Positions 1 to 64,000 of a stretch of DNA of 64,000 bases are shown here, one piece after another. This DNA comes from Microbispora catharanthi (lineage in GTDB: Bacteria; Actinomycetota; Actinomycetes; Streptosporangiales; Streptosporangiaceae), in the NCBI RefSeq assembly GCF_006334915.2, contig NZ_VDMA02000013.1, forward strand, positions 124,001 to 188,000, written 5' to 3'. The position numbers were made by a program, and so were the translations under genes. Every line of letters begins with the position of its first letter. Position 1 is the stretch's first letter. The notes under the pieces were generated by a model. It saw nothing but the letters and a program-made list of their open reading frames with translations, was not told the origin of the DNA and searched no databases.

Positions 1-691
1 ATCCCACGGCGACGCCCGTCGTGGGCGCCACCCCCTGGTTCACCAGGTTGTCGAGGTACGCCTCGGCGCCCGAGTTCTGCGGGAACTCCCGCCCTTCCCT
101 CGTCACCGGCCGCAGCGGCCCCGCATCCGGCTCGGTCCTGACGAGACTGCCGCCGGGCTGGATCTCCGGATGCAGGACGGACGGCGTCCAGACGACCTTC
201 CAGGTGAGGTCGCGTACGGCCAGGTGCAGACTGGAGTCGAAGCGCCAGGTGCCGGCGTCCTGCTCGTCCCGCTCCTGGGTGAAGGGGATCTCGGCCGTCT
301 CGTCTCCCGTGCGCACGAGGTTGCCGACCGCGATCCGCAGTGACTTGGAGAGGGCGGCGTCCTCGAACTCGCGGTGCTGGTCCGCGAAGTCGTCCGGTGG
401 ATCGTCGACCCGCTCGCGCATGGCGTCGTAGTCGCTCTTGACCCAGGCCTGGAAGTAGGCGGCGGCCGTCTCGTCCGGGGAGCCCTCCGGGGAGCTTGCG
501 GGGGACGGCTCAGGAGATGAGTCGGGGCGGAGCTGCAGCGTCTGCGGGCCGCCGGGTGCGGGCGTCCCCCGCGGCGCGGCGACGAAGTCCGCGCCCGGCC
601 CCTGCCTGCCGGACACAATGAGTCCGGCAACGCCGAAGACGAAGATGGCCGCGGCGACCATGACGAGGGCGAGCAGGGCCCTGTTCCGCAT
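1..691 (-). CDS. Penicillin-binding protein, N-terminal part (cut by window start)
   Basis: The visible 230 residues start at ATG 691 and run off the window. A membrane anchor lies at about residues 4-27 (ALLALVMVAAAIFVFGVAGL), followed by a Pro/Ser-rich linker to about residue 72. Then comes an NTF2-like domain of the MecA_N type (starting near TAAAYFQAWVKSDYDAMRER and ending near VVWTPSVLHPEIQPGGSLV). In class B penicillin-binding proteins such as PBP2a-like enzymes this domain precedes the dimerisation and transpeptidase domains, which would lie outside the window. The role inferred is peptidoglycan transpeptidation on the outer face of the membrane. An overlapping frame beginning at the ATG 11 bases upstream is a shadow. 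The gene is divergent from the methyltransferase gene, with only 32 bases between the starts. Confidence 0.8.
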   Translation of the reverse strand, partial: MRNRALLALVMVAAAIFVFGVAGLIVSGRQGPGADFVAAPRGTPAPGGPQTLQLRPDSSPEPSPASSPEGSPDETAAAYFQAWVKSDYDAMRERVDDPPDDFADQHREFEDAALSKSLRIAVGNLVRTGDETAEIPFTQERDEQDAGTWRFDSSLHLAVRDLTWKVVWTPSVLHPEIQPGGSLVRTEPDAGPLRPVTREGREFPQNSGAEAYLDNLVNQGVAPTTGVAVG

Positions 692-723
692 ACGGTTCTC
701 ATATCACGCGAAAGGAGCCATAG

Positions 724-1566
724 GTGGCAAGGAGCAGAGAACCGTTGCCAGGCCGCTATCCGGTGACCTTCGGCGAGGTGGAGCTCCTGCGCGACCTCGA
801 CCGGCCCGACGGGTGGATGCTGATCAGGGACGGCGTTCCCCAGTCGTACGTGGACCTGGCCGATCCCACCTATCTGGACTTCTCGTACACGCAGCTCATG
901 GCGAGCGTGATCGACTGCCTGCCCGAAGGCCCGCTCGACGCCGTCCACATCGGCGGCGGGGCATGCACGATCCCGCGCTACATCTCCGCGCGGCGGGCCG
1001 GCTCCCGGCACATCGTCGTGGAACCGGACGCCGAACTGGTCCAGCTCGTACGCGACCAACTCAACCTCAAGTCGGTGCCCCGGCTGAAGGTCCGGGTGAT
1101 GGACGGCCGCGCGGCGACGACGGACCTCAGGGACGACTCGGCCGACCTGTTCGTGCTCGACGCGTTCTCGGGCGCGACGATGCCGGTCGAGCTGGCGACC
1201 GTCCAGTACATGACGGAGATCGCCCGCGTCCTGCGCCCCTCCGGCATGGCGCTGATCAACGTGGCGGACGGCAAGGGCCTGCCCTTCGTGAAGCGGGTCG
1301 CCTCCACGGTGAGCCGTGTCTTCCCGCACGCCGCGCTGCTGGCCGAGCCCGGCATCCTGCGCGGGCGCAGGTTCGGCAACGTCGTCCTGGCGGCCTCGCT
1401 CGGCGACCTGCCGATCGAGGCACTCACCAGGAAGGCGGCGGGCGGCCTCACCCAGGCGCGATGCTTGGCGGACGAGGAGCTGACCCGCCTGGTCGCGGGG
1501 GCCGCGCCCATTCACGACGGCGACGCCATTCTCGCCCCCGTCCCTCCGCCAGGCCTGTTCGATTAG
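724..1566 (+). CDS. Spermidine-synthase-like SAM-dependent methyltransferase
   Basis: The protein has 280 residues and a GTG start preceded by AAAGGAG at about 710-716. The central Rossmann fold shows a SAM-type glycine motif (VHIGGGACTIPRY, about residues 78-90) followed by an acidic loop (VVEPDAELV). A later LFVLDAFSG segment resembles the conserved acidic strand of the spermidine synthase/SpeE superfamily. I cannot tell whether it makes a polyamine or methylates another substrate. Many actinobacterial members of this fold are called fused-MFS or spermidine synthase-like and are uncharacterised. It is a single gene, divergent from the penicillin-binding protein. Confidence 0.75.
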   Translation: MARSREPLPGRYPVTFGEVELLRDLDRPDGWMLIRDGVPQSYVDLADPTYLDFSYTQLMASVIDCLPEGPLDAVHIGGGACTIPRYISARRAGSRHIVVEPDAELVQLVRDQLNLKSVPRLKVRVMDGRAATTDLRDDSADLFVLDAFSGATMPVELATVQYMTEIARVLRPSGMALINVADGKGLPFVKRVASTVSRVFPHAALLAEPGILRGRRFGNVVLAASLGDLPIEALTRKAAGGLTQARCLADEELTRLVAGAAPIHDGDAILAPVPPPGLFD

Positions 1567-1601
1567 TGAAGTGTCCACGAAGCTAGGTCCGGGTCGGTCA
1601 C

Positions 1602-1704
1602 TGCGCCGGAAGGAACCTCCGGTCCTCGCGAGGCCCGCTCCGCTGGGCCTTCGCTCCGGTCCTCGCTCCCTTCCGCTCCGCTCCCTCGGCTCCGCGAACG
1701 CGCC
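1602..1704. repeat. Low-complexity GC-rich element (CGCTCC/CCTCGCTCC-type iterations)
   Basis: This stretch is built from short imperfect iterations of GCTCCGCT, CTTCGCTCC and CCTCGCTCCC. It separates the methyltransferase stop from the hemerythrin ATG. It is unlike coding or promoter DNA around it. A related short iteration (TTCGCTCGCTTCGCTCGCTC) occurs at 17963-17982. Function unknown. Confidence 0.45.
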
Positions 1705-1710
1705 CGGGCG

Positions 1711-2139
1711 ATGGGCGACGAACTGGTGCGGATCCACGACGGACTTCGGGCGGAGATGGCCGCGCTGCTGGCCGCGGTCGAGGACGGGCTCGCCACGGGC
1801 ACGACGGTGAACCTGCCGGGTCGCGGCCTGGAAGGAGCGCTGCGGGAGCGCTGCCTGTCCTTCTGCACGGCCTTCCACGAGCACCACGTCAACGAGAACG
1901 AGCGGGGCTTCCCCCTGCTGGAACGGGCCTTCCCCAGGCTGGCCCCGACCCTCGACCGCCTGCGCGAAGAGCACGTGCGGCTGGCCCGGATCAGGGAGGA
2001 CCTGGGCGCGGCGGTCGGCGAGGCGGGCTCCGTCGACCCGGCCACGGTCAAAGCCAGGCTCACGCGCCTGTCGGCCGAGCTGGAGGCCCACTTCGCCCGC
2101 GAGGAGGAACAGCTCCTCGCCGCACTGAACGCGCTCTAG
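1711..2139 (+). CDS. Hemerythrin (HHE) domain protein
   Basis: The protein has 142 residues and is mostly helical, with the HHE pattern of His and Glu ligands: H9, then FHEHHVNENE (about residues 54-63), EEHVRL (about 88-93) and a C-terminal EAHFAREEEQLL. Hemerythrin-like proteins hold a non-haem di-iron centre used for oxygen, NO or iron handling. The start is uncertain. ATG 1711 has no good ribosome site, and the frame stays open upstream to about 1570 through the low-complexity element without any ATG/GTG/TTG codon. The original 5' end may have been altered by that element. Confidence 0.75.
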   Translation: MGDELVRIHDGLRAEMAALLAAVEDGLATGTTVNLPGRGLEGALRERCLSFCTAFHEHHVNENERGFPLLERAFPRLAPTLDRLREEHVRLARIREDLGAAVGEAGSVDPATVKARLTRLSAELEAHFAREEEQLLAALNAL

Positions 2140-2149
2140 GACGACCGCC

Positions 2150-2422
2150 CTAGGACTGCGGCGATCCGGCCTCGTGGTCGGCCACGATGGCGTCGATGCG
2201 GGCGGCGAGCTTGTAGTCGAGGTCGGTCAGGCCACCGGCCTCGTGGGTGGTCAGCGCCAAGTGGAGGGTGCGCCATCGGATGTCGATGTCGGGATGGTGG
2301 TTCAGGGCCTCGGCCTGCTCGGCGATGTCGTTCACGATCGCGATGGCCGTACGGAAATCTCGGGCGACCACGGTCCTGCGGATCGTGTCTCCGTCGCGGC
2401 GCCACTCGGAAGCCTCGTACAT
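2150..2422 (-). CDS. phhB: Pterin-4-alpha-carbinolamine dehydratase
   Basis: The protein has 90 residues, normal for the family. The active-site signature is complete: NHHPDIDIRW at 41-50, with H42/H43/P44, W50, then H60 and D67 (THEAGGLTDLDYKLA). The enzyme dehydrates 4a-hydroxy-tetrahydropterin to recycle the cofactor of aromatic amino acid hydroxylases and moonlights in some organisms. No hydroxylase gene is nearby, so the partner is not evident here. It is divergent from the aldolase gene, with 47 bases between starts. Confidence 0.9.
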   Translation of the reverse strand: MYEASEWRRDGDTIRRTVVARDFRTAIAIVNDIAEQAEALNHHPDIDIRWRTLHLALTTHEAGGLTDLDYKLAARIDAIVADHEAGSPQS

Positions 2423-2469
2423 GGCATCAGGACATCACGAAACACCGCCGATTGTGTAGATTCGCCGGC

Positions 2470-3123
2470 GTGAACGAGCAGGTGAACGAGCAGGTGGACG
2501 AGCAGCTGGACGAGCTGCGGCGTGAGCTGTGCGAGTACGGCCGGCGGGCGGCGGCCCTCGGCCTGGTGATCGGGACCTCGGGCAACCTGAGCGCCCGGAA
2601 GGGCGACCTGGTCGTCGTCACGCCCTCGGGCGTGGCGCTCGACCGGCTGCGCCCGGAGGACTGCCCCGTGGTCGACCTCGAAGGGCGGGTCGTGGAGGGG
2701 GAGCGCAAGCCCTCCTCGGAGACGCCGATGCATCTCGCGCTGTACGAGGCGACCGGAGCCCGGGCGGTGGTGCACACCCACTCGGTCTTCGCGACCGTGG
2801 TCGCCTCGACCATGACCGAGCTGCCGCCGATCCACTACAACGCCCTGCTGCTCGGCGGCGCCGTCCGCGTGGCCCCGTACGCGACGTACGGCACGCCGGA
2901 GCTGGCGCGCAACGTCATCGCCGCGATCGAGGGCAGGCAGGCCGCCCTGATGGCCAGCCACGGCGCGGTGACGATCGGCGGCGGCATGGAGCAGGCGTTC
3001 GAGGCGACCCGCCTGCTGGAGTGGTTGTGCGAGGTCTACGTCCGCGCTCTCGGCGTGGGCCGGCCCACGGTGCTCACCGAGGACCAGCTCACCGCCGTCA
3101 TCGAACGCGCACTCAGCGGCTGA
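2470..3123 (+). CDS. Class II (zinc) aldolase / L-fuculose-phosphate aldolase family
   Basis: The protein has 217 residues from GTG 2470; a TTG at 2452 is also in frame. A -10-like TAGATT at 2456-2461 ends 8 bases before the GTG, which suggests a leaderless transcript. Family motifs are present: phosphate-binding GTSGNLSAR (about 35-43), catalytic Glu in SSETPMH (E84), zinc ligands HTH (102-104) and a further His in MASHGAVT (H164). Family members cleave or epimerise sugar phosphates such as fuculose-1-P or ribulose-5-P. The substrate cannot be read from the sequence and no pathway genes flank it. Confidence 0.85.
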   Translation: MNEQVNEQVDEQLDELRRELCEYGRRAAALGLVIGTSGNLSARKGDLVVVTPSGVALDRLRPEDCPVVDLEGRVVEGERKPSSETPMHLALYEATGARAVVHTHSVFATVVASTMTELPPIHYNALLLGGAVRVAPYATYGTPELARNVIAAIEGRQAALMASHGAVTIGGGMEQAFEATRLLEWLCEVYVRALGVGRPTVLTEDQLTAVIERALSG

Positions 3124-3127
3124 ACTC

Positions 3128-4702
3128 TCAGCCGAGCACGACCTTCCGGGCGAGGCCGAGCGGAAGCCCGCCGGAGCCCGCGATCGTGTCGTGGAAGGTC
3201 CGCAGATCGCCGTCGTAGTCCGCCCTGATGCGCTCGATCTCCAACGCGCCCGTGAGGTAGGAGGGCGCCTGCGTGGGCCAGGCGCAGTAGCGGCTGACCT
3301 CTCCCGCTGCGGTGCCCGGCGACAGCGACGCCTTCGTGGTCAGGAACTCCTCCGCCTGCTCGATCGACATGTCGTCGCAGTGCAGCGCGGTGTCCACCAC
3401 GATCCGGGCGGCCCGCCAGATGCGGCAGTCGAGGTGGGCGAGCTCGGTCTGGGGCGTGTCGAAGTAGCCCTGCTCGTGCATGAGCTTCTCGACGTAGAGT
3501 CCCCAGCCCTCCACGAAGTAGGGCGTACGGAAGATCTTGCGGGCGCGGTGCGGGTTGCCGGCCATCCAGGACAGGTGCCAGTGGTGGCCGGGGTACCCCT
3601 CGTGCACGCTGATCGAGGGCATCTGCGGGCGTGAGTTGGTCCGCAGCCGCTGCCGCACCTGCTCCTCGGTGAAGCCGTCCGGCGTGTACGGCACGAAGAA
3701 GACGCCATCCCGCGAGGACGACAGCGGCGGCGGGGCGAGGTAGCTGGCCACGGCGATGATGGGCCGCTGGAACTCCGGCGAGGGCTCGACCCGGCACACC
3801 TCCCCCTCGGGGAAGGTCACCAGCCCGCGCTCGCGGACGAACTCGCGCGCCCGCAGCGTCTCGGCCTCATACTCGGCGCGCATGGCCTCAAGCGTCGGCG
3901 GGTGGTCGTCCATGAGCGACTCCATCGCCTCCCGCCAGCTGCCGGAGCCGAGGCGCGCGGCGACCTCCGTCATCCGCGTGTCCAGCTCGGCCCAGGCCTG
4001 GCGGCCCTTCTCGTGCAGCTCGGGGGCGCCATACCCGAGCATCTCCTGCTCGCGCAGCAGCGCGGAGTAGAGCTCCTCGCCCATCCGCCAGGTGCCGCGG
4101 GCCTCGAAGCCCTCCAGGAAGCCGACCAGTCCGTCGAACGCGTCGGCGGCGGGCTCGGCGGCCCGCGCCAGCCGCGCCCGCAGGTCCGCATCGCCGACCA
4201 GCGCGGGCAGCGTCTCGGTCAGGAAGCGGCGTCCCGTACGGGCCTGGTCGAGGCCGCGCTTGACGAGCAGGTCGGCGGCGAGATCGGGGTCCAGGTTGGC
4301 CTGGCAGGCGGCGAGCGCGGCGGGCACCTCGGCCAGCCGCGCGACGGCGGCGTCGACCAGCTCGGCCTCCGGCTTGAGGCGCTGCTGGAACGGCGTGAAC
4401 ATCGACGCGAAGACCCAGCTGAGGTAGGCGGCCGGTTCGCGCCGCCACTCCGGCCAGCGGGCCAGCGCGATCTGCCCGCGCAGATGAGCGGCGACCAGGT
4501 CCCTGTCGATCTCGTCCTCGGGACTCTCGGGCGTCGACTCCGACAGCTTGCGCAGCCATTCCTCGGCCGCCCGCTCCCGCGCCGTGAAGGCGCTCGCGCT
4601 GAGATCGCCCAGCGTGCGGTCGTATCCGTCGGCCCCCAGGAGGGCCGCCCTGACCGGGTTCTCGGCCAGGTACCAGTCGATGAACTCGTCCACCAGCGTC
4701 AT
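3128..4702 (-). CDS. DUF885 family protein, putative metallopeptidase-like
   Basis: About 524 residues from ATG 4702; an in-frame GTG at 4726 would add 8 residues. It is a typical full-length DUF885 protein: a long helical body and a C-terminal core with HEGYPGHHWH at about 366-375, a zinc-peptidase-like HExxxxHH arrangement, followed by FVEGWGLYVEKLM. The family is annotated as putative hydrolase or peptidase and substrates are generally unknown. There is no signal peptide, so it is probably cytoplasmic. It is divergent from the DUF4032 gene. Confidence 0.8.
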   Translation of the reverse strand: MTLVDEFIDWYLAENPVRAALLGADGYDRTLGDLSASAFTARERAAEEWLRKLSESTPESPEDEIDRDLVAAHLRGQIALARWPEWRREPAAYLSWVFASMFTPFQQRLKPEAELVDAAVARLAEVPAALAACQANLDPDLAADLLVKRGLDQARTGRRFLTETLPALVGDADLRARLARAAEPAADAFDGLVGFLEGFEARGTWRMGEELYSALLREQEMLGYGAPELHEKGRQAWAELDTRMTEVAARLGSGSWREAMESLMDDHPPTLEAMRAEYEAETLRAREFVRERGLVTFPEGEVCRVEPSPEFQRPIIAVASYLAPPPLSSSRDGVFFVPYTPDGFTEEQVRQRLRTNSRPQMPSISVHEGYPGHHWHLSWMAGNPHRARKIFRTPYFVEGWGLYVEKLMHEQGYFDTPQTELAHLDCRIWRAARIVVDTALHCDDMSIEQAEEFLTTKASLSPGTAAGEVSRYCAWPTQAPSYLTGALEIERIRADYDGDLRTFHDTIAGSGGLPLGLARKVVLG

Positions 4703-4758
4703 AGCGCCCGACTCTATCCGCGACACTTGGGTGGAAGCCCCCAGATAAGGAGCGATTG

Positions 4759-5985
4759 GTGCCCCTGCAGATCACCGGCGCCCCCAGCGACCCCGACCTG
4801 ATCCGCCTGCCATGGGACGTCCCCCTCGAAGAGTGGCCCGTCCACCACCTGGTGACGCTGCCCCGCGGTATCTCCCGGCACGTGGTGCGCTTCGCCCGGC
4901 TCAGCGGCCGGGTGTACGCGATCAAGGAGATCAGCACCAGGTATGCCAAGCGGGAGTATCAGCTCCTGTGGGATCTGGCGCGGCACGACGCCCCCGCCGT
5001 CGAGCCGGTCGCCATCGTCACCGGCAGGACCGCCCCGGACGGCTCCGAACTGGACTCCGCCCTGATCACACGGCATCTGCAGTTCTCGCTGCCCTACCGT
5101 GCCGTGCTGTCGGGCTCGGTGCGGCCCGACACCCTGACCCGCCTGCTCGACGCGCTCGCGGTCCTGCTCGTACGGCTCCATCTGACCGGCTTCTACTGGG
5201 GCGACTGCTCGCTGTCGAACACGCTGTTCCGGCGGGACGCCGGGGCGTTCGCGGCCTACCTGGTGGACGCCGAGACCGGTGAGCTCCACCCGGCGATCAG
5301 CGAGGGCCAGCGGGCCCACGACATCGACGTGGCGCACGTCAACATCTACGGCGAGATGCTCGACCTGGAGGCGGGCGGGCTGCTCCACCCGACCATCGAT
5401 CCGCTGGCCTTCGCCGAGCAGCTCGTCGAGCGCTACCACCGGCTGTGGGACGAGCTGACCGAGGACGAGATCATCGAGGAGGTCGACTGGCATCGTGTGG
5501 ACCAGCGGGTGCGCCGCCTCAACTCGCTCGGCTTCGACGTCGCGGAGATGATGGTGCGGCGCAAGGCCGGCACCTCCCGCCTGATCGTCCGGCCGAAGGT
5601 CGTGGACGCCGGGCACCACCAGCGCCGCCTGCTGCGCCTGACGGGCCTCGACGTGGAGGAGAACCAGGCCAGGCGGCTGCTCAACGACCTCGACTCGTTC
5701 CGGGTGTCCACGGGCCTGCGGCACGAGGACGAGGCGATCGTGGCCCACCGCTGGCTGGCCGAGGTGTTCCAGCCGGTGGTGAACGGGATCCCGGCCGACC
5801 TGCGGCGCAAGCTGGAGCCGGCCCAGCTCTTCCACGAGGTGCTCGACCACCGCTGGTACATGTCGGAGGCCGCGGGCAAGGACGTCGGGCTGGAGGCGGC
5901 GGTGCGGTCCTACGTGGACAACGTCCTGGTGCACAAGCCCGACGAGAAGGCCGTCATCGTCACGTCCGATCCTCTGTCTCCGTAA
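4759..5985 (+). CDS. DUF4032 protein with kinase-like fold
   Basis: The protein has 408 residues. GTG 4759 is preferred because AAGGAG (4747-4752) sits 6 bases upstream; TTG 4756 would be too close. It has features of an atypical kinase: a Lys in VYAIKEIS, a catalytic-loop-like YWGDCSLSN (about 146-154) and an acidic VDAETGE about 15 residues later that takes the place of DFG. DUF4032 proteins are common in actinobacteria and look like lipopolysaccharide-kinase relatives; substrates are unknown. The C-terminal half is helical. The 3' end overlaps the convergent DUF523 gene by 26 bases. Confidence 0.8.
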   Translation: MPLQITGAPSDPDLIRLPWDVPLEEWPVHHLVTLPRGISRHVVRFARLSGRVYAIKEISTRYAKREYQLLWDLARHDAPAVEPVAIVTGRTAPDGSELDSALITRHLQFSLPYRAVLSGSVRPDTLTRLLDALAVLLVRLHLTGFYWGDCSLSNTLFRRDAGAFAAYLVDAETGELHPAISEGQRAHDIDVAHVNIYGEMLDLEAGGLLHPTIDPLAFAEQLVERYHRLWDELTEDEIIEEVDWHRVDQRVRRLNSLGFDVAEMMVRRKAGTSRLIVRPKVVDAGHHQRRLLRLTGLDVEENQARRLLNDLDSFRVSTGLRHEDEAIVAHRWLAEVFQPVVNGIPADLRRKLEPAQLFHEVLDHRWYMSEAAGKDVGLEAAVRSYVDNVLVHKPDEKAVIVTSDPLSP

Positions 5986-6496
5986 ACGCTGTCTCCGTGA
6001 CGAGGTTCGCCAGATACTGAGCGGCCTGCGGAATCCGGTCCTCGCCGAAGACGCGTATGCCGTTCAGCTCCAGCAGCGCCGTCGTCACACCCTGCCCGGG
6101 GGTGGTCCTCCCCCGGTGGCTGCCGTCGTAGATCCGCAGCGACCCGCACGACGGGCTGCCCTCCTTGAGGATCGCGACCCGTACGCCGAAGGACCGGGCG
6201 ACGGCTAGGGTCTGCTGCGCTCCGGACAGGAACGCGGCGGTCACGTCGTCGCCCTCCGGCGTCAGGATCCGGGCCGCGCCCGCCAGGACGGCCGCGCCGC
6301 CCGCGCCGCCCTCGATCTCGGCGGGCGGCCGGGGGACGGGCAGCCCGCCCTCGACCTCGGGGCAGAACCGCACCAGCCGCCCCTCCGCGCGCCAGCGGGC
6401 GAGCAGGTCGTCGTCGCTGGTCTTGGCCCCGCCGTCGTACCGAACCCGGCTGCCGAGCAGGCAGGCGCTGACGAGAATCCGCTCCACGCCTCCCAT
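5960..6496 (-). CDS. DUF523 family protein
   Basis: About 178 residues from ATG 6496, reading MGGVERILVSACLLGSRVRY. The motifs SACLLG, GGAK, FCPEVEGGLPVPRPPAEI and KEGSPSCGS are those of DUF523 proteins, which carry several conserved cysteines and have no assigned activity. A longer frame upstream to 6568 gives an unrelated-looking N-terminus and is not favoured. It is convergent with DUF4032. Confidence 0.8.
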   Translation of the reverse strand: MGGVERILVSACLLGSRVRYDGGAKTSDDDLLARWRAEGRLVRFCPEVEGGLPVPRPPAEIEGGAGGAAVLAGAARILTPEGDDVTAAFLSGAQQTLAVARSFGVRVAILKEGSPSCGSLRIYDGSHRGRTTPGQGVTTALLELNGIRVFGEDRIPQAAQYLANLVTETAFTETEDRT

Positions 6497-6536
6497 TCTG
6501 GCCGCCGTACGGCGGTGCACGCGCCGTCCCCCGATA

Positions 6537-6595
6537 CGAGGAAATTTCATGAAAACCGGGATTTCCATTCCGGGAAGAAGAATTCTTATTCCTCG
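6537..6595. promoter_or_regulatory. AT-rich cluster of short palindromes upstream of the Roadblock operon
   Basis: In a strongly GC-rich setting this block is AT-rich and nested with symmetry. Outer arms CGAGGAA (6537-6543) and TTCCTCG (6589-6595) flank a GAAATTTC palindrome (6541-6548), two CCGGG copies and a perfect AAGAATTCTT palindrome (6578-6587). It lies between the DUF523 start and the Roadblock operon promoter and could bind a regulator of either gene. Confidence 0.4.
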
Positions 6596-6631
6596 GGACT
6601 AATCCGTTTATCCCCGCCGTTTCCGGCTCGG

Positions 6632-6659
6632 GTGACCCGTCCACCTGCTCCTCTAGTGT
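6632..6659 (+). promoter_or_regulatory. Candidate sigma-70-type promoter of the Roadblock operon
   Basis: GTGACC (6632-6637) and TAGTGT (6654-6659) are separated by 16 bases, a good match to actinobacterial vegetative promoters, and the first gene starts 36 bases later. This is a sequence-based prediction only. Confidence 0.45.
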
Positions 6660-6695
6660 TGGCCGCGCTGTACCGGCGAGGCGAGGAGTTACGAG

Positions 6696-7067
6696 TTGAT
6701 CGGGATAGAGGACTGCCTCTCCGAGGCCATGTCGATCCCGGGCGCGCTCGGCGCCATTCTCGTGGACCACACCAGCGGCATGGCCGTCGCGGGAAAGGGG
6801 ATCCCCGATCCCGGAAGGGCGGCCGCGGGGCTCAGCGAGGCGTACCGCGCCACGCTCGACGGGATCGCGATGGCCTCCCAGGAGACGGGTTTCCGGATCG
6901 AGGACGTGATCGTCACCACGGGTTCGGCCTACCACCTGGTGCGGCCCATGGAGATGATGTTCGACGGCCCGCTGCTGCTGTGCGTACGCCTGGACGTGGA
7001 GCGGTCGAACCTCGCCCTGGCACGGCGGCGGCTGCGCACCATCACGGACGAGCTGGTCGCCTCCTGA
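6696..7067 (+). CDS. Roadblock/LC7 domain protein (first copy)
   Basis: The protein has 123 residues with a TTG start 6 bases after a strong GCGAGGAG ribosome site. It is a single Roadblock/LC7 fold: an N-terminal helix, a beta strand with LGAILVDHTSGMAVAGKG, then IEDVIVTTGSAYHLVRPM and a C-terminal helix (SNLALARRRLRTI). Such proteins usually act as partners or activating factors of small Ras-like GTPases, or in conservon signalling (CvnB-like). It closely resembles the fourth gene of the operon in length and motif order, suggesting duplication. First gene of a four-gene operon. Confidence 0.85.
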   Translation: MIGIEDCLSEAMSIPGALGAILVDHTSGMAVAGKGIPDPGRAAAGLSEAYRATLDGIAMASQETGFRIEDVIVTTGSAYHLVRPMEMMFDGPLLLCVRLDVERSNLALARRRLRTITDELVAS

Positions 7068-7081
7068 TGGGAGCCTGACCG

Positions 7082-7891
7082 GTGGCCGCCCCGACTCTCG
7101 ACGCCGTGCTCACCGGCCTCGCCCAGGACGAGGCCACCGGCTCACTGCGGGTGGGCAAGGAGGGCACGGTCTACTACGTCCGCGGCCGGGTGTCGTACGT
7201 GGAGTGCGCGGCCACGCCCGGTGTGGAGGAGTTGCTCGGCGCGTCGGGCCGGATCAGCGCGAACGGGATGCGGCACGCGCGGCAGGAGTCCGGTTCCGGC
7301 GGCGACGGCGGCGCCCTGCTCGTGGACAGAGGGGTGCTCAGCCGGGGTGAGCTGGAGTTCTGCATGCTGTCCGCCACGCTCGACGCGGCGTTCTTCCTGC
7401 TCACGTCGAGAACGGTGCGGACCAGGTTCAGGGAGAGCGACGCCCACTGGCTCGGGGTCCACTGGTTCTTCGACGTCCCTGGGCTGCTGCGCGAGTGCGC
7501 CAGGCGCCGGGCCCGGCTGGAGCGGGCCTGGCCCTCGGAGGAGCTGGACGCGCGGCCGGTGACGCCCCTGCGGCAGATCCCGGGCACGCACGCGCTGCTC
7601 ACCCGGCTGCAGTGGGAGCTGCTGCTCGCCGCGGACTCCACCGCCACGCCGGTCGAGCTGGCCCGCCGCCTCGGGCGTCCGGCCTACTCCACGCTGCTGG
7701 CCGTACGGGAGCTCGCGGCGGCCGGCCTGGTGATGACGGGCGAGACGGCGGCGCTGCCCAAGCGCACGCCCAAGTCGCCCGCACCGCCGAGGGAGCCCGG
7801 GCCTGCCGGCTCGGGACTCCCCCAGGTCAACGGCGACGCGACCGACGTGAACCTGCTGCTCAGACTGCGTGACGCGCTGGAGGCGCTGTAG
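7082..7891 (+). CDS. DUF4388-like protein with C-terminal winged-helix-like region
   Basis: The protein has 269 residues from a GTG start 12 bases after the preceding stop. The N-terminal about 150 residues resemble DUF4388 (GSLRVGKEGTVYYVRGRVSYVE, then LVDRGVLSRGELEFCMLSATLDAAFFLL), a domain often encoded with Roadblock proteins. Residues about 185-230 (QWELLLAADSTATPVELARR) look like a winged helix. A Pro-rich linker and a short C-terminal helix follow. The role is inferred to be that of a signalling adaptor or regulator acting with the flanking Roadblock proteins. Its stop overlaps the next start by one base (TAGTG), implying translational coupling. Confidence 0.7.
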   Translation: MAAPTLDAVLTGLAQDEATGSLRVGKEGTVYYVRGRVSYVECAATPGVEELLGASGRISANGMRHARQESGSGGDGGALLVDRGVLSRGELEFCMLSATLDAAFFLLTSRTVRTRFRESDAHWLGVHWFFDVPGLLRECARRRARLERAWPSEELDARPVTPLRQIPGTHALLTRLQWELLLAADSTATPVELARRLGRPAYSTLLAVRELAAAGLVMTGETAALPKRTPKSPAPPREPGPAGSGLPQVNGDATDVNLLLRLRDALEAL

Positions 7892-8298
7892 TGATCGGAT
7901 GGCTCAAGCGGGCCGGAAAGGGTGTCTCGGTGGATCTGCGCCACGACATACATGAGGAACTGGTCGTCCTGCGGCAACGGGCGCCCGAGATCACCGGAGC
8001 GCTCACCTGCACGATCGACGGCATGCTCGTGACGACGGACCTGGCCGCCGACACCGAGCAGACCGCGGCGCTCACGTCGGCGCTGCTGTCGCTGAGCCGG
8101 AAGATGACCGATCTCGCCAGGATCGGGCGGCTGGAGGAGACGCTGATCTCCGGCACCCAGGGGCACACCGCGTGCTACGCCGCGGGCCCCACGATCGTCC
8201 TCACCGTTCTCGCGGGTCAGGGAGCCAATCTCGGCCTGCTCCGGATCGAGGGACGCAGGGCGGCGAACAAGATCGCCGCCATCGTCGAACGCGGATGA
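7891..8298 (+). CDS. Roadblock/LC7 domain protein (second, divergent copy)
   Basis: The protein has 135 residues from a GTG start overlapping the upstream stop. The core Roadblock strand/helix pattern is visible (ITGALTCTIDGMLVTTDLAAD, then TIVLTVLAGQGANLGLLRIE). It carries a basic N-terminal extension and is more diverged than the other two copies, closer to MglB/CvnB-like regulators in layout. It is probably cytoplasmic and able to dimerise with the other Roadblock proteins of the operon; the partner GTPase is not encoded here. Confidence 0.8.
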   Translation: MIGWLKRAGKGVSVDLRHDIHEELVVLRQRAPEITGALTCTIDGMLVTTDLAADTEQTAALTSALLSLSRKMTDLARIGRLEETLISGTQGHTACYAAGPTIVLTVLAGQGANLGLLRIEGRRAANKIAAIVERG

Positions 8299-8321
8299 CA
8301 AACCAGAACAGGAGAAGAGAC

Positions 8322-8693
8322 ATGGCGAACATGGACGTCTCGCTGAAGGAGATGCTGACCATCGACGGCGCGGTCGGCGCGGCGGTGGCCGACTACGGGA
8401 GCGGGATGGCGCTGGGCACGCTCGGCGGCTCCAAGGACCTCGACCTCCAGGTGGCCGCCGCGGCCAACACCGAGGTGGTCAAGGCCAAGCTCCGCGCGAT
8501 CGACGCCCTCAAGCTCAACGACGGGATCGAGGACATCCTCATCACGCTGGGCACGCAGTATCACATCATCCGGCCGCTGACCGGCCGCGGCGGCAAGGGC
8601 TTGTTCCTCTACCTCGCCCTCGACCGCAGCCGGGCCAACCTCGCGATGGCCCGGCACCAGCTCCGCGCGATCGAGGACAAGCTCGAGATCTGA
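8322..8693 (+). CDS. Roadblock/LC7 domain protein (third copy)
   Basis: The protein has 123 residues from ATG 8322, after AGGAGAAGAGA (8310-8320). It has the same length and block order as the first Roadblock protein (VGAAVADYGSGMALGTLGG, IEDILITLGTQYHIIRPL, SRANLAMARHQLRAIEDKL). The two are recent-looking paralogues separated by two other genes. It ends the operon; the downstream gene is convergent. Confidence 0.85.
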   Translation: MANMDVSLKEMLTIDGAVGAAVADYGSGMALGTLGGSKDLDLQVAAAANTEVVKAKLRAIDALKLNDGIEDILITLGTQYHIIRPLTGRGGKGLFLYLALDRSRANLAMARHQLRAIEDKLEI

Positions 8694-8718
8694 ATCCCGT
8701 CCGGTCAGCCCCGCCCGG

Positions 8719-9555
8719 TCAACCCCGCTCGGTCAACTCTGTGACCGCCTCCGCGATGACCGGCCAGAGCGGGCGGGGCAGGTCGTGGCCCATCCCCGGG
8801 AAGGTCAGCAGCTTCGCGCCGGGGATGGCGTCCGCGGTCGCGGTCCCGCCTTCGAGGGTGATCAGCGGGTCGTCCTCGCCGTGGATCACCAGCGCGGGCA
8901 CCGAGAGCCCGCGCAGTCCCTCCGTACGGTCGCCGGATATCCGGATGGCGGTGAACTGCCGGGCGGTGCCCGCGGGATCGAACGCCCGGTCGTAGGCCTC
9001 CGCGGCCACCCGGGTGACGCGCTCGACGTCCATCTCGTAGCCGGGAGAGCCGACGACCCGCGCGGTCGCGACGGCGCGGGCGATCGCCTCGTCGCGGTCC
9101 TGCGTGGGGGGCGCCATCAGCACGGTCATGGCCGCCTCGGTCGCCCGCCCCACGCGGGGCCCGGGCGTGGACATGATCGAGGTGAGCGTACGGACCCGGG
9201 CGGGGTGGCGGATGGCGAGGGCCTGCGCGATCATGCCGCCCATCGACGCGCCCACCACGTGGGCGTTCTCCCAGCCCAGCACGTCCATCAGGCCGGCCGT
9301 GTCGTCGGCCATGTCGTCCAACGTGTACGACGGGGCGGGCGCGAGGCCGTCCGCCGGGGTGAAGTGGGTGGACAGGCCCGCGTCCCGGTTGTCGAACCGG
9401 ACGACCCGGTGGCCGGACTCCACCAGCAGCTCGATCAGCCCCTCCGGCCAGCCGATCATCTGTGCTCCGAGCCCCATGATGAGGAGGACCGGACGTCCCC
9501 CGGGCTCGCCGAACACCTCGTAGCAGATCTCGATGCCGTTCGCCGTCGCACGCAT
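8719..9555 (-). CDS. Alpha/beta hydrolase
   Basis: The protein has 278 residues and is a standard single-domain alpha/beta hydrolase. The nucleophile elbow is GASMGG (about residue 103), the acid is in VIHGEDDPL and the catalytic His in GMGHDLP near the C-terminus. There is no signal peptide. The oxyanion region (LLIMGLGAQMIGW) and FDNRDAGLS resemble the arylesterase/epoxide-hydrolase-like branch; the substrate is unknown. The 3' end sits in a short GGTCAACCCCGCnCGGTCA-type iteration. It is divergent from the MFS exporter gene and may be co-controlled with it. Confidence 0.8.
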   Translation of the reverse strand: MRATANGIEICYEVFGEPGGRPVLLIMGLGAQMIGWPEGLIELLVESGHRVVRFDNRDAGLSTHFTPADGLAPAPSYTLDDMADDTAGLMDVLGWENAHVVGASMGGMIAQALAIRHPARVRTLTSIMSTPGPRVGRATEAAMTVLMAPPTQDRDEAIARAVATARVVGSPGYEMDVERVTRVAAEAYDRAFDPAGTARQFTAIRISGDRTEGLRGLSVPALVIHGEDDPLITLEGGTATADAIPGAKLLTFPGMGHDLPRPLWPVIAEAVTELTERG

Positions 9556-9624
9556 GCGAGGAGAATTTCATTCGGTTTGCCCTGCCGCAAGCGGCACATG
9601 ACCAGATCTGTACGGTTGTGTGGT

Positions 9625-11055
9625 GTGGTGTCGCAAATGACCCGCCGACGGCGGATACTTGTTCTTCTCATCTGCTGCATGAGCCTGCTGATCGTGTCTC
9701 TCGACAACACGATCGTCAACGTCGCCCTGCCGTCGCTCGGGCACGATTTGCACGCGCCGGTCTCCGGCCTCCAGTGGACGGTGGACGCCTACACGCTGAC
9801 GCTCGCGAGCCTGCTGATGCTGGCCGGCTCGACGGCCGACCGGGTGGGCCGCCGCCGCACGTTCCAGACCGGTCTGGTGATCTTCACGGCCGGGTCGCTG
9901 CTGTGCAGCCTCGCCCCGAGCCTGGGCTGGCTGGTGGCCGCCCGGATCGTCCAAGCCGTAGGCGGGTCGATGCTCAACCCGGTGGCCATGTCGATCATCA
10001 CGAACACGTTCACCGACCGCAGGGAGCGGGCCCAGGCGATCGGCGTGTGGGGCGGCGTGGTCGGCGTCAGCATGGCGCTCGGACCGGTCGTCGGCGGCCT
10101 GCTCACCGACACGGTCGACTGGCGGGCCATCTTCTGGATCAACGTGCCCATCGGCCTGCTCGCACTGTTCCTGACCTGGCGCTTCGTCCCGGAGTCCAAG
10201 GCGCCCTCGGCACGGAGGATCGACCCGGTCGGGCAGGTGCTGGTCATCGTCCTGCTCGGCACGCTCACGTACGGGATCATCGAGGGCCGGGCCGCGGGCC
10301 CCGCCGTGAGCGCCGTCTGCTTCGTCGTCGCGGCGGCGGCCCTGGCCGCGCTGGTCGTCTGGGAACTGCGCAGGCCCGAACCCCTCATCGACATGCGGTT
10401 CTTCCGCAGCGCGCCGTTCTCGGGCGCGGCCGTCATGGCGGTGTCGGGCTTCGGCGGACTGGGGGCCTTCCTGTTCCTCAACACGCTCTACCTGCAGAGC
10501 CATCGCGGGCTTTCCGCCCTCGCCGCGGGGCTGTGCACGCTGCCGGTCGCGGTGACGACGACGATCGTGGGGCCGCTGTCGGGCCGGCTCGTCGGCACCC
10601 GCGGCCCGCGCGTGCCGTCCGTCGTCGCGGGCGTGTGCCTGGCCGCCGCCGGGGCGCTGCTGTCCCAGGTGACGCTCACCACGCCGCTCCCCCTGCTGCT
10701 CGGGATCTACGTGGTCTTCGGTGTCGGGTTCGGCATGCTCAACCCCCCGATCACCAACACCGCGGTCTCCGGGATGCCGCTCGCGCAGGCGGGCGTGGCC
10801 GCCGCGGTCGCCTCGACCAGCAGGCAGGTCGGCCAGTCGCTCGGCGTGGCCATCGCGGGGTCCGTGGTCTCGAGCGCCGGCGCCAACGCGGCGTTCGTCC
10901 CGGCGGCGCACGCGGCCTACCGCGTCAACGCCCTGTACGGGCTGATCGTGCTGGCGGTCGCCCTCCTGACGACCGGCCGCTGGGCCAGGGCCACGGCCGA
11001 GCGCACGGCGGCGCGGCTCACGGAAAGCCCGCAGGTCACCCTGTCACGGGGGTGA
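9625..11055 (+). CDS. DHA2-family (14-TM) MFS drug exporter
   Basis: About 476 residues. Possible starts are GTG 9625, GTG 9628 and ATG 9637. GTG 9625 is chosen because a -10-like TACGGT (9611-9616) lies 8 bases upstream and no ribosome site is visible, suggesting a leaderless message. Transmembrane segments run throughout. The DHA2 signatures LDNTIVNVALPSLG and DRVGRRRTFQ, and motif C-like GPVVGGLL, are present. The family exports drugs and toxic organic cations using the proton gradient. It is divergent from the alpha/beta hydrolase and its 3' end overlaps modA by 20 bases. Confidence 0.85.
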   Translation: MVSQMTRRRRILVLLICCMSLLIVSLDNTIVNVALPSLGHDLHAPVSGLQWTVDAYTLTLASLLMLAGSTADRVGRRRTFQTGLVIFTAGSLLCSLAPSLGWLVAARIVQAVGGSMLNPVAMSIITNTFTDRRERAQAIGVWGGVVGVSMALGPVVGGLLTDTVDWRAIFWINVPIGLLALFLTWRFVPESKAPSARRIDPVGQVLVIVLLGTLTYGIIEGRAAGPAVSAVCFVVAAAALAALVVWELRRPEPLIDMRFFRSAPFSGAAVMAVSGFGGLGAFLFLNTLYLQSHRGLSALAAGLCTLPVAVTTTIVGPLSGRLVGTRGPRVPSVVAGVCLAAAGALLSQVTLTTPLPLLLGIYVVFGVGFGMLNPPITNTAVSGMPLAQAGVAAAVASTSRQVGQSLGVAIAGSVVSSAGANAAFVPAAHAAYRVNALYGLIVLAVALLTTGRWARATAERTAARLTESPQVTLSRG

Positions 11056-11794
11056 AGCCGGCACCGCCGAGGACCTTGCGGCCCTCGTCGGACAGGACGA
11101 GGTCGACGAACTCCCGGGTCAGGGCGAGGCGCTCGGTCCCGGGAACGGTCGCGATGAGGTAGTCCTCGACCGCCCTGGCCGCCTCGGGGAGGTCCACGCC
11201 CTCCACCGCTCCCGCCGCCGCTCTGACGTCCGTACGGTAGACCAGCGCCGCGTCCGCCTCGCCGAGCCGCACCTTGGCCAGCACCTTGGCGGCGTCCGGC
11301 GCCTTGCCGTTTCGATCCGGGCCGATGGGCGTGACGGTGACTCCGGCTGCGGCGAGCGCCGTGCGGGCGCCCGCCCCGCACGGCGCCGACTCGGCGCACA
11401 GGGCCACCCTGACGCCGGGAGCGGTCAGGTCCTTCAGGCCCGCGACGTGGGCCGGGTTTCCCTTCGGCACCGCGACCTGGAGGCTGTCGCGCGCGAAGAC
11501 CCGCGGGCTGGGCGCCCCCGACCCTCGCATGGCCGCCGTGCCAGCCGCGGCGAACAGGTCGGCCGGCGCACCCCGCGCGATCCGCTGCGCCAGCGCGCCG
11601 CTACCGCCGAAGTCGAACCGGACGGCGACGCCGGGGTGGGCGGCCTCGAACGTCTTGCCGAGCGAGCCGAACGTCCCGGTGAGCGAGGCGTCGGCGAACA
11701 CGGTGAGCGTCTGCCTTCCACCGCCCCCGCAGCCGGTCGCCACGAGCAGCACCAACGCGAGCGCCACGCAGGTCGGCGGTGTGAAATGGTTCAC
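11036..11794 (-). CDS. modA: Molybdate ABC transporter substrate-binding lipoprotein
   Basis: The protein has 252 residues from GTG 11794. The signal peptide ends in a lipobox (LLVATGC, Cys22), so it is membrane-tethered. The mature part matches ModA: LTVFADASLTGTFGSLGKTFE, then FGGSGALAQRIARGAPADLF and a C-terminal GEADAALVYRTDV. ModA captures molybdate or tungstate for ModBC. The permease and ATPase genes are not adjacent, so this is an orphan copy or works with a distant ModBC. It is divergent from the Dps gene. Confidence 0.85.
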   Translation of the reverse strand: MNHFTPPTCVALALVLLVATGCGGGGRQTLTVFADASLTGTFGSLGKTFEAAHPGVAVRFDFGGSGALAQRIARGAPADLFAAAGTAAMRGSGAPSPRVFARDSLQVAVPKGNPAHVAGLKDLTAPGVRVALCAESAPCGAGARTALAAAGVTVTPIGPDRNGKAPDAAKVLAKVRLGEADAALVYRTDVRAAAGAVEGVDLPEAARAVEDYLIATVPGTERLALTREFVDLVLSDEGRKVLGGAGFTPVTG

Positions 11795-11886
11795 CTTGGG
11801 ATATATGCCCTAAGAAGGCGTTTAGAGGTCATGCCTGGCGAAAGACTCCCTATCGGACATGAACCGACTGAGTGAGGAGAGACATC

Positions 11887-12471
11887 TTGAGCGTCAACCC
11901 TTCCTCCAGAATGCGTGAGAGCAGCCAGCCCTGGCTCCACCAGAGGGGCACCGAGATACAGGCGTTCGGGACCGTGCGGGACTTCCCGGTCGGGCTGCCG
12001 AGGGAGACGCGGGAATACTCCTGTCAGCGGCTCAACCAGATCCTCGCCGACACGCAGATCCTCTACAACCTCTACAAGAAGCACCACTGGCTCATGCGGG
12101 GGCCGACCTTTTACCAGCTTCACCTGCTGCTCGACAAGCATGCGAGCGAGCAGTTGCCGATCATCGACGCCGTCGCCGAACGCATCCAGACCCTCGGCGG
12201 CGTCGCGGTCGGCGATCCGCGCCAGGTGGCGGAGATGACCGTGATCCCGCGGCCGCCGGACGGCGTGGAGGAGGTGCCCGCCATGCTCTCCAGGCTCCTG
12301 GAGGCGCACGAGACGATCCTGGTCGCCGCGCACGACGCCGCCTCCCGGGCGGCCGAGATGGGCGACGACGGCACCAACGACCTGCTCGTCTCCGAGGTCA
12401 TCCGCACGGGCGAGCTGCAGGCGTGGTTCCTCGCCGAGCACCTCGTGGACACGCCGCTCGTCCGCGCCTGA
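11887..12471 (+). CDS. dps: Dps/ferritin-like DNA-protection protein
   Basis: The protein has 194 residues from TTG 11887, with GAGGAGA at 11874-11880. The Dps ferroxidase segment is clear: HHWLMRGPTFYQLHLLLDKH followed by ASEQLPIIDAVAERIQTLGG. Dps proteins form 12-mers that store iron and shield DNA in stress. An N-terminal extension of about 40 residues is longer than in many Dps proteins; such tails are often used for DNA binding or assembly. It is a single gene, convergent with the phospholipase C gene across a hairpin. Confidence 0.88.
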   Translation: MSVNPSSRMRESSQPWLHQRGTEIQAFGTVRDFPVGLPRETREYSCQRLNQILADTQILYNLYKKHHWLMRGPTFYQLHLLLDKHASEQLPIIDAVAERIQTLGGVAVGDPRQVAEMTVIPRPPDGVEEVPAMLSRLLEAHETILVAAHDAASRAAEMGDDGTNDLLVSEVIRTGELQAWFLAEHLVDTPLVRA

Positions 12472-12483
12472 CCCGCGTTCCCA

Positions 12484-12512
12484 GCCCGGGCGTCACCCCG
12501 TGACGCTCGGGC
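12484..12512. terminator. Hairpin between convergent dps and phospholipase C genes
   Basis: The arms GCCCGGGCGTCAC (12484-12496) and GTGACGCTCGGGC (12500-12512) pair over 13 positions with one G-T, closing a CCC loop. It overlaps the phospholipase C stop codon and can serve both directions. Confidence 0.6.
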
Positions 12513-14484
12513 GGCCGTTCTCGATGTGTCCCATCAGCCGCCGGGCGAACCCGTCGTGGCCCGCCACCCCGATCATCAGGTCGTACCACCCCGTGGGCGC
12601 GTGCCACTCCAGGCGGGCGGTGTCTCCCGGCGCGATCCGGACCGTACGCGCCGCGCCTCCGTACGCCAGCGGGGTGACCGACACCTCGGCGGGGAAGGCG
12701 CCCCGGTTCGCCACGGCGATCACGACGGTGCGGGCGGCGGCGTCGATCGCGCCGGTCACCTCCACCGGGTCGGCCGTCCCGCCGCGGAACTCCCGGCGGA
12801 ACCCGTTCGGCCCGACGAGCACCAGGTCGTACGACGGGCAGGGGAAGTAGACCACCTCCTCCGCCGCGCCGAGCACGTCGAAGTGCATCGGCTTGGCGAC
12901 TTCGCCGAGGTGGCCGTACAGGATGAAGTGGGCGGAGGCCGCGCCGGAGTTGCGCATCGCGATCTCCACGGACCGTCCGCGCACCACCGCCTCTGCGTCC
13001 GGCTGGTAGGGCAGGGCGCGGGCGGGCTTGGCCCCCGGCTCCTGCGCCGGCATCCGCTGCTCGGCCGGCACCTGCGGATACCACCGGTTTCCGGCCGGAG
13101 ACGGCCGCGGGCCGGCGACGGTCTCCACGGGAGGCGGGGTCGTGGGCGTCGTGGGCGTGGCGAAGTCGAAGGCGGAGGTGAGGTCGCCCGCCACCCGGCG
13201 CCGCCACTCGCCGATGGGCGCCGTGATCCCGAACCTGCGCTCCAGGAACCGTACGGTCGAGGTGTGGTCGAACGTCTCGGAGCAGACGTTGCCGCCCACA
13301 CTCCACGGCGACACGACGATCATGGGTACGCGGACGCCGAGGCCCATCGGACGCCCGCCGACGAACTCCTCCGGGGTGCCGTCGGGCGGGACCGGCGGCG
13401 GCACGTGGTCGAAGAATCCGTCGTTCTCGTCGTAGGTGACGAACAGAGCGGTACGCGCCCAGACCTCGGAGTGGGACCCCAGCGCGTCGAGCAGCTTGTG
13501 GACGACCCGCCCGCCCTCCACGGCCGACGACCCCTCGGGGTGCTCGGAGTCGGCCAGCGAGGGCACGACGTACGACACCGCGGGCAGGCGCCCGGCGGCC
13601 ACGTCGGCGGCGAACCACTCCCCCAGGCCACCCGCGGGGGCGCGGCGCAGCGCCCGGTCGTAGAGGTCGCGGTCGGCCGGTTCCAGGGCGGCCACCCGCT
13701 CCGCCAGCTCAGCGAGCAACGGCGCCGGGTCCTCCGCCGCCCGCACCTTCTCGTAGAACGAGCGCATGCTGCCCAGCCCGATCCGGTCCATCACGGCCGC
13801 GAACGGCCGGAAGAACTCCAGGTTGTTGCACTCGTAGTTGTCCCACTCCTGGTACACCTGCCAGGTGTGCCCGGCCCGCGTCAGCAGCTCGGGCACGGTG
13901 ACCCAGTCGTAGCCCGGATGCCCCTCCGCCCCCTCGGACGCGACGTTGTCCAGCGCGCGCTGCCGGGTGCCCGGCTCGTAGCCCGTGTAACCCGACACGT
14001 GGTAGTTGCGGTTGGGGGTCGTCGAGGTCAGCAACGAGCAGTGATAGGCGTCGCAGATCGTGAACGTGTCGGCCAGCTCGTAGTGGAAGGGCAGGTCGCG
14101 CCGGTCGTAGTAGGCCATCGAGCCGGGCCCCTTGCTGGGCACCCAGGCGTCGTTCCAGCCCATGGCCCAGGCGTTCTGGGTGCCGAGCCAAGTGTGGTCG
14201 TGCGTGTCGAGCAGCATCGGGTCCGCCCCCGCCCGCTCGGCCGCCTCCCGTACGGAGAAGGGCAGCACGCCGTCCTGTTCGAAGATCGGCCGCCACGCCC
14301 GGGTGGACACCGCGTTGCGGTCACCGAACCCCCGCACCCCGCGCATCCGGCCGAAGTAATGGTCGAACGAGCGGTTCTCCAGCATGACGAAGACGACGTG
14401 CTCGACGTCGGCCAGGCTTCCCTGCGGGACCGGCCGGGCCAGCGCCCGGAGCAGGGAGGGCGGCAAGGAGGATCCGGCCGGCAT
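12493..14484 (-). CDS. Phosphocholine-type phospholipase C, no export signal
   Basis: The protein has 663 residues. It has a phosphoesterase core with VEHVVFVMLENRSFDHYFGR near residue 28, later SYVVPSLADSEHPEGSS, LFVTYDENDGFFDHVPPP and the two C-terminal beta domains usual for bacterial phosphocholine-preferring phospholipase C. Known members hydrolyse phosphatidylcholine or sphingomyelin and leave the cell by the Tat route. Here the protein begins at LPPSLLRALARPV, which matches the segment just after the Tat signal in relatives. A TGA stop lies in frame about 8 codons upstream, so the RR signal is missing. Either the enzyme is cytoplasmic or the 5' end was lost. Confidence 0.85.
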   Translation of the reverse strand: MPAGSSLPPSLLRALARPVPQGSLADVEHVVFVMLENRSFDHYFGRMRGVRGFGDRNAVSTRAWRPIFEQDGVLPFSVREAAERAGADPMLLDTHDHTWLGTQNAWAMGWNDAWVPSKGPGSMAYYDRRDLPFHYELADTFTICDAYHCSLLTSTTPNRNYHVSGYTGYEPGTRQRALDNVASEGAEGHPGYDWVTVPELLTRAGHTWQVYQEWDNYECNNLEFFRPFAAVMDRIGLGSMRSFYEKVRAAEDPAPLLAELAERVAALEPADRDLYDRALRRAPAGGLGEWFAADVAAGRLPAVSYVVPSLADSEHPEGSSAVEGGRVVHKLLDALGSHSEVWARTALFVTYDENDGFFDHVPPPVPPDGTPEEFVGGRPMGLGVRVPMIVVSPWSVGGNVCSETFDHTSTVRFLERRFGITAPIGEWRRRVAGDLTSAFDFATPTTPTTPPPVETVAGPRPSPAGNRWYPQVPAEQRMPAQEPGAKPARALPYQPDAEAVVRGRSVEIAMRNSGAASAHFILYGHLGEVAKPMHFDVLGAAEEVVYFPCPSYDLVLVGPNGFRREFRGGTADPVEVTGAIDAAARTVVIAVANRGAFPAEVSVTPLAYGGAARTVRIAPGDTARLEWHAPTGWYDLMIGVAGHDGFARRLMGHIENGRPSVTG

Positions 14485-14581
14485 GGGCGCCCCTTCGGGA
14501 GGAAATCAGGCGAAACGCCCACAACCTAACAAGACCTCCCCTGTCCCGGCGATTCGCACCAGAGGCTTCCTCGGCCGGCCG

Positions 14582-15685
14582 TCACAGGTGGACGCGGCCC
14601 AGCTCCCGCAGGGCCCGGGCGGCCCCGGCACGGCGGGCCAGTGAAAGCGCCTGCCGGGCGAGGTCGGCCGCCTGGTCCCGCTCGTGCGCCTCGGCGTACG
14701 CGTGCGCCTTGCGGGCCAGCACATACGCCGCGAGGTACGCGGGCGCGGACGGGGCCGGCTCGCTCTCCAGCATCTCGATGGCGCCGCCCGGCCGGCCGAG
14801 GTCGACCAGGCAGCCCGCGCACAGCTCCGCCCCCGTCTCGCCCGACTCCTCCAGGCACTCCTCAAGGCAGCGGTGGCACAGCTCCACCTCACCCGCCAGC
14901 GCGTGTGCCCGGGCCTCGTGCCGCCGTGACAGCGTCCCGACCTCCGCCGGCACGCCCGTACGCTCGCGGGCGGCCACGGCCGCCTCGACGATCTCGCCCG
15001 GCTCGGCGGCGTCGACCAGCTCGGCCCGCTGGACCAGTGCGAAGACCTCGGTGAGGGTGTCGCCGGTCTCGCGCGCCTCGCGGATCGCCCGGTCGGACCA
15101 GGCCCGCGCCCCCCGGGCGTCACCCGCCTCGTGCTCCATCCCGCTGATCAGCTCCGCGTCCCGGGTGGCGAGCGCGAGCAGCGGCCCCCGCGCGGGCGGC
15201 CTGGCGTCACGGCGGAACCCCTCGATGCCCGCGAAGACGGGCCGCAGCGCCGCCGCGAGATCGGCGGGCCGCGCGTGCGGCACGGCGCAGGCGTCGAGCA
15301 TCCGCTCGAAGTAGCCGGCCGTGCCGGCGTCGGCACGCCAGGGACGCTCGATGGCCCGGCCGACCCGCTCCTCCTCCTCTTCGGGGAACAGGCCCGGCAT
15401 CAGCGGAATGCCGGTCACGTGGTGCCACAGGGTGGTGCCCGACCCGGGCCCGACGAACAGGTCCGCCTCGTCCACGCCGAACGCGTGGCACAGCAGCTCC
15501 GCGTGGCCGGGGTCCGGCCGCCGCTCCCCCGCCTCCCATGCGCGCACCGCGTCCGCGGGCAGGCCGGGCTCGGTCTCCCCTGCGGCTTCGGTCAGCCGTT
15601 CTTCCAGGTCCCGGCGGCTCCACAGCCGGCCGCGGCGCAGCGCCCGCAGGCGGGCGGCCCACAGCGGGACGTCAATAGTGATCAT
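14582..15685 (-). CDS. XRE-family regulator with TPR-like helical domain
   Basis: About 367 residues from ATG 15685, with GGGGGTG 8 bases upstream; GTG 15694 is an alternative. The N-terminal HTH (WAARLRALRRGRLWSRRDLE to VRAWEAGERRPDPGHAELL) is followed by about 270 residues of Ala/Glu/Arg-rich helices with several Cys. These resemble TPR repeats of actinobacterial SARP/XRE regulators. It probably senses a small ligand or protein. It is divergent from the AlkZ-like gene, with 46 bases between starts. Confidence 0.65.
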   Translation of the reverse strand: MITIDVPLWAARLRALRRGRLWSRRDLEERLTEAAGETEPGLPADAVRAWEAGERRPDPGHAELLCHAFGVDEADLFVGPGSGTTLWHHVTGIPLMPGLFPEEEEERVGRAIERPWRADAGTAGYFERMLDACAVPHARPADLAAALRPVFAGIEGFRRDARPPARGPLLALATRDAELISGMEHEAGDARGARAWSDRAIREARETGDTLTEVFALVQRAELVDAAEPGEIVEAAVAARERTGVPAEVGTLSRRHEARAHALAGEVELCHRCLEECLEESGETGAELCAGCLVDLGRPGGAIEMLESEPAPSAPAYLAAYVLARKAHAYAEAHERDQAADLARQALSLARRAGAARALRELGRVHL

Positions 15686-15731
15686 CAGTGGCACCCCCGG
15701 TTCTGTCGGTGCCGGGCGTTATGTTTGCGGC

Positions 15732-16823
15732 GTGCTGACCCGACGTATGCTCAACCGCACGCTGCTCGACCGCCAGATGCTGCTGCGCCGCCACGACGCC
15801 AAGGCTCTGGCCGCGATCGAGCACCTGGTGGGCATGCAGTCGCAGGCTCCTCTCCCAGCCTACGTCGGCCTGTGGACCCGCCTGCTGGACTTCCGGCACG
15901 AAGACCTGGCCGGGCTGCTGACCGACCGCACGGCCGTACGGATCGCGCTGATGCGCGGCACCATCCACCTCGTCAGCGCCGACGACTGCCTCGCCCTGCG
16001 CCCGGTCATGCAGCCGCTCCTCGAGCGGTGGCTGCGCACGTCTTACGGCAGGCGGCTGGACGGGGTGGATCTCGGCGAGGTGGCGAGCGCCGCCCGTGCC
16101 CTGATGGAGGAGCGGCCGCTGACCTTCGCGGAGCTGGAGGAACTGCTCGGCGAGCGGTGGCCGGGCCGCGACGCGCTGGCCCAGGCCGTACGCGCGGTCG
16201 TGCCGCTGGTCCAGGTCCCGCCGCGCGGCGTGTGGGGCGCCTCTGGCCAGGCGCGGCACGTCCCCGCCGAGTCGTGGCTGGGCCGCCCGCTCGGCGACGG
16301 CTCGGCCGCCGGTGAGATGGTGCTGCGTTACCTGCGTGCCTTCGGACCGGCGTCGGTGAAGGACATGCAGACCTGGTCGGGCCTGACCGGGCTGCGCTCT
16401 GTCGTCAAGGGCCTCGACCTGGTCACCTACCGGGACGAGAGCGGGGTGGAGCTGTTCGACCTGCCCGGAGCGCCGCTGCCCGAGCCGGACGCCGAGGCGC
16501 CGGTGCGGTTCCTGCCCGAGTTCGACAACCTGCTGCTCTCACACGCCGACCGGACGCGGGTGATGGCCGAGGAGCACCGCCCGCGGGTCTTCACAGTCAA
16601 CGGGATCATCCGCGCGACGATCCTGGTCGACGGTTTCGTCGCGGGGCTGTGGCGGATCGAGCGGGGGCGGATCAGGCGGGCCGGGGAGACCGCGGTCCTG
16701 ACGATCGAGCCGTTCGAGCCGCTCGGCCCCGCCACCCGCGACGCGCTGGCGGCCGAGGGCGAGCGCCTGCTGGAGTTCGCCGCCGGCGACGCCCCCGCAC
16801 GCGACATCCGCTTCCTGGGGTAG
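15732..16823 (+). CDS. Winged-helix DNA-binding protein, AlkZ/YcaQ (HTH_42) family
   Basis: About 363 residues from GTG 15732. A TATGTT at 15720-15725 lies 6 bases upstream, so it is possibly leaderless. The family hallmark near the N-terminus is a Q-x-Q pair in VGMQSQAP (about residues 36-43). In AlkZ-type DNA glycosylases this pair performs base excision, including unhooking of interstrand crosslinks. The rest shows ALMRGTIHLVSADD, PRGVWG and FLPEFDNLLLSHADR as in HTH_42 proteins. A DNA-repair or self-resistance role is inferred. The 3' end and the next start are separated by a triplicated repeat. Confidence 0.75.
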   Translation: MLTRRMLNRTLLDRQMLLRRHDAKALAAIEHLVGMQSQAPLPAYVGLWTRLLDFRHEDLAGLLTDRTAVRIALMRGTIHLVSADDCLALRPVMQPLLERWLRTSYGRRLDGVDLGEVASAARALMEERPLTFAELEELLGERWPGRDALAQAVRAVVPLVQVPPRGVWGASGQARHVPAESWLGRPLGDGSAAGEMVLRYLRAFGPASVKDMQTWSGLTGLRSVVKGLDLVTYRDESGVELFDLPGAPLPEPDAEAPVRFLPEFDNLLLSHADRTRVMAEEHRPRVFTVNGIIRATILVDGFVAGLWRIERGRIRRAGETAVLTIEPFEPLGPATRDALAAEGERLLEFAAGDAPARDIRFLG

Positions 16824-16860
16824 GACACCTTCCTGGTAAGGACGCTTTCCTGGGTAGGAC
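16812..16860 (+). repeat. Triplicated TTCCTGGg(TA)GGAC repeat across a gene junction
   Basis: Three copies lie at 16812-16826 (TTCCTGGGGTAGGAC), 16830-16843 (TTCCTGGTAAGGAC) and 16847-16860 (TTCCTGGGTAGGAC), with spacing of 18 and 17 bases. The first contains the AlkZ-like stop codon; the last lies 7 bases before the SRPBCC start. This could be slippage or regulator-binding iterons. Confidence 0.6.
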
Positions 16861-16867
16861 CTACGAG

Positions 16868-17308
16868 GTGGAGACCCTCTCTGTCACGGTGGACGCGCAG
16901 GCGAGCCCGGATCGGGTCTTCGCCGTGCTGACCGACTGGCCCCGGCACCACGAGTGGATGCTGCTGACCCGGGCCTGGGTGGTCGCCGGCGACGGCCGCA
17001 GCAGGGGCAGCAGGCTCGCGGCGGCCACCGGAGTCGGCCCGCTGTCGTTCGTGGACACGATGGACGTCACCGGCTGGCGCCCGCCGCACGAGGTGGAGGT
17101 CCGCCACACCGGCCGTGTCGTACGCGGCACGGGGCGGTTCCACGTGCTGCCCCGTCCCGACGGCGGAAGCAGGATCGTCTGGGAGGAGCAGCTCCACGTG
17201 CCCTTCGGCCTTGCCGGGCGGATCGGCTGGCGGGTCGCCGGGCCGGTGAGCGCGGTCTTCCTGCGCCTGTCCCTGCGCCGCCTCGCCGCCCTCGCCCTGC
17301 GCGGCTAG
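16868..17308 (+). CDS. SRPBCC (polyketide cyclase/dehydrase-type) protein
   Basis: The protein has 146 residues from GTG 16868. It starts with the typical beta strand and helix (SVTVDAQASPDRVFAVLTDW) and contains the strands VGPLSFVDTMDVTGW and VRGTGRFHVLP. The C-terminal long helix (FGLAGRIGWRVAGPVSAVFL) closes the START-like ligand pocket. Family members bind hydrophobic ligands; the function is unknown. The TAGGAC of the upstream repeat could act as a -10 element at leaderless distance. It is convergent with and overlaps the TenA gene by 4 bases. Confidence 0.7.
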   Translation: METLSVTVDAQASPDRVFAVLTDWPRHHEWMLLTRAWVVAGDGRSRGSRLAAATGVGPLSFVDTMDVTGWRPPHEVEVRHTGRVVRGTGRFHVLPRPDGGSRIVWEEQLHVPFGLAGRIGWRVAGPVSAVFLRLSLRRLAALALRG

Positions 17309-17985
17309 CCGAGGGCCATGTCGAAGAAGCGGCGCTCCAGGGTGGTCGCCCGGCGGAAGACGTCGAGCACCCGGGCCCGGCCGTTCTCGTCGAGGCCGGG
17401 GCCGAGCCGGTCGAGCTCACCGCGCAGGAAGCCCACCCACGCCTCGAACTCCGGCCCGCTGTGCAGGTCGATCCACTCCCGGTGGACGAAACCCTCGGCG
17501 GACCCGACGGTCCGCGAGGCCCAGCCGAGGTAGGTCCACTCGGCCACGCACAGCACCGCCAGGATCAGCGGATAGTCCTGGCTGCGGCGCACGTCGTCCA
17601 TCAGGGCGCGGAACTCGATCGTCACCGGCTCCAGCGTGGGCGGGGTCAACTCACCGCCGAGCTCGGCGAGCGCGCGGTGGAAGTAGCCGCGCTCGGTGTC
17701 GGCGACGGTCTGCCCGAGGAAGCGGCCCACGGCCACCCGCGCCTCGAAGGTGTCGGCCGCGGCGACCGCGGCGCCGAGCAGCGCCGTGAAGGCGTCCACG
17801 AACTGGAAGTCCTGCTCCAGATAGCGGCGCATGTCGGCGGTGCCGCTGTGGATCGCCGCGGCGAAGGGGTGCGTGACCACCGCCGTCCAGTCGGGCTCGC
17901 TCTGCGACCGCAGCCACGCGCTGAACGGCGCTCTCGACTCCGGTTCCTCGTTGTGCTCATCGATTCGCTCGCTTCGCTCGCTCAT
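17305..17985 (-). CDS. TenA/THI-4 family protein
   Basis: The protein has 226 residues from ATG 17985, with GGGAGGG about 8 bases upstream. The all-helical TenA fold is recognisable: FAAAIHSGTADMRRYLEQDF, VGRFLGQTVADTERGYFHRAL and a Cys/Glu segment LAVLCVAEWTYLGWA (the position of the catalytic Cys region of thiaminase II). TenA enzymes hydrolyse aminopyrimidine products of thiamin degradation; sequence-diverged relatives have other roles. The first residues MSERSERIDEHN are encoded by a short iterated repeat, so the native N-terminus may be secondary. Confidence 0.75.
   Translation of the reverse strand: MSERSERIDEHNEEPESRAPFSAWLRSQSEPDWTAVVTHPFAAAIHSGTADMRRYLEQDFQFVDAFTALLGAAVAAADTFEARVAVGRFLGQTVADTERGYFHRALAELGGELTPPTLEPVTIEFRALMDDVRRSQDYPLILAVLCVAEWTYLGWASRTVGSAEGFVHREWIDLHSGPEFEAWVGFLRGELDRLGPGLDENGRARVLDVFRRATTLERRFFDMALG
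17961..17985. repeat. TCGCTCGCTTCGCTCGCTC iteration at a start codon
   Basis: A near-palindromic iteration of GCGAGCGAA / TTCGCTCGC supplies the ATG and first codons of the TenA-like gene (MSERSERI). Such iterations are familiar at gene starts in GC-rich actinomycetes. It is similar in flavour to the element at 1602-1704. Confidence 0.5.
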
Positions 17986-18110
17986 CCGCCATCCCTCCCC
18001 GACGATCCGGCGTGAACGTTTCACAATGATCTCAAAGACCCGCTGTCCGTCTCCACCTGCCCAGCCGGGGCGAGCGACGGGGCGGGCGGAGACCCGCGCG
18101 GACGAATCCG

Positions 18111-18139
18111 TTGACCGGCGCTTAACAGGTCCGTAATTT
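18111..18139 (+). promoter_or_regulatory. Strong sigma-70-type promoter of the pectate lyase gene
   Basis: TTGACC (18111-18116), a 17-base spacer and TAATTT (18134-18139) make a near-consensus vegetative promoter. The expected transcription start is near 18146, leaving a leader of about 110 bases before the TTG start at 18256. Confidence 0.65.
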
Positions 18140-18157
18140 GATGCGCGTTGTTCCTCC

Positions 18158-18182
18158 TCATGAATGTTGTTCGCATTCATGA
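18158..18182. promoter_or_regulatory. Perfect inverted repeat, probable operator of the pectate lyase gene
   Basis: TCATGAATG (18158-18166) and CATTCATGA (18174-18182) form 9-bp perfect arms around a 7-base spacer. The repeat sits about 12 bases after the predicted transcription start, a classical repressor position. A sugar-acid-responsive repressor (LacI, GntR or IclR type) would fit; the protein is not identified here. Confidence 0.6.
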
Positions 18183-18255
18183 ACGCCCCCCTATGTGGGA
18201 CCAGGAGTACATCCCCTCGGTCAGGGGTCCTGCACGACATGCAAGGAGCTCGGCT

Positions 18256-19773
18256 TTGAGAACCAGAACCAGAACCGGAGTCGGAGTGATCGGCACCGTC
18301 GTCGGGGTCGCCGCCCTGGTCGGCGGCGTCTTCGCCGGCGTCTCCAACGCGGCGCCGAGCGCGGGCGCCTACCGGATCGTGAACGGCGCCAGCGGCCTGT
18401 GCCTCACCGTTCCGGGCGGCAGCACCTCCGACGGCGTGCAACTCACGGTCACCGATTGCAACGGCGCGAGCAACCAGACCTGGAACCTGTCGGCCCAGGG
18501 CAGCGGCTTCCGCCTGACCTCCGGCAACAGCGGCAAGTGCGCCGGCGTCATCGACGCCTCGACCTCGGCCGGCAAGGCCGTCCAGCAGGAGTCCTGCACC
18601 GGCGCCTCGTCACAGACCTGGGAACTCACCGCCTCGGGATCGAACTACCGCGTCGTCAACGCCAACAGCGACAAATGCCTGAACACCAAGGACAACTCCA
18701 CGTCCTCGGGCGCCCTGGTGCAGCAGAACTCCTGCGACTCGGTGGCCACCAAGCAGTGGACCCTCCAGCCGACCGGCTCGACCCCGAGCGGCACGCCCAC
18801 GGCCAGCCCGACGAGGAGCCCGTCGCCCACGCCCACCACCACGCCCACGGGCGGCCCGACGACCCCGCCCACGACCGGCCTGGTCGGCTGGGCGACCCAG
18901 GGCGGCGGCACGACCGGCGGCGCGGGCGGCAGCACGACGACGGTCACCTCCCTGACCGCGCTCACGAGCGCCGTCAGCGGCGACAGCCCCAAGATCGTCC
19001 AAGTGAGCGGCAACTTCACCTGCTCGTCCGACGTGCGGGTGGGCGCCAACACCACGATCCTCGGCGTCGGCTCCGGCTCCGGACTGACCGGCTGCGGCGT
19101 GAACATCCGTGACGTCAGCAACGTCATCGTGCGCAACATGAAGATCTCGAAGGTGCCGGCCGGCAACGGCAACGGCGACGCGATCCACCTCGACAACGCC
19201 AAGCGCGTGTGGCTCGACCACAACGACCTGTCGAGCGACACCAGCCACGGCACGGACTACTACGACGGCCTGCTGGACATCACGCACGGCTCCGACTACG
19301 TCACCGTCTCCTGGAGCAAGCTGCACGACCACGTCAAGTGCTCGCTCGTCGGCCACAGCGACGGCAACGGCTCCGAGGACTCCGGGCACCTGCGCGTGAC
19401 GTACCACCACAACGCGTTCCAGACCTGCGCCCAGCGCAACCCCCGGGTGCGCTTCGGCAACCCGGTCCACGTGTTCAACAACTACTACTACAAGGACCCG
19501 TCCTACACCGACTACAGCTACGGCATCGCCTCCACCTGCGGCGCCGGAGTGCTCGTCGAGGGCAACTACTTCGAGAACATCGCCGAGCCCACCCACACCG
19601 CCGAAGGCTCGTCGCCGGGCGGGTCGATCGTCGCCCGCAACAACTACTTCGTGAACTCGGGCACGCCGCAGACCTCCGGCAGCGTCGCCTCCATCCCGTA
19701 CTCGTACACGGTGGACAACCCCAGCGGCGTGAAGGCGAACGTCCTCGCCAACGCGGGCACCGGCAAGATCTAG
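18256..19773 (+). CDS. Secreted pectate lyase (PL1) with N-terminal ricin-type CBM13
   Basis: The protein has 505 residues from TTG 18256, with AAGGAG at 18243-18248. The signal peptide (RTRTRTGVGVIGTVVGVAAL region) ends near SNAA. A beta-trefoil carbohydrate-binding domain (about 38-170) shows three QxW repeats (NQTWNL, SQTWEL, TKQWTL). A Thr/Pro/Ser linker leads to a PL1 parallel beta-helix with WLDHNDLS, YYDGLLDITHGSDYVTVSW, HDHVKCSLVGHSD and catalytic Arg in QRNPRVRFG. It cleaves polygalacturonate by beta-elimination outside the cell. It has its own promoter, operator and terminator. Confidence 0.93.
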   Translation: MRTRTRTGVGVIGTVVGVAALVGGVFAGVSNAAPSAGAYRIVNGASGLCLTVPGGSTSDGVQLTVTDCNGASNQTWNLSAQGSGFRLTSGNSGKCAGVIDASTSAGKAVQQESCTGASSQTWELTASGSNYRVVNANSDKCLNTKDNSTSSGALVQQNSCDSVATKQWTLQPTGSTPSGTPTASPTRSPSPTPTTTPTGGPTTPPTTGLVGWATQGGGTTGGAGGSTTTVTSLTALTSAVSGDSPKIVQVSGNFTCSSDVRVGANTTILGVGSGSGLTGCGVNIRDVSNVIVRNMKISKVPAGNGNGDAIHLDNAKRVWLDHNDLSSDTSHGTDYYDGLLDITHGSDYVTVSWSKLHDHVKCSLVGHSDGNGSEDSGHLRVTYHHNAFQTCAQRNPRVRFGNPVHVFNNYYYKDPSYTDYSYGIASTCGAGVLVEGNYFENIAEPTHTAEGSSPGGSIVARNNYFVNSGTPQTSGSVASIPYSYTVDNPSGVKANVLANAGTGKI

Positions 19774-19813
19774 TTCCAGACGCACAGGTACCGGCACGTC
19801 CCTGTGAAGTCCC

Positions 19814-19842
19814 GGAGGCCGCGGCCACCCGCCGCGGCCTCC
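19814..19842. terminator. Terminator hairpin after the pectate lyase gene
   Basis: GGAGGCCGCGGC (19814-19825) and GCCGCGGCCTCC (19831-19842) pair perfectly over 12 bp with a CACCC loop. It lies between the convergent pectate lyase and PemK-like genes and could serve both. No U-tract, as is common in actinomycetes. Confidence 0.75.
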
Positions 19843-19851
19843 CCGCGCCCG

Positions 19852-20223
19852 TCAGTCGACGAGGCCGAGGTACGCGAACAGGTTGTCCTCGATCAGGGCC
19901 ACCAACTGCGGTGGAAGTTGCCCCAGGTAGTCGCCGAGCTCCTCCTTGAGAAAGGGCTGTGCGCAGACGGTGCGCACCCAGCACTTGCTTGGCAGGTTGG
20001 CGGTCCCCTGCGCGAGCTTGACGCAATACTCCGCTTTGAGCGTCGTGGCCGTCGACAACGGCGCGACGTAGATCAGATCCCAGTCCGACTGTTGGTTCTT
20101 CGCGTCACCGCTCAGGACGACGACCGGTCGCCGGGGGTGAAGATTGCGCTGGTCGTTGGGCGGCATCGTGAGCGATCTGTCGGAGACGTAGTAGACACCA
20201 CCCTTGCGAATGAACGACTTCAC
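19852..20223 (-). CDS. PemK/MazF-type toxin
   Basis: The protein has 123 residues. It matches the PemK-like SH3-type barrel: RKGGVYYVSDRSL, RRPVVVLSGDAKNQQSDWDL, IYVAPLSTATTLKAEYCVKL and SKCWVRTVCAQPFLKEEL, close to the usual family pattern of a promoter-proximal barrel with conserved P-V-V-hydrophobic and P-L-S/T motifs. MazF/PemK toxins are mRNA endoribonucleases. Its start overlaps the upstream antitoxin stop by 4 bases, so the pair is translationally coupled, antitoxin first. Confidence 0.8.
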   Translation of the reverse strand: MKSFIRKGGVYYVSDRSLTMPPNDQRNLHPRRPVVVLSGDAKNQQSDWDLIYVAPLSTATTLKAEYCVKLAQGTANLPSKCWVRTVCAQPFLKEELGDYLGQLPPQLVALIEDNLFAYLGLVD

Positions 20224-20867
20224 CGATCGTCCAGGGCCTTCGCGTTAGCGCGGCGGAGAGCGTCTCGCGTCTGCAGGAACTCTTCCTTGACAATCGCACC
20301 GACACCGGGGTCGTCGTGCTCGGGAGGCATCGACGCGCGCCTCGCCTTCGCTCGCGCGAGCAGCGCCGTGGCCTGCCTGCGCCGCCGTGCCCGGTTCAGG
20401 TCGAGCAGGACGCCGGACTCTCCGCCCGCCTGCGCCTCGACGACGGGCACGGTGGCGTCCACAACGGTCCGGAGAACGGCGGTGTCCCTCCCCCCATGCA
20501 GGGCCACGACCGTGCGGACGAATCTCATGGCGTCAGGGCCCAGAGGATCGTCCACATCCATGGTCAAGGACAACACGCCCGCCTCCGCGTCAGCGGATTC
20601 GTCGGCGCCACGCTCCGCGAGCTCGCTTTCCACCACATAGTCCTGGGCCCGCGTAAGCGCGGGGTCATAGGGGCCGCAGCGCCCGAGGCGCCAGGTGGCA
20701 CCGGTGATAGGCGGATGCCCCGCCTCGACGGCAGCGACGTCGGTGAGATAAAGGAGCCCCACCAGGTGAGCCTCAGTCACCGGCAGATTCAGTTCCCGCG
20801 CCGCCACGAGTATGGACAGCACGGCCCCTGCCAGAGGATTCGGCGAGTCGACGGGCATGCTGATCAC
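20220..20867 (-). CDS. Panacea-like (DUF4065-related) antitoxin
   Basis: About 215 residues from GTG 20867 (ATG 20858 also possible; GGGGAGGAG lies upstream). Residues about 15-85 (LAGAVLSILVAARELNLPVTEAHLVGLLYLTDVAAVEAG, then PPITGATWRLGRCGPYDPAL) match the Panacea/GepA core, whose signature is LLYhaD, PITG and a GP motif. Panacea is an antitoxin domain known to neutralise unrelated toxins through variable extensions. The Arg/Ala-rich C-terminal helices (about 150-215) would be the toxin-binding part. First gene of the toxin-antitoxin operon with an inverted repeat in its promoter. Confidence 0.65.
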   Translation of the reverse strand: MISMPVDSPNPLAGAVLSILVAARELNLPVTEAHLVGLLYLTDVAAVEAGHPPITGATWRLGRCGPYDPALTRAQDYVVESELAERGADESADAEAGVLSLTMDVDDPLGPDAMRFVRTVVALHGGRDTAVLRTVVDATVPVVEAQAGGESGVLLDLNRARRRRQATALLARAKARRASMPPEHDDPGVGAIVKEEFLQTRDALRRANAKALDDR

Positions 20868-20943
20868 CGCTCCTCCCCGGCTCAGCCGCATGCTCACCGT
20901 ACCCCTCCCGCTCCGTCCGCCACCTTGCACAGCAACAGCGGAG

Positions 20944-20975
20944 ACATTACTTAACGTCACATTGACACGTCAATG
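20944..20975 (-). promoter_or_regulatory. Promoter with embedded inverted repeat for the toxin-antitoxin operon
   Basis: On the minus strand TTGACG (20973-20968), an 18-base spacer and TAATGT (20949-20944) form a good promoter. The arms CATTGAC (20960-20966) and GTCAATG (20969-20975) cover the -35 region, and ACGTCA is directly repeated at 20954-20959 and 20968-20973. This is the layout expected for autorepression by an antitoxin or toxin-antitoxin complex. Confidence 0.6.
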
Positions 20976-21023
20976 AGTGACGGAGGTGGCCGATACCGGG
21001 AGGGGCTCCTCTCGCGAGGCCGG

Positions 21024-21403
21024 TCAGCCGTCGAGGGCGGCGCGTTCGGCGTCGGTGAGCAGGCGGGAACGGATCAGGAAGCGCACGCCCTCGGGCGCCT
21101 CCAGAGAGAAGCCGCTGCCCCGGCCGGGGACGACGTCCACGGTCAGGTGGGTGTGCCGCCAGCGCTCGAACTGGCTCGCCGACATCCAGAACGTGACCGG
21201 CTCGTCGACGCCCTCCACGGTCAGCGAGGCGAGCAGCACGTCCGAGGAGCCGGTGCGGAACTCGCCCTCCGGGTAGCACATCGGGGCGCTGCCGTCGCAG
21301 CAGCCGCCGGACTGGTGGAACATCAGCGGGCCGTGGGCCGCCCGCAGCCGCCGGATGAGGCCGGCGGCCGCGGGGGTGAGGTCCACGCGGGACACCTCGG
21401 GCA

Positions 21404-21404
<1 letters not shown>
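21024..21404 (-). CDS. DUF779 family protein, aldehyde dehydrogenase partner
   Basis: The protein has 126 residues; the ATG overlaps the aldehyde dehydrogenase stop (TGATG). DUF779 motifs are clear: HGPLMFHQSGGCCDGSAPMC with a Cys pair, FRTGSSDVLL, FWMSASQFERWRHTHLTVDV and a Gly-rich FSLEAPEG. DUF779 genes are regularly found directly behind exaC-type acetaldehyde dehydrogenases; the Cys/His residues suggest a metal or redox role, but none is proven. Second gene of the operon. Confidence 0.85.
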
Positions 21405-22927
<1,523 letters not shown>

Positions 22928-22969
22928 GAGATGGACCTCCCGGACAGGGTGTGGGGTCTGACGCCCCGG

Positions 22970-23002
22970 ACGTTAGTCGCGGGCACGTTGCCGACACGTT
23001 GC
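22970..23002 (-). promoter_or_regulatory. exaC promoter region with direct repeats
   Basis: Two CACGTTGC copies (22984-22991 and 22995-23002) repeat with an 11-bp period, about one helical turn. They lie upstream of a minus-strand -10-like TAACGT (22975-22970). No good -35 is seen. This fits activator-dependent transcription of exaC and DUF779, plausibly by the GAF-domain regulator at 25524-26834. Confidence 0.4.
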
Positions 23003-23108
23003 GTCCGTGTTCCGGGCCGTTCGGAGGCGTCCTTCCGCACTCAGCCTCCGCGCGGCGCGGTCAGGGCCGTGGTCATGCCCGGTCAAATCTCCCCTAAGAT
23101 CAGCCGTC

Positions 23109-24374
23109 ATGATTTCGGAATCGTTTACCGCCTCTCGCAGGGACGCTTTGCGCCTGCTGGCGGGCGGTGCCGCGGCGGGGCTGGCCGCCGGGCTGCCCGC
23201 GTCACCGGCGAACGCGGCGGCCCGCGTGTGGAGCGTCACCGGCCGCAGCGCGACGTCGCTCAAGCCGTTCGACGACACGCTGAAGCGCTTCATGATGGAC
23301 CGGGCGATCCCCCACGCGTCCCTGGCCGTGGTCCGCAAGGGCAAGCTCGTGCTCGCCCGGGGCTACAACTGGACGGCGGACACCTCGTTCGCAGCCGGGC
23401 CCACCTCGCTGTTCCGCATCGCGAGCCTGAGCAAGCCGGTCACCGCCGCCGCCGTGCTGAAGCTGGCGCAGGACGGCAAACTCAGCCTCTCGGCCAAGGT
23501 CGCGCCGCTGCTGGGGCTGAGCACGACCGCCGACCCGCGCCTCGCCTCGGTCACCGTGACCCACCTGCTCCAGCACCTCGGCGGGTGGGATTCCGAGGTC
23601 TCGGGCGACCCGATGTTCAAGGACCGGGTCATCGCCGCGGCACTCGGCGTCCCGCTGCCGATCACGCAGGCGCAGATCGTCAAACACACGTCCGGCCTCA
23701 AGCTCGACCACGCGCCGGGCACGACATACGCGTACTCGAACTACGGATACCTTCTCCTGCAGAAGATCATCGAGAAGGCGAGCGGAGTCTCGTACGCGAG
23801 CTACGTCCAGAGCAAGGTGCTGACGCCCCTCAAGATCAAGCGGATGGTGCTCGGCAGGACCGCCAAGAGTCTCCGCAAATCGGGCGAGGTGCCGTACTTC
23901 TCGCAGTACACCGGCAAGAGCGTGATCGACACCTCCGACTCCGTGGTGCCCTTCCCGTACGGCGGGTTCAACCTCGAGAACATGGCCGCCCACGGCGGCT
24001 GGCTCGCCACGGCCGTCGACCTGGCCAAGTTCACCACCCTCTTCGACGCGGCCGGCGTGCTGACCTCGGCGTCGATCTCCAAGGCGTTCGCCAAGCCGTC
24101 GATCGGAGTCAACTCCGACGGCTGGTACTACGGCCTCGGCTGGCAGGTCCGCCCGGTCACCGGGGGACGCAACACCTGGCACACGGGGTCGCTGGCCGGC
24201 ACCTCCACGCTCATGGTCCGGCGCTACGACGGGCTGAGCTGGGTGGTGCTGTTCGACCAGCGCGACGACGCCTCGGGGCTGAACTACGGGGCCATCGACT
24301 CCCTTCTCCACACCGCCGCGAACTCGGTGAAGTCCTGGCCCACCACCAACCTCTTCTCCACGTACGGTCTGTAG
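23109..24374 (+). CDS. Exported serine hydrolase, beta-lactamase/DD-peptidase (class C) family
   Basis: The protein has 421 residues. A Tat-type signal (SRRDALRLLAGGAAAGLAAG, cleavage near ANAA) precedes a beta-lactamase-related domain. The SxxK motif is in IASLSKPV (S106, K109), the YxN motif in TYAYSNYGY (about 208) and the HTG box in WHTGSLAG (about 364). The family includes esterases, D-aminopeptidases and penicillin-binding-like enzymes, so beta-lactam resistance should not be assumed. TAAGAT at 23095-23100 lies 8 bases before the ATG with no ribosome site, suggesting leaderless expression. The stop lies 2 bases from the next GTG. Confidence 0.85.
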   Translation: MISESFTASRRDALRLLAGGAAAGLAAGLPASPANAAARVWSVTGRSATSLKPFDDTLKRFMMDRAIPHASLAVVRKGKLVLARGYNWTADTSFAAGPTSLFRIASLSKPVTAAAVLKLAQDGKLSLSAKVAPLLGLSTTADPRLASVTVTHLLQHLGGWDSEVSGDPMFKDRVIAAALGVPLPITQAQIVKHTSGLKLDHAPGTTYAYSNYGYLLLQKIIEKASGVSYASYVQSKVLTPLKIKRMVLGRTAKSLRKSGEVPYFSQYTGKSVIDTSDSVVPFPYGGFNLENMAAHGGWLATAVDLAKFTTLFDAAGVLTSASISKAFAKPSIGVNSDGWYYGLGWQVRPVTGGRNTWHTGSLAGTSTLMVRRYDGLSWVVLFDQRDDASGLNYGAIDSLLHTAANSVKSWPTTNLFSTYGL

Positions 24375-24376
24375 AT

Positions 24377-25531
24377 GTGGAGGACGTCTGGGACCTGGTG
24401 GTGGTCGGCGCCGGGCCGGCGGGCTCGGCCGCCGCGCTGCGGGCCAGGCAGCTCGATCCCGGCTGCCGGGTGCTGCTGCTCGACCGGGCGGCCTTCCCGC
24501 GTGACAAGGCCTGCGGCGACGGCATCGCGGCGCACGCACGGCAGGAGCTCGCGCTGCTCGGGCTGCCCGGCCTGCTCGACGACCACCGGCCGACGCCGCG
24601 CCTGTCGGTGACGTCGCCCGGCGGGGCCCACGTCTCGGCCGTCGTCGCACGGCCCAACCACGTGGTCCCCCGCCGGGTCTTCGACAACCGGCTGGTCGAG
24701 GCGGCGCGGGCGCGCGGCGTGGAGGTGCGCCGCCACCGGGTGCGTACGCTGACCACCCTCGGCGGGCACGTCGTGATCGACGGCCACCTGGTCGCCCGGG
24801 CGGTCGTCGCCGCCGACGGCGCCAACTCGGCCGTACGGCGGCTGATCGGCGTCCCGCCGAGCCCGGACCGGCACACCGCCATCGCGGTGCGCGGGTACGC
24901 CGACGTGCCGCCGGACGACGACGAGCAGGTCATCGTCATGCAGAGCGAGGGCTGGCCGGCCTACGCCTGGTCGTTCCCGGTGGGCGACGGCACGGCCAAC
25001 GTCGGCTACGGCCTGCTGCTGCCGACGCTGAGACAGACCGGCCGGCCCGGGCGCGAGATCCTGCACGGGCGGCTGGCCCGGCTCCTGCCCCTGCTGGGTG
25101 AGATCAGGTCCCCCGTCCGCGACCTGCGGGCGCATCACCTGCCGCTGTCGAGCGGGCGGCCGGTGCCGGGCGCGGGCCGCGTGCTGCTGGCCGGCGACGC
25201 GGCGAGCCTCGTCAACCCGCTGACCGGCGAGGGCATCTACTACGCGCTGCTGTCGGGGCGGCTGGCCGCCGAGGCGGCGATCGGTTCGCCGGACGACCCG
25301 CTGCGGGCCTACCGGCGCGGGCTGCGCGGGGCGCTCGGGCGGCACCTGCGCACCACCGACGTGCTCGCCCTGGCCGCCCGCTCCCCCGGCTTCATCGACG
25401 CGGCGATCACCGTCGCCGCCCACCGCACCGAGGTGTTCGACCTACTCGTAGACGTCGGGCTCGGGGCGGGCACCGTGCCGCCCCGCCTGGCGGCGGCCGT
25501 CGCCCTCCGCTGGCTCAAGAATCTCACCTGA
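24377..25531 (+). CDS. FAD-dependent geranylgeranyl-reductase-family oxidoreductase
   Basis: The protein has 384 residues from GTG 24377. The FAD-binding GxGxxG lies in LVVVGAGPAGSAAALRAR, and the second FAD motif is RVLLAGDAASLVNPLTGEGI near residue 275. PRDKACGDGI (C/G/D segment) is typical of geranylgeranyl reductases that saturate isoprenoid chains, for example in menaquinone or lipid modification. The GTG follows the hydrolase stop directly, so the two genes form an operon. The 3' end overlaps the convergent GAF regulator gene by 8 bases. Confidence 0.85.
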   Translation: MEDVWDLVVVGAGPAGSAAALRARQLDPGCRVLLLDRAAFPRDKACGDGIAAHARQELALLGLPGLLDDHRPTPRLSVTSPGGAHVSAVVARPNHVVPRRVFDNRLVEAARARGVEVRRHRVRTLTTLGGHVVIDGHLVARAVVAADGANSAVRRLIGVPPSPDRHTAIAVRGYADVPPDDDEQVIVMQSEGWPAYAWSFPVGDGTANVGYGLLLPTLRQTGRPGREILHGRLARLLPLLGEIRSPVRDLRAHHLPLSSGRPVPGAGRVLLAGDAASLVNPLTGEGIYYALLSGRLAAEAAIGSPDDPLRAYRRGLRGALGRHLRTTDVLALAARSPGFIDAAITVAAHRTEVFDLLVDVGLGAGTVPPRLAAAVALRWLKNLT

Positions 25532-26834
25532 ACGGCAGGCCGTACTCCGCGTCGAGGTCGCGCACCCGCCGGGCGGCCCGCGCCCGGGCCGGGGATCCGG
25601 CGGGCAGCGCGGCCAGCAGCGCCTGCCAGGCGACGATGTCGTCCCTTCCCCACGGCGCGCGCGTCCATCGTTCGAGCAGCGCGGGGTCGCGCCGGGCCAC
25701 CAGCAGGTCGCGTACGCCGTCGTCCAGCAGGCGGCGCTGCCATACGACGCCGGGCGCGTCCGAGCCGGGCAGGAGCTGCCCTCGGTAGGCCCGCAGCGCG
25801 GCGTCGGCGTCCGCGGCGGCCAGGTGCTCGGCGAGCGCCTGGAAGTCGGCCCGCACCGGCACCCGCAGCCGGTACGGACGGGAGTCGAGCAGCGGGCCGA
25901 GCCGGTGGCGCAGCCGGGACAGCTCCGCGCGGAGCGTGACGGGGTTCAGCATGCGGTCGCCGTACAGCTCCGCGCTGAGCTGGTCGCTGCTCAGCCCCTC
26001 GGGATGGCAGGCCAGCAGCACGACGATCTCGCTGTGCCGGGGACCCAGCCTGATCCGGCGCGGGCCCTCGGTGAGCACGGCGTCGTCCCGGCCCAGGGCC
26101 GTGAGCGTCACGGCGGGCGCAAGAGCCGGAGCGGGAAGCGTGGCCCCGTGGTTGGAAGCAAGGTGCGCCTCCGCCGCGCGGGCCGCCGCCTGCACGAGGG
26201 CCAGGCTGTACGGGCTGGCCAGGTTGTCGCCGCCGGTGACGTCGACCGCGCCGAGCAGGCGGCCGGTGTGCGGGTCGTGGATCGGCGCGGCGGCGCAGGT
26301 CCACGGCTGCACCGGTACGGCGAAGTGCTCGGCCGCGAAGATCTGCACCGGATGGCCGACCGTGATCGCGACGCCGGGGGCGTTGGTGCCCGCGTGGGAC
26401 TCGTCCCACCGGGCCCCGGCGACGAAGTTCATCCGCTCGGCCCGCGCCCGCGCCCCGCGATGTCCCTCGACCCACAGCAGCCGGCCGGCGGCGTCGCACA
26501 CCGCGAGCAGGTGCCGCCCGTCGTCGGCGATGCCGCCCAGCAGATCGCGGAACAGCGGCAGCACCCTGGCCAGCGGGTGCGCGCTGCGATACTCCTCGAG
26601 CTCGGCGTCGGTGAGCTCCAGCGGCGCGAGCGCGTCCGGATCGACCGCCCGGGCCGATCGCCGCCACGAGTCGGCGACCAGGGAACGCACCGGCCCGTCG
26701 ATCGCCCCGGCCGACAGGAAGCGCTCATGGGCGCGGCGCAGCTCACCGGTACGCTCCGCCGCGTCGGCCCCGGATTCAAGCGCGAGCCATGGATTGGTCA
26801 CGGCGCCCTCACTCTCCGCGTCTTCAGGCGCCAT
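25524..26834 (-). CDS. GAF-domain transcriptional regulator, AcoR-like without AAA domain
   Basis: About 436 residues from ATG 26834 (GTG 26840 also in frame). The N-terminal region (about 45-240) has the SWRRS and GTNAPGVAITVGHPVQIFAAEHF, AAPIHDPHTGRLLGAVDVTG motifs of the GAF sensor in AcoR-type activators. The C-terminal half (about 265-340: LGPRHSEIVVLLACHPEGLS, LRAELSRLRHRL) resembles a winged-helix output domain rather than sigma-54 AAA+. In actinomycetes such proteins sit beside exaC-DUF779 operons and probably activate them in response to aldehyde or alcohol. Here it is separated from exaC by two genes on the other strand. Confidence 0.75.
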   Translation of the reverse strand: MAPEDAESEGAVTNPWLALESGADAAERTGELRRAHERFLSAGAIDGPVRSLVADSWRRSARAVDPDALAPLELTDAELEEYRSAHPLARVLPLFRDLLGGIADDGRHLLAVCDAAGRLLWVEGHRGARARAERMNFVAGARWDESHAGTNAPGVAITVGHPVQIFAAEHFAVPVQPWTCAAAPIHDPHTGRLLGAVDVTGGDNLASPYSLALVQAAARAAEAHLASNHGATLPAPALAPAVTLTALGRDDAVLTEGPRRIRLGPRHSEIVVLLACHPEGLSSDQLSAELYGDRMLNPVTLRAELSRLRHRLGPLLDSRPYRLRVPVRADFQALAEHLAAADADAALRAYRGQLLPGSDAPGVVWQRRLLDDGVRDLLVARRDPALLERWTRAPWGRDDIVAWQALLAALPAGSPARARAARRVRDLDAEYGLPFR

Positions 26835-26910
26835 CGTCACCCACGGCCGGGTCGTGCGACAAGGGCCCGTTCAGCCCTCACGCCCGCCGCGCTCCCCGGC
26901 GGATGACGGG

Positions 26911-27735
26911 TCAGGCGGACGCCCAGATGTCCTTGTCGATGTCGCCGGCGGCCTGCGGGCCCATCAGGCCGAGCCCTCCGTCCACGAACAGCGACGCGCC
27001 GGTGACGTACGACGCGGTCGGCCCGGCCAGGAAGGCGATCACCGCGGCGACCTCGCGGGCGTCGCCGGGACGGCCGAGCGGATAGCCGGGCCGGGTGTCC
27101 GGCCGGGGCGGCTGGTCCTCCTGCCCGGTCATGGGAGTCGCGATCTCCCCGGGTGCCACGGTGTTGACCGTGATGCCGTGCCTGGCCAGCTCCATCGCGA
27201 GTGTGCGGCTGAGCATCCGCAGACCGCCCTTGGCCGCGCAGTAGGGCCCGGCCCCGAGGCGGGGGTACTCCTCGTGGACGCTGGTCACGTTGACGATCCG
27301 GCCGCCCGCGCCGCGCGCGATCATCCGGCGGGCGGCCCGCTGCGAGCACAGGAACGGCCCGTCGAGGTCGACCGCGAGGACCGACCGCCACCGGTCGTAG
27401 CCGATCTCCAGAAGCGGCTCGGCCGTGCCGGTGCCCGCGTTGTTCACCAGCACGCCGAGGCCGCCCAGCTCGTCGGCGAGCTCGTCGATCACGGCCGCCG
27501 CGGCCACCGGGTCGGTCAGGTCGTGCTGCCGCACCGCGGCCCGGCGCCCCCGCACCTCGACCTGCTCCGCGGTCTCCCGCGCGCCCTTCTCGTCCTGGTG
27601 ATAGGTGACGCCGACGTCGAAGCCGTGCGCGGCGAGCATCACCGCGGTCGCCCGCCCGATCCCCGAGTCGGCGCCGGTGACGATCGCCACCTTGTCGTAG
27701 TCGAAGCGCGAGATCGGCGCCACCGTGCCGCCCAT
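26911..27735 (-). CDS. SDR-family oxidoreductase, possible cluster member
   Basis: The protein has 274 residues from ATG 27735, with an excellent GGAGGGGG site. It has a TGADSGIGRA cofactor motif, VNNAGTGT, and the catalytic triad Ser in VTSVHEEYP and Tyr/Lys in GPYCAAKGG. C-terminal TGASLFVDGGLGLMGPQ resembles glucose/ribitol-type dehydrogenases. It starts 52 bases after the glycosyltransferase stop on the same strand, so it may be co-transcribed with the biosynthetic genes, but such SDRs are also common housekeeping genes. Confidence 0.8.
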   Translation of the reverse strand: MGGTVAPISRFDYDKVAIVTGADSGIGRATAVMLAAHGFDVGVTYHQDEKGARETAEQVEVRGRRAAVRQHDLTDPVAAAAVIDELADELGGLGVLVNNAGTGTAEPLLEIGYDRWRSVLAVDLDGPFLCSQRAARRMIARGAGGRIVNVTSVHEEYPRLGAGPYCAAKGGLRMLSRTLAMELARHGITVNTVAPGEIATPMTGQEDQPPRPDTRPGYPLGRPGDAREVAAVIAFLAGPTASYVTGASLFVDGGLGLMGPQAAGDIDKDIWASA

Positions 27736-27787
27736 GGATCCCCCTCCGTCGGTTTACGGCACCTCGGCGTACCCGGGAGACCCTCCT

Positions 27788-29071
27788 TCACACGCCCCGG
27801 CGGGCGCGCGCCATGGCGGCCAGGCGCGTGCGCTGCTCCGGGGTGAGACGCGCCAGCCGCTCGCGCGGATCCGGCCGCGTCATGACCGCGTCGGTCCCGA
27901 TGAGCGCCTCGGCGTGCTCGGCCGCGACACGCACGGAGTCCTCCGACGCGGCGTCGGCCGCGAGCGGCGCGATCCGCTCCCGGTATCCGCCGTCGGCCGC
28001 GGAGTCCAGGGCCCGGGCCAGCAGGTCGGCCGTCCGGTCCTCGGTCCAGTGCGACACGGGCAGCCAGGTCGCCACCCCGGCGCGTTCCAGCCGCTCGGCG
28101 TTGTCCGGGCGGTCGACGCCGTGCGCGAGGAGCACCTGCGGGGTCGCCGACGACAGCGCCCGGGCGAGTGTGCCGATCCCGCCGTGGTGGACGACCGCGG
28201 CGACATGGGGCATGACCGTGGCGAACGGCGCCGAGGGCACCCACTCCACCCCGTCGGGCAGCGACTCGGGCTGGAACGACGGGTGCCGGTTCACCAGCAG
28301 GGCCTTCCTCCCGATCCGCCGGCACGCCCGCGCCGCCACGTCGTAGAACCGGTCGTGCAGCACCTGCCCGGTGCCGCCGGTGATCAGCACGGGCGGCTCG
28401 GCCCAGTCAGGGATCGGGCCCTCCGCCGTGTCGCCGAGCACGAACCCGCAGCGGACGACGCCCTCCGGCGCCGGCTGGCCCGCGGCGTCGAACCATTCCG
28501 GCCACAGCGCGAGCTGGGTCTTGGCGCTCGTCAGGTAGGCGACCCAGTCGCGGACCGGCCGCAGGCCGAACGCCTGGAAGACGTCGTCGTACCCCTGCCC
28601 GAGCACGCGCCTGAAGAGGTTCCCGAGCACCGGCAACGAGACGTACTGATGGGGCGTGACGGACACCAGCGCCACCGGCACCCCGCGACGCTCGGCGGCC
28701 ATCAGCGCGGCGATGCCCGAGGTGTGCCGGGCGACCACCACGGTCTCCCCCGGCCGATAATGCTCCTCGATCATGCGGACCTCGTCGGCGAGCAGCTCGA
28801 ACAGGCCGTTGCGCCGGTAGAGCGCGAGCACGCCGTCGGGGTCTTTCAGGGGATCGAGCATGTAGCGCCGGGCGTCGTCCAGGTGCCGGTCGTAGCCCTC
28901 CGCCGTGTCGATCGGCAGGTGCCGGAGACCCGCGGCCGCGATCCGGTCGGCGAACCAGGAGTGCGTCATCACGACGACGTCGTGGCCGCGCTCCGCCAGC
29001 TCGCGCCCGATCCGTACGAACGGGAGCACGTCGCCGTTGGTGCCGTGGGTGCTCAGCAGCATCGTGGCCAT
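27788..29071 (-). CDS. MGT/UGT-type glycosyltransferase (GT1) with C-terminal docking-like tail
   Basis: The protein has 427 residues from ATG 29071, 5 bases after the FkbH-protein stop. It starts with MLLSTHGTNGDVLPFVRIGRELAERG, the acceptor-domain loop of GT1 enzymes such as macrolide and rhamnosyl transferases. The donor-binding region VAAVVHHGGIGTLARAL (with the HHGG motif) and AHGVDRPDNAERLE follow. GT1 enzymes move sugars from NDP-sugars to small molecules, here presumably the cluster product. The last about 25 residues (RERLARLTPEQRTRLAAM) are not part of the fold and resemble NRPS N-terminal docking segments. Confidence 0.85.
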   Translation of the reverse strand: MATMLLSTHGTNGDVLPFVRIGRELAERGHDVVVMTHSWFADRIAAAGLRHLPIDTAEGYDRHLDDARRYMLDPLKDPDGVLALYRRNGLFELLADEVRMIEEHYRPGETVVVARHTSGIAALMAAERRGVPVALVSVTPHQYVSLPVLGNLFRRVLGQGYDDVFQAFGLRPVRDWVAYLTSAKTQLALWPEWFDAAGQPAPEGVVRCGFVLGDTAEGPIPDWAEPPVLITGGTGQVLHDRFYDVAARACRRIGRKALLVNRHPSFQPESLPDGVEWVPSAPFATVMPHVAAVVHHGGIGTLARALSSATPQVLLAHGVDRPDNAERLERAGVATWLPVSHWTEDRTADLLARALDSAADGGYRERIAPLAADAASEDSVRVAAEHAEALIGTDAVMTRPDPRERLARLTPEQRTRLAAMARARRGV

Positions 29072-29076
29072 GCGGA

Positions 29077-31158
29077 TCAGCCGTTCCCCGAGTCGAGCAG
29101 GGCGTCGATCTCCTCGTCCGACAGGCCCGCGAGCTCGTCGAGCAGCCCGGCCAGCTCCTCGTCGTCGGTGTCGGCGAGCTGCCGCTCCTCGATCGCCTTG
29201 GCGACCTCGGCGACGGTGAACGAGGTGGTGTAGAGCGTGTCGAAGGGCAGCTCGACGCCGAACTCGGCACGCACCCGCGCCATGAACTGCACCAGCCGCA
29301 GCGAGTGGCCGCCCAGTTGGAAGAAGCCGTCGCTCACCGAGGCCGGCGCCACGTCGAGCAGTTCGGCCCACATCCGCATCACGGTCACCTCGACGGGACT
29401 CGCTCCGGCCACCTCCGCCACCGGACGGGCGGCTCGCATGGCGTCGAGGATCGCGTCGGCGCCGGTCAGCCGGGTCGCGATCCGTTCGACGGCCGCCCAG
29501 CCGGCGGGAGCGGCGGGTTCCGCGATCCGGATGGCCTGTACGGCCTGGTCGGGCCCCGCTGCCCTCTCCTCAGCAGGGCCCGGCGCGTGGACGACGGCCG
29601 CCGCGGCGCCCGCGTCGAGGACGTACCAGGCCGCCTCCTCGCCGTACGGCTCCACCGTCGCCGGCAGGGCGGCCAGGAAGTCCCTGGCCGGTTGGTTGCG
29701 CTCGGTCGCCCGGAAGGCCAGGGCCACCCGGGCCAGCCCGCGCTCCCGCGCGAGCACCCCCAGGTGCGCGAGCATGCGGTGCTCCACCCCGCGCCCGAGC
29801 GCCCGGCAGCTGAGCAGGAACGCACCGGCGCGCAGCGTGTCCCCCTCCGTCCGCACGTCGGTGAGGCCGACGACGCCGTAGTCCCCGAAGCGGTCGCGCA
29901 CGTCCACGACGAACTTCTCGTCGCCGTCCAGGCGACGCACCCCCGAGAGGTTGAACTGGTTGGTCCGCTCGGCGAGCTGAGCGGCCCGGGCCTCGTGCTC
30001 GGGACCGGCGGGGGTGATGGTCACCCGCAGGTCGAGCGTGGCGAAGAAGTCGGCGAGGGACATCTCGTCCCTGGCCTGCTCTCGCTGCCGTTCCTCCTGG
30101 TAGCGGCGGGTGCGCTCGCGGTCGGCCTCGGTGACCGCGGTCAGGTCGAGGGGCCAGCAGTGCCGGAGGAAGGCCGCCGCCTCCGCGGCACCTGCCGGGA
30201 GCCGGAGGGTCAGCACCTCGGGGCAGCCGGCCCGGACCTCGGCGCACTCGACCGGGCTGTCGTCGAGGAAGACGAACGAGTCGAGCCCGAGGTCGAGCTC
30301 GGCGGCGAGCGAGCGCAGCGACTGAGACTTGGCCTCCCACCCGACACGCATCGCGGCGACGTCGTCCAGGCCGACCGGCAGCTCCGGATGCCGGGCGAAC
30401 ACCTCGCGGACGTCCTTCTCCTCGTTCTTGCTGCACAGGCACAGCAGCCTGCCTGCGGCGACCTGGCGCGCCAGCTCCCGCCAGATCTCCATCCGCTCCG
30501 GGCCGATGACCACGCCGTCGGGACCGTCCTCGCCGACCACGCCGTCCCAGAGCGTGCCGTCGCAGTCCACGGCGACGACCTTGGGACGCGGGGTGGTCAT
30601 GGCGTGCAGGCGGCGGGCGGCCGCGGCGGCCAGCGCGGCGAAGTAGCGGTCGGTGTAGGGGACGTTGCCGGTCCGGTCGGCGAAGGCGTCGTGGACGGCC
30701 TCCGGCGCGGGCTCGTACGGCTCGGCGGAGGTGAGCACGGAGACGGCCCGGTCGCCCTCGAACGCCCGGGCCAGACTGGAGGCGAGGCGCGCGTGGGCCT
30801 CGGGTGAGCCGTGCTCGGGCGAGGGAGGGCAGACGACGAGCACGTGGGGCGTGCCGGACGCGCGTGCCGAGGTTCGCAGCGCGGCGGCGAGGTCGGTGGC
30901 CACGGCCTCCACCTCGTCGAGCCCGTCCTGCTCGGCGGCCAAATCCCCGGCGACCAGATCTTCCGCCCGGACCAGCACGACGGCGGCGCCGGCCCGGCCG
31001 AGCACGCTGCCCGAGTCGAGGAGCGAGGGGAAGACCTGGTCGTACGGAGCGAAGGCCACCTCCCCCTCGACGCCGAGTTCGGCGAGCCAGAACCGCAGGG
31101 CGTCCCCGAGCGGCTCGGCGGTGAAGGTCGCGGCGACCCCAAGTCCGATCTTGTTCAC
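29077..31158 (-). CDS. FkbH-type HAD protein fused to an acyl/peptidyl carrier domain
   Basis: The protein has 693 residues. The N-terminal about 185 residues resemble the FkbH leader region. The HAD core begins at VAVDCDGTLWDGVVGEDG (about 195-212), followed by CSKNEEKDVREVF and VFLDDSPVECAEVR. A GNAT-like FkbH C-terminal part follows (ERTNQFNLSG, FGDYGVVGLTDV). A carrier domain ends the protein, with GFFQLGGHSLRLVQFMARV (Ser near 618). FkbH enzymes dephosphorylate 1,3-bisphosphoglycerate and load glyceryl onto a carrier; here enzyme and carrier are one chain. The acidic tail ELAGLSDEEIDALL resembles a docking motif. Second gene of the leftward operon. Confidence 0.88.
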   Translation of the reverse strand: MNKIGLGVAATFTAEPLGDALRFWLAELGVEGEVAFAPYDQVFPSLLDSGSVLGRAGAAVVLVRAEDLVAGDLAAEQDGLDEVEAVATDLAAALRTSARASGTPHVLVVCPPSPEHGSPEAHARLASSLARAFEGDRAVSVLTSAEPYEPAPEAVHDAFADRTGNVPYTDRYFAALAAAAARRLHAMTTPRPKVVAVDCDGTLWDGVVGEDGPDGVVIGPERMEIWRELARQVAAGRLLCLCSKNEEKDVREVFARHPELPVGLDDVAAMRVGWEAKSQSLRSLAAELDLGLDSFVFLDDSPVECAEVRAGCPEVLTLRLPAGAAEAAAFLRHCWPLDLTAVTEADRERTRRYQEERQREQARDEMSLADFFATLDLRVTITPAGPEHEARAAQLAERTNQFNLSGVRRLDGDEKFVVDVRDRFGDYGVVGLTDVRTEGDTLRAGAFLLSCRALGRGVEHRMLAHLGVLARERGLARVALAFRATERNQPARDFLAALPATVEPYGEEAAWYVLDAGAAAAVVHAPGPAEERAAGPDQAVQAIRIAEPAAPAGWAAVERIATRLTGADAILDAMRAARPVAEVAGASPVEVTVMRMWAELLDVAPASVSDGFFQLGGHSLRLVQFMARVRAEFGVELPFDTLYTTSFTVAEVAKAIEERQLADTDDEELAGLLDELAGLSDEEIDALLDSGNG

Positions 31159-31183
31159 TGCGTTTTCCCTTTCGAGAGCGCGA

Positions 31184-32110
31184 TCAGTCGGACATGGCGA
31201 CGAGGATGCGGCGGGAGCCGGTGAAGGGCCTGCGGCCGTGCCCGACCAGCACGTTGTCGATCAGCAGCAGGTCGCCCTTCCGCCAGTCGACGTCCACCGC
31301 GTTGTCCAGCCCCCGGTCGCGCACCTGGATCACGTACTCGCCGGGGATCGGGGCGCCGTCGGGGAACGTCACCGACTGCGGCAGCTCCTCCGGCGGCATG
31401 AGTTCGGCGAGCATGGCGGCGGCCTCGTCGCCGAGCGAGGCGGGGTGCCACTGGTCGGCCTGGTTGAACCACACCTCGGCCCCGGTCACGGGGTGCCGAG
31501 TGGTGGCGGGCCTGATCTGGGAGATCCGCACGCCGCCGTCGGGCCGCCACTGCCAGTCCGCCTCGATGCGGTCGAGGAAGCCGGCCACCTCGTCGCGGTC
31601 CTCGGTCTCGAACGTCTCCTGCCAGCTCTTGCCGAGCCCCCGACCGGCGTGCAGGTTCTGGGTGTAGCGCACGCCCTTGGCGAAGGCCTCCCTGACCTCG
31701 TCCTCGAGCGACTCCAGCCAGCGCACGCCGTCCACGACGGGGGTGGCCCCGCCGGTCTCGGCCGCCTTCTCGCAGTAGAACAGCAGCCGCGAGGGCCAGG
31801 TGGCGGAGTACGACAGCTCGTTGTGCATGGAGATCGTGTACTCGGGCGGGTACTCGGTCGAGGTGTAGACGTTGCCGCCCACCTTGGTGCGGGGCGAGTT
31901 GCCGTGGACGTACGCCAGCCGGTTGGGCAGCAGCATGTCCATGACGGGATCGAGGGTCTCGGGCGTGACGCCGAACCCCCGGAAGACGAGCGCCTTCTCG
32001 CGGACCAGCAAGTCGCCCAGGTTCAATCCGCGCAGCCGTTCCATCAGCCCCTCGGGCGTGGCGGCGGAGCCGTCCGGGGTTATTTCCAGGGGCTTCCAGA
32101 AGTCGTCCAT
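31184..32110 (-). CDS. TauD/SyrP-like Fe(II)/2-oxoglutarate dioxygenase
   Basis: The protein has 308 residues, with GAAGGAGGACGC before the ATG. Iron ligands are visible: H96-x-E98 in SMHNELSYS and a distal His in VLVGHGRRPFTG near 292; the Arg for 2-oxoglutarate follows (RRPFTGSRRIL). The overall pattern (LVFRGFGVTPETLDPVM, AYVHGNSPRTKVGGNVYTST) matches SyrP-type enzymes, which hydroxylate amino acids bound to NRPS carriers. It is inferred to hydroxylate the residue loaded by the NRPS encoded opposite. First gene of the leftward operon; 25 bases separate it from the FkbH gene. Confidence 0.85.
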   Translation of the reverse strand: MDDFWKPLEITPDGSAATPEGLMERLRGLNLGDLLVREKALVFRGFGVTPETLDPVMDMLLPNRLAYVHGNSPRTKVGGNVYTSTEYPPEYTISMHNELSYSATWPSRLLFYCEKAAETGGATPVVDGVRWLESLEDEVREAFAKGVRYTQNLHAGRGLGKSWQETFETEDRDEVAGFLDRIEADWQWRPDGGVRISQIRPATTRHPVTGAEVWFNQADQWHPASLGDEAAAMLAELMPPEELPQSVTFPDGAPIPGEYVIQVRDRGLDNAVDVDWRKGDLLLIDNVLVGHGRRPFTGSRRILVAMSD

Positions 32111-32225
32111 GCGTCCTCCTTCTGCACGGGATCGGGCCGCGGCCGAGCACGGGGAAAAGTTGAATTAAGGAGGCAGGCGGGCCCTCGAATAGGCGGCGCC
32201 CCTGCGGAAAGAGATTCCGGCGGCC

Positions 32226-32255
32226 AACATAGAACCCGGATCGGGTCACGCGCAA
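32226..32255 (-). promoter_or_regulatory. Candidate promoter of the leftward dioxygenase/FkbH/GT operon
   Basis: On the minus strand TTGCGC (32255-32250), 18 bases and TATGTT (32231-32226) form a plausible sigma-70-like promoter. The message would have a leader of about 110 bases before the dioxygenase ATG at 32110. Confidence 0.5.
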
Positions 32256-32267
32256 GAAACATGTTTC
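32256..32267. promoter_or_regulatory. Perfect palindrome GAAACATGTTTC abutting the leftward -35
   Basis: This 12-bp perfect palindrome lies immediately upstream of the predicted -35 hexamer of the leftward operon. The position suits an activator or repressor site. It is unrelated in sequence to the CebR-type box on the other side of the region. Confidence 0.45.
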
Positions 32268-32422
32268 ATCCGGTTCAACTCGACGACGTCAGTCAAATTA
32301 TCCGACATTCGCCTGTGTCCATCGGCAATGCCGACGACCACTCATGTTCTGCGGTCGGCAGGCGATGACGGAAGGTCGATTTCCCAATACTCTTCGCACC
32401 TGATCGCAGGTAGAAGTGAGGC

Positions 32423-32452
32423 TTGCGTTACCCAACGTGCATCCCGTATCGT
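32423..32452 (+). promoter_or_regulatory. Candidate promoter of the NRPS-MFS gene
   Basis: TTGCGT (32423-32428), an 18-base spacer and TATCGT (32447-32452). The expected start of transcription is around 32459, giving a leader of about 160 bases that contains the CebR-type box, a tandem repeat and a hairpin. Confidence 0.55.
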
Positions 32453-32466
32453 AAAATAACCACTTT

Positions 32467-32484
32467 CGTGGGAGCGCTCCCACG
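32467..32484. promoter_or_regulatory. CebR-type operator (exact TGGGAGCGCTCCCA) upstream of the NRPS gene
   Basis: An 18-bp perfect palindrome, CGTGGGAGCGCTCCCACG, whose inner 14 bases (32469-32482) are identical to the CebR box described for Streptomyces. There the LacI-family repressor CebR leaves the site when cellobiose or cellotriose binds, controlling cellulose use and, in Streptomyces scabiei, the thaxtomin NRPS cluster. Here it lies just downstream of the predicted transcription start of the NRPS gene, where a bound repressor would block transcription. No cebR gene is in this window. Confidence 0.75.
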
Positions 32485-32498
32485 CATCTCGACTCGAA

Positions 32499-32522
32499 AC
32501 GCGGCGAGATACGCGGCGAGAT
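32499..32522 (+). repeat. Tandem 12-bp direct repeat in the NRPS leader
   Basis: ACGCGGCGAGAT occurs twice back to back (32499-32510, 32511-32522) with no mismatch. It may be a second regulator-binding site or a product of slippage. Confidence 0.6.
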
Positions 32523-32584
32523 CCTGCGAAATCGACGATCAAGCGTTTTCTGGTTCAACCACTTTTCTGCGTGGTCAGCTGGTC

Positions 32585-32603
32585 CTGCGCATAATTTGCG
32601 CAG
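32585..32603 (+). promoter_or_regulatory. Hairpin directly before the NRPS ribosome-binding site
   Basis: CTGCGCA (32585-32591) and TGCGCAG (32597-32603) form 7-bp arms around TAATT. The ribosome site AGAGGAG (32604-32610) follows immediately, so the stem could affect translation start, or the repeat could be a DNA operator. Confidence 0.4.
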
Positions 32604-32618
32604 AGAGGAGAACGCTCG

Positions 32619-35600
32619 GTGACGATATCGCCGACGACTGACAACGAGCATCTAATAGCGTCGCTTTCCCCACGCAGGCAGGAGGCCCTGCGCCGGCTCC
32701 TCGCCGCCAGAGCCGCCAGGGCCGCCGCCGCGGACGCGATCACCCCACGCGGCGAGGGACCCGCCCCCTGCTCCTACGAGCAGACCCAGATGTGGCTCGG
32801 CGCCCGCTTCGCCGAGGGCGCTCCGGCGCCGAACGCCACGATCGGCCTGCGGCTCACCGGCCCGCTCGACACCCGGGCGCTGACCGTCGCCCTGGACAGC
32901 CTGGTCGAACGCCACGAGATCCTGCGTACGGTCTACGAGGGCGACGGGCACGAGCCCCGCCAGATCGTCCTCGACCCCGGGCCGGCGCCGCTCGACGTCG
33001 TCGACCTGCGGGACCTGCCGGAGCCCGAGCGGGAGGCCCGGGCCCGGGAGATCACGTGCAGGGCCGCCGTCGAACGCTTCGACCTGGAGACCGGGCCGGT
33101 CCACCGCACGACGCTGGTCCGGCTGGCCGACGAGGACCACGTGCTGATGTTCGTCTGCCACCACATCGCATGCGACGGGTGGTCGGTCGGCATCATCGTG
33201 GACGAGCTCACCGGCGTGTACGCGGCCGCCCACGAGGGCCGTCCCGCCGAGGTGGCCACGCCCCCGCTTCAGTACGCCGACTACGCGGCCTGGTCGCGGC
33301 GTGAGCTGACCGGCGAGCGGCGCGAGCGGCGGCTCGCCTACTGGCGCGACCGGCTCGACGGCGCGAGCGCGGTGGAGCTTCCCATCGCGCGGGACGGTCA
33401 TGCCGCCACCGAGGGCAACCGGAGCGACTGCCACCTGTTCACGCTGCCGGACGAGGTCCTGCGGGCGCTGCGGGAGGTCGGCGGCCCGGGAACCACCCCG
33501 TTCGTGGCCCTGCTCACGGTCTTCTCGATGCTGCTCGCGCGCTACACCGGGCAGGGCGACCTGACGATCGCCACGGTGGACGGCGGCCGGCGCCGGGTGG
33601 AGCTGGAGCCCGTGCTGGGCTGCTTCGTCAACGCCCTGCCGCTGCGCGCCGACCTGTCGGACAACCCCTCGTTCAGGGAGGCGGCGGCCGGGGTGCGGCG
33701 CAGGCTCGGCGAGGCGCTCGCCAACCACCTGCCGTTCTCGGAACTGGCCGGGGCGCTGAGCGACCGGGACGCCCGCAACTTCTCGCTGTCGACCGTCGGC
33801 TTCTCGCTGCGCGTCTTCCGCGACCAGCGCGGGCGCTGGCCCGGACTGGAGGCGTCGGTCTGGGAGCACGAGGTCGACGACTTCACCTACGACCTCGCGC
33901 TGCTCGTGCACCTGAACGGCACCGGCGACCCCGAGCTCTATCTGACCTACCAGAAGGACCGGTTCGACGCGGACTCCGTCGTCCGGATGGCCGGGCACTA
34001 CCGGGCGCTGGCCGAGCGGATCGCCGCCGCCCCGGACACCCCGCTGGCCGACCTGGAGATGCTCACCGACGCCGAGCGCGACGTGGTGCTGGGCGCCTGG
34101 AACGACTCGGCCCGGCCGTACCCGGACGTGGCCCTGCCCGAGCTGCTGGAGCGCCACGCGGGCTCCGACGCGGTCGCGGCCTCCTTCGAGGGCCGCACGA
34201 CCACGTACGCCGAGCTGCACGCCCGCGCCAACCAGGTCGCCCACCTGCTGCGCGAGCGGGGCATCGGCCCGGAGGACACGGTGGGCGTGCTGCTCGACCG
34301 GAGCCCGGACCTCATCGCCTGCCTGCTGGGCGTGTGGAAGGCGGGCGCGGCCTACCTGCCGATGGATCCCAAGTTCCCCGCGCAGCGCGTCCGCGACATG
34401 CTGTCGATCGCCGCGACCCCGCTGGTCCTGACCTCGGCGGGCTACGCTCATCTCTTCGACGGCGTCCGCGTCGACGTCGTGGACGTGGACGGCGGCCTGC
34501 TCGACGAGCAGCCGCGCGACCCGGCCGGCGTGCCGTACGACATCGACCGGCTGGCCTATGTGATCTTCACGTCGGGGTCCACCGGCAAGCCGAAGGGCGT
34601 GCAGGTCACCCACCGCGGTCTGGTGAACCACGTGTGGTGGGCCGTCGAGGACCTGGCGTCCCAGGGCGACGGCGGCGCGCCGCTGTTCGGTTCGGTGGCG
34701 TTCGACCTCGTGGTGCCCAACCTGTGGGCGCCGCTCGTCGTGGGACAGCGGGTCACCGTGCTGGCCCAGGACTTCGACATGGGCGAGCTGGGCGCGCTGC
34801 TGGTGGCGGGCGGGCCGTACGGCTTCATCAAGTGCACCCCCGGCCACCTGGAGGTGCTCGGTCACCAGATCGACGCCCGGCAGGCCGCGGCGCTCGCCGG
34901 GAAGATCGTCGTGGCGGGCGAGGCGCTGCCCGGCTCGATGGCCAACCGGTGGCTGGAGATGCTCGGCCCGGGCCGACTGATCAACGAGTACGGCCCCACC
35001 GAGGCCTCTGTCGGGACGTGTATCTATCCCGTGCGGGACGCCCAGCTCGTGGAGGTCGTCCCGATCGGGCGTCCGCTGCCCAACATGCGGATGTACGTCC
35101 TGGACGCCAACCGGCGGCTGCAGCCGGTCGGCGTGCCGGGCGAGCTGTACGTCGGCGGCGTGGGCGTGACCCGCGGCTACATGAACCGGCTGGACCTCAC
35201 CGAGGAGCGGTTCCTCCCCGACCCCTTCCACCCTGTCTCCGGGAACGAGGGCGGGCGGATGTACCGCACCGGCGACCGGGTGACCTGGACGCGCGACGGG
35301 AACGTGGCCTTCCTCGGCCGGTTCGACGACCAGGTGAAGATCCGCGGCTACCGCATCGAGCTGGACGAGGTGCGGGCGGCCGTCCTCGATCACCCCGGCG
35401 TGCGCGACGCGGTCGTCACCGTGCACGCGTTCACGCCCGAGGACAAACGGCTCGTCGCCTACTACGTCCCCACAGGTCCGGAGTTATCCGAGCTGGCAGA
35501 GCACTGCGCGGCGCGGCTGCCGGAATACATGATCCCATCGGTGTTCGTGCCGCTGGAGACCATCCCGCTCAACGCCAACGGCAAGGTGGACCGCAAGGCG

Positions 35601-38138
35601 CTGCCCGATCCGGTGGTGCGGGTGGGCGAGGACCTGGCCGAGCCGACGACCGAGACCGAGATCGTGGTGGCCGGGGTCTGGCGTGAGGTCCTCGGCATCG
35701 AGGCCGTCTCGATCGACAACGACTTCAACGCGCTCGGCGGCCACTCGCTGCTGCTCATCCGCATGGTCGCCAAGCTGCGCCAGGCGCTGCCCGCCGACGG
35801 CTACCAGGTGACCGTGCTCGACGCGATCGCCAACCGCACCGTGCGGGAGCTGGCCGCGCTGATCGACGCCGCCCGGCAGGCGCCGGAAGAGACCGAGGAC
35901 GGCCCTCGCGGCCTGCTGGTCGAGCTGACCCGGCCGGTGAAGACGCCGACGCTGTCGCTGGTCTGCATCCCGTACGGCGGGGCCAGCGCGATGATCTACC
36001 AGCCGCTGGCCGACGTGCTGCCGGCCGGGCACTCGCTGTTCTCGGTCGCCCTGCCGGGCCACGAGCTCGGGGTCGAGGAGAGCACGATCCCGTTCCACGA
36101 GGCCGCGCAGCGGGTGTGCGACGAGGTGATGGAGCGGGTGCGCGGCCCGGTCGCGCTGTACGGCCACTGCGTCGGCAGCGCGCTCACCACCGAGATCGCG
36201 CGGAGGCTCGAGGCGGCGGGACGCCGGGTCGAGGCCGTCTACGTGGGCGGCAGCTTCCCGTTCGCCACCCCCACCAAGGGCCTGAACGGCCTGCTCGGAC
36301 GGATCTTCCGCAGCAAGGCGCTGGACAACGCCAACGCGCACGCCAACTGGCTGCGCGCGATGGGCGCCGACCTGCAGGACCTCGACCCCGATCAGGTCGA
36401 CCACATCATCCGCACGATGCGGGTGGACGCGCGGGCCGGCGAGGACTACTTCAGCGAACTCGTGGAGCAGCAGAGCCCGCAGCTGCGCGCCCCGGTGATC
36501 TCGATCGTCGGCGACCGCGACGCGCTGACCGACTTCTACCAGGAGCGCTACCGCGACTGGCACTGCGTCTCCGAGACCACGGCGCTGGTCGTGATGGCCG
36601 AGGCCGGCCACTACTTCCTCCGATACCGCACCGAGGAACTGGCCGCGATCGTCACGACCACCCACACCGCCGTGGAGAGTCCCGGCGAGTGGCGGCCGCG
36701 CCCGCCCGACGACCCGGCGACGTGGTGGCGACAGGCGCTGTCCGCCGACCGGCGGGCCGACGTCGCCGGGCCGCAGCCCAGCCTTGGCCGGTTCTTCACG
36801 GTGGCGACCGGTCAGATCGTCTCCATGATCGGCGCCGTGATGACCGAGTTCGCCGTGCCGATCTGGGCGTACCTGAAGAGCGGCTCGCTGGTGCAGTTCG
36901 GGCTGTTCGCCATCATCGGGCTGGTGCCGGGGCTCGTCCTCGCGCCGCTGATCGGCGCGCTCGTCGACCGGTACGACCGCAAGCGGGCGATGCTGGCGGC
37001 CGACGGCATGTCGCTGGCCGTGCAGGCCGCGCTGCTCGCGCTGATGGCGAGCGACGGGTTGAGCATGCCCGTGCTGTACGCCCTGCTGGTGGTGCTGTCG
37101 ATATCGGTGACCCTCCAACGGGTGGCCTGGCAGTCGGCGGGTCCGCAGCTCGCGCCCAAGCACTATCTGCATCACGTCGGCGGCGTCGTCCAGCTCGGCA
37201 ACGCCGTGGCCCAGCTCATGGTCCCGCTGTTCTCCGTCGCCGTGCTGGCGTTGATCGGCATCGAGGGCATCCTGACCGCCAACGTGATCTGCTACGCGAT
37301 CGCGTTCGCCGTGACCCTGCTCGTGCGCTTCCCGGCCACGATGGCCTGGCGGCGCAGGGAGACGGTCTCCGCCGAGATCCGCAACGGCTTCCGCTACCTG
37401 CTGCGACGGCGGGGCCTGCGGGCCATGGCCTTCACGATGTTCATCGTGAACTTCTTCCTGTTCACCGGGTTCATCATGATCTCGCCGCTGGTGCTGTCGG
37501 TCGGCGAGCTGGCCGACACCGGGCGGGTGGCGCTGCTCGCCGGGATCGGGGCGGTCTGCGGCGGCGTGATCATCACGCTGTGGGGCGGCCCGCGCGACCG
37601 CCGGATGTTCGGCATGCTGTCGGCCGCCGGCGTGCTCGGGATCTTCTGCGCGATCGCCGGTCTGCGCTCGTCGCTCGTCCTCATCACGGTCGGCGCCTTC
37701 GGCATGTCGCTGATGATGACGATCAGCGACGGCATCTGGCTGACGATCATCCACTCGAAGGTGCCCCAGCGCTACCACGCCCGGGTCATCGCGATCAACC
37801 GGATGCTCGCGCTGTCGACCCAGCCGGTCGGCCTGGCCGTACAGGCCTGGCTGGTGGGGCTGGTCTTCGAGCCGCTGATGCGGCCGGACGGCCCGCTGGC
37901 CGACACGGTCGGCACGGTGATCGGGGTCGGCGAGGGCCGCGGCATCGGCCTGCTGTACGTGGTGTGCGGCCTGGCCATCGCGTTCACGATCACGCTGGCC
38001 CTGCGTCACCCGGCCCTGGCGCGGTTCGACCAGGAGACCCCGGACGCCGAGCCCGACGACCTGGTCGGTCTGGAGGCGCTGCGCAGCCGCCAGGAGGAGG
38101 CGAGCGTTCCGGCGCAGCGGGTCCCGGCCGAGCTCTGA
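32619..38138 (+). CDS. NRPS-exporter fusion: C-A-T-TE-MFS
   Basis: The protein has 1839 residues from GTG 32619, with a good AGAGGAG site. Domain order: docking-like helix (LSPRRQEALRRLLAARAA, 16-33); condensation domain with HHIACDG (H181, H182, D186); adenylation domain with TSGSTGKPKG (651-660), NEYGPTEAS (789-797), YRTGDR and NGKVDRKAL; carrier domain LGGHSL (Ser1043); thioesterase with GHCVGS (Cys1184 where Ser is usual), Asp1301, His1331; then about 12 membrane segments of an MFS transporter (about 1388-1795). The binding-pocket residues read D-L-P-K-V-A-E-V-G-K, nearest to the Asn code. One amino acid is activated, joined to an upstream acyl group, released and exported by the same chain. 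The FkbH-carrier protein is the likely acyl donor. Confidence 0.92.
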   Translation: MTISPTTDNEHLIASLSPRRQEALRRLLAARAARAAAADAITPRGEGPAPCSYEQTQMWLGARFAEGAPAPNATIGLRLTGPLDTRALTVALDSLVERHEILRTVYEGDGHEPRQIVLDPGPAPLDVVDLRDLPEPEREARAREITCRAAVERFDLETGPVHRTTLVRLADEDHVLMFVCHHIACDGWSVGIIVDELTGVYAAAHEGRPAEVATPPLQYADYAAWSRRELTGERRERRLAYWRDRLDGASAVELPIARDGHAATEGNRSDCHLFTLPDEVLRALREVGGPGTTPFVALLTVFSMLLARYTGQGDLTIATVDGGRRRVELEPVLGCFVNALPLRADLSDNPSFREAAAGVRRRLGEALANHLPFSELAGALSDRDARNFSLSTVGFSLRVFRDQRGRWPGLEASVWEHEVDDFTYDLALLVHLNGTGDPELYLTYQKDRFDADSVVRMAGHYRALAERIAAAPDTPLADLEMLTDAERDVVLGAWNDSARPYPDVALPELLERHAGSDAVAASFEGRTTTYAELHARANQVAHLLRERGIGPEDTVGVLLDRSPDLIACLLGVWKAGAAYLPMDPKFPAQRVRDMLSIAATPLVLTSAGYAHLFDGVRVDVVDVDGGLLDEQPRDPAGVPYDIDRLAYVIFTSGSTGKPKGVQVTHRGLVNHVWWAVEDLASQGDGGAPLFGSVAFDLVVPNLWAPLVVGQRVTVLAQDFDMGELGALLVAGGPYGFIKCTPGHLEVLGHQIDARQAAALAGKIVVAGEALPGSMANRWLEMLGPGRLINEYGPTEASVGTCIYPVRDAQLVEVVPIGRPLPNMRMYVLDANRRLQPVGVPGELYVGGVGVTRGYMNRLDLTEERFLPDPFHPVSGNEGGRMYRTGDRVTWTRDGNVAFLGRFDDQVKIRGYRIELDEVRAAVLDHPGVRDAVVTVHAFTPEDKRLVAYYVPTGPELSELAEHCAARLPEYMIPSVFVPLETIPLNANGKVDRKALPDPVVRVGEDLAEPTTETEIVVAGVWREVLGIEAVSIDNDFNALGGHSLLLIRMVAKLRQALPADGYQVTVLDAIANRTVRELAALIDAARQAPEETEDGPRGLLVELTRPVKTPTLSLVCIPYGGASAMIYQPLADVLPAGHSLFSVALPGHELGVEESTIPFHEAAQRVCDEVMERVRGPVALYGHCVGSALTTEIARRLEAAGRRVEAVYVGGSFPFATPTKGLNGLLGRIFRSKALDNANAHANWLRAMGADLQDLDPDQVDHIIRTMRVDARAGEDYFSELVEQQSPQLRAPVISIVGDRDALTDFYQERYRDWHCVSETTALVVMAEAGHYFLRYRTEELAAIVTTTHTAVESPGEWRPRPPDDPATWWRQALSADRRADVAGPQPSLGRFFTVATGQIVSMIGAVMTEFAVPIWAYLKSGSLVQFGLFAIIGLVPGLVLAPLIGALVDRYDRKRAMLAADGMSLAVQAALLALMASDGLSMPVLYALLVVLSISVTLQRVAWQSAGPQLAPKHYLHHVGGVVQLGNAVAQLMVPLFSVAVLALIGIEGILTANVICYAIAFAVTLLVRFPATMAWRRRETVSAEIRNGFRYLLRRRGLRAMAFTMFIVNFFLFTGFIMISPLVLSVGELADTGRVALLAGIGAVCGGVIITLWGGPRDRRMFGMLSAAGVLGIFCAIAGLRSSLVLITVGAFGMSLMMTISDGIWLTIIHSKVPQRYHARVIAINRMLALSTQPVGLAVQAWLVGLVFEPLMRPDGPLADTVGTVIGVGEGRGIGLLYVVCGLAIAFTITLALRHPALARFDQETPDAEPDDLVGLEALRSRQEEASVPAQRVPAEL

Positions 38139-38162
38139 GGTGCTCTGACGGATGAATGGCCT

Positions 38163-38188
38163 ACGGGCCGCCGGGTACGGCGGCCCGT
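38163..38188 (+). terminator. Strong hairpin terminator after the NRPS-MFS gene
   Basis: ACGGGCCGCCG (38163-38173) and CGGCGGCCCGT (38178-38188) pair perfectly over 11 bp with a GGTA tetraloop, 25 bases after the stop codon. It directly abuts the next ATG (38189), which is unusual. Confidence 0.7.
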
Positions 38189-38491
38189 ATGGACGAGAAG
38201 AAGATGAACCCGAAGCAGCTCGCAGAGGAGCTGGCGACCAACGCGCAGGACGACCCGCGGTTCAAGAACCGGACGCCCGGCATCCGGGCCACCCGGCAGG
38301 GGTCGGTGGAGAAGGCGGACCAGGACGCCGCCGGCATCGTCGGCGGGACCGGCGTGTCGGGCGGCGGGGCCTCCGGAGGTGGAACGTTCGGGCAGCCGCC
38401 GACCGGACGGCTCGACGACGACCAGCTCGCCGACACGGTGGCGGGCACCGGCCTGCCGCCCGACGACGAGGAGGACGAGGGCGACCAGTAG
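38189..38491 (+). CDS. Small acidic Gly-rich protein of unknown function
   Basis: About 100 residues from ATG 38189; ATG 38204 (MNPKQLAEELATNAQDDPRF) is an alternative after GAGAAG. The N-terminal half is charged and helical. A Gly-rich loop (GGTGVSGGGASGGG) and an acidic tail (DDEEDEGDQ) follow. There is no Cys, membrane segment or signal. The protein looks intrinsically disordered. I do not recognise the family. It follows the NRPS terminator and so probably has its own expression. Confidence 0.6.
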   Translation: MDEKKMNPKQLAEELATNAQDDPRFKNRTPGIRATRQGSVEKADQDAAGIVGGTGVSGGGASGGGTFGQPPTGRLDDDQLADTVAGTGLPPDDEEDEGDQ

Positions 38492-38494
38492 ATC

Positions 38495-38770
38495 TCAGCT
38501 CAGGCGGAAGGTCGGGCGGCCGCCCGGACCGGTTTCGGCGTCCAGCGTCTTGCCGCCGACGGCCTGGGCGACCTGTGCGTCGAGGAAGACGCGCACGTCC
38601 GCTCTCTTGATCACCTCGTCGCCCGAGAAGGGCGCGCTCACCAGCGAGAGCTCCAGCGAGGCGGGCTCGCCCGGCTTGGCCGCGATGCGCAGGCCCGCCT
38701 CCTCGGGGAGGTACTCCCCCACCATCAGATCGCGGATCGCCTGAACGGCGTGGTCGGTGACTGTCAGCAC
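38495..38770 (-). CDS. HesB/IscA-like fold protein lacking all cysteines
   Basis: The protein has 91 residues with the A-type Fe-S carrier layout: LTVTDHAVQAIRDLM, GLRIAAKP, the beta strands LELSLVSAPFSGDEVI and RVFLDAQVAQAVGGKTLDAE. True IscA/HesB proteins use three conserved Cys to hold a cluster. This protein contains none, so it cannot act as a classical carrier. Cys-free HesB-like proteins are common in actinomycetes, with no known role. Confidence 0.7.
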   Translation of the reverse strand: MLTVTDHAVQAIRDLMVGEYLPEEAGLRIAAKPGEPASLELSLVSAPFSGDEVIKRADVRVFLDAQVAQAVGGKTLDAETGPGGRPTFRLS

Positions 38771-38792
38771 GACGCGCCTCCTAGGTGTCTGC

Positions 38793-39377
38793 TCACGCGT
38801 CCTCGGGCTTGCGCCGCCGGTTCATCGCGAGCCATCCGGCGTCCCAGGCGGCGTACCTGCGGTGATCGAGACGGCGGCGGACGAGGGAGAGGCACGCCAG
38901 CAGGGCCGTCAGCGACAGCGCCGCCGTGGCCGTTCCGGACGCGACGCCGTCCGCGACCGTGTCGATCCGGCTCCGCGGGCCGTCGCCCGGCCTGCCGTCG
39001 CGGTCCAGCCAGATCCGCACGGGCGTGCCGGCCGTGGCCGCCGAGGGAACCGGCGCCTGCCCGGTCACCGTACGGCCGTCGGCGGCCGTCCAGGCGACAC
39101 CCGTGCGCAGCCGCGCGGCGGTGCCCTCCACCGCGACCCAGGTGGCCGCCGGCGCGTCCCGCGTGACGGTGGCCGTCACCCAGCGCCCGGAATGCTCCTC
39201 GGCCACGCCGCCGCGATACACGGCGGCGCCCACGGCGAACGCCGCGACCAGGCTCAGCACGGCCAGGATCAGGAAGGCGAGAACGGCCGCGGACTCGACG
39301 CGGTCGGTTCCGCGCCGTAAGGGATTGCCGTCGGGCAGGTAGCGTCGCACCCGCATCGTCACCGGGCCAGATCGCAT
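38793..39377 (-). CDS. Rv1733c-family two-TM membrane protein
   Basis: 194 residues from ATG 39377, or 187 from ATG 39356 (MRVRRYLPDGNPLRRGTDRV). The RRYLPDGNPLRRGTDRVE signature, a first membrane helix (AAVLAFLILAVLSLVAAFAV), an extracytoplasmic beta-rich domain and a second helix (TAALSLTALLACLSLV) with a basic tail are those of actinobacterial Rv1733c-like proteins. Mycobacterial Rv1733c belongs to the dormancy regulon. The molecular function is unknown. Confidence 0.75.
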   Translation of the reverse strand: MRSGPVTMRVRRYLPDGNPLRRGTDRVESAAVLAFLILAVLSLVAAFAVGAAVYRGGVAEEHSGRWVTATVTRDAPAATWVAVEGTAARLRTGVAWTAADGRTVTGQAPVPSAATAGTPVRIWLDRDGRPGDGPRSRIDTVADGVASGTATAALSLTALLACLSLVRRRLDHRRYAAWDAGWLAMNRRRKPEDA

Positions 39378-39413
39378 CGCGTCACCCCTCCTCCTTCTCG
39401 TGCGCCGGTTGTC

Positions 39414-39791
39414 TCACTCGCCCGGCTCCCGGAACCGCGGCGCGTCCGGCGGAGGGCCGGAGGACTCCTGGATCAGCGCGTTCAACGTGGTGTCGTCGGC
39501 GATGGCGTGCTCGAACTCGGGTGTGTCCTCCAGCGCGGTGATCCGCTCCGGTCGCCGCGCCTCCCGCTCCGCCTCGTCCCGGGCCCGTACGGCCTCCTCG
39601 ATGGCCTCCAGCATCTCCCGCCGGCTGTAGGAGCCCTCGGGGATCTCGTTCAGGAGGGCGAGGGTCTCGGCCGACACGTGGATGTCCGCGGCGGCGGCGG
39701 AGTAGAGGTCGCGGCGCGTCACGCGGAGGCGGTCGTGGAACACCTCGTCCACGACCTGGCGCAGCCGCTCCGTCTCCGCAGGGTCAGGCAT
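39414..39791 (-). CDS. Small acidic helical protein, unknown
   Basis: The protein has 125 residues with a GAAGGAGAAGGC ribosome site before the ATG. It is highly charged and helical. The middle IHVSAETLALLNEIPEGSYS, RREMLEAIEEAV resembles the helix-PxGxYsRxEhLxAL motif of DUF2795-like small proteins, and a disordered Pro-rich end follows. There is no signal peptide or Cys. It belongs to a run of three minus-strand small genes (38495-39791). Confidence 0.55.
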   Translation of the reverse strand: MPDPAETERLRQVVDEVFHDRLRVTRRDLYSAAAADIHVSAETLALLNEIPEGSYSRREMLEAIEEAVRARDEAEREARRPERITALEDTPEFEHAIADDTTLNALIQESSGPPPDAPRFREPGE

Positions 39792-39842
39792 GCCTTCTCC
39801 TTCCGCTCTCTCCTTACCCCCCGCGGTGCGGATCCCACGCCC

Positions 39843-40694
39843 TCACGGCCCTTCCCCTTGCAGATCGGCGGCGAGGTCGACGAACTCCTGGATGAGCCGG
39901 CCGCGGCGGTCGGCGTCCCACGCGAGGCAGACCTCGTTGGGCGGGAAGTCCCGGACGGGCACATGCGCCACGTCGGAACGGGTGTAGAAGGTCGCGGCGG
40001 ACAGCGGGAGAATCACGACGCCACGCTCCGCCGCCACGTGTTCCAGCTTCTCCTCGACCGTGCGCACCGCGGGTTCCGTCCGGGGAGCGTCGCCGGGCCA
40101 CTCCGGCACCGCGGCGGGGTTCTGCAGCAGGCACTCGCCCGCCAGGTCGGCGACGTCGACGGCGTCCTTGCCCGCCAGCGGATGGCCGGCCGGCAGGACC
40201 ACGACGCGCGGCTCGGCGAACAGCGGCCGCAGCCGCAGCCCGCGCCGGTCCACCGGCAGCCGGACGTAGCCGACGTCGGCCCGCCCGTCCCGGATGACGT
40301 CGATCTGGTCGTCCCAGCTCGTACGGAGCACCTCGACGGTGAGTTCGGGGTGCCGGGCGGACAGGGCGCGCACGGCCGGGGTGACGATCAGGCCGGGCAT
40401 GAAGGCCACGGTGAAGGTCCGGGGGCCGCGGGCGGCCCTGCCGACCCGCCGCCGCAACGCCTCGGCGGCGGCGAGCAGCGGCCGGGCGTCCTCCAGGAGT
40501 TGCTCGCCGGCGGGCGTCAGCTCGGTGCCCCGCCTGGTGCGGACGAACAGCTGGGCCCTGAGCTCGCCCTCCAACGCCCTGATCTGCCGGGACAGCACGG
40601 GCTGCGCGATGTGCAGCGCCTCGGCCGCCCGCCCGAAGTGCAGCCGCTCTGCGACCGCCACGAAGTAACGCAGCTTGCGCAGGTCCACGTCCAC
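39843..40694 (-). CDS. LysR-family transcriptional regulator
   Basis: The protein has 283 residues from GTG 40694, with GAGGAGGC 5 bases upstream. The N-terminal winged helix is classical (LRKLRYFVAVAERLHFGRAA, QPVLSRQIRALEGEL, LFVRTRRGTELTPAG). A periplasmic-binding-like effector domain follows (TFTVAFMPGLI, LTVEVLRTSWDDQIDVIRDG). It is divergent from the SDR gene 121 bases away, the usual arrangement for a regulator and its target. Confidence 0.9.
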   Translation of the reverse strand: MDVDLRKLRYFVAVAERLHFGRAAEALHIAQPVLSRQIRALEGELRAQLFVRTRRGTELTPAGEQLLEDARPLLAAAEALRRRVGRAARGPRTFTVAFMPGLIVTPAVRALSARHPELTVEVLRTSWDDQIDVIRDGRADVGYVRLPVDRRGLRLRPLFAEPRVVVLPAGHPLAGKDAVDVADLAGECLLQNPAAVPEWPGDAPRTEPAVRTVEEKLEHVAAERGVVILPLSAATFYTRSDVAHVPVRDFPPNEVCLAWDADRRGRLIQEFVDLAADLQGEGP

Positions 40695-40815
40695 CGGCGC
40701 CTCCTCGCAGGGCTGATGCCCTGAGGGTATTACAGGCGCCCGGACAGGTCTTGGACGCCCGCCCACGTGCGATCGCAAAGTGGAGACACCTCCGATTTGG
40801 CGAAAGGTCACCACC

Positions 40816-41535
40816 ATGAAGCTTCACGGGCAGCGCGTCGTCGTCCTCGGCGGCACCTCGGGCATCGGACTGGCCACGGCACGCGCCGCGGCAGAGGAGG
40901 GGGCCGAGGTCCTCGTGGCCTCCAGCACTTCGGCGGGCGTCGACCGCGCGCTGGCGGCACTGCCGACCGGCGCCCAGGGCCGGGTCGCCGACCTCTCCCG
41001 GACCGGACGCATCCGCTCCCTGTTCGAGGACCTCGGCGAGATCCACCACCTCGTCTACACGGCGGGCGAACCGCTGGATCTGACCCCGCTCGCGACGCTC
41101 GACCCCGAGCAGGCGAAGTCGTTCTTCACCGTGCGTTTCTTCGGCGCGCTCGCGGCCGTGCAGGCGGCGGCCCCGCACCTGCGCCCGGGCGGCTCGGTGA
41201 CGTTGACCACCGGGATCGCCAAGGACCGGCCGGGCCCCGGCTGGGCGGTCGCGGCCGCGGTCTGCGGCGCGGTGGAGTCCCTCATCAGGGCGCTCGCGGT
41301 CGAACTCGCTCCGATCCGGGTCAACGCGATCTCGCCCGGCGTGGTGCGGTCCCCGCTGTGGGACCGGATGGACGAGGCCGACCGCGAGCGGATGTACCGG
41401 GAGACCGCCGCCGCCGTCCCCACCGGCCGCGTCGGCGAGACCGACGAGGTCGCCCATGCCTACCTGTTCGCCATGACCCAGCCGTTCGCCACCGGCACCG
41501 TCATCACGGTCGACGGGGGCGCGATCTTGGTGTGA
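40816..41535 (+). CDS. SDR-fold protein without the catalytic Tyr/Lys
   Basis: The protein has 239 residues from ATG 40816, with GAAAGG upstream. The Rossmann cofactor motif is intact (VLGGTSGIGLATARA) and so is the C-terminal TGTVITVDGGAILV. Where YxxxK is expected, the sequence reads GWAVAAAVCGAVES, so Tyr is replaced by Ala and Lys by Cys. A conventional SDR mechanism is unlikely; it may bind NAD(P) as a sensor or use another chemistry. Probably controlled by the divergent LysR. Confidence 0.8.
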   Translation: MKLHGQRVVVLGGTSGIGLATARAAAEEGAEVLVASSTSAGVDRALAALPTGAQGRVADLSRTGRIRSLFEDLGEIHHLVYTAGEPLDLTPLATLDPEQAKSFFTVRFFGALAAVQAAAPHLRPGGSVTLTTGIAKDRPGPGWAVAAAVCGAVESLIRALAVELAPIRVNAISPGVVRSPLWDRMDEADRERMYRETAAAVPTGRVGETDEVAHAYLFAMTQPFATGTVITVDGGAILV

Positions 41536-41632
41536 GCACCTTGGAGAAGCGGTCCGCGCGAACCGTTCACGTACCGGCCGGAGCCGATCAGTATGGCGGG
41601 AGTAACCCGATTCCGATCACGGGAGGCCCGGC

Positions 41633-42829
41633 ATGTCCGACGCGCTGCTTCGCGACCCCTACCCCGTCTACGCGAAGGCCCGCGAGACCCCCGGGCTGAC
41701 CTTCCTCCCCGAGATGAACGCCTGGCTGGTCTCCAGGGACGCCGACGTGCGCGAGGTGCTGCGCGGTCCGGAGGTCTTCTCCTCGGCCAACGCGCTGCGC
41801 GGCGACTTCGTCCCCGAGCCGTCCGTGCTCGCCGAGCTCGGCAAGGGCGTCGGCGGCGCGCCCGTCGTGGTCACCTCCGACGGGGCGGCGCACCAGCGCT
41901 ACCGGGCCCCGCTCGTCCGGGGGCTGTCACCCGCCCGGATCGCCTCGGTCGTGCCGTTCATCCGCGAACGCGCCGAGTCGCTCGTGGACGCCTTCGCCCC
42001 GGTGGGCCGGATCGAGCTGGCCGGCGCGTACGCCAGAAGGCTGCCCGGGGAGGTGATCGGGCGCCTGCTGGGCCTCGACCCCGAGCACGTGCCTCAGGCG
42101 GTGGAGGCCGGCTACCGCGCCGAGGAGCTGTTCTTCCTCCCGGTCGGGGAGGAGGGGCGGATCGCCGCGGCCCGCGAGGTCGTCGCCCTGCAGCATCTGC
42201 TCGACGAGTACGCACGGAGCCGCCGGGAGGACCCCCGCGACGACCTGTGCACCGAGATGGTCCAGGCGCTCGCGCCGGGCGCCGGGCCGCTGACGCGGGA
42301 GCAGCGGGCGGAGCTGGTGTCGAACCTGCAGAACCTGCTGATCGCCGGCCACCTGACCACGACGGCTCTGATCTGCACCGCGGTGCTGCATCTACTGCGG
42401 CGACCGGAGCAGTGGGAGCTGCTGTGCGCCCGGCCCGAACTGATCCCCGACGCGGTCGAGGAGGCCGCCCGGCACGACGCCCCCGTCCAGGCGTTCCGCC
42501 GCGTCACCACCCGGCCCGTGACGCTCGCCGGCACCGACCTGCCCGAAGGCGCCACCGTGCTGGTCGCGTACGGCTCCGCCAACAGGGACGAGGCCAGGCA
42601 CGACCGGCCCGGCGACTTCGACGTCACCCGGCGCGCCCGGCGCCATCTCGCCTTCGGGCACGGCGTGCACTCCTGCCCGGGGGCGCAGCTCGCCCGCGAA
42701 CAGGTGCGGATCACGCTGGAGATCCTCACCCGGCGGTTGCCCGGGCTGCGGCTCGCCGAGGACCGGCCGGTCGTCATGGCCCCCACGCTCATCCACAGGG
42801 GCCCGGAGGAGCTGTGGCTCACCTGGTGA
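41633..42829 (+). CDS. Cytochrome P450
   Basis: The protein has 398 residues, typical of soluble bacterial P450s. It has the I-helix motif AGHLTTT (about 236), ExxR in VEEAARHDAPVQAF, PERF-like DRPGDFDVTRR and the haem loop FGHGVHSCPGAQLAR with Cys348 as iron ligand. It is a cytoplasmic monooxygenase needing external ferredoxin partners, none of which is encoded nearby. The substrate is unknown. It is 3.5 kb from the NRPS gene and separated by unrelated genes, so I do not assign it to that cluster. Confidence 0.92.
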   Translation: MSDALLRDPYPVYAKARETPGLTFLPEMNAWLVSRDADVREVLRGPEVFSSANALRGDFVPEPSVLAELGKGVGGAPVVVTSDGAAHQRYRAPLVRGLSPARIASVVPFIRERAESLVDAFAPVGRIELAGAYARRLPGEVIGRLLGLDPEHVPQAVEAGYRAEELFFLPVGEEGRIAAAREVVALQHLLDEYARSRREDPRDDLCTEMVQALAPGAGPLTREQRAELVSNLQNLLIAGHLTTTALICTAVLHLLRRPEQWELLCARPELIPDAVEEAARHDAPVQAFRRVTTRPVTLAGTDLPEGATVLVAYGSANRDEARHDRPGDFDVTRRARRHLAFGHGVHSCPGAQLAREQVRITLEILTRRLPGLRLAEDRPVVMAPTLIHRGPEELWLTW

Positions 42830-42835
42830 TGCTCC

Positions 42836-43792
42836 TCAGGCGAGCCAGTCCAGCCACTCGCCGTGCGGCCCGGCCATCGCGAGCGGCTCCCCGTCGAGCG
42901 CGGGCAGGAACGCCAGCCGTCTTTCCGGCAGGTCGGCCGTCAGCTTCGGGAGCAGGGAGGGCAGCCGGGGCGAGCCCTCGTTGGAGATCCACCGCACCGG
43001 CAGGTTGCGTACGAGCGCCACGAAGCGGTCCCGCGCCTCGGCGTCGAGGTAGGGCATGACCGCGCTGTGGAAGACGACGACCGTCGCCCCGGCGGGCGCG
43101 GCCGCGACGAGATCGGACAGAGCCGCCGCGGCGTCCCCGCGCACCAGACGCGGCGGGTCCTGCCTCGCCATCCGCACGGCCCCGCGCAGCCGCGCGAGCC
43201 GGTCCCGCTGTTCCGGCCAGACGAGGCACTCCAGCCAGCGCACCGCCTCGTCGTCGCGTACGTCGATGGGATCGGGGTCCAGCCCGGCCCGCCACACGAC
43301 CTCGGGGAGGCGCTGCGGCACCGGCACCTTCCCGTTCGTCCGGCAGGTGAGCAGGACCGGGCTTTCGGCCGGCCCGATCTCGGGCCCGTCGTCGTAGCGG
43401 TAGCGGTAGCGGTCCGGGTAGAGGCACAGCCCCGCCGAGGCGCCCACCTCCACCAGGGCCAGCGGCTGCGGCAGCGTCGCCAGCACCGGCAGCAGGCTCG
43501 CGCACCGGCCCGCCTCGTTGGTCTGGGTCCGCCGGGCGAGCATCGTCTCCCGCACCTCGGCCCAGTGGCTCACGGTCCACTCCCGGAAGCGGCCGAACTC
43601 GTCGTACGGCCCGCCGAGGAAGCGCACGGCGGCCAGCAGCAGGTTCGGCTGCCGCTTCGGCTCCGGCAGGCCGTCGATCAGTTCGAGCAGCCCCGGGTCG
43701 GCGGCGATCCCGAGAGCGAGTGCCTCGTAGGCGAGGCTGTGCCCTCTGACCTCCCGCTCCGCGAAGTACCGGTACCACTCCGCCGTCTCCAT
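42836..43792 (-). CDS. DUF2332 family protein
   Basis: The protein has 318 residues from ATG 43792, with GGGGAGGCGGC upstream. DUF2332 motifs are clear: FAEREVRGHSLAYEALALGI, TQTNEAGRCASLLPVL, LVEVGASAGLCLYPDRY and ATVVVFHSAVMPYL. The VGASAGL segment looks like a nucleotide- or SAM-binding loop, so a methyltransferase-like fold is possible. The function is unknown. It is convergent with the P450 gene. Confidence 0.8.
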   Translation of the reverse strand: METAEWYRYFAEREVRGHSLAYEALALGIAADPGLLELIDGLPEPKRQPNLLLAAVRFLGGPYDEFGRFREWTVSHWAEVRETMLARRTQTNEAGRCASLLPVLATLPQPLALVEVGASAGLCLYPDRYRYRYDDGPEIGPAESPVLLTCRTNGKVPVPQRLPEVVWRAGLDPDPIDVRDDEAVRWLECLVWPEQRDRLARLRGAVRMARQDPPRLVRGDAAAALSDLVAAAPAGATVVVFHSAVMPYLDAEARDRFVALVRNLPVRWISNEGSPRLPSLLPKLTADLPERRLAFLPALDGEPLAMAGPHGEWLDWLA

Positions 43793-43856
43793 GCCGCCTC
43801 CCCGTGGAACGCCGAGGACCCCATCAAATCAGCCCGAACCCAGCCGGCACCGGCAG

Positions 43857-44276
43857 CTACCGCTGGGCGACCTCGATCTTCTGCCCGCTTTCTCTCTCGA
43901 TGACGGTCCGCCCGTTCAAGGGTGCACGAAGATGTAGCCGCACATCGAAGCGGCGTCCATTGTCTGGCAGGTTCATCGTCCCCCAGGACACGAGGGGCGC
44001 GCACGGATTTCTCAACTGGACGCCGATTGTCACTTGAGAGGGCGACTCCCGCACTTCCGTGTCCGTCACTTCCCAGCAGAAGCGGCCGTCGTCATCCTCG
44101 GACTTGTAGACGATGAACGTCGCGGTCAGCGTCTGCCCATCGGGGGACGGCGTTACCCAGGCGATCGTCTGCCAGTGTGCTTTGCGGACATTCGCCGTCA
44201 TGGCGAGCGCCGCGAATAACAGCAAGGCAGCAGACAGAGCCACGATACCGGGCTTCTTGCGCATGATCGAGGGCAT
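43857..44276 (-). CDS. Small secreted/membrane-anchored protein, paralogue of the next gene
   Basis: The protein has 139 residues (ATG 44276; ATG 44264 possible). An N-terminal hydrophobic segment (IVALSAALLLFAALAMTA) is followed by a short beta-rich domain with two Cys (FCWEVTD, RNPCAPL). The blocks ESPSQVTIGVQLRNPC and RLHLRAPLNGRTVIE recur in the gene at 44446-44847, showing ancient tandem duplication. The DNA is less GC-rich than its surroundings, suggesting acquisition. Function not recognised. Confidence 0.65.
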   Translation of the reverse strand: MPSIMRKKPGIVALSAALLLFAALAMTANVRKAHWQTIAWVTPSPDGQTLTATFIVYKSEDDDGRFCWEVTDTEVRESPSQVTIGVQLRNPCAPLVSWGTMNLPDNGRRFDVRLHLRAPLNGRTVIERESGQKIEVAQR

Positions 44277-44445
44277 GACGAGCCTTACTGGCAGCGAGCG
44301 CCATCTGGGGGACGGCAGCAGGACAGGAAGATCACGGAATGTGACGGAAGGCCCGTAATCCTGTGCGAGCTACCAGGCCTTCCTGAGGTGCCTTGATGGC
44401 GTAGTTGCGGCTTACCGACCGGAGGGCATCTACAACAAGCAGCGG

Positions 44446-44847
44446 TTACGACCCATCGGGTGATCGGTAAAGCCGAACACGCTGATGACGCACGTTCTCC
44501 AGAACAGTCCGCCCATCAAGCGGCTGCTTCAAATGAAGTTTGACGCGCCGCACGTAACCTATAGCGATGGTTGACTTGGATGGGCGCGGACAGTCATCTT
44601 GCACCCGAACGCCGATGATTACCTGCGACGCCGACTCCTCTATTTCCCTTTCGACGATTCGCTGGCATTGCTCCTTATCACTCTCCGGCCTTTTGAAGGT
44701 CAAATCCACGGTTAATGCCCGCCCGCCTTCAGACAGCATCGCTGACGGTATGTCCTGCCATCCAGGCCCACCGCAGGCCGTTGCAGCCAAAGCGGTAAAT
44801 CCCACGAGGAGGGCGAAGGTCGTTTTCTTGCGGGCGGACATAATCAT
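44446..44847 (-). CDS. Small lipoprotein, paralogue of the previous gene
   Basis: The protein has 133 residues (ATG 44847 or 44841). Its signal peptide ends in a lipobox (LAATACGG), so it is a lipoprotein. The mature domain shares ESASQVIIGVRVQDDC and KLHLKQPLDGRTVLE with the downstream paralogue, including the two-Cys spacing. 169 bases separate the two genes, so each may have its own promoter. Function not recognised. Confidence 0.65.
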   Translation of the reverse strand: MIMSARKKTTFALLVGFTALAATACGGPGWQDIPSAMLSEGGRALTVDLTFKRPESDKEQCQRIVEREIEESASQVIIGVRVQDDCPRPSKSTIAIGYVRRVKLHLKQPLDGRTVLENVRHQRVRLYRSPDGS

Positions 44848-45063
44848 GGATTCAGAGCCTGTCCTGTCGGCGTTTCATGACGTCGCCGCCGAATGCTCGG
44901 CGAGCGTCCAGGATATCGCTCTAGTTGAGCGTATATATAGGGCCTCAATAACCGCCGCCGCTAGTGATTCCCTTGGCGATTGTCGTGAGACCGAGTCGCC
45001 GGAGTCCATCGTCGGGATGGCGGCTGTAGCGGTCGGTGGCGGCGGCGATGTCGGTCCAGCCGA

Positions 45064-45390
45064 TCAGGCGGGGCCCCGGCGGGAGGCTGGTGACGGCGTC
45101 CGGGCCATCACCATGAGCATCTCGACGAGATCGGCGCCCTTGGCGGTGAGGTGGTACTCGTAGCAGGGGCGGGCGTCGCAGGGCGGCCGCTCGAGCACAC
45201 CCTGTTCGACCAGGTGGTCGAGCCGCTCGGTGAGCACCTTGCGGGAGATCCCCAGGTCGGCCTGGATGTGGTCGAAGCGGCACACCCCGGCCCACACGTC
45301 GCGCAGGATCAGCGGCGACCAGAGCTCGCCGATCACGTCCGAGGTACGCGCGATGGAACACGCCATCTCCCCGAACCGCGTTCGCGGCAT
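45064..45390 (-). CDS. HxlR-family regulator, short at the C-terminus
   Basis: The protein has 108 residues. The HxlR winged helix is complete (CSIARTSDVIGELWSPLILR with the conserved N-terminal Cys, FDHIQADLGISRKVLTERLD, YEYHLTAKGADLVEMLMVM). The last residues (ARTPSPASRRGPA) do not match the usual RWGDRW continuation, so the end may be frameshifted or truncated. It is divergent from the VOC/YciI operon with an inverted repeat between them, and probably represses that operon in response to electrophiles or thiol stress. Confidence 0.8.
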   Translation of the reverse strand: MPRTRFGEMACSIARTSDVIGELWSPLILRDVWAGVCRFDHIQADLGISRKVLTERLDHLVEQGVLERPPCDARPCYEYHLTAKGADLVEMLMVMARTPSPASRRGPA

Positions 45391-45410
45391 GGGAGCAATC
45401 CAGCAAATGG

Positions 45411-45427
45411 GGTTCCCTTACGGAACC
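45411..45427. promoter_or_regulatory. Inverted repeat GGTTCC-CTTAC-GGAACC between hxlR-like and VOC genes
   Basis: Perfect 6-bp arms (45411-45416, 45422-45427) lie around a 5-base spacer in the 88-base divergent region. Size and position suit an HxlR dimer site. Confidence 0.5.
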
Positions 45428-45478
45428 TCGGATGCTACCTTTCTCAGAGTCTCTTAAAGAAACCTCGAAAGGGATCCG

Positions 45479-45922
45479 ATGACATTCATTAGGCGCTTCG
45501 ACCACGTCGGCATCACCGTCGCCGACCTCGATGCCGTGACGGCGTTCTTCGTCAGCCTCGGTATGGAGGCCGATCGGAAGATGGCCGTCGAAGGCGAGTT
45601 CCTGGACACGGTGATCGGCATGACCGGCGCCCGCACCGAGATCGTCATGCTGCGAGCGCCCGGCGGAGGTACGACGCTGGAGCTCTCGAGCTTCACGCGG
45701 CCGGACCACCTCCCGGGTTCGCCTGCCGCGCCGGCCAACGAGCTGGGCCTCCGCAACGTCGCCTTCGAGGTGCACGACCTCCACGCCGCAGTCGACCACG
45801 CCGCAGCCGACGGCTACGGCCTGGTGGGAGGCATCGGCGAATACGAAGGCGTGTGGCGGATGGCCTACGTCCGCGGGCCCGAAGGAATCATCGTCTCGTT
45901 GGCCGAGCGCATCGAGAAGTAA
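45479..45922 (+). CDS. VOC (glyoxalase/dioxygenase) family protein
   Basis: The protein has 147 residues with GAAAGGGATCCG before the ATG. It has paired beta-alpha-beta-beta-beta modules: FDHVGITVADLDAVTAFFVSLG and GLRNVAFEVHDLHAAVDHAA, with likely metal ligands His8, Glu (TTLELSSF), His/Glu in FEVHD and Glu in PEGIIVSLAE. These proteins are often lyases or antibiotic/aldehyde-modifying enzymes. First gene of a two-gene operon. Confidence 0.85.
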   Translation: MTFIRRFDHVGITVADLDAVTAFFVSLGMEADRKMAVEGEFLDTVIGMTGARTEIVMLRAPGGGTTLELSSFTRPDHLPGSPAAPANELGLRNVAFEVHDLHAAVDHAAADGYGLVGGIGEYEGVWRMAYVRGPEGIIVSLAERIEK

Positions 45923-45931
45923 GGAGACATC

Positions 45932-46267
45932 ATGAGCACGACCGTGACCGACGAACAGATTCGGGCTCTGGCCGCGACCGCGAAGCCCTACAGCCTGGCG
46001 CTCCTTCAGTGGGGGCCGGAGCGGACCATGGACGGCGCGGACGCAATCGAACTCGAACACCAGCGACGCATGGTATCGCTGCGCGCCGAGGGAGTGATCG
46101 CGATCCTGTGCCCGGTCGGCTCCGACACCGTGGCCGGCGTCGCGATCATGACCGTGCCGGCCGAAGAGGCCGCGGAGATCATGGCCGGGGACCCCTGCGT
46201 TCGAGCCGGGATGATGCGCTGCGAGGTGCACCCGTGCCACGGCTTCCCCGGAGACGCCCTCCAATGA
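45932..46267 (+). CDS. YciI-like protein
   Basis: The protein has 111 residues with AAGGAGACATC before the ATG, 9 bases after the VOC stop. YCII motifs are present: ELEHQRRMVSLRAEGVI, CPVGSDTVAGVAIM and AAEIMAGDPCVRAGMMRCEV with HPCHGFPGD at the end. YciI-like proteins use a conserved His-Asp pair, and some act as dehydrochlorinases or lyases. Co-expression with the VOC gene suggests a joint role in a detoxification step. Confidence 0.85.
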   Translation: MSTTVTDEQIRALAATAKPYSLALLQWGPERTMDGADAIELEHQRRMVSLRAEGVIAILCPVGSDTVAGVAIMTVPAEEAAEIMAGDPCVRAGMMRCEVHPCHGFPGDALQ

Positions 46268-46311
46268 TCATCAGGGGTCGCGTTTGTCATCTCATCCCGC
46301 CATCACGGGTC

Positions 46312-46812
46312 TCAGGCCGGTCGGTCCCAGGCCCACAGGCGCTCGCCGTCCTCAAAATGATCGGTGGGCAGCAGGCCGATCCGGCCGGCCACCGTCATGG
46401 ACGCCTGGTGATCGGGATGGATGTGGGCCTCGATGCGGGCGACACCGCGCGCACGCAGCCAACCGGCCAGGGCCGTCGCGGCCTCCGAGGCGTACCCGCG
46501 GCCCTGCCACGCGGTCCCCACGACCCACGCGACCTCGGCCCGCCGCCCCTCGTCCTCCACGGTCGCCTGGACGTAGCCGACCGCCCGCCCGTCCGTGTGG
46601 CGGCGGATGATCCAGTTGAGCCACTCCTGCCGCCCGTCCGGAGAGCAGCGGGCTTCGAGCGCGGCGTACCGGGCGCGTAGTTCCGGCAGGGTGGGCGCGG
46701 CTCCGCCGATGAAGGCGTACAGCTCCTCCCCCGCCAGCACCTCCGCCATCTCGTCCGCGTCCTGCACGGTCAGCGGCCACAGCGTGAGCCGCACCGCCGA
46801 GATGGTCTCCAT
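46312..46812 (-). CDS. GNAT acetyltransferase (RimJ/RimL-like)
   Basis: The protein has 166 residues from ATG 46812 (METISAVRLTLWPLTVQD). It has the RimL-type layout RLTLWPLTVQDADEMAEVL, the acetyl-CoA loop VGTAWQGRGYASEAATAL and a final beta strand RIEAHIHPDHQASM. It would acetylate a protein N-terminus or a small amine; the substrate is unknown. It is divergent from the gene at 46907 and convergent with the YciI gene. Confidence 0.85.
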   Translation of the reverse strand: METISAVRLTLWPLTVQDADEMAEVLAGEELYAFIGGAAPTLPELRARYAALEARCSPDGRQEWLNWIIRRHTDGRAVGYVQATVEDEGRRAEVAWVVGTAWQGRGYASEAATALAGWLRARGVARIEAHIHPDHQASMTVAGRIGLLPTDHFEDGERLWAWDRPA

Positions 46813-46906
46813 ACGCCGAAGTCTCCCCCGTCCCGGCCCGTACGCCCAACGGCTTTTCGCGGGTGGCCGGATAACCGATCGATTCCTGGCGGGCACGGCG
46901 GACATC

Positions 46907-48328
46907 ATGGCGGGCATGAAGCACCGCAAGGGTTCCGAGCGCGCCCGCCGGGAGGCGCTTGTCGAGCTGCACGGCTCGCTGGACCGCCGCTACCGGCCGG
47001 AGGACGTCGCCGAACTGGTCCTCCAGGCACTGGACGGACGGCTGTCGGGCCGCGAGCGCCTCGTGCTGGGCCGTGCCGCGCGGCACTCCTCGCGCGGCTC
47101 CGCGTGGTTCACCTCGATGTCGAGCGACTACGCGCGTCCCGTCGGCGGAGCGCGTCAGGTGGCGACGGCGGCCCGGCTGTTCGGCGGTCCGGCGGAGGCG
47201 GACCCCGACGACCCCGAGTCCCTGCTGGCGTACGCGAGCACGGTCGGGCGCTCCATCGCATGGACGCCCGGCCGGACCGATTTCCTGGCCGACCGGCTCA
47301 ACCGCGAGGCCCGGGAGGCCGCCGGGATGGACCTGTCGAAGCGGCAGTACAACCGCCGGTTCCGCATGCTGCGCCGCATCGCCGCGAAGGCGGGCACACT
47401 CGAGGTAGAGCGGGACAAGCGGCGGCTGCTGCTGATCGGTGTCACCGGCTTCGGCGCGCACATTCCTCTGGAGAGGTTCGTCGCGGACCCGGACGCCGCC
47501 TGCTTCGTCGCGTACTACACCGCGCGCCGCAAGCTGCGCCGCGAGTTCAGCCTCTCCGGGCGGGACAATCCTTTCGACGAGATCGCGGAGGTCCTGCTCC
47601 GCCGGTGCGGAGACGATGCGGACTGGTGGGTGATCGCGCAGGTCCGGTCCACACCCGACGTGCTGGACCGTCTCACCGACGGGGAGCGGGGACGGCTGCT
47701 CGGTCAGTGGTCCGCGGTGATGCGGCACAGTGCCCGGCTCCTGGGCCTGCGGTGGCGGGCGACCACTGACCGGGCGACGATGGTCGTCCGGCCCGGCGAC
47801 GACTCCAGCACGTGGAACTCTCTGGCGGGCGCTTACAACGCGGCCCGCGCCGGGTGGCTCGCGTGCCTCGCCTCCCTGAACGCTCTGGAGTTGCTGGACG
47901 CGTCCTGCCCCGGCAAGGCGATGCGGCTGATGGCCGCGGACCTGGCGGCCTGGCACCGCTCGACCGGCGGCGACGTCGATCCCGGCACCCAGGTGTGGGC
48001 CGCGCTGCCGCCGCCTTGGGAGGTGCTGGACGGCACGGCGTCCTGCACCCGTGCCGATGTCGAGGCGGCCTGCCGTACGGCGGGGCTCGACCCGGAGAAG
48101 TCGGGCTGGACCGCGCCCGCGCCCAAGCGCCGTGTCGCGGCGTTCCGGCCCACCCCCGAGCTGGTGCACGGGGTCGCCGTCGCCGATCCGGTGTGGGCGG
48201 CCCTGCTGCGCCGCGCCGGGGTGTTCAGCGGCGGGCCCCTCAGACCCGACCTGGCTCCGGAGGCCCTGCACGGGCTTCAGAGCCGCGTCGTGATCGGTGA
48301 CCTGCCCTCCGCCGTGGAGACGGATTAA
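46907..48328 (+). CDS. Conserved hypothetical protein next to tRNA-like sequences
   Basis: The protein has 473 residues from ATG 46907 (ATG 46916 also in frame). It is basic and helical in the N-terminal half (ARREALVELHGSLDRRYRPE, SKRQYNRRFRMLRRIAAKAG). A central region contains RDKRRLLLIGVTGFGAHIPL and ACFVAYYTARRKLRREF. WNSLAGAYNAARAGWLACL in the C-terminal half is helical. There is no signal or membrane segment. I do not recognise a family; the Arg-rich regions hint at nucleic-acid binding, which is only inference. It ends 42 bases before the first tRNA-like element. Confidence 0.65.
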   Translation: MAGMKHRKGSERARREALVELHGSLDRRYRPEDVAELVLQALDGRLSGRERLVLGRAARHSSRGSAWFTSMSSDYARPVGGARQVATAARLFGGPAEADPDDPESLLAYASTVGRSIAWTPGRTDFLADRLNREAREAAGMDLSKRQYNRRFRMLRRIAAKAGTLEVERDKRRLLLIGVTGFGAHIPLERFVADPDAACFVAYYTARRKLRREFSLSGRDNPFDEIAEVLLRRCGDDADWWVIAQVRSTPDVLDRLTDGERGRLLGQWSAVMRHSARLLGLRWRATTDRATMVVRPGDDSSTWNSLAGAYNAARAGWLACLASLNALELLDASCPGKAMRLMAADLAAWHRSTGGDVDPGTQVWAALPPPWEVLDGTASCTRADVEAACRTAGLDPEKSGWTAPAPKRRVAAFRPTPELVHGVAVADPVWAALLRRAGVFSGGPLRPDLAPEALHGLQSRVVIGDLPSAVETD

Positions 48329-48370
48329 TCCGTGGCGCGGCCGGGAACGGTCGAGCAGACTGGAACCCGG

Positions 48371-48443
48371 CCCGCCGTAGTTCAGCGGTAGAACGCCCGG
48401 CTCTTCATCCGGGTGGGCGCCGGTTCGAGCCCGGCCGGCGGTG
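48371..48443 (+). tRNA. tRNA-like sequence with 8-nt anticodon loop (possible pseudo-tRNA)
   Basis: It folds as acceptor CCCGCCG/CGGCGGT (first pair mismatched), D-arm GTTC/GAAC, anticodon stem CCCGG/CCGGG, 5-nt variable region and T-arm GCCGG-TTCGAGC-CCGGC. The anticodon loop reads CTCTTCAT, eight bases, with C where the purine-37 should be, so no anticodon can be assigned safely (CTT is one reading). CCA is not encoded. It may be a degenerate tRNA gene or a decoy/regulatory RNA. Confidence 0.5.
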
Positions 48444-48461
48444 CCCACACGATGGAGCGGT

Positions 48462-48528
48462 CTCGTCGTAGCTCAGTGGTAGAGCGCCCGGCTCGGGCCC
48501 GGCGCCGGTTCGAGCCCGGCCGGCGGGG
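48462..48528 (+). pseudogene. Degenerate second tRNA-like copy without variable loop
   Basis: It starts 19 bases after the first copy and shares the GCGCCCGGCTC block and a GCGCCGGTTCGAGCCCGGCC segment with it. Acceptor CTCGTCG/CGGCGGG (two G-T pairs), D-arm GCTC/GAGC and T-arm are intact. The anticodon arm (loop CTCGGGC, which would read CGG) runs straight into the T-stem, so the variable region is missing. It is probably a decayed duplicate. Confidence 0.5.
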
Positions 48529-48539
48529 ACCTCCATGGC

Positions 48540-50015
48540 GTGGATCATGGTGACGTGGTCGAAACCTTCGAGACGCTCGTCGCCAGGGCCGCGCCGGGCC
48601 ATCAGTACGTGCTGTGGGACCTGTGGACGGCCCTGTTTCGGGCGGCGGCCCATCGCGAGCACGCCGAACGCGCTCTCGACGCCTTGGCGGCGGCCCCGCC
48701 CCGGCTGTGGCCCGAACTCGACCCGGCGCGGCGTCGTGGCTGGTACTCCGCCCTCATGGACGTGACGACACCCGTGCCGGACACCCCGCTCGCCGTGCTG
48801 GCGGCGGCCTGCGCCTACGACGGCCACGAGCGGGAGCGCGCCGTCCGGCATCCCGCCATGCGCCGCGACCCGCGGCTGCTGCCGATCCTGGTGATCCGGG
48901 CCGCCGACTGGGTGACCGAGGTGCGGTCGGCGGCGGCGGACGTCCTGGACCAGGTGCTCGCGACGCCCACCGCGACCGTTATGGAGACCGTGGCACCGGT
49001 CGCCGTACGGCTCGGGAGACGGCGTCGCGGCGAAGCGGTCGTCCGAATGGTGCGTGACGCGATCACGCGGGCGAGCGACGAGGTCCTCACGGCCCTGCGC
49101 AGCAGCGCCGACATCCCCACCCGCCGGTTCGCTTACCGGGCCTGCCTCGACGGCGGTCGCCTCGGCGAGGCGGACCTGGTCCACGCTGCGCAGCACGAGG
49201 AAGACATGGCCTGCCGGACGCTGTGCGCGGAGGCGGTCGCCGGGCTGGACCGTCCCGACCTGCTGCGGGGACTACTGGCGAACCGGGCGGCCCGGGTGCG
49301 TGCCACGGCGATGACCGCACTGGTGCGGCTCGGCACCCCGGAGCACGGGGAGCGGATGCTCGGCGACGGCTCCCCCGTAGTGCGGCTGACCGCGCAGTGG
49401 GCGGTCCGGCGGGCGGGCGGCGACCCGGCGGAGTTCTACCGCCGCCTGCTCGATGAGCGGCCGGGTCACGGGCTACGGCACCTGGTCGCCGGGCTCGGTG
49501 AGTGCGGCACTCCCGCCGACGCCTCGATCGTCCTGCCGCACCTGGCCGACGAGAGCCCCCGTGTGCGGGCGGAGGCCGTACGTGCCGTGTCTCGCCTGGG
49601 AGCGCGGGCCGACCTGGCCGCGATGCTCGTCGATCCCGCGCCGGTCGTCGTACGCCACGTCGCCGAGGCGCTGCGCGACGCGCCCCCGCCCGAGGATCGG
49701 CTGTGGCCGTTGCTCGACGGCGGGCGTCCCCCGCACGTACGACGGGCGGCCCGCCGGCTGCTCGCCGGGACGGACAGGTGGAACCGGCTCAAGGCCGACC
49801 TGATTCTTCTGTCCGGGCCGGACGAGTCGCTCCGCGAGCGGGCTCGGGCCGGTGTGGACGACTGGCTCGCCCGCCAGGCGGCCACCGCGTACGCGGGACC
49901 CCCTGAGCCGCTTTGCCGCGAGCTGGCGGCACTGGTCAAGCAGACGTACGACGCGCTGGGCGAGCGGACCGCGCGCGTCCTCACCTGGCACCTGCGAACG
50001 GCCTGCGGTCCATAG
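48540..50015 (+). CDS. HEAT-repeat protein
   Basis: The protein has 491 residues from GTG 48540 (GTG 48555 is an alternative). Repeated helical pairs of 30-40 residues are visible from about 120 on (WVTEVRSAAADVLDQVLATP, NRAARVRATAMTALVRLGTP, DESPRVRAEAVRAVSRLGAR, GRPPHVRRAARRLLAG), a HEAT/PBS-lyase-like solenoid. It is probably a cytoplasmic protein-binding scaffold. The partner is unknown. It begins directly after the tRNA-like pair and precedes the secreted SUKH protein by 23 bases. Confidence 0.7.
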   Translation: MDHGDVVETFETLVARAAPGHQYVLWDLWTALFRAAAHREHAERALDALAAAPPRLWPELDPARRRGWYSALMDVTTPVPDTPLAVLAAACAYDGHERERAVRHPAMRRDPRLLPILVIRAADWVTEVRSAAADVLDQVLATPTATVMETVAPVAVRLGRRRRGEAVVRMVRDAITRASDEVLTALRSSADIPTRRFAYRACLDGGRLGEADLVHAAQHEEDMACRTLCAEAVAGLDRPDLLRGLLANRAARVRATAMTALVRLGTPEHGERMLGDGSPVVRLTAQWAVRRAGGDPAEFYRRLLDERPGHGLRHLVAGLGECGTPADASIVLPHLADESPRVRAEAVRAVSRLGARADLAAMLVDPAPVVVRHVAEALRDAPPPEDRLWPLLDGGRPPHVRRAARRLLAGTDRWNRLKADLILLSGPDESLRERARAGVDDWLARQAATAYAGPPEPLCRELAALVKQTYDALGERTARVLTWHLRTACGP

Positions 50016-50038
50016 TGCAAGATCGATACGGTACGCGG

Positions 50039-51646
50039 ATGATCGGACCCCCGTGGGCGCGTGTCGTACGACCGGCGCTCGTGGCCGCGCTCCTGATGGC
50101 AGGGCTCGCGGGCGAGCCGGACCTCATGGAGGAGACGGTGACGTGCTCCTCCATGTCCATGGGCGACACCGTGTCGCTGTCCTGCGACGATCCCGAGTTC
50201 GAAGCGAGGATCAAGGCCAACGCGCTCACCGCCGAGGAGGCGAAGGCCATCGGCTGCCCGCCGATCCGGTGGGAAGACGACGGGACCGCGACGGGAAGCG
50301 AGGAGCCGCAGGAACCGGTCTTCGTGGGCGACGAGCCCACGTACGTCCTGCGTACGCCCGATCCGGCGATCGCCGCCCGGGTGAACCAGGCGTGGGACCG
50401 GATCGAACGCTGGCTGGGCGCGCACGCCTCGGCCACGCTGCGGAAGCTCGAGTTCGGCGCCGGCCCGCAGGCCCTCGCCGGGTGGGAGGCCAATCACGGC
50501 CGCCGCCTGCCCGACGACCTGTACGCCTCCTACCTGCGCCATGACGGCGCCGACGGCAACCTGGGAGAAGGGTTCCAGCTCCCCCCGTCGTACGGCCTGC
50601 TCGGTCTGTTCGAAATCGACTCCTTCAACTGGGGCAACTGCCAGGACCTGGTGATGGAGGGTGACCTGGACGCGGCCGACCCCGAGGACGGGCGGTGGCA
50701 CGGCAGCTTCCTGGCCATCGGGAGCGACGGCCGCGGCCGGGAGCTGTTCGTCGAGCCGCGTACGGGGCGTGTGGGCGAGGCCGCGTCGGAGGAGAGACTG
50801 GAGTACGACGGCCCGATGGGCTGGCCGTCGCATGTCGCGATGCTGGAGGCGCTGGCCGGCGCGCTGGAGCGGGGTGTGGCGCTGCGCGACTGGTATCCGG
50901 TCGTCACGGCGGGCTGCGAGCTGCGCTGGGCCGAGGACCCGGCCCCCGTGCGGCCGGGCTGCGCCGGCGGCCCCCGGCCGTCCCCCAGCCCCACGCCCAC
51001 CGTGGAGCCGACCCCGGAGAAGCCGACGGCCGGGGAGCTGCGGGCCGGCGGGTGCCTGCCGCCCCGCCGTACGCCGCGGGTGCGTATGCCGGGGCCGCGT
51101 GCCATCGCCGAGGTGAACGCGGTGTGGCGGCGCGTCGAGCGGTGGCTGGCGCGAAAGGCCCCCGTCACGTTCAAGCGGCTCCGGCCACCGGCCCGCCCCC
51201 TGGACATCGCCAGGTCGGAGGCGGCGATGGGGCTGCGCTTCCCCGACGACCTGCGCGCCTCGCTGCTGCGGCACGATGGCGCCGGCTCGCTGGGGTTCGG
51301 CCCCGCGCCCTTCTACGAGCTGATGTCCGCCAAGCACATCCACTCCGAGTGGAAGATGCTGTGCGACATCGGCGGCGACTCGCTCGGCTACTGGTGGAGC
51401 GGCCACCTCATCCCCTTCGCTTACGCCATCGACGGCGGAAACCTCTTCGTCGACACCCGTACGGGCAGGACCGGCGAGTTCTTCAACGAGGAGGGGCTCA
51501 CGCTGGAGGGCGACGTGGTGTGGCCGTCCTACCTGGCGCTGCTGAAGGCGACCACGAGGTCGCTGGAGACCGGCAGGCCGATCCGCGGCTGGCGGCCGAA
51601 GGTCGTCAAGGGCGAGCTGGAGTGGGAGAGCACCACCCGGCGGTAG
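50039..51646 (+). CDS. Exported protein with two SMI1/KNR4 (SUKH) domains
   Basis: The protein has 535 residues from ATG 50039; TACGGT at 50027-50032 lies 6 bases upstream, so it is possibly leaderless. The N-terminus (ARVVRPALVAALLMAGLAGE) looks like a signal peptide. Two related domains follow, about 110-295 and 365-525. Each has W-x-R-[IV]-ERWL, LPDDLYASYLRHDGA or FPDDLRASLLRHDGA, and a terminal TGRxGE...WPSxxxxLxA block, the SUKH signature. A Pro-rich linker (PRPSPSPTPTVEPTPE) separates them. SUKH proteins are often cytoplasmic immunity proteins against toxins; an exported tandem form is unusual. Confidence 0.75.
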   Translation: MIGPPWARVVRPALVAALLMAGLAGEPDLMEETVTCSSMSMGDTVSLSCDDPEFEARIKANALTAEEAKAIGCPPIRWEDDGTATGSEEPQEPVFVGDEPTYVLRTPDPAIAARVNQAWDRIERWLGAHASATLRKLEFGAGPQALAGWEANHGRRLPDDLYASYLRHDGADGNLGEGFQLPPSYGLLGLFEIDSFNWGNCQDLVMEGDLDAADPEDGRWHGSFLAIGSDGRGRELFVEPRTGRVGEAASEERLEYDGPMGWPSHVAMLEALAGALERGVALRDWYPVVTAGCELRWAEDPAPVRPGCAGGPRPSPSPTPTVEPTPEKPTAGELRAGGCLPPRRTPRVRMPGPRAIAEVNAVWRRVERWLARKAPVTFKRLRPPARPLDIARSEAAMGLRFPDDLRASLLRHDGAGSLGFGPAPFYELMSAKHIHSEWKMLCDIGGDSLGYWWSGHLIPFAYAIDGGNLFVDTRTGRTGEFFNEEGLTLEGDVVWPSYLALLKATTRSLETGRPIRGWRPKVVKGELEWESTTRR

Positions 51647-51652
51647 CCGCGA

Positions 51653-52369
51653 TCACGCCAGCCGGGCGGCGATCCCGTCGAGGACGAAGTCGAGCCCGAT
51701 CACGAAGCGTTCCTCCGGCGTGGGACCGGCCGGATGGGTGAGCCATTCCGTGAGGTGGGGCAGGCCGCCGTCGGCGGCGGCCAGTTCGCGGAGCGTCGCG
51801 ATGGCGGCGTACAACCGGGCGTCGTCGTCCAGGCCGTGGCGCCGCTCCAGGCGAGCCTCCTCGCTCTCCTGCAGGGCGCTGCCGAGAACGTGCCGATCGA
51901 TCAGCACCGCATAGGTCATGGCGTCACCGACGGTCGCCCCCCGCCGTACGAGGACGGTGAGCATGAACTCCAGTCGCCGCATCATGTGCGGGCCGGCCGG
52001 AGGGCGGGCGTGGACCAGCACGGCGAACCAGGGGTGCCGCGATGTCATCCGCCGGGTTTCCAGGGCGAGCGTGCGCAGATCGCGGCGCCAGTCGTCACCG
52101 GGCTCTCCGGGGAGCGGGATCTCGGCCGTGGCCGCGTCGAGCATGAGGTCGAACAGGCCCTCCTTGCTGTGCACGTGCCGATAGAGCGCCATCGGCGAGT
52201 ACGGCCCGAGGCGGGCGGCGACCGCCTTCATCGTCAGGCCGTCGAGTCCGGCCTCGTCGGCCACGCGGATCGCCGCCGCCGTGATCTGCTCCCGGTCCAG
52301 CCCGCGCCGGCGCGGCTGCTGCCGCTGGGTCCAGATCAGCGGGAACGCGTTCGTCTCTCCCTCGCCCAC
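51653..52369 (-). CDS. TetR/AcrR-family repressor (TetR_C type)
   Basis: The protein has 238 residues from GTG 52369. The HTH is classical (REQITAAAIRVADEAGLDGL, MKAVAARLGPYSPMALYRHV) and the ligand domain is of the TetR_C/TetR class (LVHARPPAGPHMMRRLEFML). The minus-strand -10-like TAAACT (52381-52376) ends 6 bases before the GTG, so the message is probably leaderless and self-controlled. It is divergent from the glycoside hydrolase gene with an inverted repeat between. Confidence 0.85.
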   Translation of the reverse strand: MGEGETNAFPLIWTQRQQPRRRGLDREQITAAAIRVADEAGLDGLTMKAVAARLGPYSPMALYRHVHSKEGLFDLMLDAATAEIPLPGEPGDDWRRDLRTLALETRRMTSRHPWFAVLVHARPPAGPHMMRRLEFMLTVLVRRGATVGDAMTYAVLIDRHVLGSALQESEEARLERRHGLDDDARLYAAIATLRELAAADGGLPHLTEWLTHPAGPTPEERFVIGLDFVLDGIAARLA

Positions 52370-52374
52370 GGCAC

Positions 52375-52413
52375 AAGTTTACGCTATAAGCTATGCGTAT
52401 ACGACATAAACTT
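52375..52413. promoter_or_regulatory. Divergent TetR/glycosidase control region with inverted repeat
   Basis: AAGTTTA (52375-52381) and TAAACTT (52407-52413) are perfect arms flanking an AT-rich centre with GTATAC and GCTATAAGCTAT elements. One arm overlaps the presumed TetR -10. It is a good candidate for the TetR operator controlling both genes. Confidence 0.5.
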
Positions 52414-52432
52414 TCCAAAGTCGGAGGTACTG

Positions 52433-54013
52433 ATGACGCAGGCGGCGATCGACGCGTACGAACCGCCGGGGATCCGGCTGGGCATCGTGAGGGGCGTCAG
52501 CTACGGCCTGTTCGGCCCGCCCGGCACGTTCGTCCCCCAGACCCGATCATTGGGGGCCGGGATCGTACGGGCGTACGTGTACTGGAGCCAGGTCGAGCCC
52601 GAGCCGGGCCGCTACCGCTGGGACGTGGTCGACGCGTTGCTCGGCCAGCTCGACGGCGACGAGGAGGTGTGGATCACGCTGTGCTCCAGCTCCCCGTGGG
52701 CCACCCGGACACCGACCGACTTCCTGCCGCCCTCCCCCGCGCACGACCTGAACGCCTACGCCGAGTTCGTACGCCGGGTGGTGCGCCGCTGCGCCGGGCG
52801 GGTGCACTACTGGCAGTGCGACAACGAGCCGAGCAACACCGATCTGCTGTGGGCGGGGACCGCCGACGAGTACGTCGCGCAGCTGAGGGTCATGTACGCC
52901 GCGGTCAAGGAGGCCGACCCCGCGGCCGCCGTGGTGCTCGGCGGGTGCGGCTACGACGTGCTCGGCAGCGAGGCGGGAAGCGAGCCGTGGCGCTTCTTCG
53001 CGCAGGTGCTGTCCGGCGGCCGCGACGCCTTCGACCTGTTCGACGTGCACCTGTATGGCGACACCGCCGCGGTCCCCGCCCACATCGAGGCCGTGCGGGA
53101 GCTGATGCGGGCGCACGGCTGTCTCAGGCCGGTGGTGGTGGGCGAGTACGGCGCGCCCGTGCCGTTCGAGTTCCCCGACGCCCAGGCCGTCATGTACGAG
53201 GTGTTCGCCGAGGCCTTCACCGGAGACGCGCAGGCGCAGAGCACGGATCAGCCGGCCGCGCAGAGCACGGTTCAACCGGCCGTGCAGAGCACGGTTCAAC
53301 CGGCCGTGCAGAGCACGGTTCAACCGGCCGTGCAGAGCACGATTGAACTGGCCGCCAGGGCGCGGCAGGACACCCCCGAGCGACGGGCCATGGCCGCGTT
53401 GTACGCGCGGATGCCGCAACTGCCGCCCCGGCTGCGGATGTTCATGGAGGGGTGCCCGCCCGAGCTCGAGGCCAGACGACACCGGATCAACTGCCGTCAG
53501 CTCGTCGCGTGCACCCTGCAGGCGCTCGCCGCCGGGGTCCGCCGCACTCTCTACTGGAACCTCGCGCCCGAGGTCCCCGGACCGGCCGACCCGCTGCAGA
53601 TCATGCATCTGATGTTCGGCAAGCTCGCCATGCTGGGCTACCGGGACGGCGAACTCGCCGTCCGGCATCCGGCGGCGGACACCTTCGCCCTGCTCACCGC
53701 GCAGCTCGCGGGGGCCCGCCGGGTGACCCGTGTCCAGCCCGCCGACCCGCCCGGCCTGTACGCGTTCGAGGTCGAGCGTGCCGGACGGGGGCCGCTACTC
53801 GTGCTGTGGGACCGGCGCGACACGGCCGACGACACGGCCGACGGGGAGGACCAGCCGCCCGTCCCCGTCTCCTGGCCCTGGCCCGCCTCCAGCGCGACGG
53901 CCGTGGACGCGTTCGGCGAGCCGCTCGCCGTCGAGGTCCGCGACCGGCGGCTGCGCGTGGCCGTTTCCGGCACGCCGGTGTTCGTCAGCCCCGTCGTCAG
54001 CCCCGGGACCTGA
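52433..54013 (+). CDS. Clan GH-A glycoside hydrolase with internal minisatellite
   Basis: The protein has 526 residues from ATG 52433, with GGAGG 5 bases upstream. The TIM-barrel pattern resembles GH39/GH5-like enzymes: RAYVYWSQVEPEPGRYRWD, acid/base Glu132 in WQCDNEPSN and nucleophile Glu238 in VVVGEYGAP. Residues 268-307 are five copies of an 8-residue unit (AQSTVQPA type) inserted between barrel elements. A beta domain ends the protein. There is no signal peptide, so it probably acts on imported oligosaccharides or glycolipids. It is likely repressed by the divergent TetR. Confidence 0.75.
   Translation: MTQAAIDAYEPPGIRLGIVRGVSYGLFGPPGTFVPQTRSLGAGIVRAYVYWSQVEPEPGRYRWDVVDALLGQLDGDEEVWITLCSSSPWATRTPTDFLPPSPAHDLNAYAEFVRRVVRRCAGRVHYWQCDNEPSNTDLLWAGTADEYVAQLRVMYAAVKEADPAAAVVLGGCGYDVLGSEAGSEPWRFFAQVLSGGRDAFDLFDVHLYGDTAAVPAHIEAVRELMRAHGCLRPVVVGEYGAPVPFEFPDAQAVMYEVFAEAFTGDAQAQSTDQPAAQSTVQPAVQSTVQPAVQSTVQPAVQSTIELAARARQDTPERRAMAALYARMPQLPPRLRMFMEGCPPELEARRHRINCRQLVACTLQALAAGVRRTLYWNLAPEVPGPADPLQIMHLMFGKLAMLGYRDGELAVRHPAADTFALLTAQLAGARRVTRVQPADPPGLYAFEVERAGRGPLLVLWDRRDTADDTADGEDQPPVPVSWPWPASSATAVDAFGEPLAVEVRDRRLRVAVSGTPVFVSPVVSPGT
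53234..53353 (+). repeat. Five in-frame copies of a 24-bp minisatellite
   Basis: The unit is (G[CT]G)CAGAGCACGGTTCAACC followed by GGCC. Copies start at 53234, 53258, 53282, 53306 and 53330; the inner three are nearly identical and the outer two diverged. They encode A/V-Q-S-T-V-Q-P-A. Identity of the inner copies suggests recent slippage, so copy number may vary between strains. Confidence 0.85.
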
Positions 54014-54229
54014 TCGGATCATCTTGTGATCGGGGCGAGCGCCGGGCCGCCTCCGCGCTGAAGCTCGCCGGGGAGCAGTCAAGGGTTCACGGCGTTTTCC
54101 GACCCTCGGGAGCCACCTCTGTCACACAGCAGGACCAAGGTGATGTCGATCACATAAAGGGATCTTGTCGGCATACAGGCACGCATGGAGATTTGCGGGG
54201 AATTCCTCACCCCCCTCTGGAGGCTCTCC

Positions 54230-56143
54230 GTGCTGTTACGAGCAGCCATGGCCGCGGTCGCCGTGACCGCGATCGGCGCGGTTCCTGCCCACGCGGCCAC
54301 CGGCCCGGCCATCACCGTCGACCAGGGACGCACCCAGCCGGTCTTCTCCTACGCCGACGCCGTTCGCGAGCACGTCTACGTCGAGTCGAGCGTCGACAGC
54401 GACTCCGACGGCCGCCTCGACCGGGTCAGGGTCGACATCATCAGGCCCAGGGAGTCGGGGCCCGGGCTCAAGGTGCCGACGATCCTCGACGAGAGCCCCT
54501 ACTACGACAACTCCGGGCGCGGCAACGAGTCCGAGCGCAAGGTGTACGACGCGGCGGGCGAGCCCGCCAAGTTCCCGCTGTTCTACGACAACTACTTCGT
54601 GCCGCGCGGGTACGCCGTCCTCAACGTCGACATGGTCGGCACCACGAAGTCCGACGGCTGCCCGGACGTGGGCGGCAAGGCGGACGTGCTGGGCGGAAAG
54701 GCGGTCGTCGACTGGCTGAACGGCCGCGCCCCCGCCTACCACGACGACGGCTCCCCCGCGGTGGCCGACTGGAGCACCGGCAAGGCCGGCATGATCGGCA
54801 AGTCGTACGACGGCACGCTGGCCAACGCGGTCGCGGCGACCGGGGTGCAGGGCCTGGAGACGATCGTCCCGATCTCCGCCATCAGCTCCTGGTACAAGTA
54901 CCAGCGCTCCAACGGTGTCATCTACAACTACAACTACATGTCGTACCTGTCCCGGGTGATCGACACCGACCCGGCCGCCAAGTGCGCGGCGAAGCGGGCT
55001 CAGCTGGACGTCGACGCCGACGACGCCACGGGGAACTACAACGGCTTCTGGGCCGAGCGCGACTACGTCGCCGGGTCGCTCGGGGACGCGTCGAAGGTGC
55101 ACGCCAGCGTCTTCGTCGTGCACACGGTCAACGACCTGAACGTCAAGCCCGACAACTTCTCGGTGTGGTGGCAGGCTCTCGCCGACCGGAACGTGCCGCG
55201 CAAGATCTGGATCGGTCGGTATCAGCACGTGGACCCCTTCGACTTCGAGGGGCGCCGCGACCTGTGGGTCGACACGCTGCACCGCTGGTTCGACCGCTGG
55301 CTGCTGGGCGTGGACAACGGGATCATGCGGGAGCCGCGCGCCGACGTGCAGGTCGGCCCGGCCGAGTGGATCACGCAGCGCGACTGGCCCGCGCCGCTCG
55401 CCCGTAAGGTCCCTCTCCGCCCGGCCGCCGACGGTTCGCTCGGGCTGCTCCCCGCCAGGAAGGGTGAGACGGCCGCCTTCACCGACACCCGCCAGTCCGA
55501 GGACGCGATGGTCGCCGACGTCGGCACGGCGGCGCCGGGCAGGGTGGCCTTCACCACCGGCGAGCTGCCGATGAACCTGCGCATGTCCGGCACACCCGAG
55601 GTGGACCTGCGGATCTCGCTCGACAAGCCGACCTCGAACCTGACCGCGCTCCTGGTCGACTTCGGCGAGGACACCCGGGTCGACTGGCGTCTCGGGCAGG
55701 GCATCACCACCCTCGCCGAGGAGGACTGCCACGGCGACAGCACCGCCTCCGACGACGCCTGCTACAAGAAGGTCGCCACCAATCTGGCCACCAGGCCCCT
55801 GGAGGTCGTGGCCCGCGGCTGGATCGACGCGCAGAACCGCGGCTCCCTCACCGAGCCGTCGCCGCTGGCCCCCGGGACGTACGCACAGGTGACGTGGCAG
55901 ACCCTGCCGCAGGAGTACACGTTCAAGAAGGGCCACAGGATCGGCCTGGTGATCGCCGGGACCGACTCCACCTACAGCCGTGAGCAGGCCACCGGCGCGA
56001 ACGTCACCGTCGATCTCAGGAAGAGCAGCGTCTCGCTTCCGCTGGACCTGGTCGGCGCGCTGATCAACCTGCCGAAGGGCCACAAGGACTGGCGCGGCCC
56101 GAAGCAGGTGCGGCTGCCGGTGCCGGAGATCAGGCTCTACTGA
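54230..56143 (+). CDS. Secreted Xaa-Pro dipeptidyl-peptidase (S15 family)
   Basis: The protein has 637 residues from GTG 54230, with TGGAGG 6 bases upstream. An upstream in-frame ATG at 54185 would spoil the signal peptide. The signal LLRAAMAAVAVTAIGAVPAHA is typical. The catalytic triad: Ser192 in GKSYDG, Asp302 in HTVNDLN, His333 in YQHVDP. The C-terminal jelly-roll domain (LRMSGTPEVDLRISLD) is the PepX_C fold. The enzyme removes X-Pro dipeptides from peptides outside the cell, aiding protein use. It is followed by a strong hairpin. Confidence 0.9.
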   Translation: MLLRAAMAAVAVTAIGAVPAHAATGPAITVDQGRTQPVFSYADAVREHVYVESSVDSDSDGRLDRVRVDIIRPRESGPGLKVPTILDESPYYDNSGRGNESERKVYDAAGEPAKFPLFYDNYFVPRGYAVLNVDMVGTTKSDGCPDVGGKADVLGGKAVVDWLNGRAPAYHDDGSPAVADWSTGKAGMIGKSYDGTLANAVAATGVQGLETIVPISAISSWYKYQRSNGVIYNYNYMSYLSRVIDTDPAAKCAAKRAQLDVDADDATGNYNGFWAERDYVAGSLGDASKVHASVFVVHTVNDLNVKPDNFSVWWQALADRNVPRKIWIGRYQHVDPFDFEGRRDLWVDTLHRWFDRWLLGVDNGIMREPRADVQVGPAEWITQRDWPAPLARKVPLRPAADGSLGLLPARKGETAAFTDTRQSEDAMVADVGTAAPGRVAFTTGELPMNLRMSGTPEVDLRISLDKPTSNLTALLVDFGEDTRVDWRLGQGITTLAEEDCHGDSTASDDACYKKVATNLATRPLEVVARGWIDAQNRGSLTEPSPLAPGTYAQVTWQTLPQEYTFKKGHRIGLVIAGTDSTYSREQATGANVTVDLRKSSVSLPLDLVGALINLPKGHKDWRGPKQVRLPVPEIRLY

Positions 56144-56161
56144 TCCCCTGACCGTCCGGTG

Positions 56162-56195
56162 ACGCGGCGCCGGGATTCCCGTCCCGGCGCCGCGT
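56162..56195 (+). terminator. Strong hairpin terminator after the S15 peptidase gene
   Basis: ACGCGGCGCCGGGA (56162-56175) and TCCCGGCGCCGCGT (56182-56195) pair perfectly over 14 bp with a TTCCCG loop, 18 bases after the stop codon. Confidence 0.8.
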
Positions 56196-56319
56196 CCGTG
56201 CTGGCGCGGCTGGACCGCATCGCCGAACCGTAGGCGCCGGTCGCCGCGCGGCGGGCGTTTGGACCTGTTCTGGTCGGCAACCTGGTAGATCCAGGGTCAA
56301 GCCGACGGGAGAGGTCACC

Positions 56320-57594
56320 GTGCGTTTCCACGCCGACCTGCACATGCACTCCAGGTACGCCTACGCGTGCAGCAAGAACAGCGACCTGGAGCAGCTGACC
56401 TGGTGGGCCCGGCGCAAGGGCGTCACGCTCATGGGCACGGGCGATTTCACCCACCCGGCCTGGCTGGACCGGCTGCGTACGGCTCTCGTGCCGGCCGAGC
56501 CGGGACTGTTCCGGCTGCGCGACGACCTCGACCGCGAGGTCGCGGCGACGCTGCCGGGCAGCGTGGCCGACGCCCCCGTGCGGTACATGCTGTCGGTGGA
56601 GATCTCCACCGTCTACTCCCAGGGCGGCCGCTCCCGGAAGATCCACCACCTCGTCTACCTGCCGGGATTCGACCAGGCCGAGGAGTTCGACCGCGGCCTC
56701 GCCAAGGTCGCCGACCTCGGCGTGGACGGCCGGCCCACCGTACGCATGAGCTCCCGCGACCTGCTGGAGACCGTCCTGGCCTGCGGCGAGGGCGCCTACC
56801 TGGTGCCGGCGCACGTCTGGACGCCGTGGTTCGGCGTGCTCGGCTCGAAATCGGGATTCGACAGCATCGAGGAGTGCTTCGGTGACCTCACCGAGCACGT
56901 CTTCGCGCTGGAGACCGGGCTGTCCGCCGACCCCGCCATGATGTGGCAGGTCTCCGGCCTCGACGGATATCGGCTGGTCAGCTACTCGGACGCCCACTCG
57001 CCGCCCATCGTGGGCCGCGAGACCACCGTCTTCGAGACCGACCTGGACTACTTCGCGATCGAGCGGGCCCTGCGCACCGGCGCCGGCGTGTGCGGCACGA
57101 CCGAGTTCTTCCCCGAGGCGGGCAAGTACCACGTCGACGGCCACCGCAAGTGCGGCGTGCGGCTCGACCCCGAGGAGACGCGCAAGCTCGGCGGCCTCTG
57201 CCCGGTGTGCGGCAGGAAGCTCACGGTCGGCGTGCTGAGCAGGGTCGAGGACCTCGCGGACCGCCCGGCGGGCAGGAGTCCGCGCGGCGCGGCGGGATTC
57301 CGCAACCTCGTCCCGCTCCCGGATCTCGTGGCCGAGACCCTGGGGGTGGGCCCGAAGAGCAAGAAGGTGAGCGCCGAGACCGACAGGCTCGTGACCGCGC
57401 TCGGACCCGAGCTCGCGATACTCGGCGACCTCCCCCTCGACGACATCGCCGCCCACTCGCCGCGGCTCGCCGAGGCGATCGGCCGCCTGCGGAACGGCGA
57501 AGTGACGAAGGACCCCGGCTACGACGGCGAGTTCGGCCAGATCCGCGCCCTCGACCCGGCGGCTTCCCAACCGGGCCGGGTCAGAGGTAGGTGA
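56320..57594 (+). CDS. Endonuclease Q-like PHP-domain DNA repair nuclease
   Basis: The protein has 424 residues from GTG 56320, with GGGAGAGG upstream. The PHP metal site begins with ADLHMHSRYA (His8, His10), continues with GTGDFTHP and PAHVWTPWFG, and ends with VSYSDAHSPPIVGRE. A C-terminal four-Cys zinc module (HRKCGVRLDPEE, GGLCPVCGRKL) and VLSRVEDLADRP match EndoQ. Characterised EndoQ enzymes cut DNA 5' of deaminated bases (uracil, hypoxanthine) and AP sites. It is a single gene; the 3' end overlaps the convergent SDR gene by 14 bases. Confidence 0.85.
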   Translation: MRFHADLHMHSRYAYACSKNSDLEQLTWWARRKGVTLMGTGDFTHPAWLDRLRTALVPAEPGLFRLRDDLDREVAATLPGSVADAPVRYMLSVEISTVYSQGGRSRKIHHLVYLPGFDQAEEFDRGLAKVADLGVDGRPTVRMSSRDLLETVLACGEGAYLVPAHVWTPWFGVLGSKSGFDSIEECFGDLTEHVFALETGLSADPAMMWQVSGLDGYRLVSYSDAHSPPIVGRETTVFETDLDYFAIERALRTGAGVCGTTEFFPEAGKYHVDGHRKCGVRLDPEETRKLGGLCPVCGRKLTVGVLSRVEDLADRPAGRSPRGAAGFRNLVPLPDLVAETLGVGPKSKKVSAETDRLVTALGPELAILGDLPLDDIAAHSPRLAEAIGRLRNGEVTKDPGYDGEFGQIRALDPAASQPGRVRGR

Positions 57595-58501
57595 TGCCGG
57601 TCAGCGCCTCGGCGGCGGTCCACAGGCGCCGCCCGACGTCGGGGTCGGCCGCCTCCGCGCTGGGGCGGACCTCCACGACCCGGCCGCGCATCTCCAGGAA
57701 GCCGGACGGTCCGAAGAACTGACCGCCACGCACATCGGGCGCGGTCGCGGCGAAGAGCTGGGGCAGCGCCCCCCGCTCGGCCGGCTGCGTCACCAGCAGC
57801 CCGCCTCGGGCGAAGATCCGCCCGATCCGGCCGCGGTGCTCCCAGGCTCGGGGGGTGAGATTGCTCCTCGACAGGCCGGGGTGGGCGACGACGCTGACGA
57901 CCGGTGAGCCCGCGGCGCGCAGGCGGCGGTCGAGTTCGAGGCCGAAGACGGTGGTGGCGAGCTTGGAGCGGCCGTACGCCCGGCTGGCGTTGAAGTCGCG
58001 CCGCGACATCAGGTCGTCGAAGTCGAGATGGGCGTTCTTGTGGGTGATCGAGCTGAGGCTGACCACCCGTGCGGCGTCCGCCCGGCCGAGGGTGTCGAGC
58101 AGCAGGCCGGTGAGGGCGAAGTGGCCCAGCATGTTGGTGCCGAACTGCAGCTCGAATCCGTCGGCCGTCGTGCGGGCGGCGCCGAGGAGGACCACGCCCG
58201 CGTTGTTGACCAGCAGATCGATCGCCGGGAAGTCGGCGGTCAGATCCTTCGCGAACGCGTGCACCGACGCGAGCGAGGCCAGGTCGAGCTCACGCACCTC
58301 GATCTCGGCCCGTGGCGCGGAGCGCCGGATCGCCTCGGCCTCCCGCTCCGCGGCGACGGTGTTGCGTACGGCCATCACGACGTGCGCGCCGTGCCGGGCG
58401 AGTTCGGTCGCGGTGACCAGGCCGAGTCCCGAGTTCGCGCCGGTGACGACGGCGATCCGGCCGTGCTGGTCGGGGATGTGGCTGGCGTTCCATTCGCTCA
58501 T
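57581..58501 (-). CDS. SDR-family oxidoreductase (retinol-dehydrogenase-like)
   Basis: The protein has 306 residues. It has the cofactor motif VVTGANSGLGLVTA, LVNNAGVVLLG, the catalytic Ser in VVSLSSITHK and Tyr/Lys in SRAYGRSKLAT. Long C-terminal loops are typical of the light-dependent protochlorophyllide reductase/retinol dehydrogenase-like subgroup. The substrate is unknown. It is divergent from the MmyB-type regulator gene, a frequent pairing in actinomycetes, and is probably its target. Confidence 0.88.
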   Translation of the reverse strand: MSEWNASHIPDQHGRIAVVTGANSGLGLVTATELARHGAHVVMAVRNTVAAEREAEAIRRSAPRAEIEVRELDLASLASVHAFAKDLTADFPAIDLLVNNAGVVLLGAARTTADGFELQFGTNMLGHFALTGLLLDTLGRADAARVVSLSSITHKNAHLDFDDLMSRRDFNASRAYGRSKLATTVFGLELDRRLRAAGSPVVSVVAHPGLSRSNLTPRAWEHRGRIGRIFARGGLLVTQPAERGALPQLFAATAPDVRGGQFFGPSGFLEMRGRVVEVRPSAEAADPDVGRRLWTAAEALTGITYL

Positions 58502-58602
58502 GGCGACGACGCTAGGTCGCGGTCGCCGGAATTCGGTCGTACGCGTCTGCCTGGGAACGCCAGACCTACCTTCGGCCTGGACCGCACCGGCAGACTGTCG
58601 TC

Positions 58603-59532
58603 ATGGCCGTCTATCACCCGTACGCCCGTGAACTCGGTGACTTCCTGCGTGCCCGGCGCGGCCGGTTGCGTCCGCAGGACGTCGGCCTTGAGCCGGGGCC
58701 CCGGCGCAAGGTGGCCGGCCTGCGGCGCGAGGAGGTCGCGCTGCTGGCCGGGCTGAGCACCGATTACTACCAGCGCATGGAGCAGGGCCGTGAGGTGCGG
58801 CCCTCCGACGAGGTGCTCGACGCCATCGCCTCCGCACTGGACCTCGGCGACGAGGAACGCCGGCACCTGTTCACCCTCGCCCGGGCGGCACGGCGGCCGG
58901 CGGCCGTCCGCACGCGCCGGGCTCCGGAACGCGTGCCGGACAGCACCCGGCGCCTGCTGCACGTCATGAGCACTCCCGCGGTCGTGCTCGGCCGGCACCT
59001 CGACGTGCTCGCGTGGAACACGCTCGCCGAGGCGCTGCTCGGCGATCCGGCCCCCCTGCCGCCGGGGCGGCGGAACATGCTCATTGTGCTGTTCGAGGAT
59101 CCCGGGGCCCGTGCGCGCTGCCCCGACTGGGAGACCACCGCCCTGCAGTACATCGGCATGCTGCGGGCCGCCGTCGCGACCGACCCCACCCACCCTCGCG
59201 CCACGGCGATCATCGGCGAGCTGAGCATCCGCAGCGCGGACTTCCGCCGGCTCTGGGCCCGGCACGAGGTGCGTGAGACGGTCCACGGGACGAAGCTGTT
59301 CCGGCACCCCCAGGTGGGCGAGATCATCCTCGACTGGGACGTCTATCCCCTGCCCGGCAATCCCGGACCGGTCCTGCTCGTCTACACGGCCGAGCCCGGC
59401 ACCGCCGACGACGAACGAATCCGGCTGCTCGCGTCCCTGCACGCCACCCGGGTAGCGCAGCAGGTCCAGGCCGAACGGCCTTGGCTTCCTGACGTGGTGC
59501 GCCGCGAGGGACTCGAACCCCGGACCCGCTGA
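58603..59532 (+). CDS. XRE regulator with MmyB-like ligand domain
   Basis: The protein has 309 residues. The N-terminal HTH (RELGDFLRARRGRLRPQDVG, VAGLRREEVALLAGLSTDYY, QRMEQGREVRPSDEVLDAIA) is followed by an MmyB-like PAS-type domain from about 120 (VVLGRHLDVLAWNTLAEALL, DWDVYPLPGNPGPVLLVYT) that may bind fatty-acid-like ligands. The last about 12 codons run into a tRNA-Lys 3' fragment (59497-59533), so the C-terminus VVRREGLEPRTR is antisense tRNA-derived sequence and may have replaced the original end. It probably controls the divergent SDR gene. Confidence 0.85.
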   Translation: MAVYHPYARELGDFLRARRGRLRPQDVGLEPGPRRKVAGLRREEVALLAGLSTDYYQRMEQGREVRPSDEVLDAIASALDLGDEERRHLFTLARAARRPAAVRTRRAPERVPDSTRRLLHVMSTPAVVLGRHLDVLAWNTLAEALLGDPAPLPPGRRNMLIVLFEDPGARARCPDWETTALQYIGMLRAAVATDPTHPRATAIIGELSIRSADFRRLWARHEVRETVHGTKLFRHPQVGEIILDWDVYPLPGNPGPVLLVYTAEPGTADDERIRLLASLHATRVAQQVQAERPWLPDVVRREGLEPRTR

Positions 59533-59533
59533 T
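59497..59533 (-). repeat. Duplicated 3' part of tRNA-Lys (att-like scar)
   Basis: These 37 bases match 61014-61050 at 36 positions. On the minus strand they cover the tRNA-Lys 3' half from the anticodon stem through the T-arm and acceptor to the discriminator base. Similarity stops in the anticodon loop, a usual tyrosine-recombinase crossover point. It has the same orientation as the intact tRNA 1.5 kb away. Confidence 0.75.
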
Positions 59534-59548
59534 CGACAGTCCGCCTCC

Positions 59549-60853
59549 CTATGTGCAGGTCTTCGTTTCCGGCGAGCAGAACCCGACCTCGGGGTAGCGC
59601 ACCGAGGGCCTGTCCAGCAGGGGCTGTGGCCTGCCGCCCAGGTGCAGGTCGAAGAAAGCCCGGACGTATCTGCGGGTGATGTCCACGGAGCGGGTTCCGG
59701 CGAGCTCACTGCCGAGGTCGACGCCGATCTGCTGGGCCAGCAGGTCGTAGTCGCTGAACGACGGGTGTACCGCTCCGGCCACCACGAGCCAGCGCTTCCA
59801 TCCGGTCAGGTGTTCCCAGTCGCGGTCCCATGTGGCGTCCGTGCCGCCCGGGCTGTGCAACGGCTGGCCCAGGAACAGGAACGGGCGCGCCACCCCGCTC
59901 GCGGGGATCGGGGCGAACATGAGGCCGTCCATGTTGATTCCGGCGCGCACCCGGGGGTCCTTCAGCATCGTCTCGGCGGCACTCGCGCCACCAAGCGACG
60001 TGCCCGCCATCGCGATCCTGGACGCGTCGATCAGCGAAGCGCCCTTCCACTTGGCGTGCGGACCGGTCAGCTGATCGATCACGAAGGAGACGTCGACCGC
60101 CCGGTTCTCCACCGCTTTCTCACCGAAGTCGTCGACGCCTTCGAGTTCGCACGCGGCGCAGGTGGCCAGCCGCCCGTCGGGGAATGTGGTGGCGAAGGTC
60201 TCGTACGTGTGGTCGATGCCGGCCACCACGTAGCCCCTGCTCGCCAGTTCCTCGGCCAGGGCGGTGAGCGAGCTTCGAGGGTCGGTGAAGCCGGGAGAGA
60301 GCACGACAAGGGGCAGAGTGTGTCCACGTCCCGCCGGTTCGGCGCCGCTGAACGCGTGGGTCCGCGTTCTGCTCAGCACGTCGAGCGGCACGCCCGTCAC
60401 CCCTTTGCCCTTCAGGATTAGCTCCGACTCCTTGGGCGTCACGTAGGGCGCACGCCGTCCGTTCCGGGACCTCGCCGGATACCAGAGGGAGATCATGAGC
60501 TCCCTCGACGTGGCCTCGGGGACCCAGGGGTCAGGGCGCGAGGTGTCGTTCAGACGCAGGGACGTTGTGCCGACCGGATGGGGACCGGTCGGCTCGGGCA
60601 GATACGGCGTGCTGCTCGAAGTGACCGAAGAGCCGGCGGAGGCGTGTCCGGAAGAGGCGGACGCCGGCGTCCGGGAGGCGGGAACCGTCAGGGTGAGCAG
60701 TCCTGCGACCGCGGCCAGGCCGGCCCGCAGGATCGGAGTCCGGAGCGTCGGCTTTCCACGGCTCTGACGACGGCCGGGCAGAGCCGGACGAACCTTGTCA
60801 TGCCTGGTGGGGGCCTCGGCTCTCGGCGCAGCATGCGGATCTTCGTATGGCAT
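59549..60853 (-). CDS. Exported lipase/PAF-acetylhydrolase-like alpha/beta hydrolase
   Basis: About 434 residues from ATG 60853; ATG 60925 is a longer option. After a long basic N-region comes a hydrophobic signal segment (LRAGLAAVAGLLTLTVPA). The hydrolase domain has LVVLSPGFTDPRSS, the nucleophile in MAGTSLGGASA, the acid in GINMDG and the His in AGAVHPSFSDYD. The layout fits PAF acetylhydrolase-like or polyester-type lipases. Codon use is less biased than in neighbours. It is the only gene between tRNA-Lys and the duplicated tRNA end, so it is possible island cargo. Confidence 0.75.
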   Translation of the reverse strand: MPYEDPHAAPRAEAPTRHDKVRPALPGRRQSRGKPTLRTPILRAGLAAVAGLLTLTVPASRTPASASSGHASAGSSVTSSSTPYLPEPTGPHPVGTTSLRLNDTSRPDPWVPEATSRELMISLWYPARSRNGRRAPYVTPKESELILKGKGVTGVPLDVLSRTRTHAFSGAEPAGRGHTLPLVVLSPGFTDPRSSLTALAEELASRGYVVAGIDHTYETFATTFPDGRLATCAACELEGVDDFGEKAVENRAVDVSFVIDQLTGPHAKWKGASLIDASRIAMAGTSLGGASAAETMLKDPRVRAGINMDGLMFAPIPASGVARPFLFLGQPLHSPGGTDATWDRDWEHLTGWKRWLVVAGAVHPSFSDYDLLAQQIGVDLGSELAGTRSVDITRRYVRAFFDLHLGGRPQPLLDRPSVRYPEVGFCSPETKTCT

Positions 60854-60971
60854 GGCTTGATCCTGCGGGGCCCGGGCCTGGCGCGGTATCGGCCGAAGGT
60901 GCGGTCCGCGCCGTTTGACTAGCACTTTCGGCCGAGGCCGAACCTGCGCCGCCGAGACAATCAGTGAATAA

Positions 60972-61008
60972 CGAAAGCCCAGGTCGGATATACCGACCTG
61001 GGCTTTCG
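60972..61008 (-). terminator. Terminator of tRNA-Lys
   Basis: CGAAAGCCCAGGTCGG (60972-60987) and CCGACCTGGGCTTTCG (60993-61008) pair perfectly over 16 bp around ATATA, starting 6 bases beyond the tRNA 3' end on the minus strand. Confidence 0.85.
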
Positions 61009-61014
61009 ACAGGG

Positions 61015-61088
61015 TGCGCCGCCAGGGACTCGAACCCCGGACCCGCTGATTAAGAGTCAGCTGCTCTAACCAACTGAGCTAGCGGCGC
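61015..61088 (-). tRNA. tRNA-Lys (anticodon CTT)
   Basis: It folds as a canonical cloverleaf: acceptor GCGCCGC/GCGGCGC, D-arm GCTC/GAGC, anticodon arm GCTGA-CTCTTAA-TCAGC with CTT, variable GGGTC and T-arm CGGGG-TTCGAGT-CCCTG, discriminator A. The terminal CCA is not fully encoded (ACCC follows). A plausible promoter TTGGAC-N17-TAGCCT lies upstream on the minus strand. Its 3' half is duplicated at 59497-59533. Confidence 0.95.
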
Positions 61089-61191
61089 AAAGCCCTTAGA
61101 GGCTATCGCACACCCCAGAGCAGTCCAAATCAGATCAGTCGAAATCAGGCTAGAGTAGAACAACATTCGGTATCGGCGGTTGGGAGCGCAC

Positions 61192-62040
61192 ATGTGGTTC
61201 GCCTCGCGTGACGAGGTCCGGGGGCGGCTGGCGGCCGTCGACTACCTTGCCGACGACGGCATCGCGACATCGGTGTTCCTGGCCGGGGCGCTGGGCAAGC
61301 CGCTGCTGGCCGAGGGACCGGCGGGCGTGGGCAAGACCCAGCTCGCCAAGGCCGTGGCGGAGGCCACCGGCGCGCGGCTCATCCGTCTGCAGTGCTACGA
61401 GGGCCTGGACGAGGCGCGGGCGCTGTACGAGTGGAACTACAAGAAGCAGCTGCTGCGCATCCAGGCCGACGACGGCGCCTGGGACGACATCTTCTCCGAG
61501 GAGTTCCTGCTGGAGCGCCCCCTCCTGAAGGCCATCAGGAGCGAGGAGCCCACCGTGCTGCTCATCGACGAGACCGACAAGGCCGACGTCGAGGTCGAGG
61601 GGCTGCTGCTGGAGATCCTGTCCGACTACCAGATCACGATCCCCGAGCTGGGCACGATCACCGCCGCGCGCCGGCCCTACGTCGTGCTGACCTCGAACGC
61701 GACCCGCGAGCTGTCGGAGGCACTCAAGCGACGCTGCCTCTATCTCCACCTCGACTACCCCACGCCGGAGCGGGAGCGCGACATCCTGCTCGCTCAGGTG
61801 CCCGGGCTGCCCGCGAGCATCGCCGACCAGCTCGCCCGTACGGTGGCCACGCTCCGGGCGCTGGAGCTGAAGAAGTCGCCGTCGATCGCGGAGACCGTCG
61901 ACTGGGCGCACACCCTGCTCGCGCTGGGCCGTACGGAGCTGGACGAGGCGCTGATCGGCGAGACGCTGGGCGTGGTGCTCAAGCACAACTCCGACCAGGT
62001 GCGGGCCGCCAAGGAGCTCGGCCTGCCGTCCCGGTCATGA
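61192..62040 (+). CDS. MoxR-family AAA+ ATPase
   Basis: The protein has 282 residues from ATG 61192, with GGGAG 7 bases upstream. Walker A is GPAGVGKT (42-49) and Walker B is VLLIDETDKA (Asp126, Glu127); sensor and arginine-finger segments follow (VLTSNATRELSEALKRRC). MoxR ATPases act as chaperones for assembly or activation of metal or redox enzymes together with a VWA protein. The next gene encodes that partner and overlaps by 4 bases (ATGA), so the pair is coupled. Confidence 0.92.
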   Translation: MWFASRDEVRGRLAAVDYLADDGIATSVFLAGALGKPLLAEGPAGVGKTQLAKAVAEATGARLIRLQCYEGLDEARALYEWNYKKQLLRIQADDGAWDDIFSEEFLLERPLLKAIRSEEPTVLLIDETDKADVEVEGLLLEILSDYQITIPELGTITAARRPYVVLTSNATRELSEALKRRCLYLHLDYPTPERERDILLAQVPGLPASIADQLARTVATLRALELKKSPSIAETVDWAHTLLALGRTELDEALIGETLGVVLKHNSDQVRAAKELGLPSRS

Positions 62041-63401
62041 CGACTCCGGCGTCCCTCGTGGACCGGCACGTGGGGTTCGTCCACGCCCTGCGGGAGGCCG
62101 GGCTGCCGGTTTCCCCGGCCGAGGGGCTGGACGCCGCCCACGCGCTCATGGTCATCGACCTGGCCGAGCGGGAGACGCTGCGCGAGGCGTACGCCGCGAC
62201 GCTGGTGAAGCGGCCCGCGCACCGGCCGGGGTTCGACCTGCTCTTCGACCTGTGGTTCCCGCCGGTGATCAGCGGCACCGAAGGCACCGCCGTCGCCGAG
62301 GACGCCGAGCTGCCCGAGCTGCCCGAGCTGCGCGAGCGGTTGGCGGAGCTGCTGATGGGCGATCCGGCCGATCCCGCGTTCCGTGAGTTCGCCCGGACGA
62401 TGGTGGGGCGGTTCGGGCAGGTCCAGGCCGCGCCCGGCAGGCAGTCGTGGTTCTCCTTCCCGGTGCTGCGCGCGCTGTCGCCCGAGACGCTGGTGGCCCG
62501 GATGCTGAACGCCATGCTCGACGAGCGCGGCGGCCTGCCGGAGAAGGTCGCCAGGCGGCACATCTCGCGGACCGTCGAGGCGTTCACGGAGGCGGTCGCC
62601 TCCGACGTACGCCGAAGGATCGCCGAGGAGTCGGGCATCGAGAAGATCGCCAGGTCGGCGGTCCGGCCACCGATCGACCAGGTCGACTTCCTGCGCGCGA
62701 CCAAGGAGGAGCTGGCCCGGCTGCGCCGGGAGGTCTACCCCCTCGCCCGCCGCCTGGCCACCCGGCTGTCGATCAGGCAGAAGCGGGGGCGGCGCGGGCG
62801 GCTCGACTTCCGGCGCACCGTGCGTGCCTCGCTGTCCACGGGCGGGGTGCCGCTCACCACCCACATGCGCCCGCCCCGCCCCCACCGGCCCGAGCTGGTC
62901 GTGTTGTGCGACGCCAGCGACTCGGTCTCCACGTTCTCGCACTTCACGCTGTTGCTGACGTTCGCGCTCCGGGAGCAGTTCACCAAGGTGCGGGCGTTCG
63001 CGTTCGTGGACACGGTGGACGAGATCACGGACCTGTTCGCCCCGGGTGCGGACGTGCTGGACGCCATCGCCCGCCTGACGGAGGAGGCCGACATCGTCAG
63101 GTTCGGCCGCACCGACTACGGCCACGTCTTCGAGCGCTTCGCCGAACGCTTCCCGGACGCCGTGGGCCCCCGGACGTCGCTGCTGATCCTGGGCGACGCC
63201 AGGTCCAACTACCAGGCCCCGGCGCTGGGCACGCTGAAGCGGCTGGCCGGGCAGGCCAGGCACGCCTACTGGCTCAACCCCGAGCCCCGGGCCCAGTGGG
63301 ACACCGGGGACTCCCTCGCCACGTCGTACGGCTCGGTCGTTCCCATGCACGAGTGCCGCAACGTCGCCCAGCTCGCCGCGTTCGTCGAGACACTGGCCTG
63401 A
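62037..63401 (+). CDS. VWA-domain protein (CoxE-like), MoxR partner
   Basis: The protein has 454 residues from ATG 62037. The N-terminal part (about 1-240) is helical (GFVHALREAGLPVSPAEGLD). The C-terminal VWA domain has a MIDAS site DxSxS in LVVLCDASDSVSTFSHF (about 285) and a downstream LLILGDARSNY. CoxE-like proteins cooperate with MoxR ATPases in maturation of molybdenum or other metalloenzymes; no such enzyme is encoded beside them here. Confidence 0.85.
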   Translation: MTTPASLVDRHVGFVHALREAGLPVSPAEGLDAAHALMVIDLAERETLREAYAATLVKRPAHRPGFDLLFDLWFPPVISGTEGTAVAEDAELPELPELRERLAELLMGDPADPAFREFARTMVGRFGQVQAAPGRQSWFSFPVLRALSPETLVARMLNAMLDERGGLPEKVARRHISRTVEAFTEAVASDVRRRIAEESGIEKIARSAVRPPIDQVDFLRATKEELARLRREVYPLARRLATRLSIRQKRGRRGRLDFRRTVRASLSTGGVPLTTHMRPPRPHRPELVVLCDASDSVSTFSHFTLLLTFALREQFTKVRAFAFVDTVDEITDLFAPGADVLDAIARLTEEADIVRFGRTDYGHVFERFAERFPDAVGPRTSLLILGDARSNYQAPALGTLKRLAGQARHAYWLNPEPRAQWDTGDSLATSYGSVVPMHECRNVAQLAAFVETLA

Positions 63402-63446
63402 ATCGAGACCCTTCGCCCGAATCGATTCCGGCCCGCGTCGGCGTGC

Positions 63447-64000
63447 TCAGCTCATGCGGCGCAGGATGCGGGCCGCCGTACGGGCCAGCAGTTCGATCTG
63501 CTCCTCGGTGAACTCGGCGGAACCGTGGGTGCGGATCCAGCGGGCCACCCTGCCCGGGTAGGCGACGGTCAGCCCCTCCCCGTGCAGCGCGCCGCCCCTG
63601 GCCTTGATCTTCCCGCCGTGCACCGCGAGCACCGGGGCGATGGAGACCTCGATGCCGGTCTCCTTGGTCAGCAGCGCGGCCATCGAACCGGCGGCGGAGA
63701 TGAGGCCCTTGGCGACCGAGGTGCCGAACTTCTCGTCGAAGAACAGGCGCTCGCCGTACCGCGCGATCAGGGTGTCGGGCGACCACGCCTCGTTGTCCAC
63801 GATCCACAGGCCGCCCGGCCCGATGACGAGGTGGTCGATCGACGCCTCGCCGGGCACGGCCCGGCCGTCCATCACCCGGTAGCCGTGCCGGCGCAGCCCG
63901 AGACGCAGCAACCGTCCGGTGCGCACCTCGCCGCGGCGCTTGCCCCGCCACACCGCCGTACGCTCGTGCAGGCGCCAGGCGATGAACAGGTCCGTGCCGC
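63447..64000 (-). CDS. NERD-domain protein (5' end outside the window)
   Basis: The reading frame is open from 64000 to the stop at 63447 (at least 184 residues) and enters from beyond the window (GTDLFIAWRLHERTAVWRGK). NERD motifs: RRGEVRTGRLLRLGLRRHGY, VPGEASIDHLVIGPGGLWIV and DNEAWSP, where Asp/Glu/Lys-like positions resemble a restriction-nuclease-type core. NERD proteins are often fused to kinases, helicases or topoisomerase zinc fingers; what lies upstream cannot be seen. It is convergent with the VWA gene. Confidence 0.8.
   Translation of the reverse strand, partial: GTDLFIAWRLHERTAVWRGKRRGEVRTGRLLRLGLRRHGYRVMDGRAVPGEASIDHLVIGPGGLWIVDNEAWSPDTLIARYGERLFFDEKFGTSVAKGLISAAGSMAALLTKETGIEVSIAPVLAVHGGKIKARGGALHGEGLTVAYPGRVARWIRTHGSAEFTEEQIELLARTAARILRRMS

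Follow-up and report, generated by a model that had tools for sequence, protein, structure and literature searches.

In obafluorin synthesis the thioesterase (TE) of the synthetase ObiF/ObiF1 has a cysteine nucleophile and an aspartate at the RifR-like position, and acts on an N-acyl β-hydroxy amino acid. SulM of the sulfazecin pathway also has a cysteine nucleophile and belongs to a common fold group; it forms a β-lactam from N-sulfonated Dap and carries a QCN motif. RifR-type type II TEs have the same aspartate position, and the SulM paper reports a clustering of the ObiF and SulM TEs with type II TEs. A cysteine TE is also present in AB3403, the product of which is not known.

FkbH proteins load glyceryl from 1,3-bisphosphoglycerate onto carriers. 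In the vioprolide and cystomanamide nonribosomal peptide synthetases (NRPSs), FkbH takes the place of an A domain in the assembly line and puts glyceryl on the T domain, as described in PMC8949500. The same paper places TauD hydroxylases beside A domains of the acidic/amide type, the arrangement of the SyrP/TauD Asp β-hydroxylases. In Streptomyces scabies the NRPS genes of the thaxtomin cluster are under the 14-bp box of the cellulose-utilisation repressor, the txt genes carrying CebR/CelR boxes (PMC5332605).

Here we describe a locus in a 64 000-nucleotide stretch of the Microbispora catharanthi genome, termed the window, where these elements adjoin one another. We propose that four genes, under the control of cellobiose, make a nonribosomal product of very small size, a β-lactone built from glyceryl and an Asn-like residue. 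We place the probability of this reading somewhat below evens, at about 45%.

A divergent four-gene unit

The earlier note described a chain of 1839 residues with the order C-A-T-TE-MFS, facing a TauD dioxygenase, an FkbH protein that bears a carrier domain and a GT1 glycosyltransferase on the opposite strand. The open reading frame and Pfam bear this out; all domains of the chain score above the Pfam cut-offs, and the three partners are found by Pfam and TIGR01686 (Table 1). The MFS part also matches TIGR00900 at 158.5 bits, below the model cut-off, and a simple hydropathy scan gives 12 hydrophobic segments, some of them overlapping. In the GT1 enzyme EryCIII-like_C (PF06722) scores 63.9 bits against a cut-off of 31.7, and Glyco_transf_28 31 bits; its top PDB matches by sequence are oleandomycin glycosyltransferases.

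Table 1. Features of the locus, in window coordinates
Feature	Position	Strand	Basis
NRPS-MFS, C-A-T-TE-MFS single module, 1839 aa	32619..38138	+	ORF, GTG start, Pfam
NRPS Pfam order (residues): Condensation 50-488, AMP-binding 516-854, AMP-binding_C 918-989, PP-binding 1017-1082, Thioesterase 1114-1345, MFS_1 1396-1730			
TE domain, ObiF/SulM-like, residues 1114-1345	35958..36653	+	
MFS transporter domain, residues 1396-1730	36804..37808	+	PF07690, 69.9 bits
TGGGAGCGCTCCCA, CebR/CelR-type cellobiose operator, divergent promoter	32469..32482		motif scan of window
TauD/SyrP-like Fe(II)/2-oxoglutarate dioxygenase, 308 aa	31184..32110	-	PF02668, 120 bits
FkbH, glyceryl transferase/phosphatase type, C-terminal carrier, 693 aa	29077..31158	-	TIGR01686, 266 bits
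FkbH carrier (PP-binding), residues 593-656	29191..29382	-	PF00550, 50 bits
GT1-type glycosyltransferase, 427 aa	27788..29071	-	PF06722/PF03033
SDR oxidoreductase, likely outside unit	26911..27735	-	patchy presence in relatives
GAF-domain protein, neighbour, membership doubtful	25524..26690	-	PF01590

The unit is found in the window genome and in 15 relatives (13 Microbispora and two Planobispora). The FkbH part is 67–94% and TauD 81–98% identical in these; ORFs of related loci came from a short script that scores GC by codon position together with start and RBS, in place of a gene finder. The earlier note would have given up its reading had the four genes not co-occurred in related genomes; they are present in the same arrangement in 15/15 related loci. 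Since orthologous proteins are arranged so similarly in all of these, the arrangement is not a chance artefact. Among the matches listed for the TE-MFS part, the best is P0002 of Microbispora sp. NPDC046933, with 96% identity across residues 1090–1839.

That FkbH, and perhaps GT1, serves some other pathway and merely adjoins the NRPS is very improbable. The adjacency is kept across two genera, FkbH has a single match per genome at E ≤ 1e-60 in 14 of 15 Microbispora, and in a sister clade a homologous free carrier takes the place of the carrier part beside the same NRPS. One Microbispora-assigned genome (G076, 92% complete) has neither FkbH nor TauD. Five distant loci from MAGs of Myxococcota, Rhodospirillaceae, Acidobacteria, Proteobacteria and Armatimonadota (L191–L195) have FkbH at 29–42% identity and NRPS domains in two cases, and a search of these for TauD, GT1, TE and MFS gave zero matches. 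In genus g18 TauD is present in seven genomes, two of which were covered by the wide reading. Locus L081 continues L055 and has genes that match the trio in length, lengths alone having been compared.

The SDR gene falls within the range of the earlier note, which did not list it. Among the 13 other Microbispora loci, seven have the SDR gene four places from the NRPS, and ten have the GAF gene no more than eight places away. As each is missing from all eight loci of other genera, both were set aside as cluster members.

The proposed acyl donor

The FkbH match lies well above the TIGR01686 cut-off of 146.65 bits. Its HAD motif D198-C-D-G-T202 and the LGGHS motif of the carrier are invariant in nine of nine aligned proteins, and the cysteine of the ‘CSKN’ motif is variable (C/S/A). 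In contrast to the vioprolide and cystomanamide systems, FkbH and its carrier here form a separate protein that would act in trans. The earlier assignment of the carrier-bound FkbH product as acyl donor stays the best reading; glyceryl loading, established for the family, would be how the carrier is charged here.

A small acyl donor acting in trans is supported by the sister clade. There the NRPS has the same A-domain code, and FkbH with its carrier is replaced by a free carrier adjoined by pyruvate-dehydrogenase-like genes (E1α/E1β/E2-like). Such genes beside a carrier resemble those for the naphthyridinomycin glycolyl unit (Peng et al. 2012, as cited) and pepteridine, given as proposed priming precedents in PMC5384830; in our set they are confined to the sister clade, Acrocarpospora being one genus that has them. 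Two of its six loci, L084 and L085, keep the NRPS and GT1 and have no TauD gene nearby, and a search of their genomes (G003 and G005) for TauD gave no hit at E ≤ 1e-30. With the window counted, 20 of the 22 loci of the clade thus keep TauD. The clade tree is midpoint-rooted and gives no direction for the swap of donor.

The predicted residue and its proposed hydroxylation

A-domain codes were taken at positions defined by GrsA landmarks, other proteins being aligned with that of the window; the code here is DLPKVAEVGK. It equals DLTKVGEVGK, which we take to be an Asn code, at 8 of 10 places, and we infer that an Asn-like residue is activated. Six A-domain codes, DLPKVAEV among them, were looked for in papers and none was found in print.

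The iron ligands of TauD, His96, Glu98 and His291, follow the HxE...H pattern and are invariant in all ten aligned sequences. Comparison of TauD orthologues with neighbouring codes began from 23 loci (L056–L078). Left out were five in which no A domain was found (L057, L060, L062, L063, L069), two that were unreadable or fragmentary (L065, L070), and two with a more distant TauD (51–52%), L077 having Ser codes only and L078 DFTK among others. In 12 of the 14 readable loci the orthologue adjoins a DLTK, DFTK or DLPK A domain; the exceptions, L064 and L066, have no acidic/amide code within the fetched part. The pairing of a TauD-family enzyme with an acidic/amide A domain is that of the SyrP systems, whereas the partner code here is nearer to the Asn than to the Asp code, and the activity is a predicted one. 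The earlier suggestion of a single amino acid and a TauD of the SyrP/Asp-hydroxylase kind remains the best reading, with the residue now predicted to be Asn-like.

The thioesterase and the proposed product

The nucleophile of the TE is Cys1184, in the sequence GHCVGS (a GxCxG motif), with Asp1301 and His1331. Gly1211 lies where EntF-type TEs have aspartate, and the catalytic Asp1301 occupies the RifR-like position. These residues align with Cys1146, Gly1173, Asp1254 and His1284 of ObiF1. ObiF1 is the closest solved relative by sequence and also by predicted fold, where SulM comes second (Foldseek; VIA-align is a re-ranking of Foldseek's list only). The cysteine is kept in 21/21 other clade members. 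The TE is therefore of the ObiF/SulM type, with a predicted function in β-lactone or β-lactam formation. In place of the QCN motif of SulM it has GHCVG, and no sulfotransferase was found among the 40 window proteins put through Pfam. There are also differences from ObiF: the donor here would be the FkbH carrier, an Asn-like residue and TauD replace β-OH-p-nitro-homophenylalanine, Pfam finds no MbtH-like domain, and an MFS domain is fused.

The proposed pathway can be set out as follows. FkbH would transfer glyceryl to its own carrier, the single NRPS module would activate the Asn-like residue, the TauD enzyme would hydroxylate its β carbon, and the C domain would couple glyceryl to its amine. 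The acyl chain would then pass to Cys1184, as in ObiF1, and the β-hydroxyl would close a four-membered lactone on release. A sugar is probably added by GT1, and the fused MFS domain would export the compound; the earlier note put both points too strongly. Of all this, the sequences themselves give the gene unit, the domain order, the TE triad and the conserved operator, whereas residue, β-hydroxylation, ring, sugar, regulation and the coupling of synthesis to export are predictions. By hand calculation the predicted aglycone is C7H10N2O6 ([M+H]+ 219.061), the hydrolysed form C7H12N2O7 (237.072) and the lactone hexoside 381.114.

The earlier note had an N-glyceryl, hydroxylated amino acid as the product, with no ring. 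We now prefer the β-lactone because an ObiF/SulM-like cysteine TE is found together with TauD. A TE that hydrolyses, or interception by water or an alcohol, would give linear N-glyceryl-3-hydroxyasparagine or its glycoside, and this we consider unlikely, though it has points in its favour. The TE group resembles hydrolytic type II TEs, the C1146S variant of ObiF1 mainly hydrolyses (PMC6668435), and the two TauD-less loci cannot make the lactone nucleophile by the TauD route; set against these are the invariant cysteine and the fact that both closest folds belong to ring formers. Closure might instead occur through a hydroxyl of the glyceryl, giving a six-membered morpholinedione or a seven-membered ring, with TauD acting in tailoring or at another position. 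Given a hydroxyacyl donor there, this would work equally in L084 and L085, but the wide retention of TauD argues against it and it has only an outside chance. Ring closure of this type is not known to us from any ObiF/SulM-group TE.

A cellobiose operator in the divergent promoter

The promoter between the NRPS and its partners contains a perfect 14-bp TGGGAGCGCTCCCA, the sole match in the window at ≤1 mismatch (0.03 expected). It is the consensus CebR/CelR operator (PMC5332605), and it is present in the divergent promoter of 22/22 loci, that is the window and all 21 others of the clade. In the footprint control, which was palindrome-anchored and ungapped, flank identities are lower bounds. 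The earlier note does not mention the operator.

The window genome holds 14 copies. Four lie on the promoter side of CBM2 cellulase genes (GH6, GH6, GH9 and GH48), two upstream of a ceb-like SBP-permease-permease-GH1-LacI operon, and one sits 177 bases away on the 3′ side of an LPMO10+CBM2 gene. Of the remaining seven, one is that of the window and the others lie by a second NRPS-MFS, an aldose epimerase, a PL8, a LacI-type protein, a histidine-kinase-like gene and a kinase gene. The LacI protein next to GH1 in locus L170 is cebR-like. The copies 3′ of the LPMO and kinase genes and that before the histidine-kinase-like gene fit the pattern poorly.

In the parallel case of thaxtomin the listed txt boxes are imperfect and the activator TxtR is involved, whereas here there is one perfect box in a divergent promoter. 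Rotihibin is linked to cellobiose supply yet reported to be independent of cebR (PMC8552735). Control of the NRPS cluster by CebR/CelR is very probable on the strength of the operator; the repressor would block the divergent promoter until cellobiose arrives, and the compound may be made during feeding on plant material.

The operator also bears on a comparison with enterobactin synthesis. In EntB/EntF a C-A-T-TE module receives its donor in trans from a carrier, as would be the case here, and the NRPS scores 409 bits with the EntF family model, far below the cut-off of 2400. EntF-like iteration would join N-glyceryl-hydroxyasparagine units through the β-hydroxyl into a cyclic oligolactone, possibly a metallophore, for export by the MFS domain. 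We regard this as improbable. Cys1184 and the glycine at the classical aspartate position differ from the Ser/Asp of EntF-type TEs, and a siderophore is made less likely because the promoter has the cellobiose operator and no iron box of the pattern TTAGGTNAGNCTNACCTAA was found in the window at ≤3 mismatches.

Implications and the wider NRPS-MFS family

If the β-lactone reading is true, the product would join the very few β-lactones made by TEs; to our knowledge none has been described with a glyceryl acyl group. The making and export of a reactive compound would be physically linked, cellobiose would be the first candidate elicitor for clusters that are possibly silent in ordinary culture, and a single synthetase clade with differing acyl-loading machinery would provide a natural experiment. 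All four consequences are open to work in culturable Microbispora strains; M. rosea ATCC 12950, for one, has the locus.

Fusion of NRPS and MFS, which the earlier note rightly observed, is more common than it implied, being widespread in actinomycetes and present in 120 of the 338 family genomes searched, about a third. The TE-MFS part has at least 1081 matching proteins. Proteins annotated ‘non-ribosomal peptide synthetase/MFS transporter’ have the domain order seen here, and the window clade differs in its A-domain code and partner genes. Literature searches found no described product of an NRPS with a fused MFS. In a more general form, our proposal is that cellulose-regulated single-module synthetases hand an N-glyceryl β-hydroxyasparagine β-lactone straight to the membrane via the fused exporter, and that the TE-MFS chassis, found behind A domains of the Ser, Cys, Asp-like and Asn-like kinds in Streptosporangiaceae and other actinomycetes, makes a large family of strained rings or thiolactones, part of it switched by cellulose. 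We offer this wider view as a doubtful one.

A table of 100 NRPS-MFS genes, a chosen sample of 20 loci with an NRPS-MFS out of 40 and 80 selected hits, allows the TE to be compared with its neighbours. All 32 proteins with a DFTK code have a cysteine TE, and 31 of them lack TauD among the neighbouring genes covered. The median flank was ~6.5 kb, and a single flank could be as short as 1.9 or 0 kb, so that absent neighbours are weak evidence. A cysteine TE alone is thus no proof of β-lactone closure, and a family-wide rule by which each cysteine TE is preceded by a β-nucleophile (Ser, Cys or a TauD-hydroxylated residue) was rejected as universal. TauD neighbours of a distant kind (35–42%) occur in 5/6 DFLK and 3/25 Ser loci, and none was found in the eight Cys, four DTED or three DVRN loci. 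The four DTED-code proteins have a serine nucleophile in the TE.

Conservation of the four-gene unit

The earlier note described a C-A-T-TE-MFS chain facing TauD, FkbH-carrier and GT1 genes, and both the domain order and the three opposing genes are borne out by ORF calls and by matches to Pfam/TIGRFAM-type profiles. A TauD search of 341 family genomes led to 40 loci for which wide neighbourhoods were fetched. The genes travel together: the order and divergent arrangement of all four are kept at 15 of 15 loci, in 13 other Microbispora and two Planobispora genomes. Since a further genome assigned to Microbispora (G076) lacks both TauD and FkbH in genome searches, the unit is present in 14 of 15 Microbispora genomes, that of M. 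catharanthi included. We place the probability that the unit is real at about 0.97.

Over its residues 1090-1839, the NRPS matches a protein of Microbispora sp. NPDC046933 at 96% identity. Behind the NRPS on the same strand lies a 100-aa ORF (38189-38491) for which Pfam gave no match; six other Microbispora loci have it at 77-95% identity. The SDR of the range set out earlier adjoins the unit in seven of the 13 other Microbispora loci. Tandem SDR and cytochrome P450 genes (40816-42829) lie beyond a LysR regulator (39843-40694).

Features of the unit, and operator sites elsewhere in the M. catharanthi genome
Feature	Window position	Strand	Placement
NRPS, five domains C-A-T-TE-MFS	32619-38138	+	
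TauD	31184-32110	opposite to NRPS	
FkbH with C-terminal carrier	29077-31158	opposite to NRPS	
GT1	27788-29071	opposite to NRPS	
Perfect TGGGAGCGCTCCCA operator	32469-32482		divergent promoter; 136 bases before NRPS start, 358 before TauD
Operator, two sites			promoter side of GH6+CBM2 genes
Operator, one site each			promoter side of GH9+CBM2 gene and of GH48+CBM2 gene
Operator, two sites			ahead of SBP-permease-permease-GH1-LacI operon
Operator, one site			between second NRPS-MFS and E1alpha
Operator, one site			ahead of aldose epimerase gene
Operator, one site			ahead of PL8 lyase gene
Operator, one site			between LacI-type sugar-binding protein gene and DUF305 gene
Operator, one site, poorer fit			177 bases 3′ of LPMO10+CBM2 gene
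Operator, one site, poorer fit			ahead of histidine-kinase-like gene, 3′ of another epimerase
Operator, one site, poorer fit			just 3′ of protein kinase gene

The DLPK clade

The TE-MFS part has at least 1081 protein matches and is found in 120 of 338 family genomes (E <= 1e-120); the NRPS-MFS fusion is common, but the DLPK clade is not. A selected sample of 100 NRPS-MFS genes, classed by A-domain code, comprises DFTK (32), Ser-type DVWH (25), DLPK (21), Cys-type DLYN (8), DFLK (6), DTED (4), DVRN (3) and one unreadable. The code DLPKVAEVGK is present in the window NRPS and in all 21 DLPK members, and these 22 proteins are monophyletic in the tree with local support 1.0. An additional large NRPS protein (family 0) is encoded at most seven genes away at 53 of 79 loci of other classes and at none of the 21 DLPK loci.

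Amino acid and acyl donor

The A-domain code for Asn is DLTKVGEVGK, which shares eight of ten places with DLPKVAEVGK. TauD orthologues (63-78% identity) also sit in other NRPS clusters, beside the codes DLTKVGHIG (Asp-type), DLTKIGEVG (Asn-type), DFTK or, at locus L061, DLPKVAEVG. Of the 14 readable loci, 12 have such codes, as do 10 of the 12 that lie beyond the DLPK clade; among the readable A domains beside the orthologue at L064 and L066 there is none. Because its orthologues keep this company, TauD fits an Asp/Asn β-hydroxylase of the SyrP kind. TauD domains within NRPSs are described, in part of PMC8949500, as always next to Asp-selective A domains. The two solved relatives found by sequence, 1y0z (At3g21360) and 9yut, do not point to one substrate. 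The residue is probably of Asn/Asp type and is quite likely β-hydroxylated. At L061 the orthologue (9615-10556), 71% identical to that of the window, adjoins a multi-module NRPS (4-8226) with one DLPKVAEVG A domain and no MFS match.

FkbH-carrier is present in 16 DLPK members, the window counted. The remaining six instead have the carrier as a free protein of 107-112 aa, which shares 55-58% identity with the carrier domain of FkbH; these loci, L054 and L055 (Acrocarpospora), L084 and L085 (genus g2, shared with L054 and L055) and L058 and L059 (genus g18), also encode a GT4-type protein together with dehydrogenase genes. All six contain E1alpha, and E1beta and E2 were read in L080 (which continues L054), L084 and L085. 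Both variants are monophyletic in the tree. E1alpha also lies near other NRPS-MFS classes (DFTK 10, Cys 4, Ser 3 and DTED 1 loci). Part of PMC5384830 proposes carrier priming with small acyl groups, a glycolyl unit included, for E1/E2-like genes. We infer that the NRPS receives a small acyl group in trans from a carrier, which would be glyceryl in Microbispora and Planobispora; the FkbH carrier is highly likely to be the donor.

A probable cellobiose operator

Allowing up to one mismatch, the operator is the single match to TGGGAGCGCTCCCA within the 64 kb (0.03 expected), and a perfect copy lies in the equivalent promoter of all 21 other DLPK loci. All 22 loci agree at each of its 14 bases, whereas the 20-base flanks average 0.56 and 0.57 identity (ungapped). 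In stretches of other classes it occurs, at up to one mismatch, at 11 of 32 DFTK and 3 of 4 DTED loci, and at none of 25 Ser, 8 Cys, 6 DFLK, 3 DVRN and 1 unreadable loci. Parts of PMC5332605 and PMC4697097 give TGGGAGCGCTCCCA as the CebR (CelR) consensus. There are 14 perfect copies in the M. catharanthi genome and 11-16 per genome across 15 Microbispora, in which a reversed-sequence control gave none. We read the site as a cellobiose operator because its copies mark the cellulose genes of this genome, and CebR/CelR very probably controls the NRPS/TauD promoter. For rotihibin, according to part of PMC8552735, cellobiose mattered but cebR reportedly did not.

Proposed pathway

Carrier-bound glyceryl would be condensed with an Asn-like, β-hydroxylated residue, and the Cys TE would close the product to a β-lactone; there is an even chance that this four-membered ring is formed. 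Glycosylation would perhaps follow, with export by the fused MFS, and cellobiose would switch the pathway. Each part is of a known kind. What appears to be new is how they are put together, with the swap of acyl donor, an exporter fused C-terminally to an ObiF-type TE and a cellulose switch; no description of such a system was found in the open-access literature searched.

Related NRPS-MFS proteins

The DTED-code proteins (L088, L103, L110, L114) are the sole class with a Ser TE nucleophile (4/4), and in three of these loci a copy of the operator with no more than one mismatch lies upstream. Eight proteins (L095, L098, L099, L104, L115, L118, L120, L122) combine the Cys-type code DLYNxSLIWK with a Cys TE and are possible thiolactone makers; dehydrogenase-like genes lie near five. 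L149 (NRPS-MFS at index 5) has a DFTK code, yet a DLPK-type carrier, GT1 (48%) and the operator; its NRPS-MFS is placed far from the DLPK clade in the tree. The window holds a further plant-polymer gene (18286-19773), whose product combines a pectate lyase and a ricin-type carbohydrate-binding domain. A second NRPS-MFS in the M. catharanthi genome (G000:C22, about 98-129 kb; L170:10683-16459, L171:10006-15591, L172), 46% identical to that of the window, has the code DFTKLGHVGK and TE motif GHCLGV. It stands opposite E1alpha/E1beta/E2-like genes across an operator-bearing promoter, with a ceb-like operon containing GH1 and LacI genes nearby.
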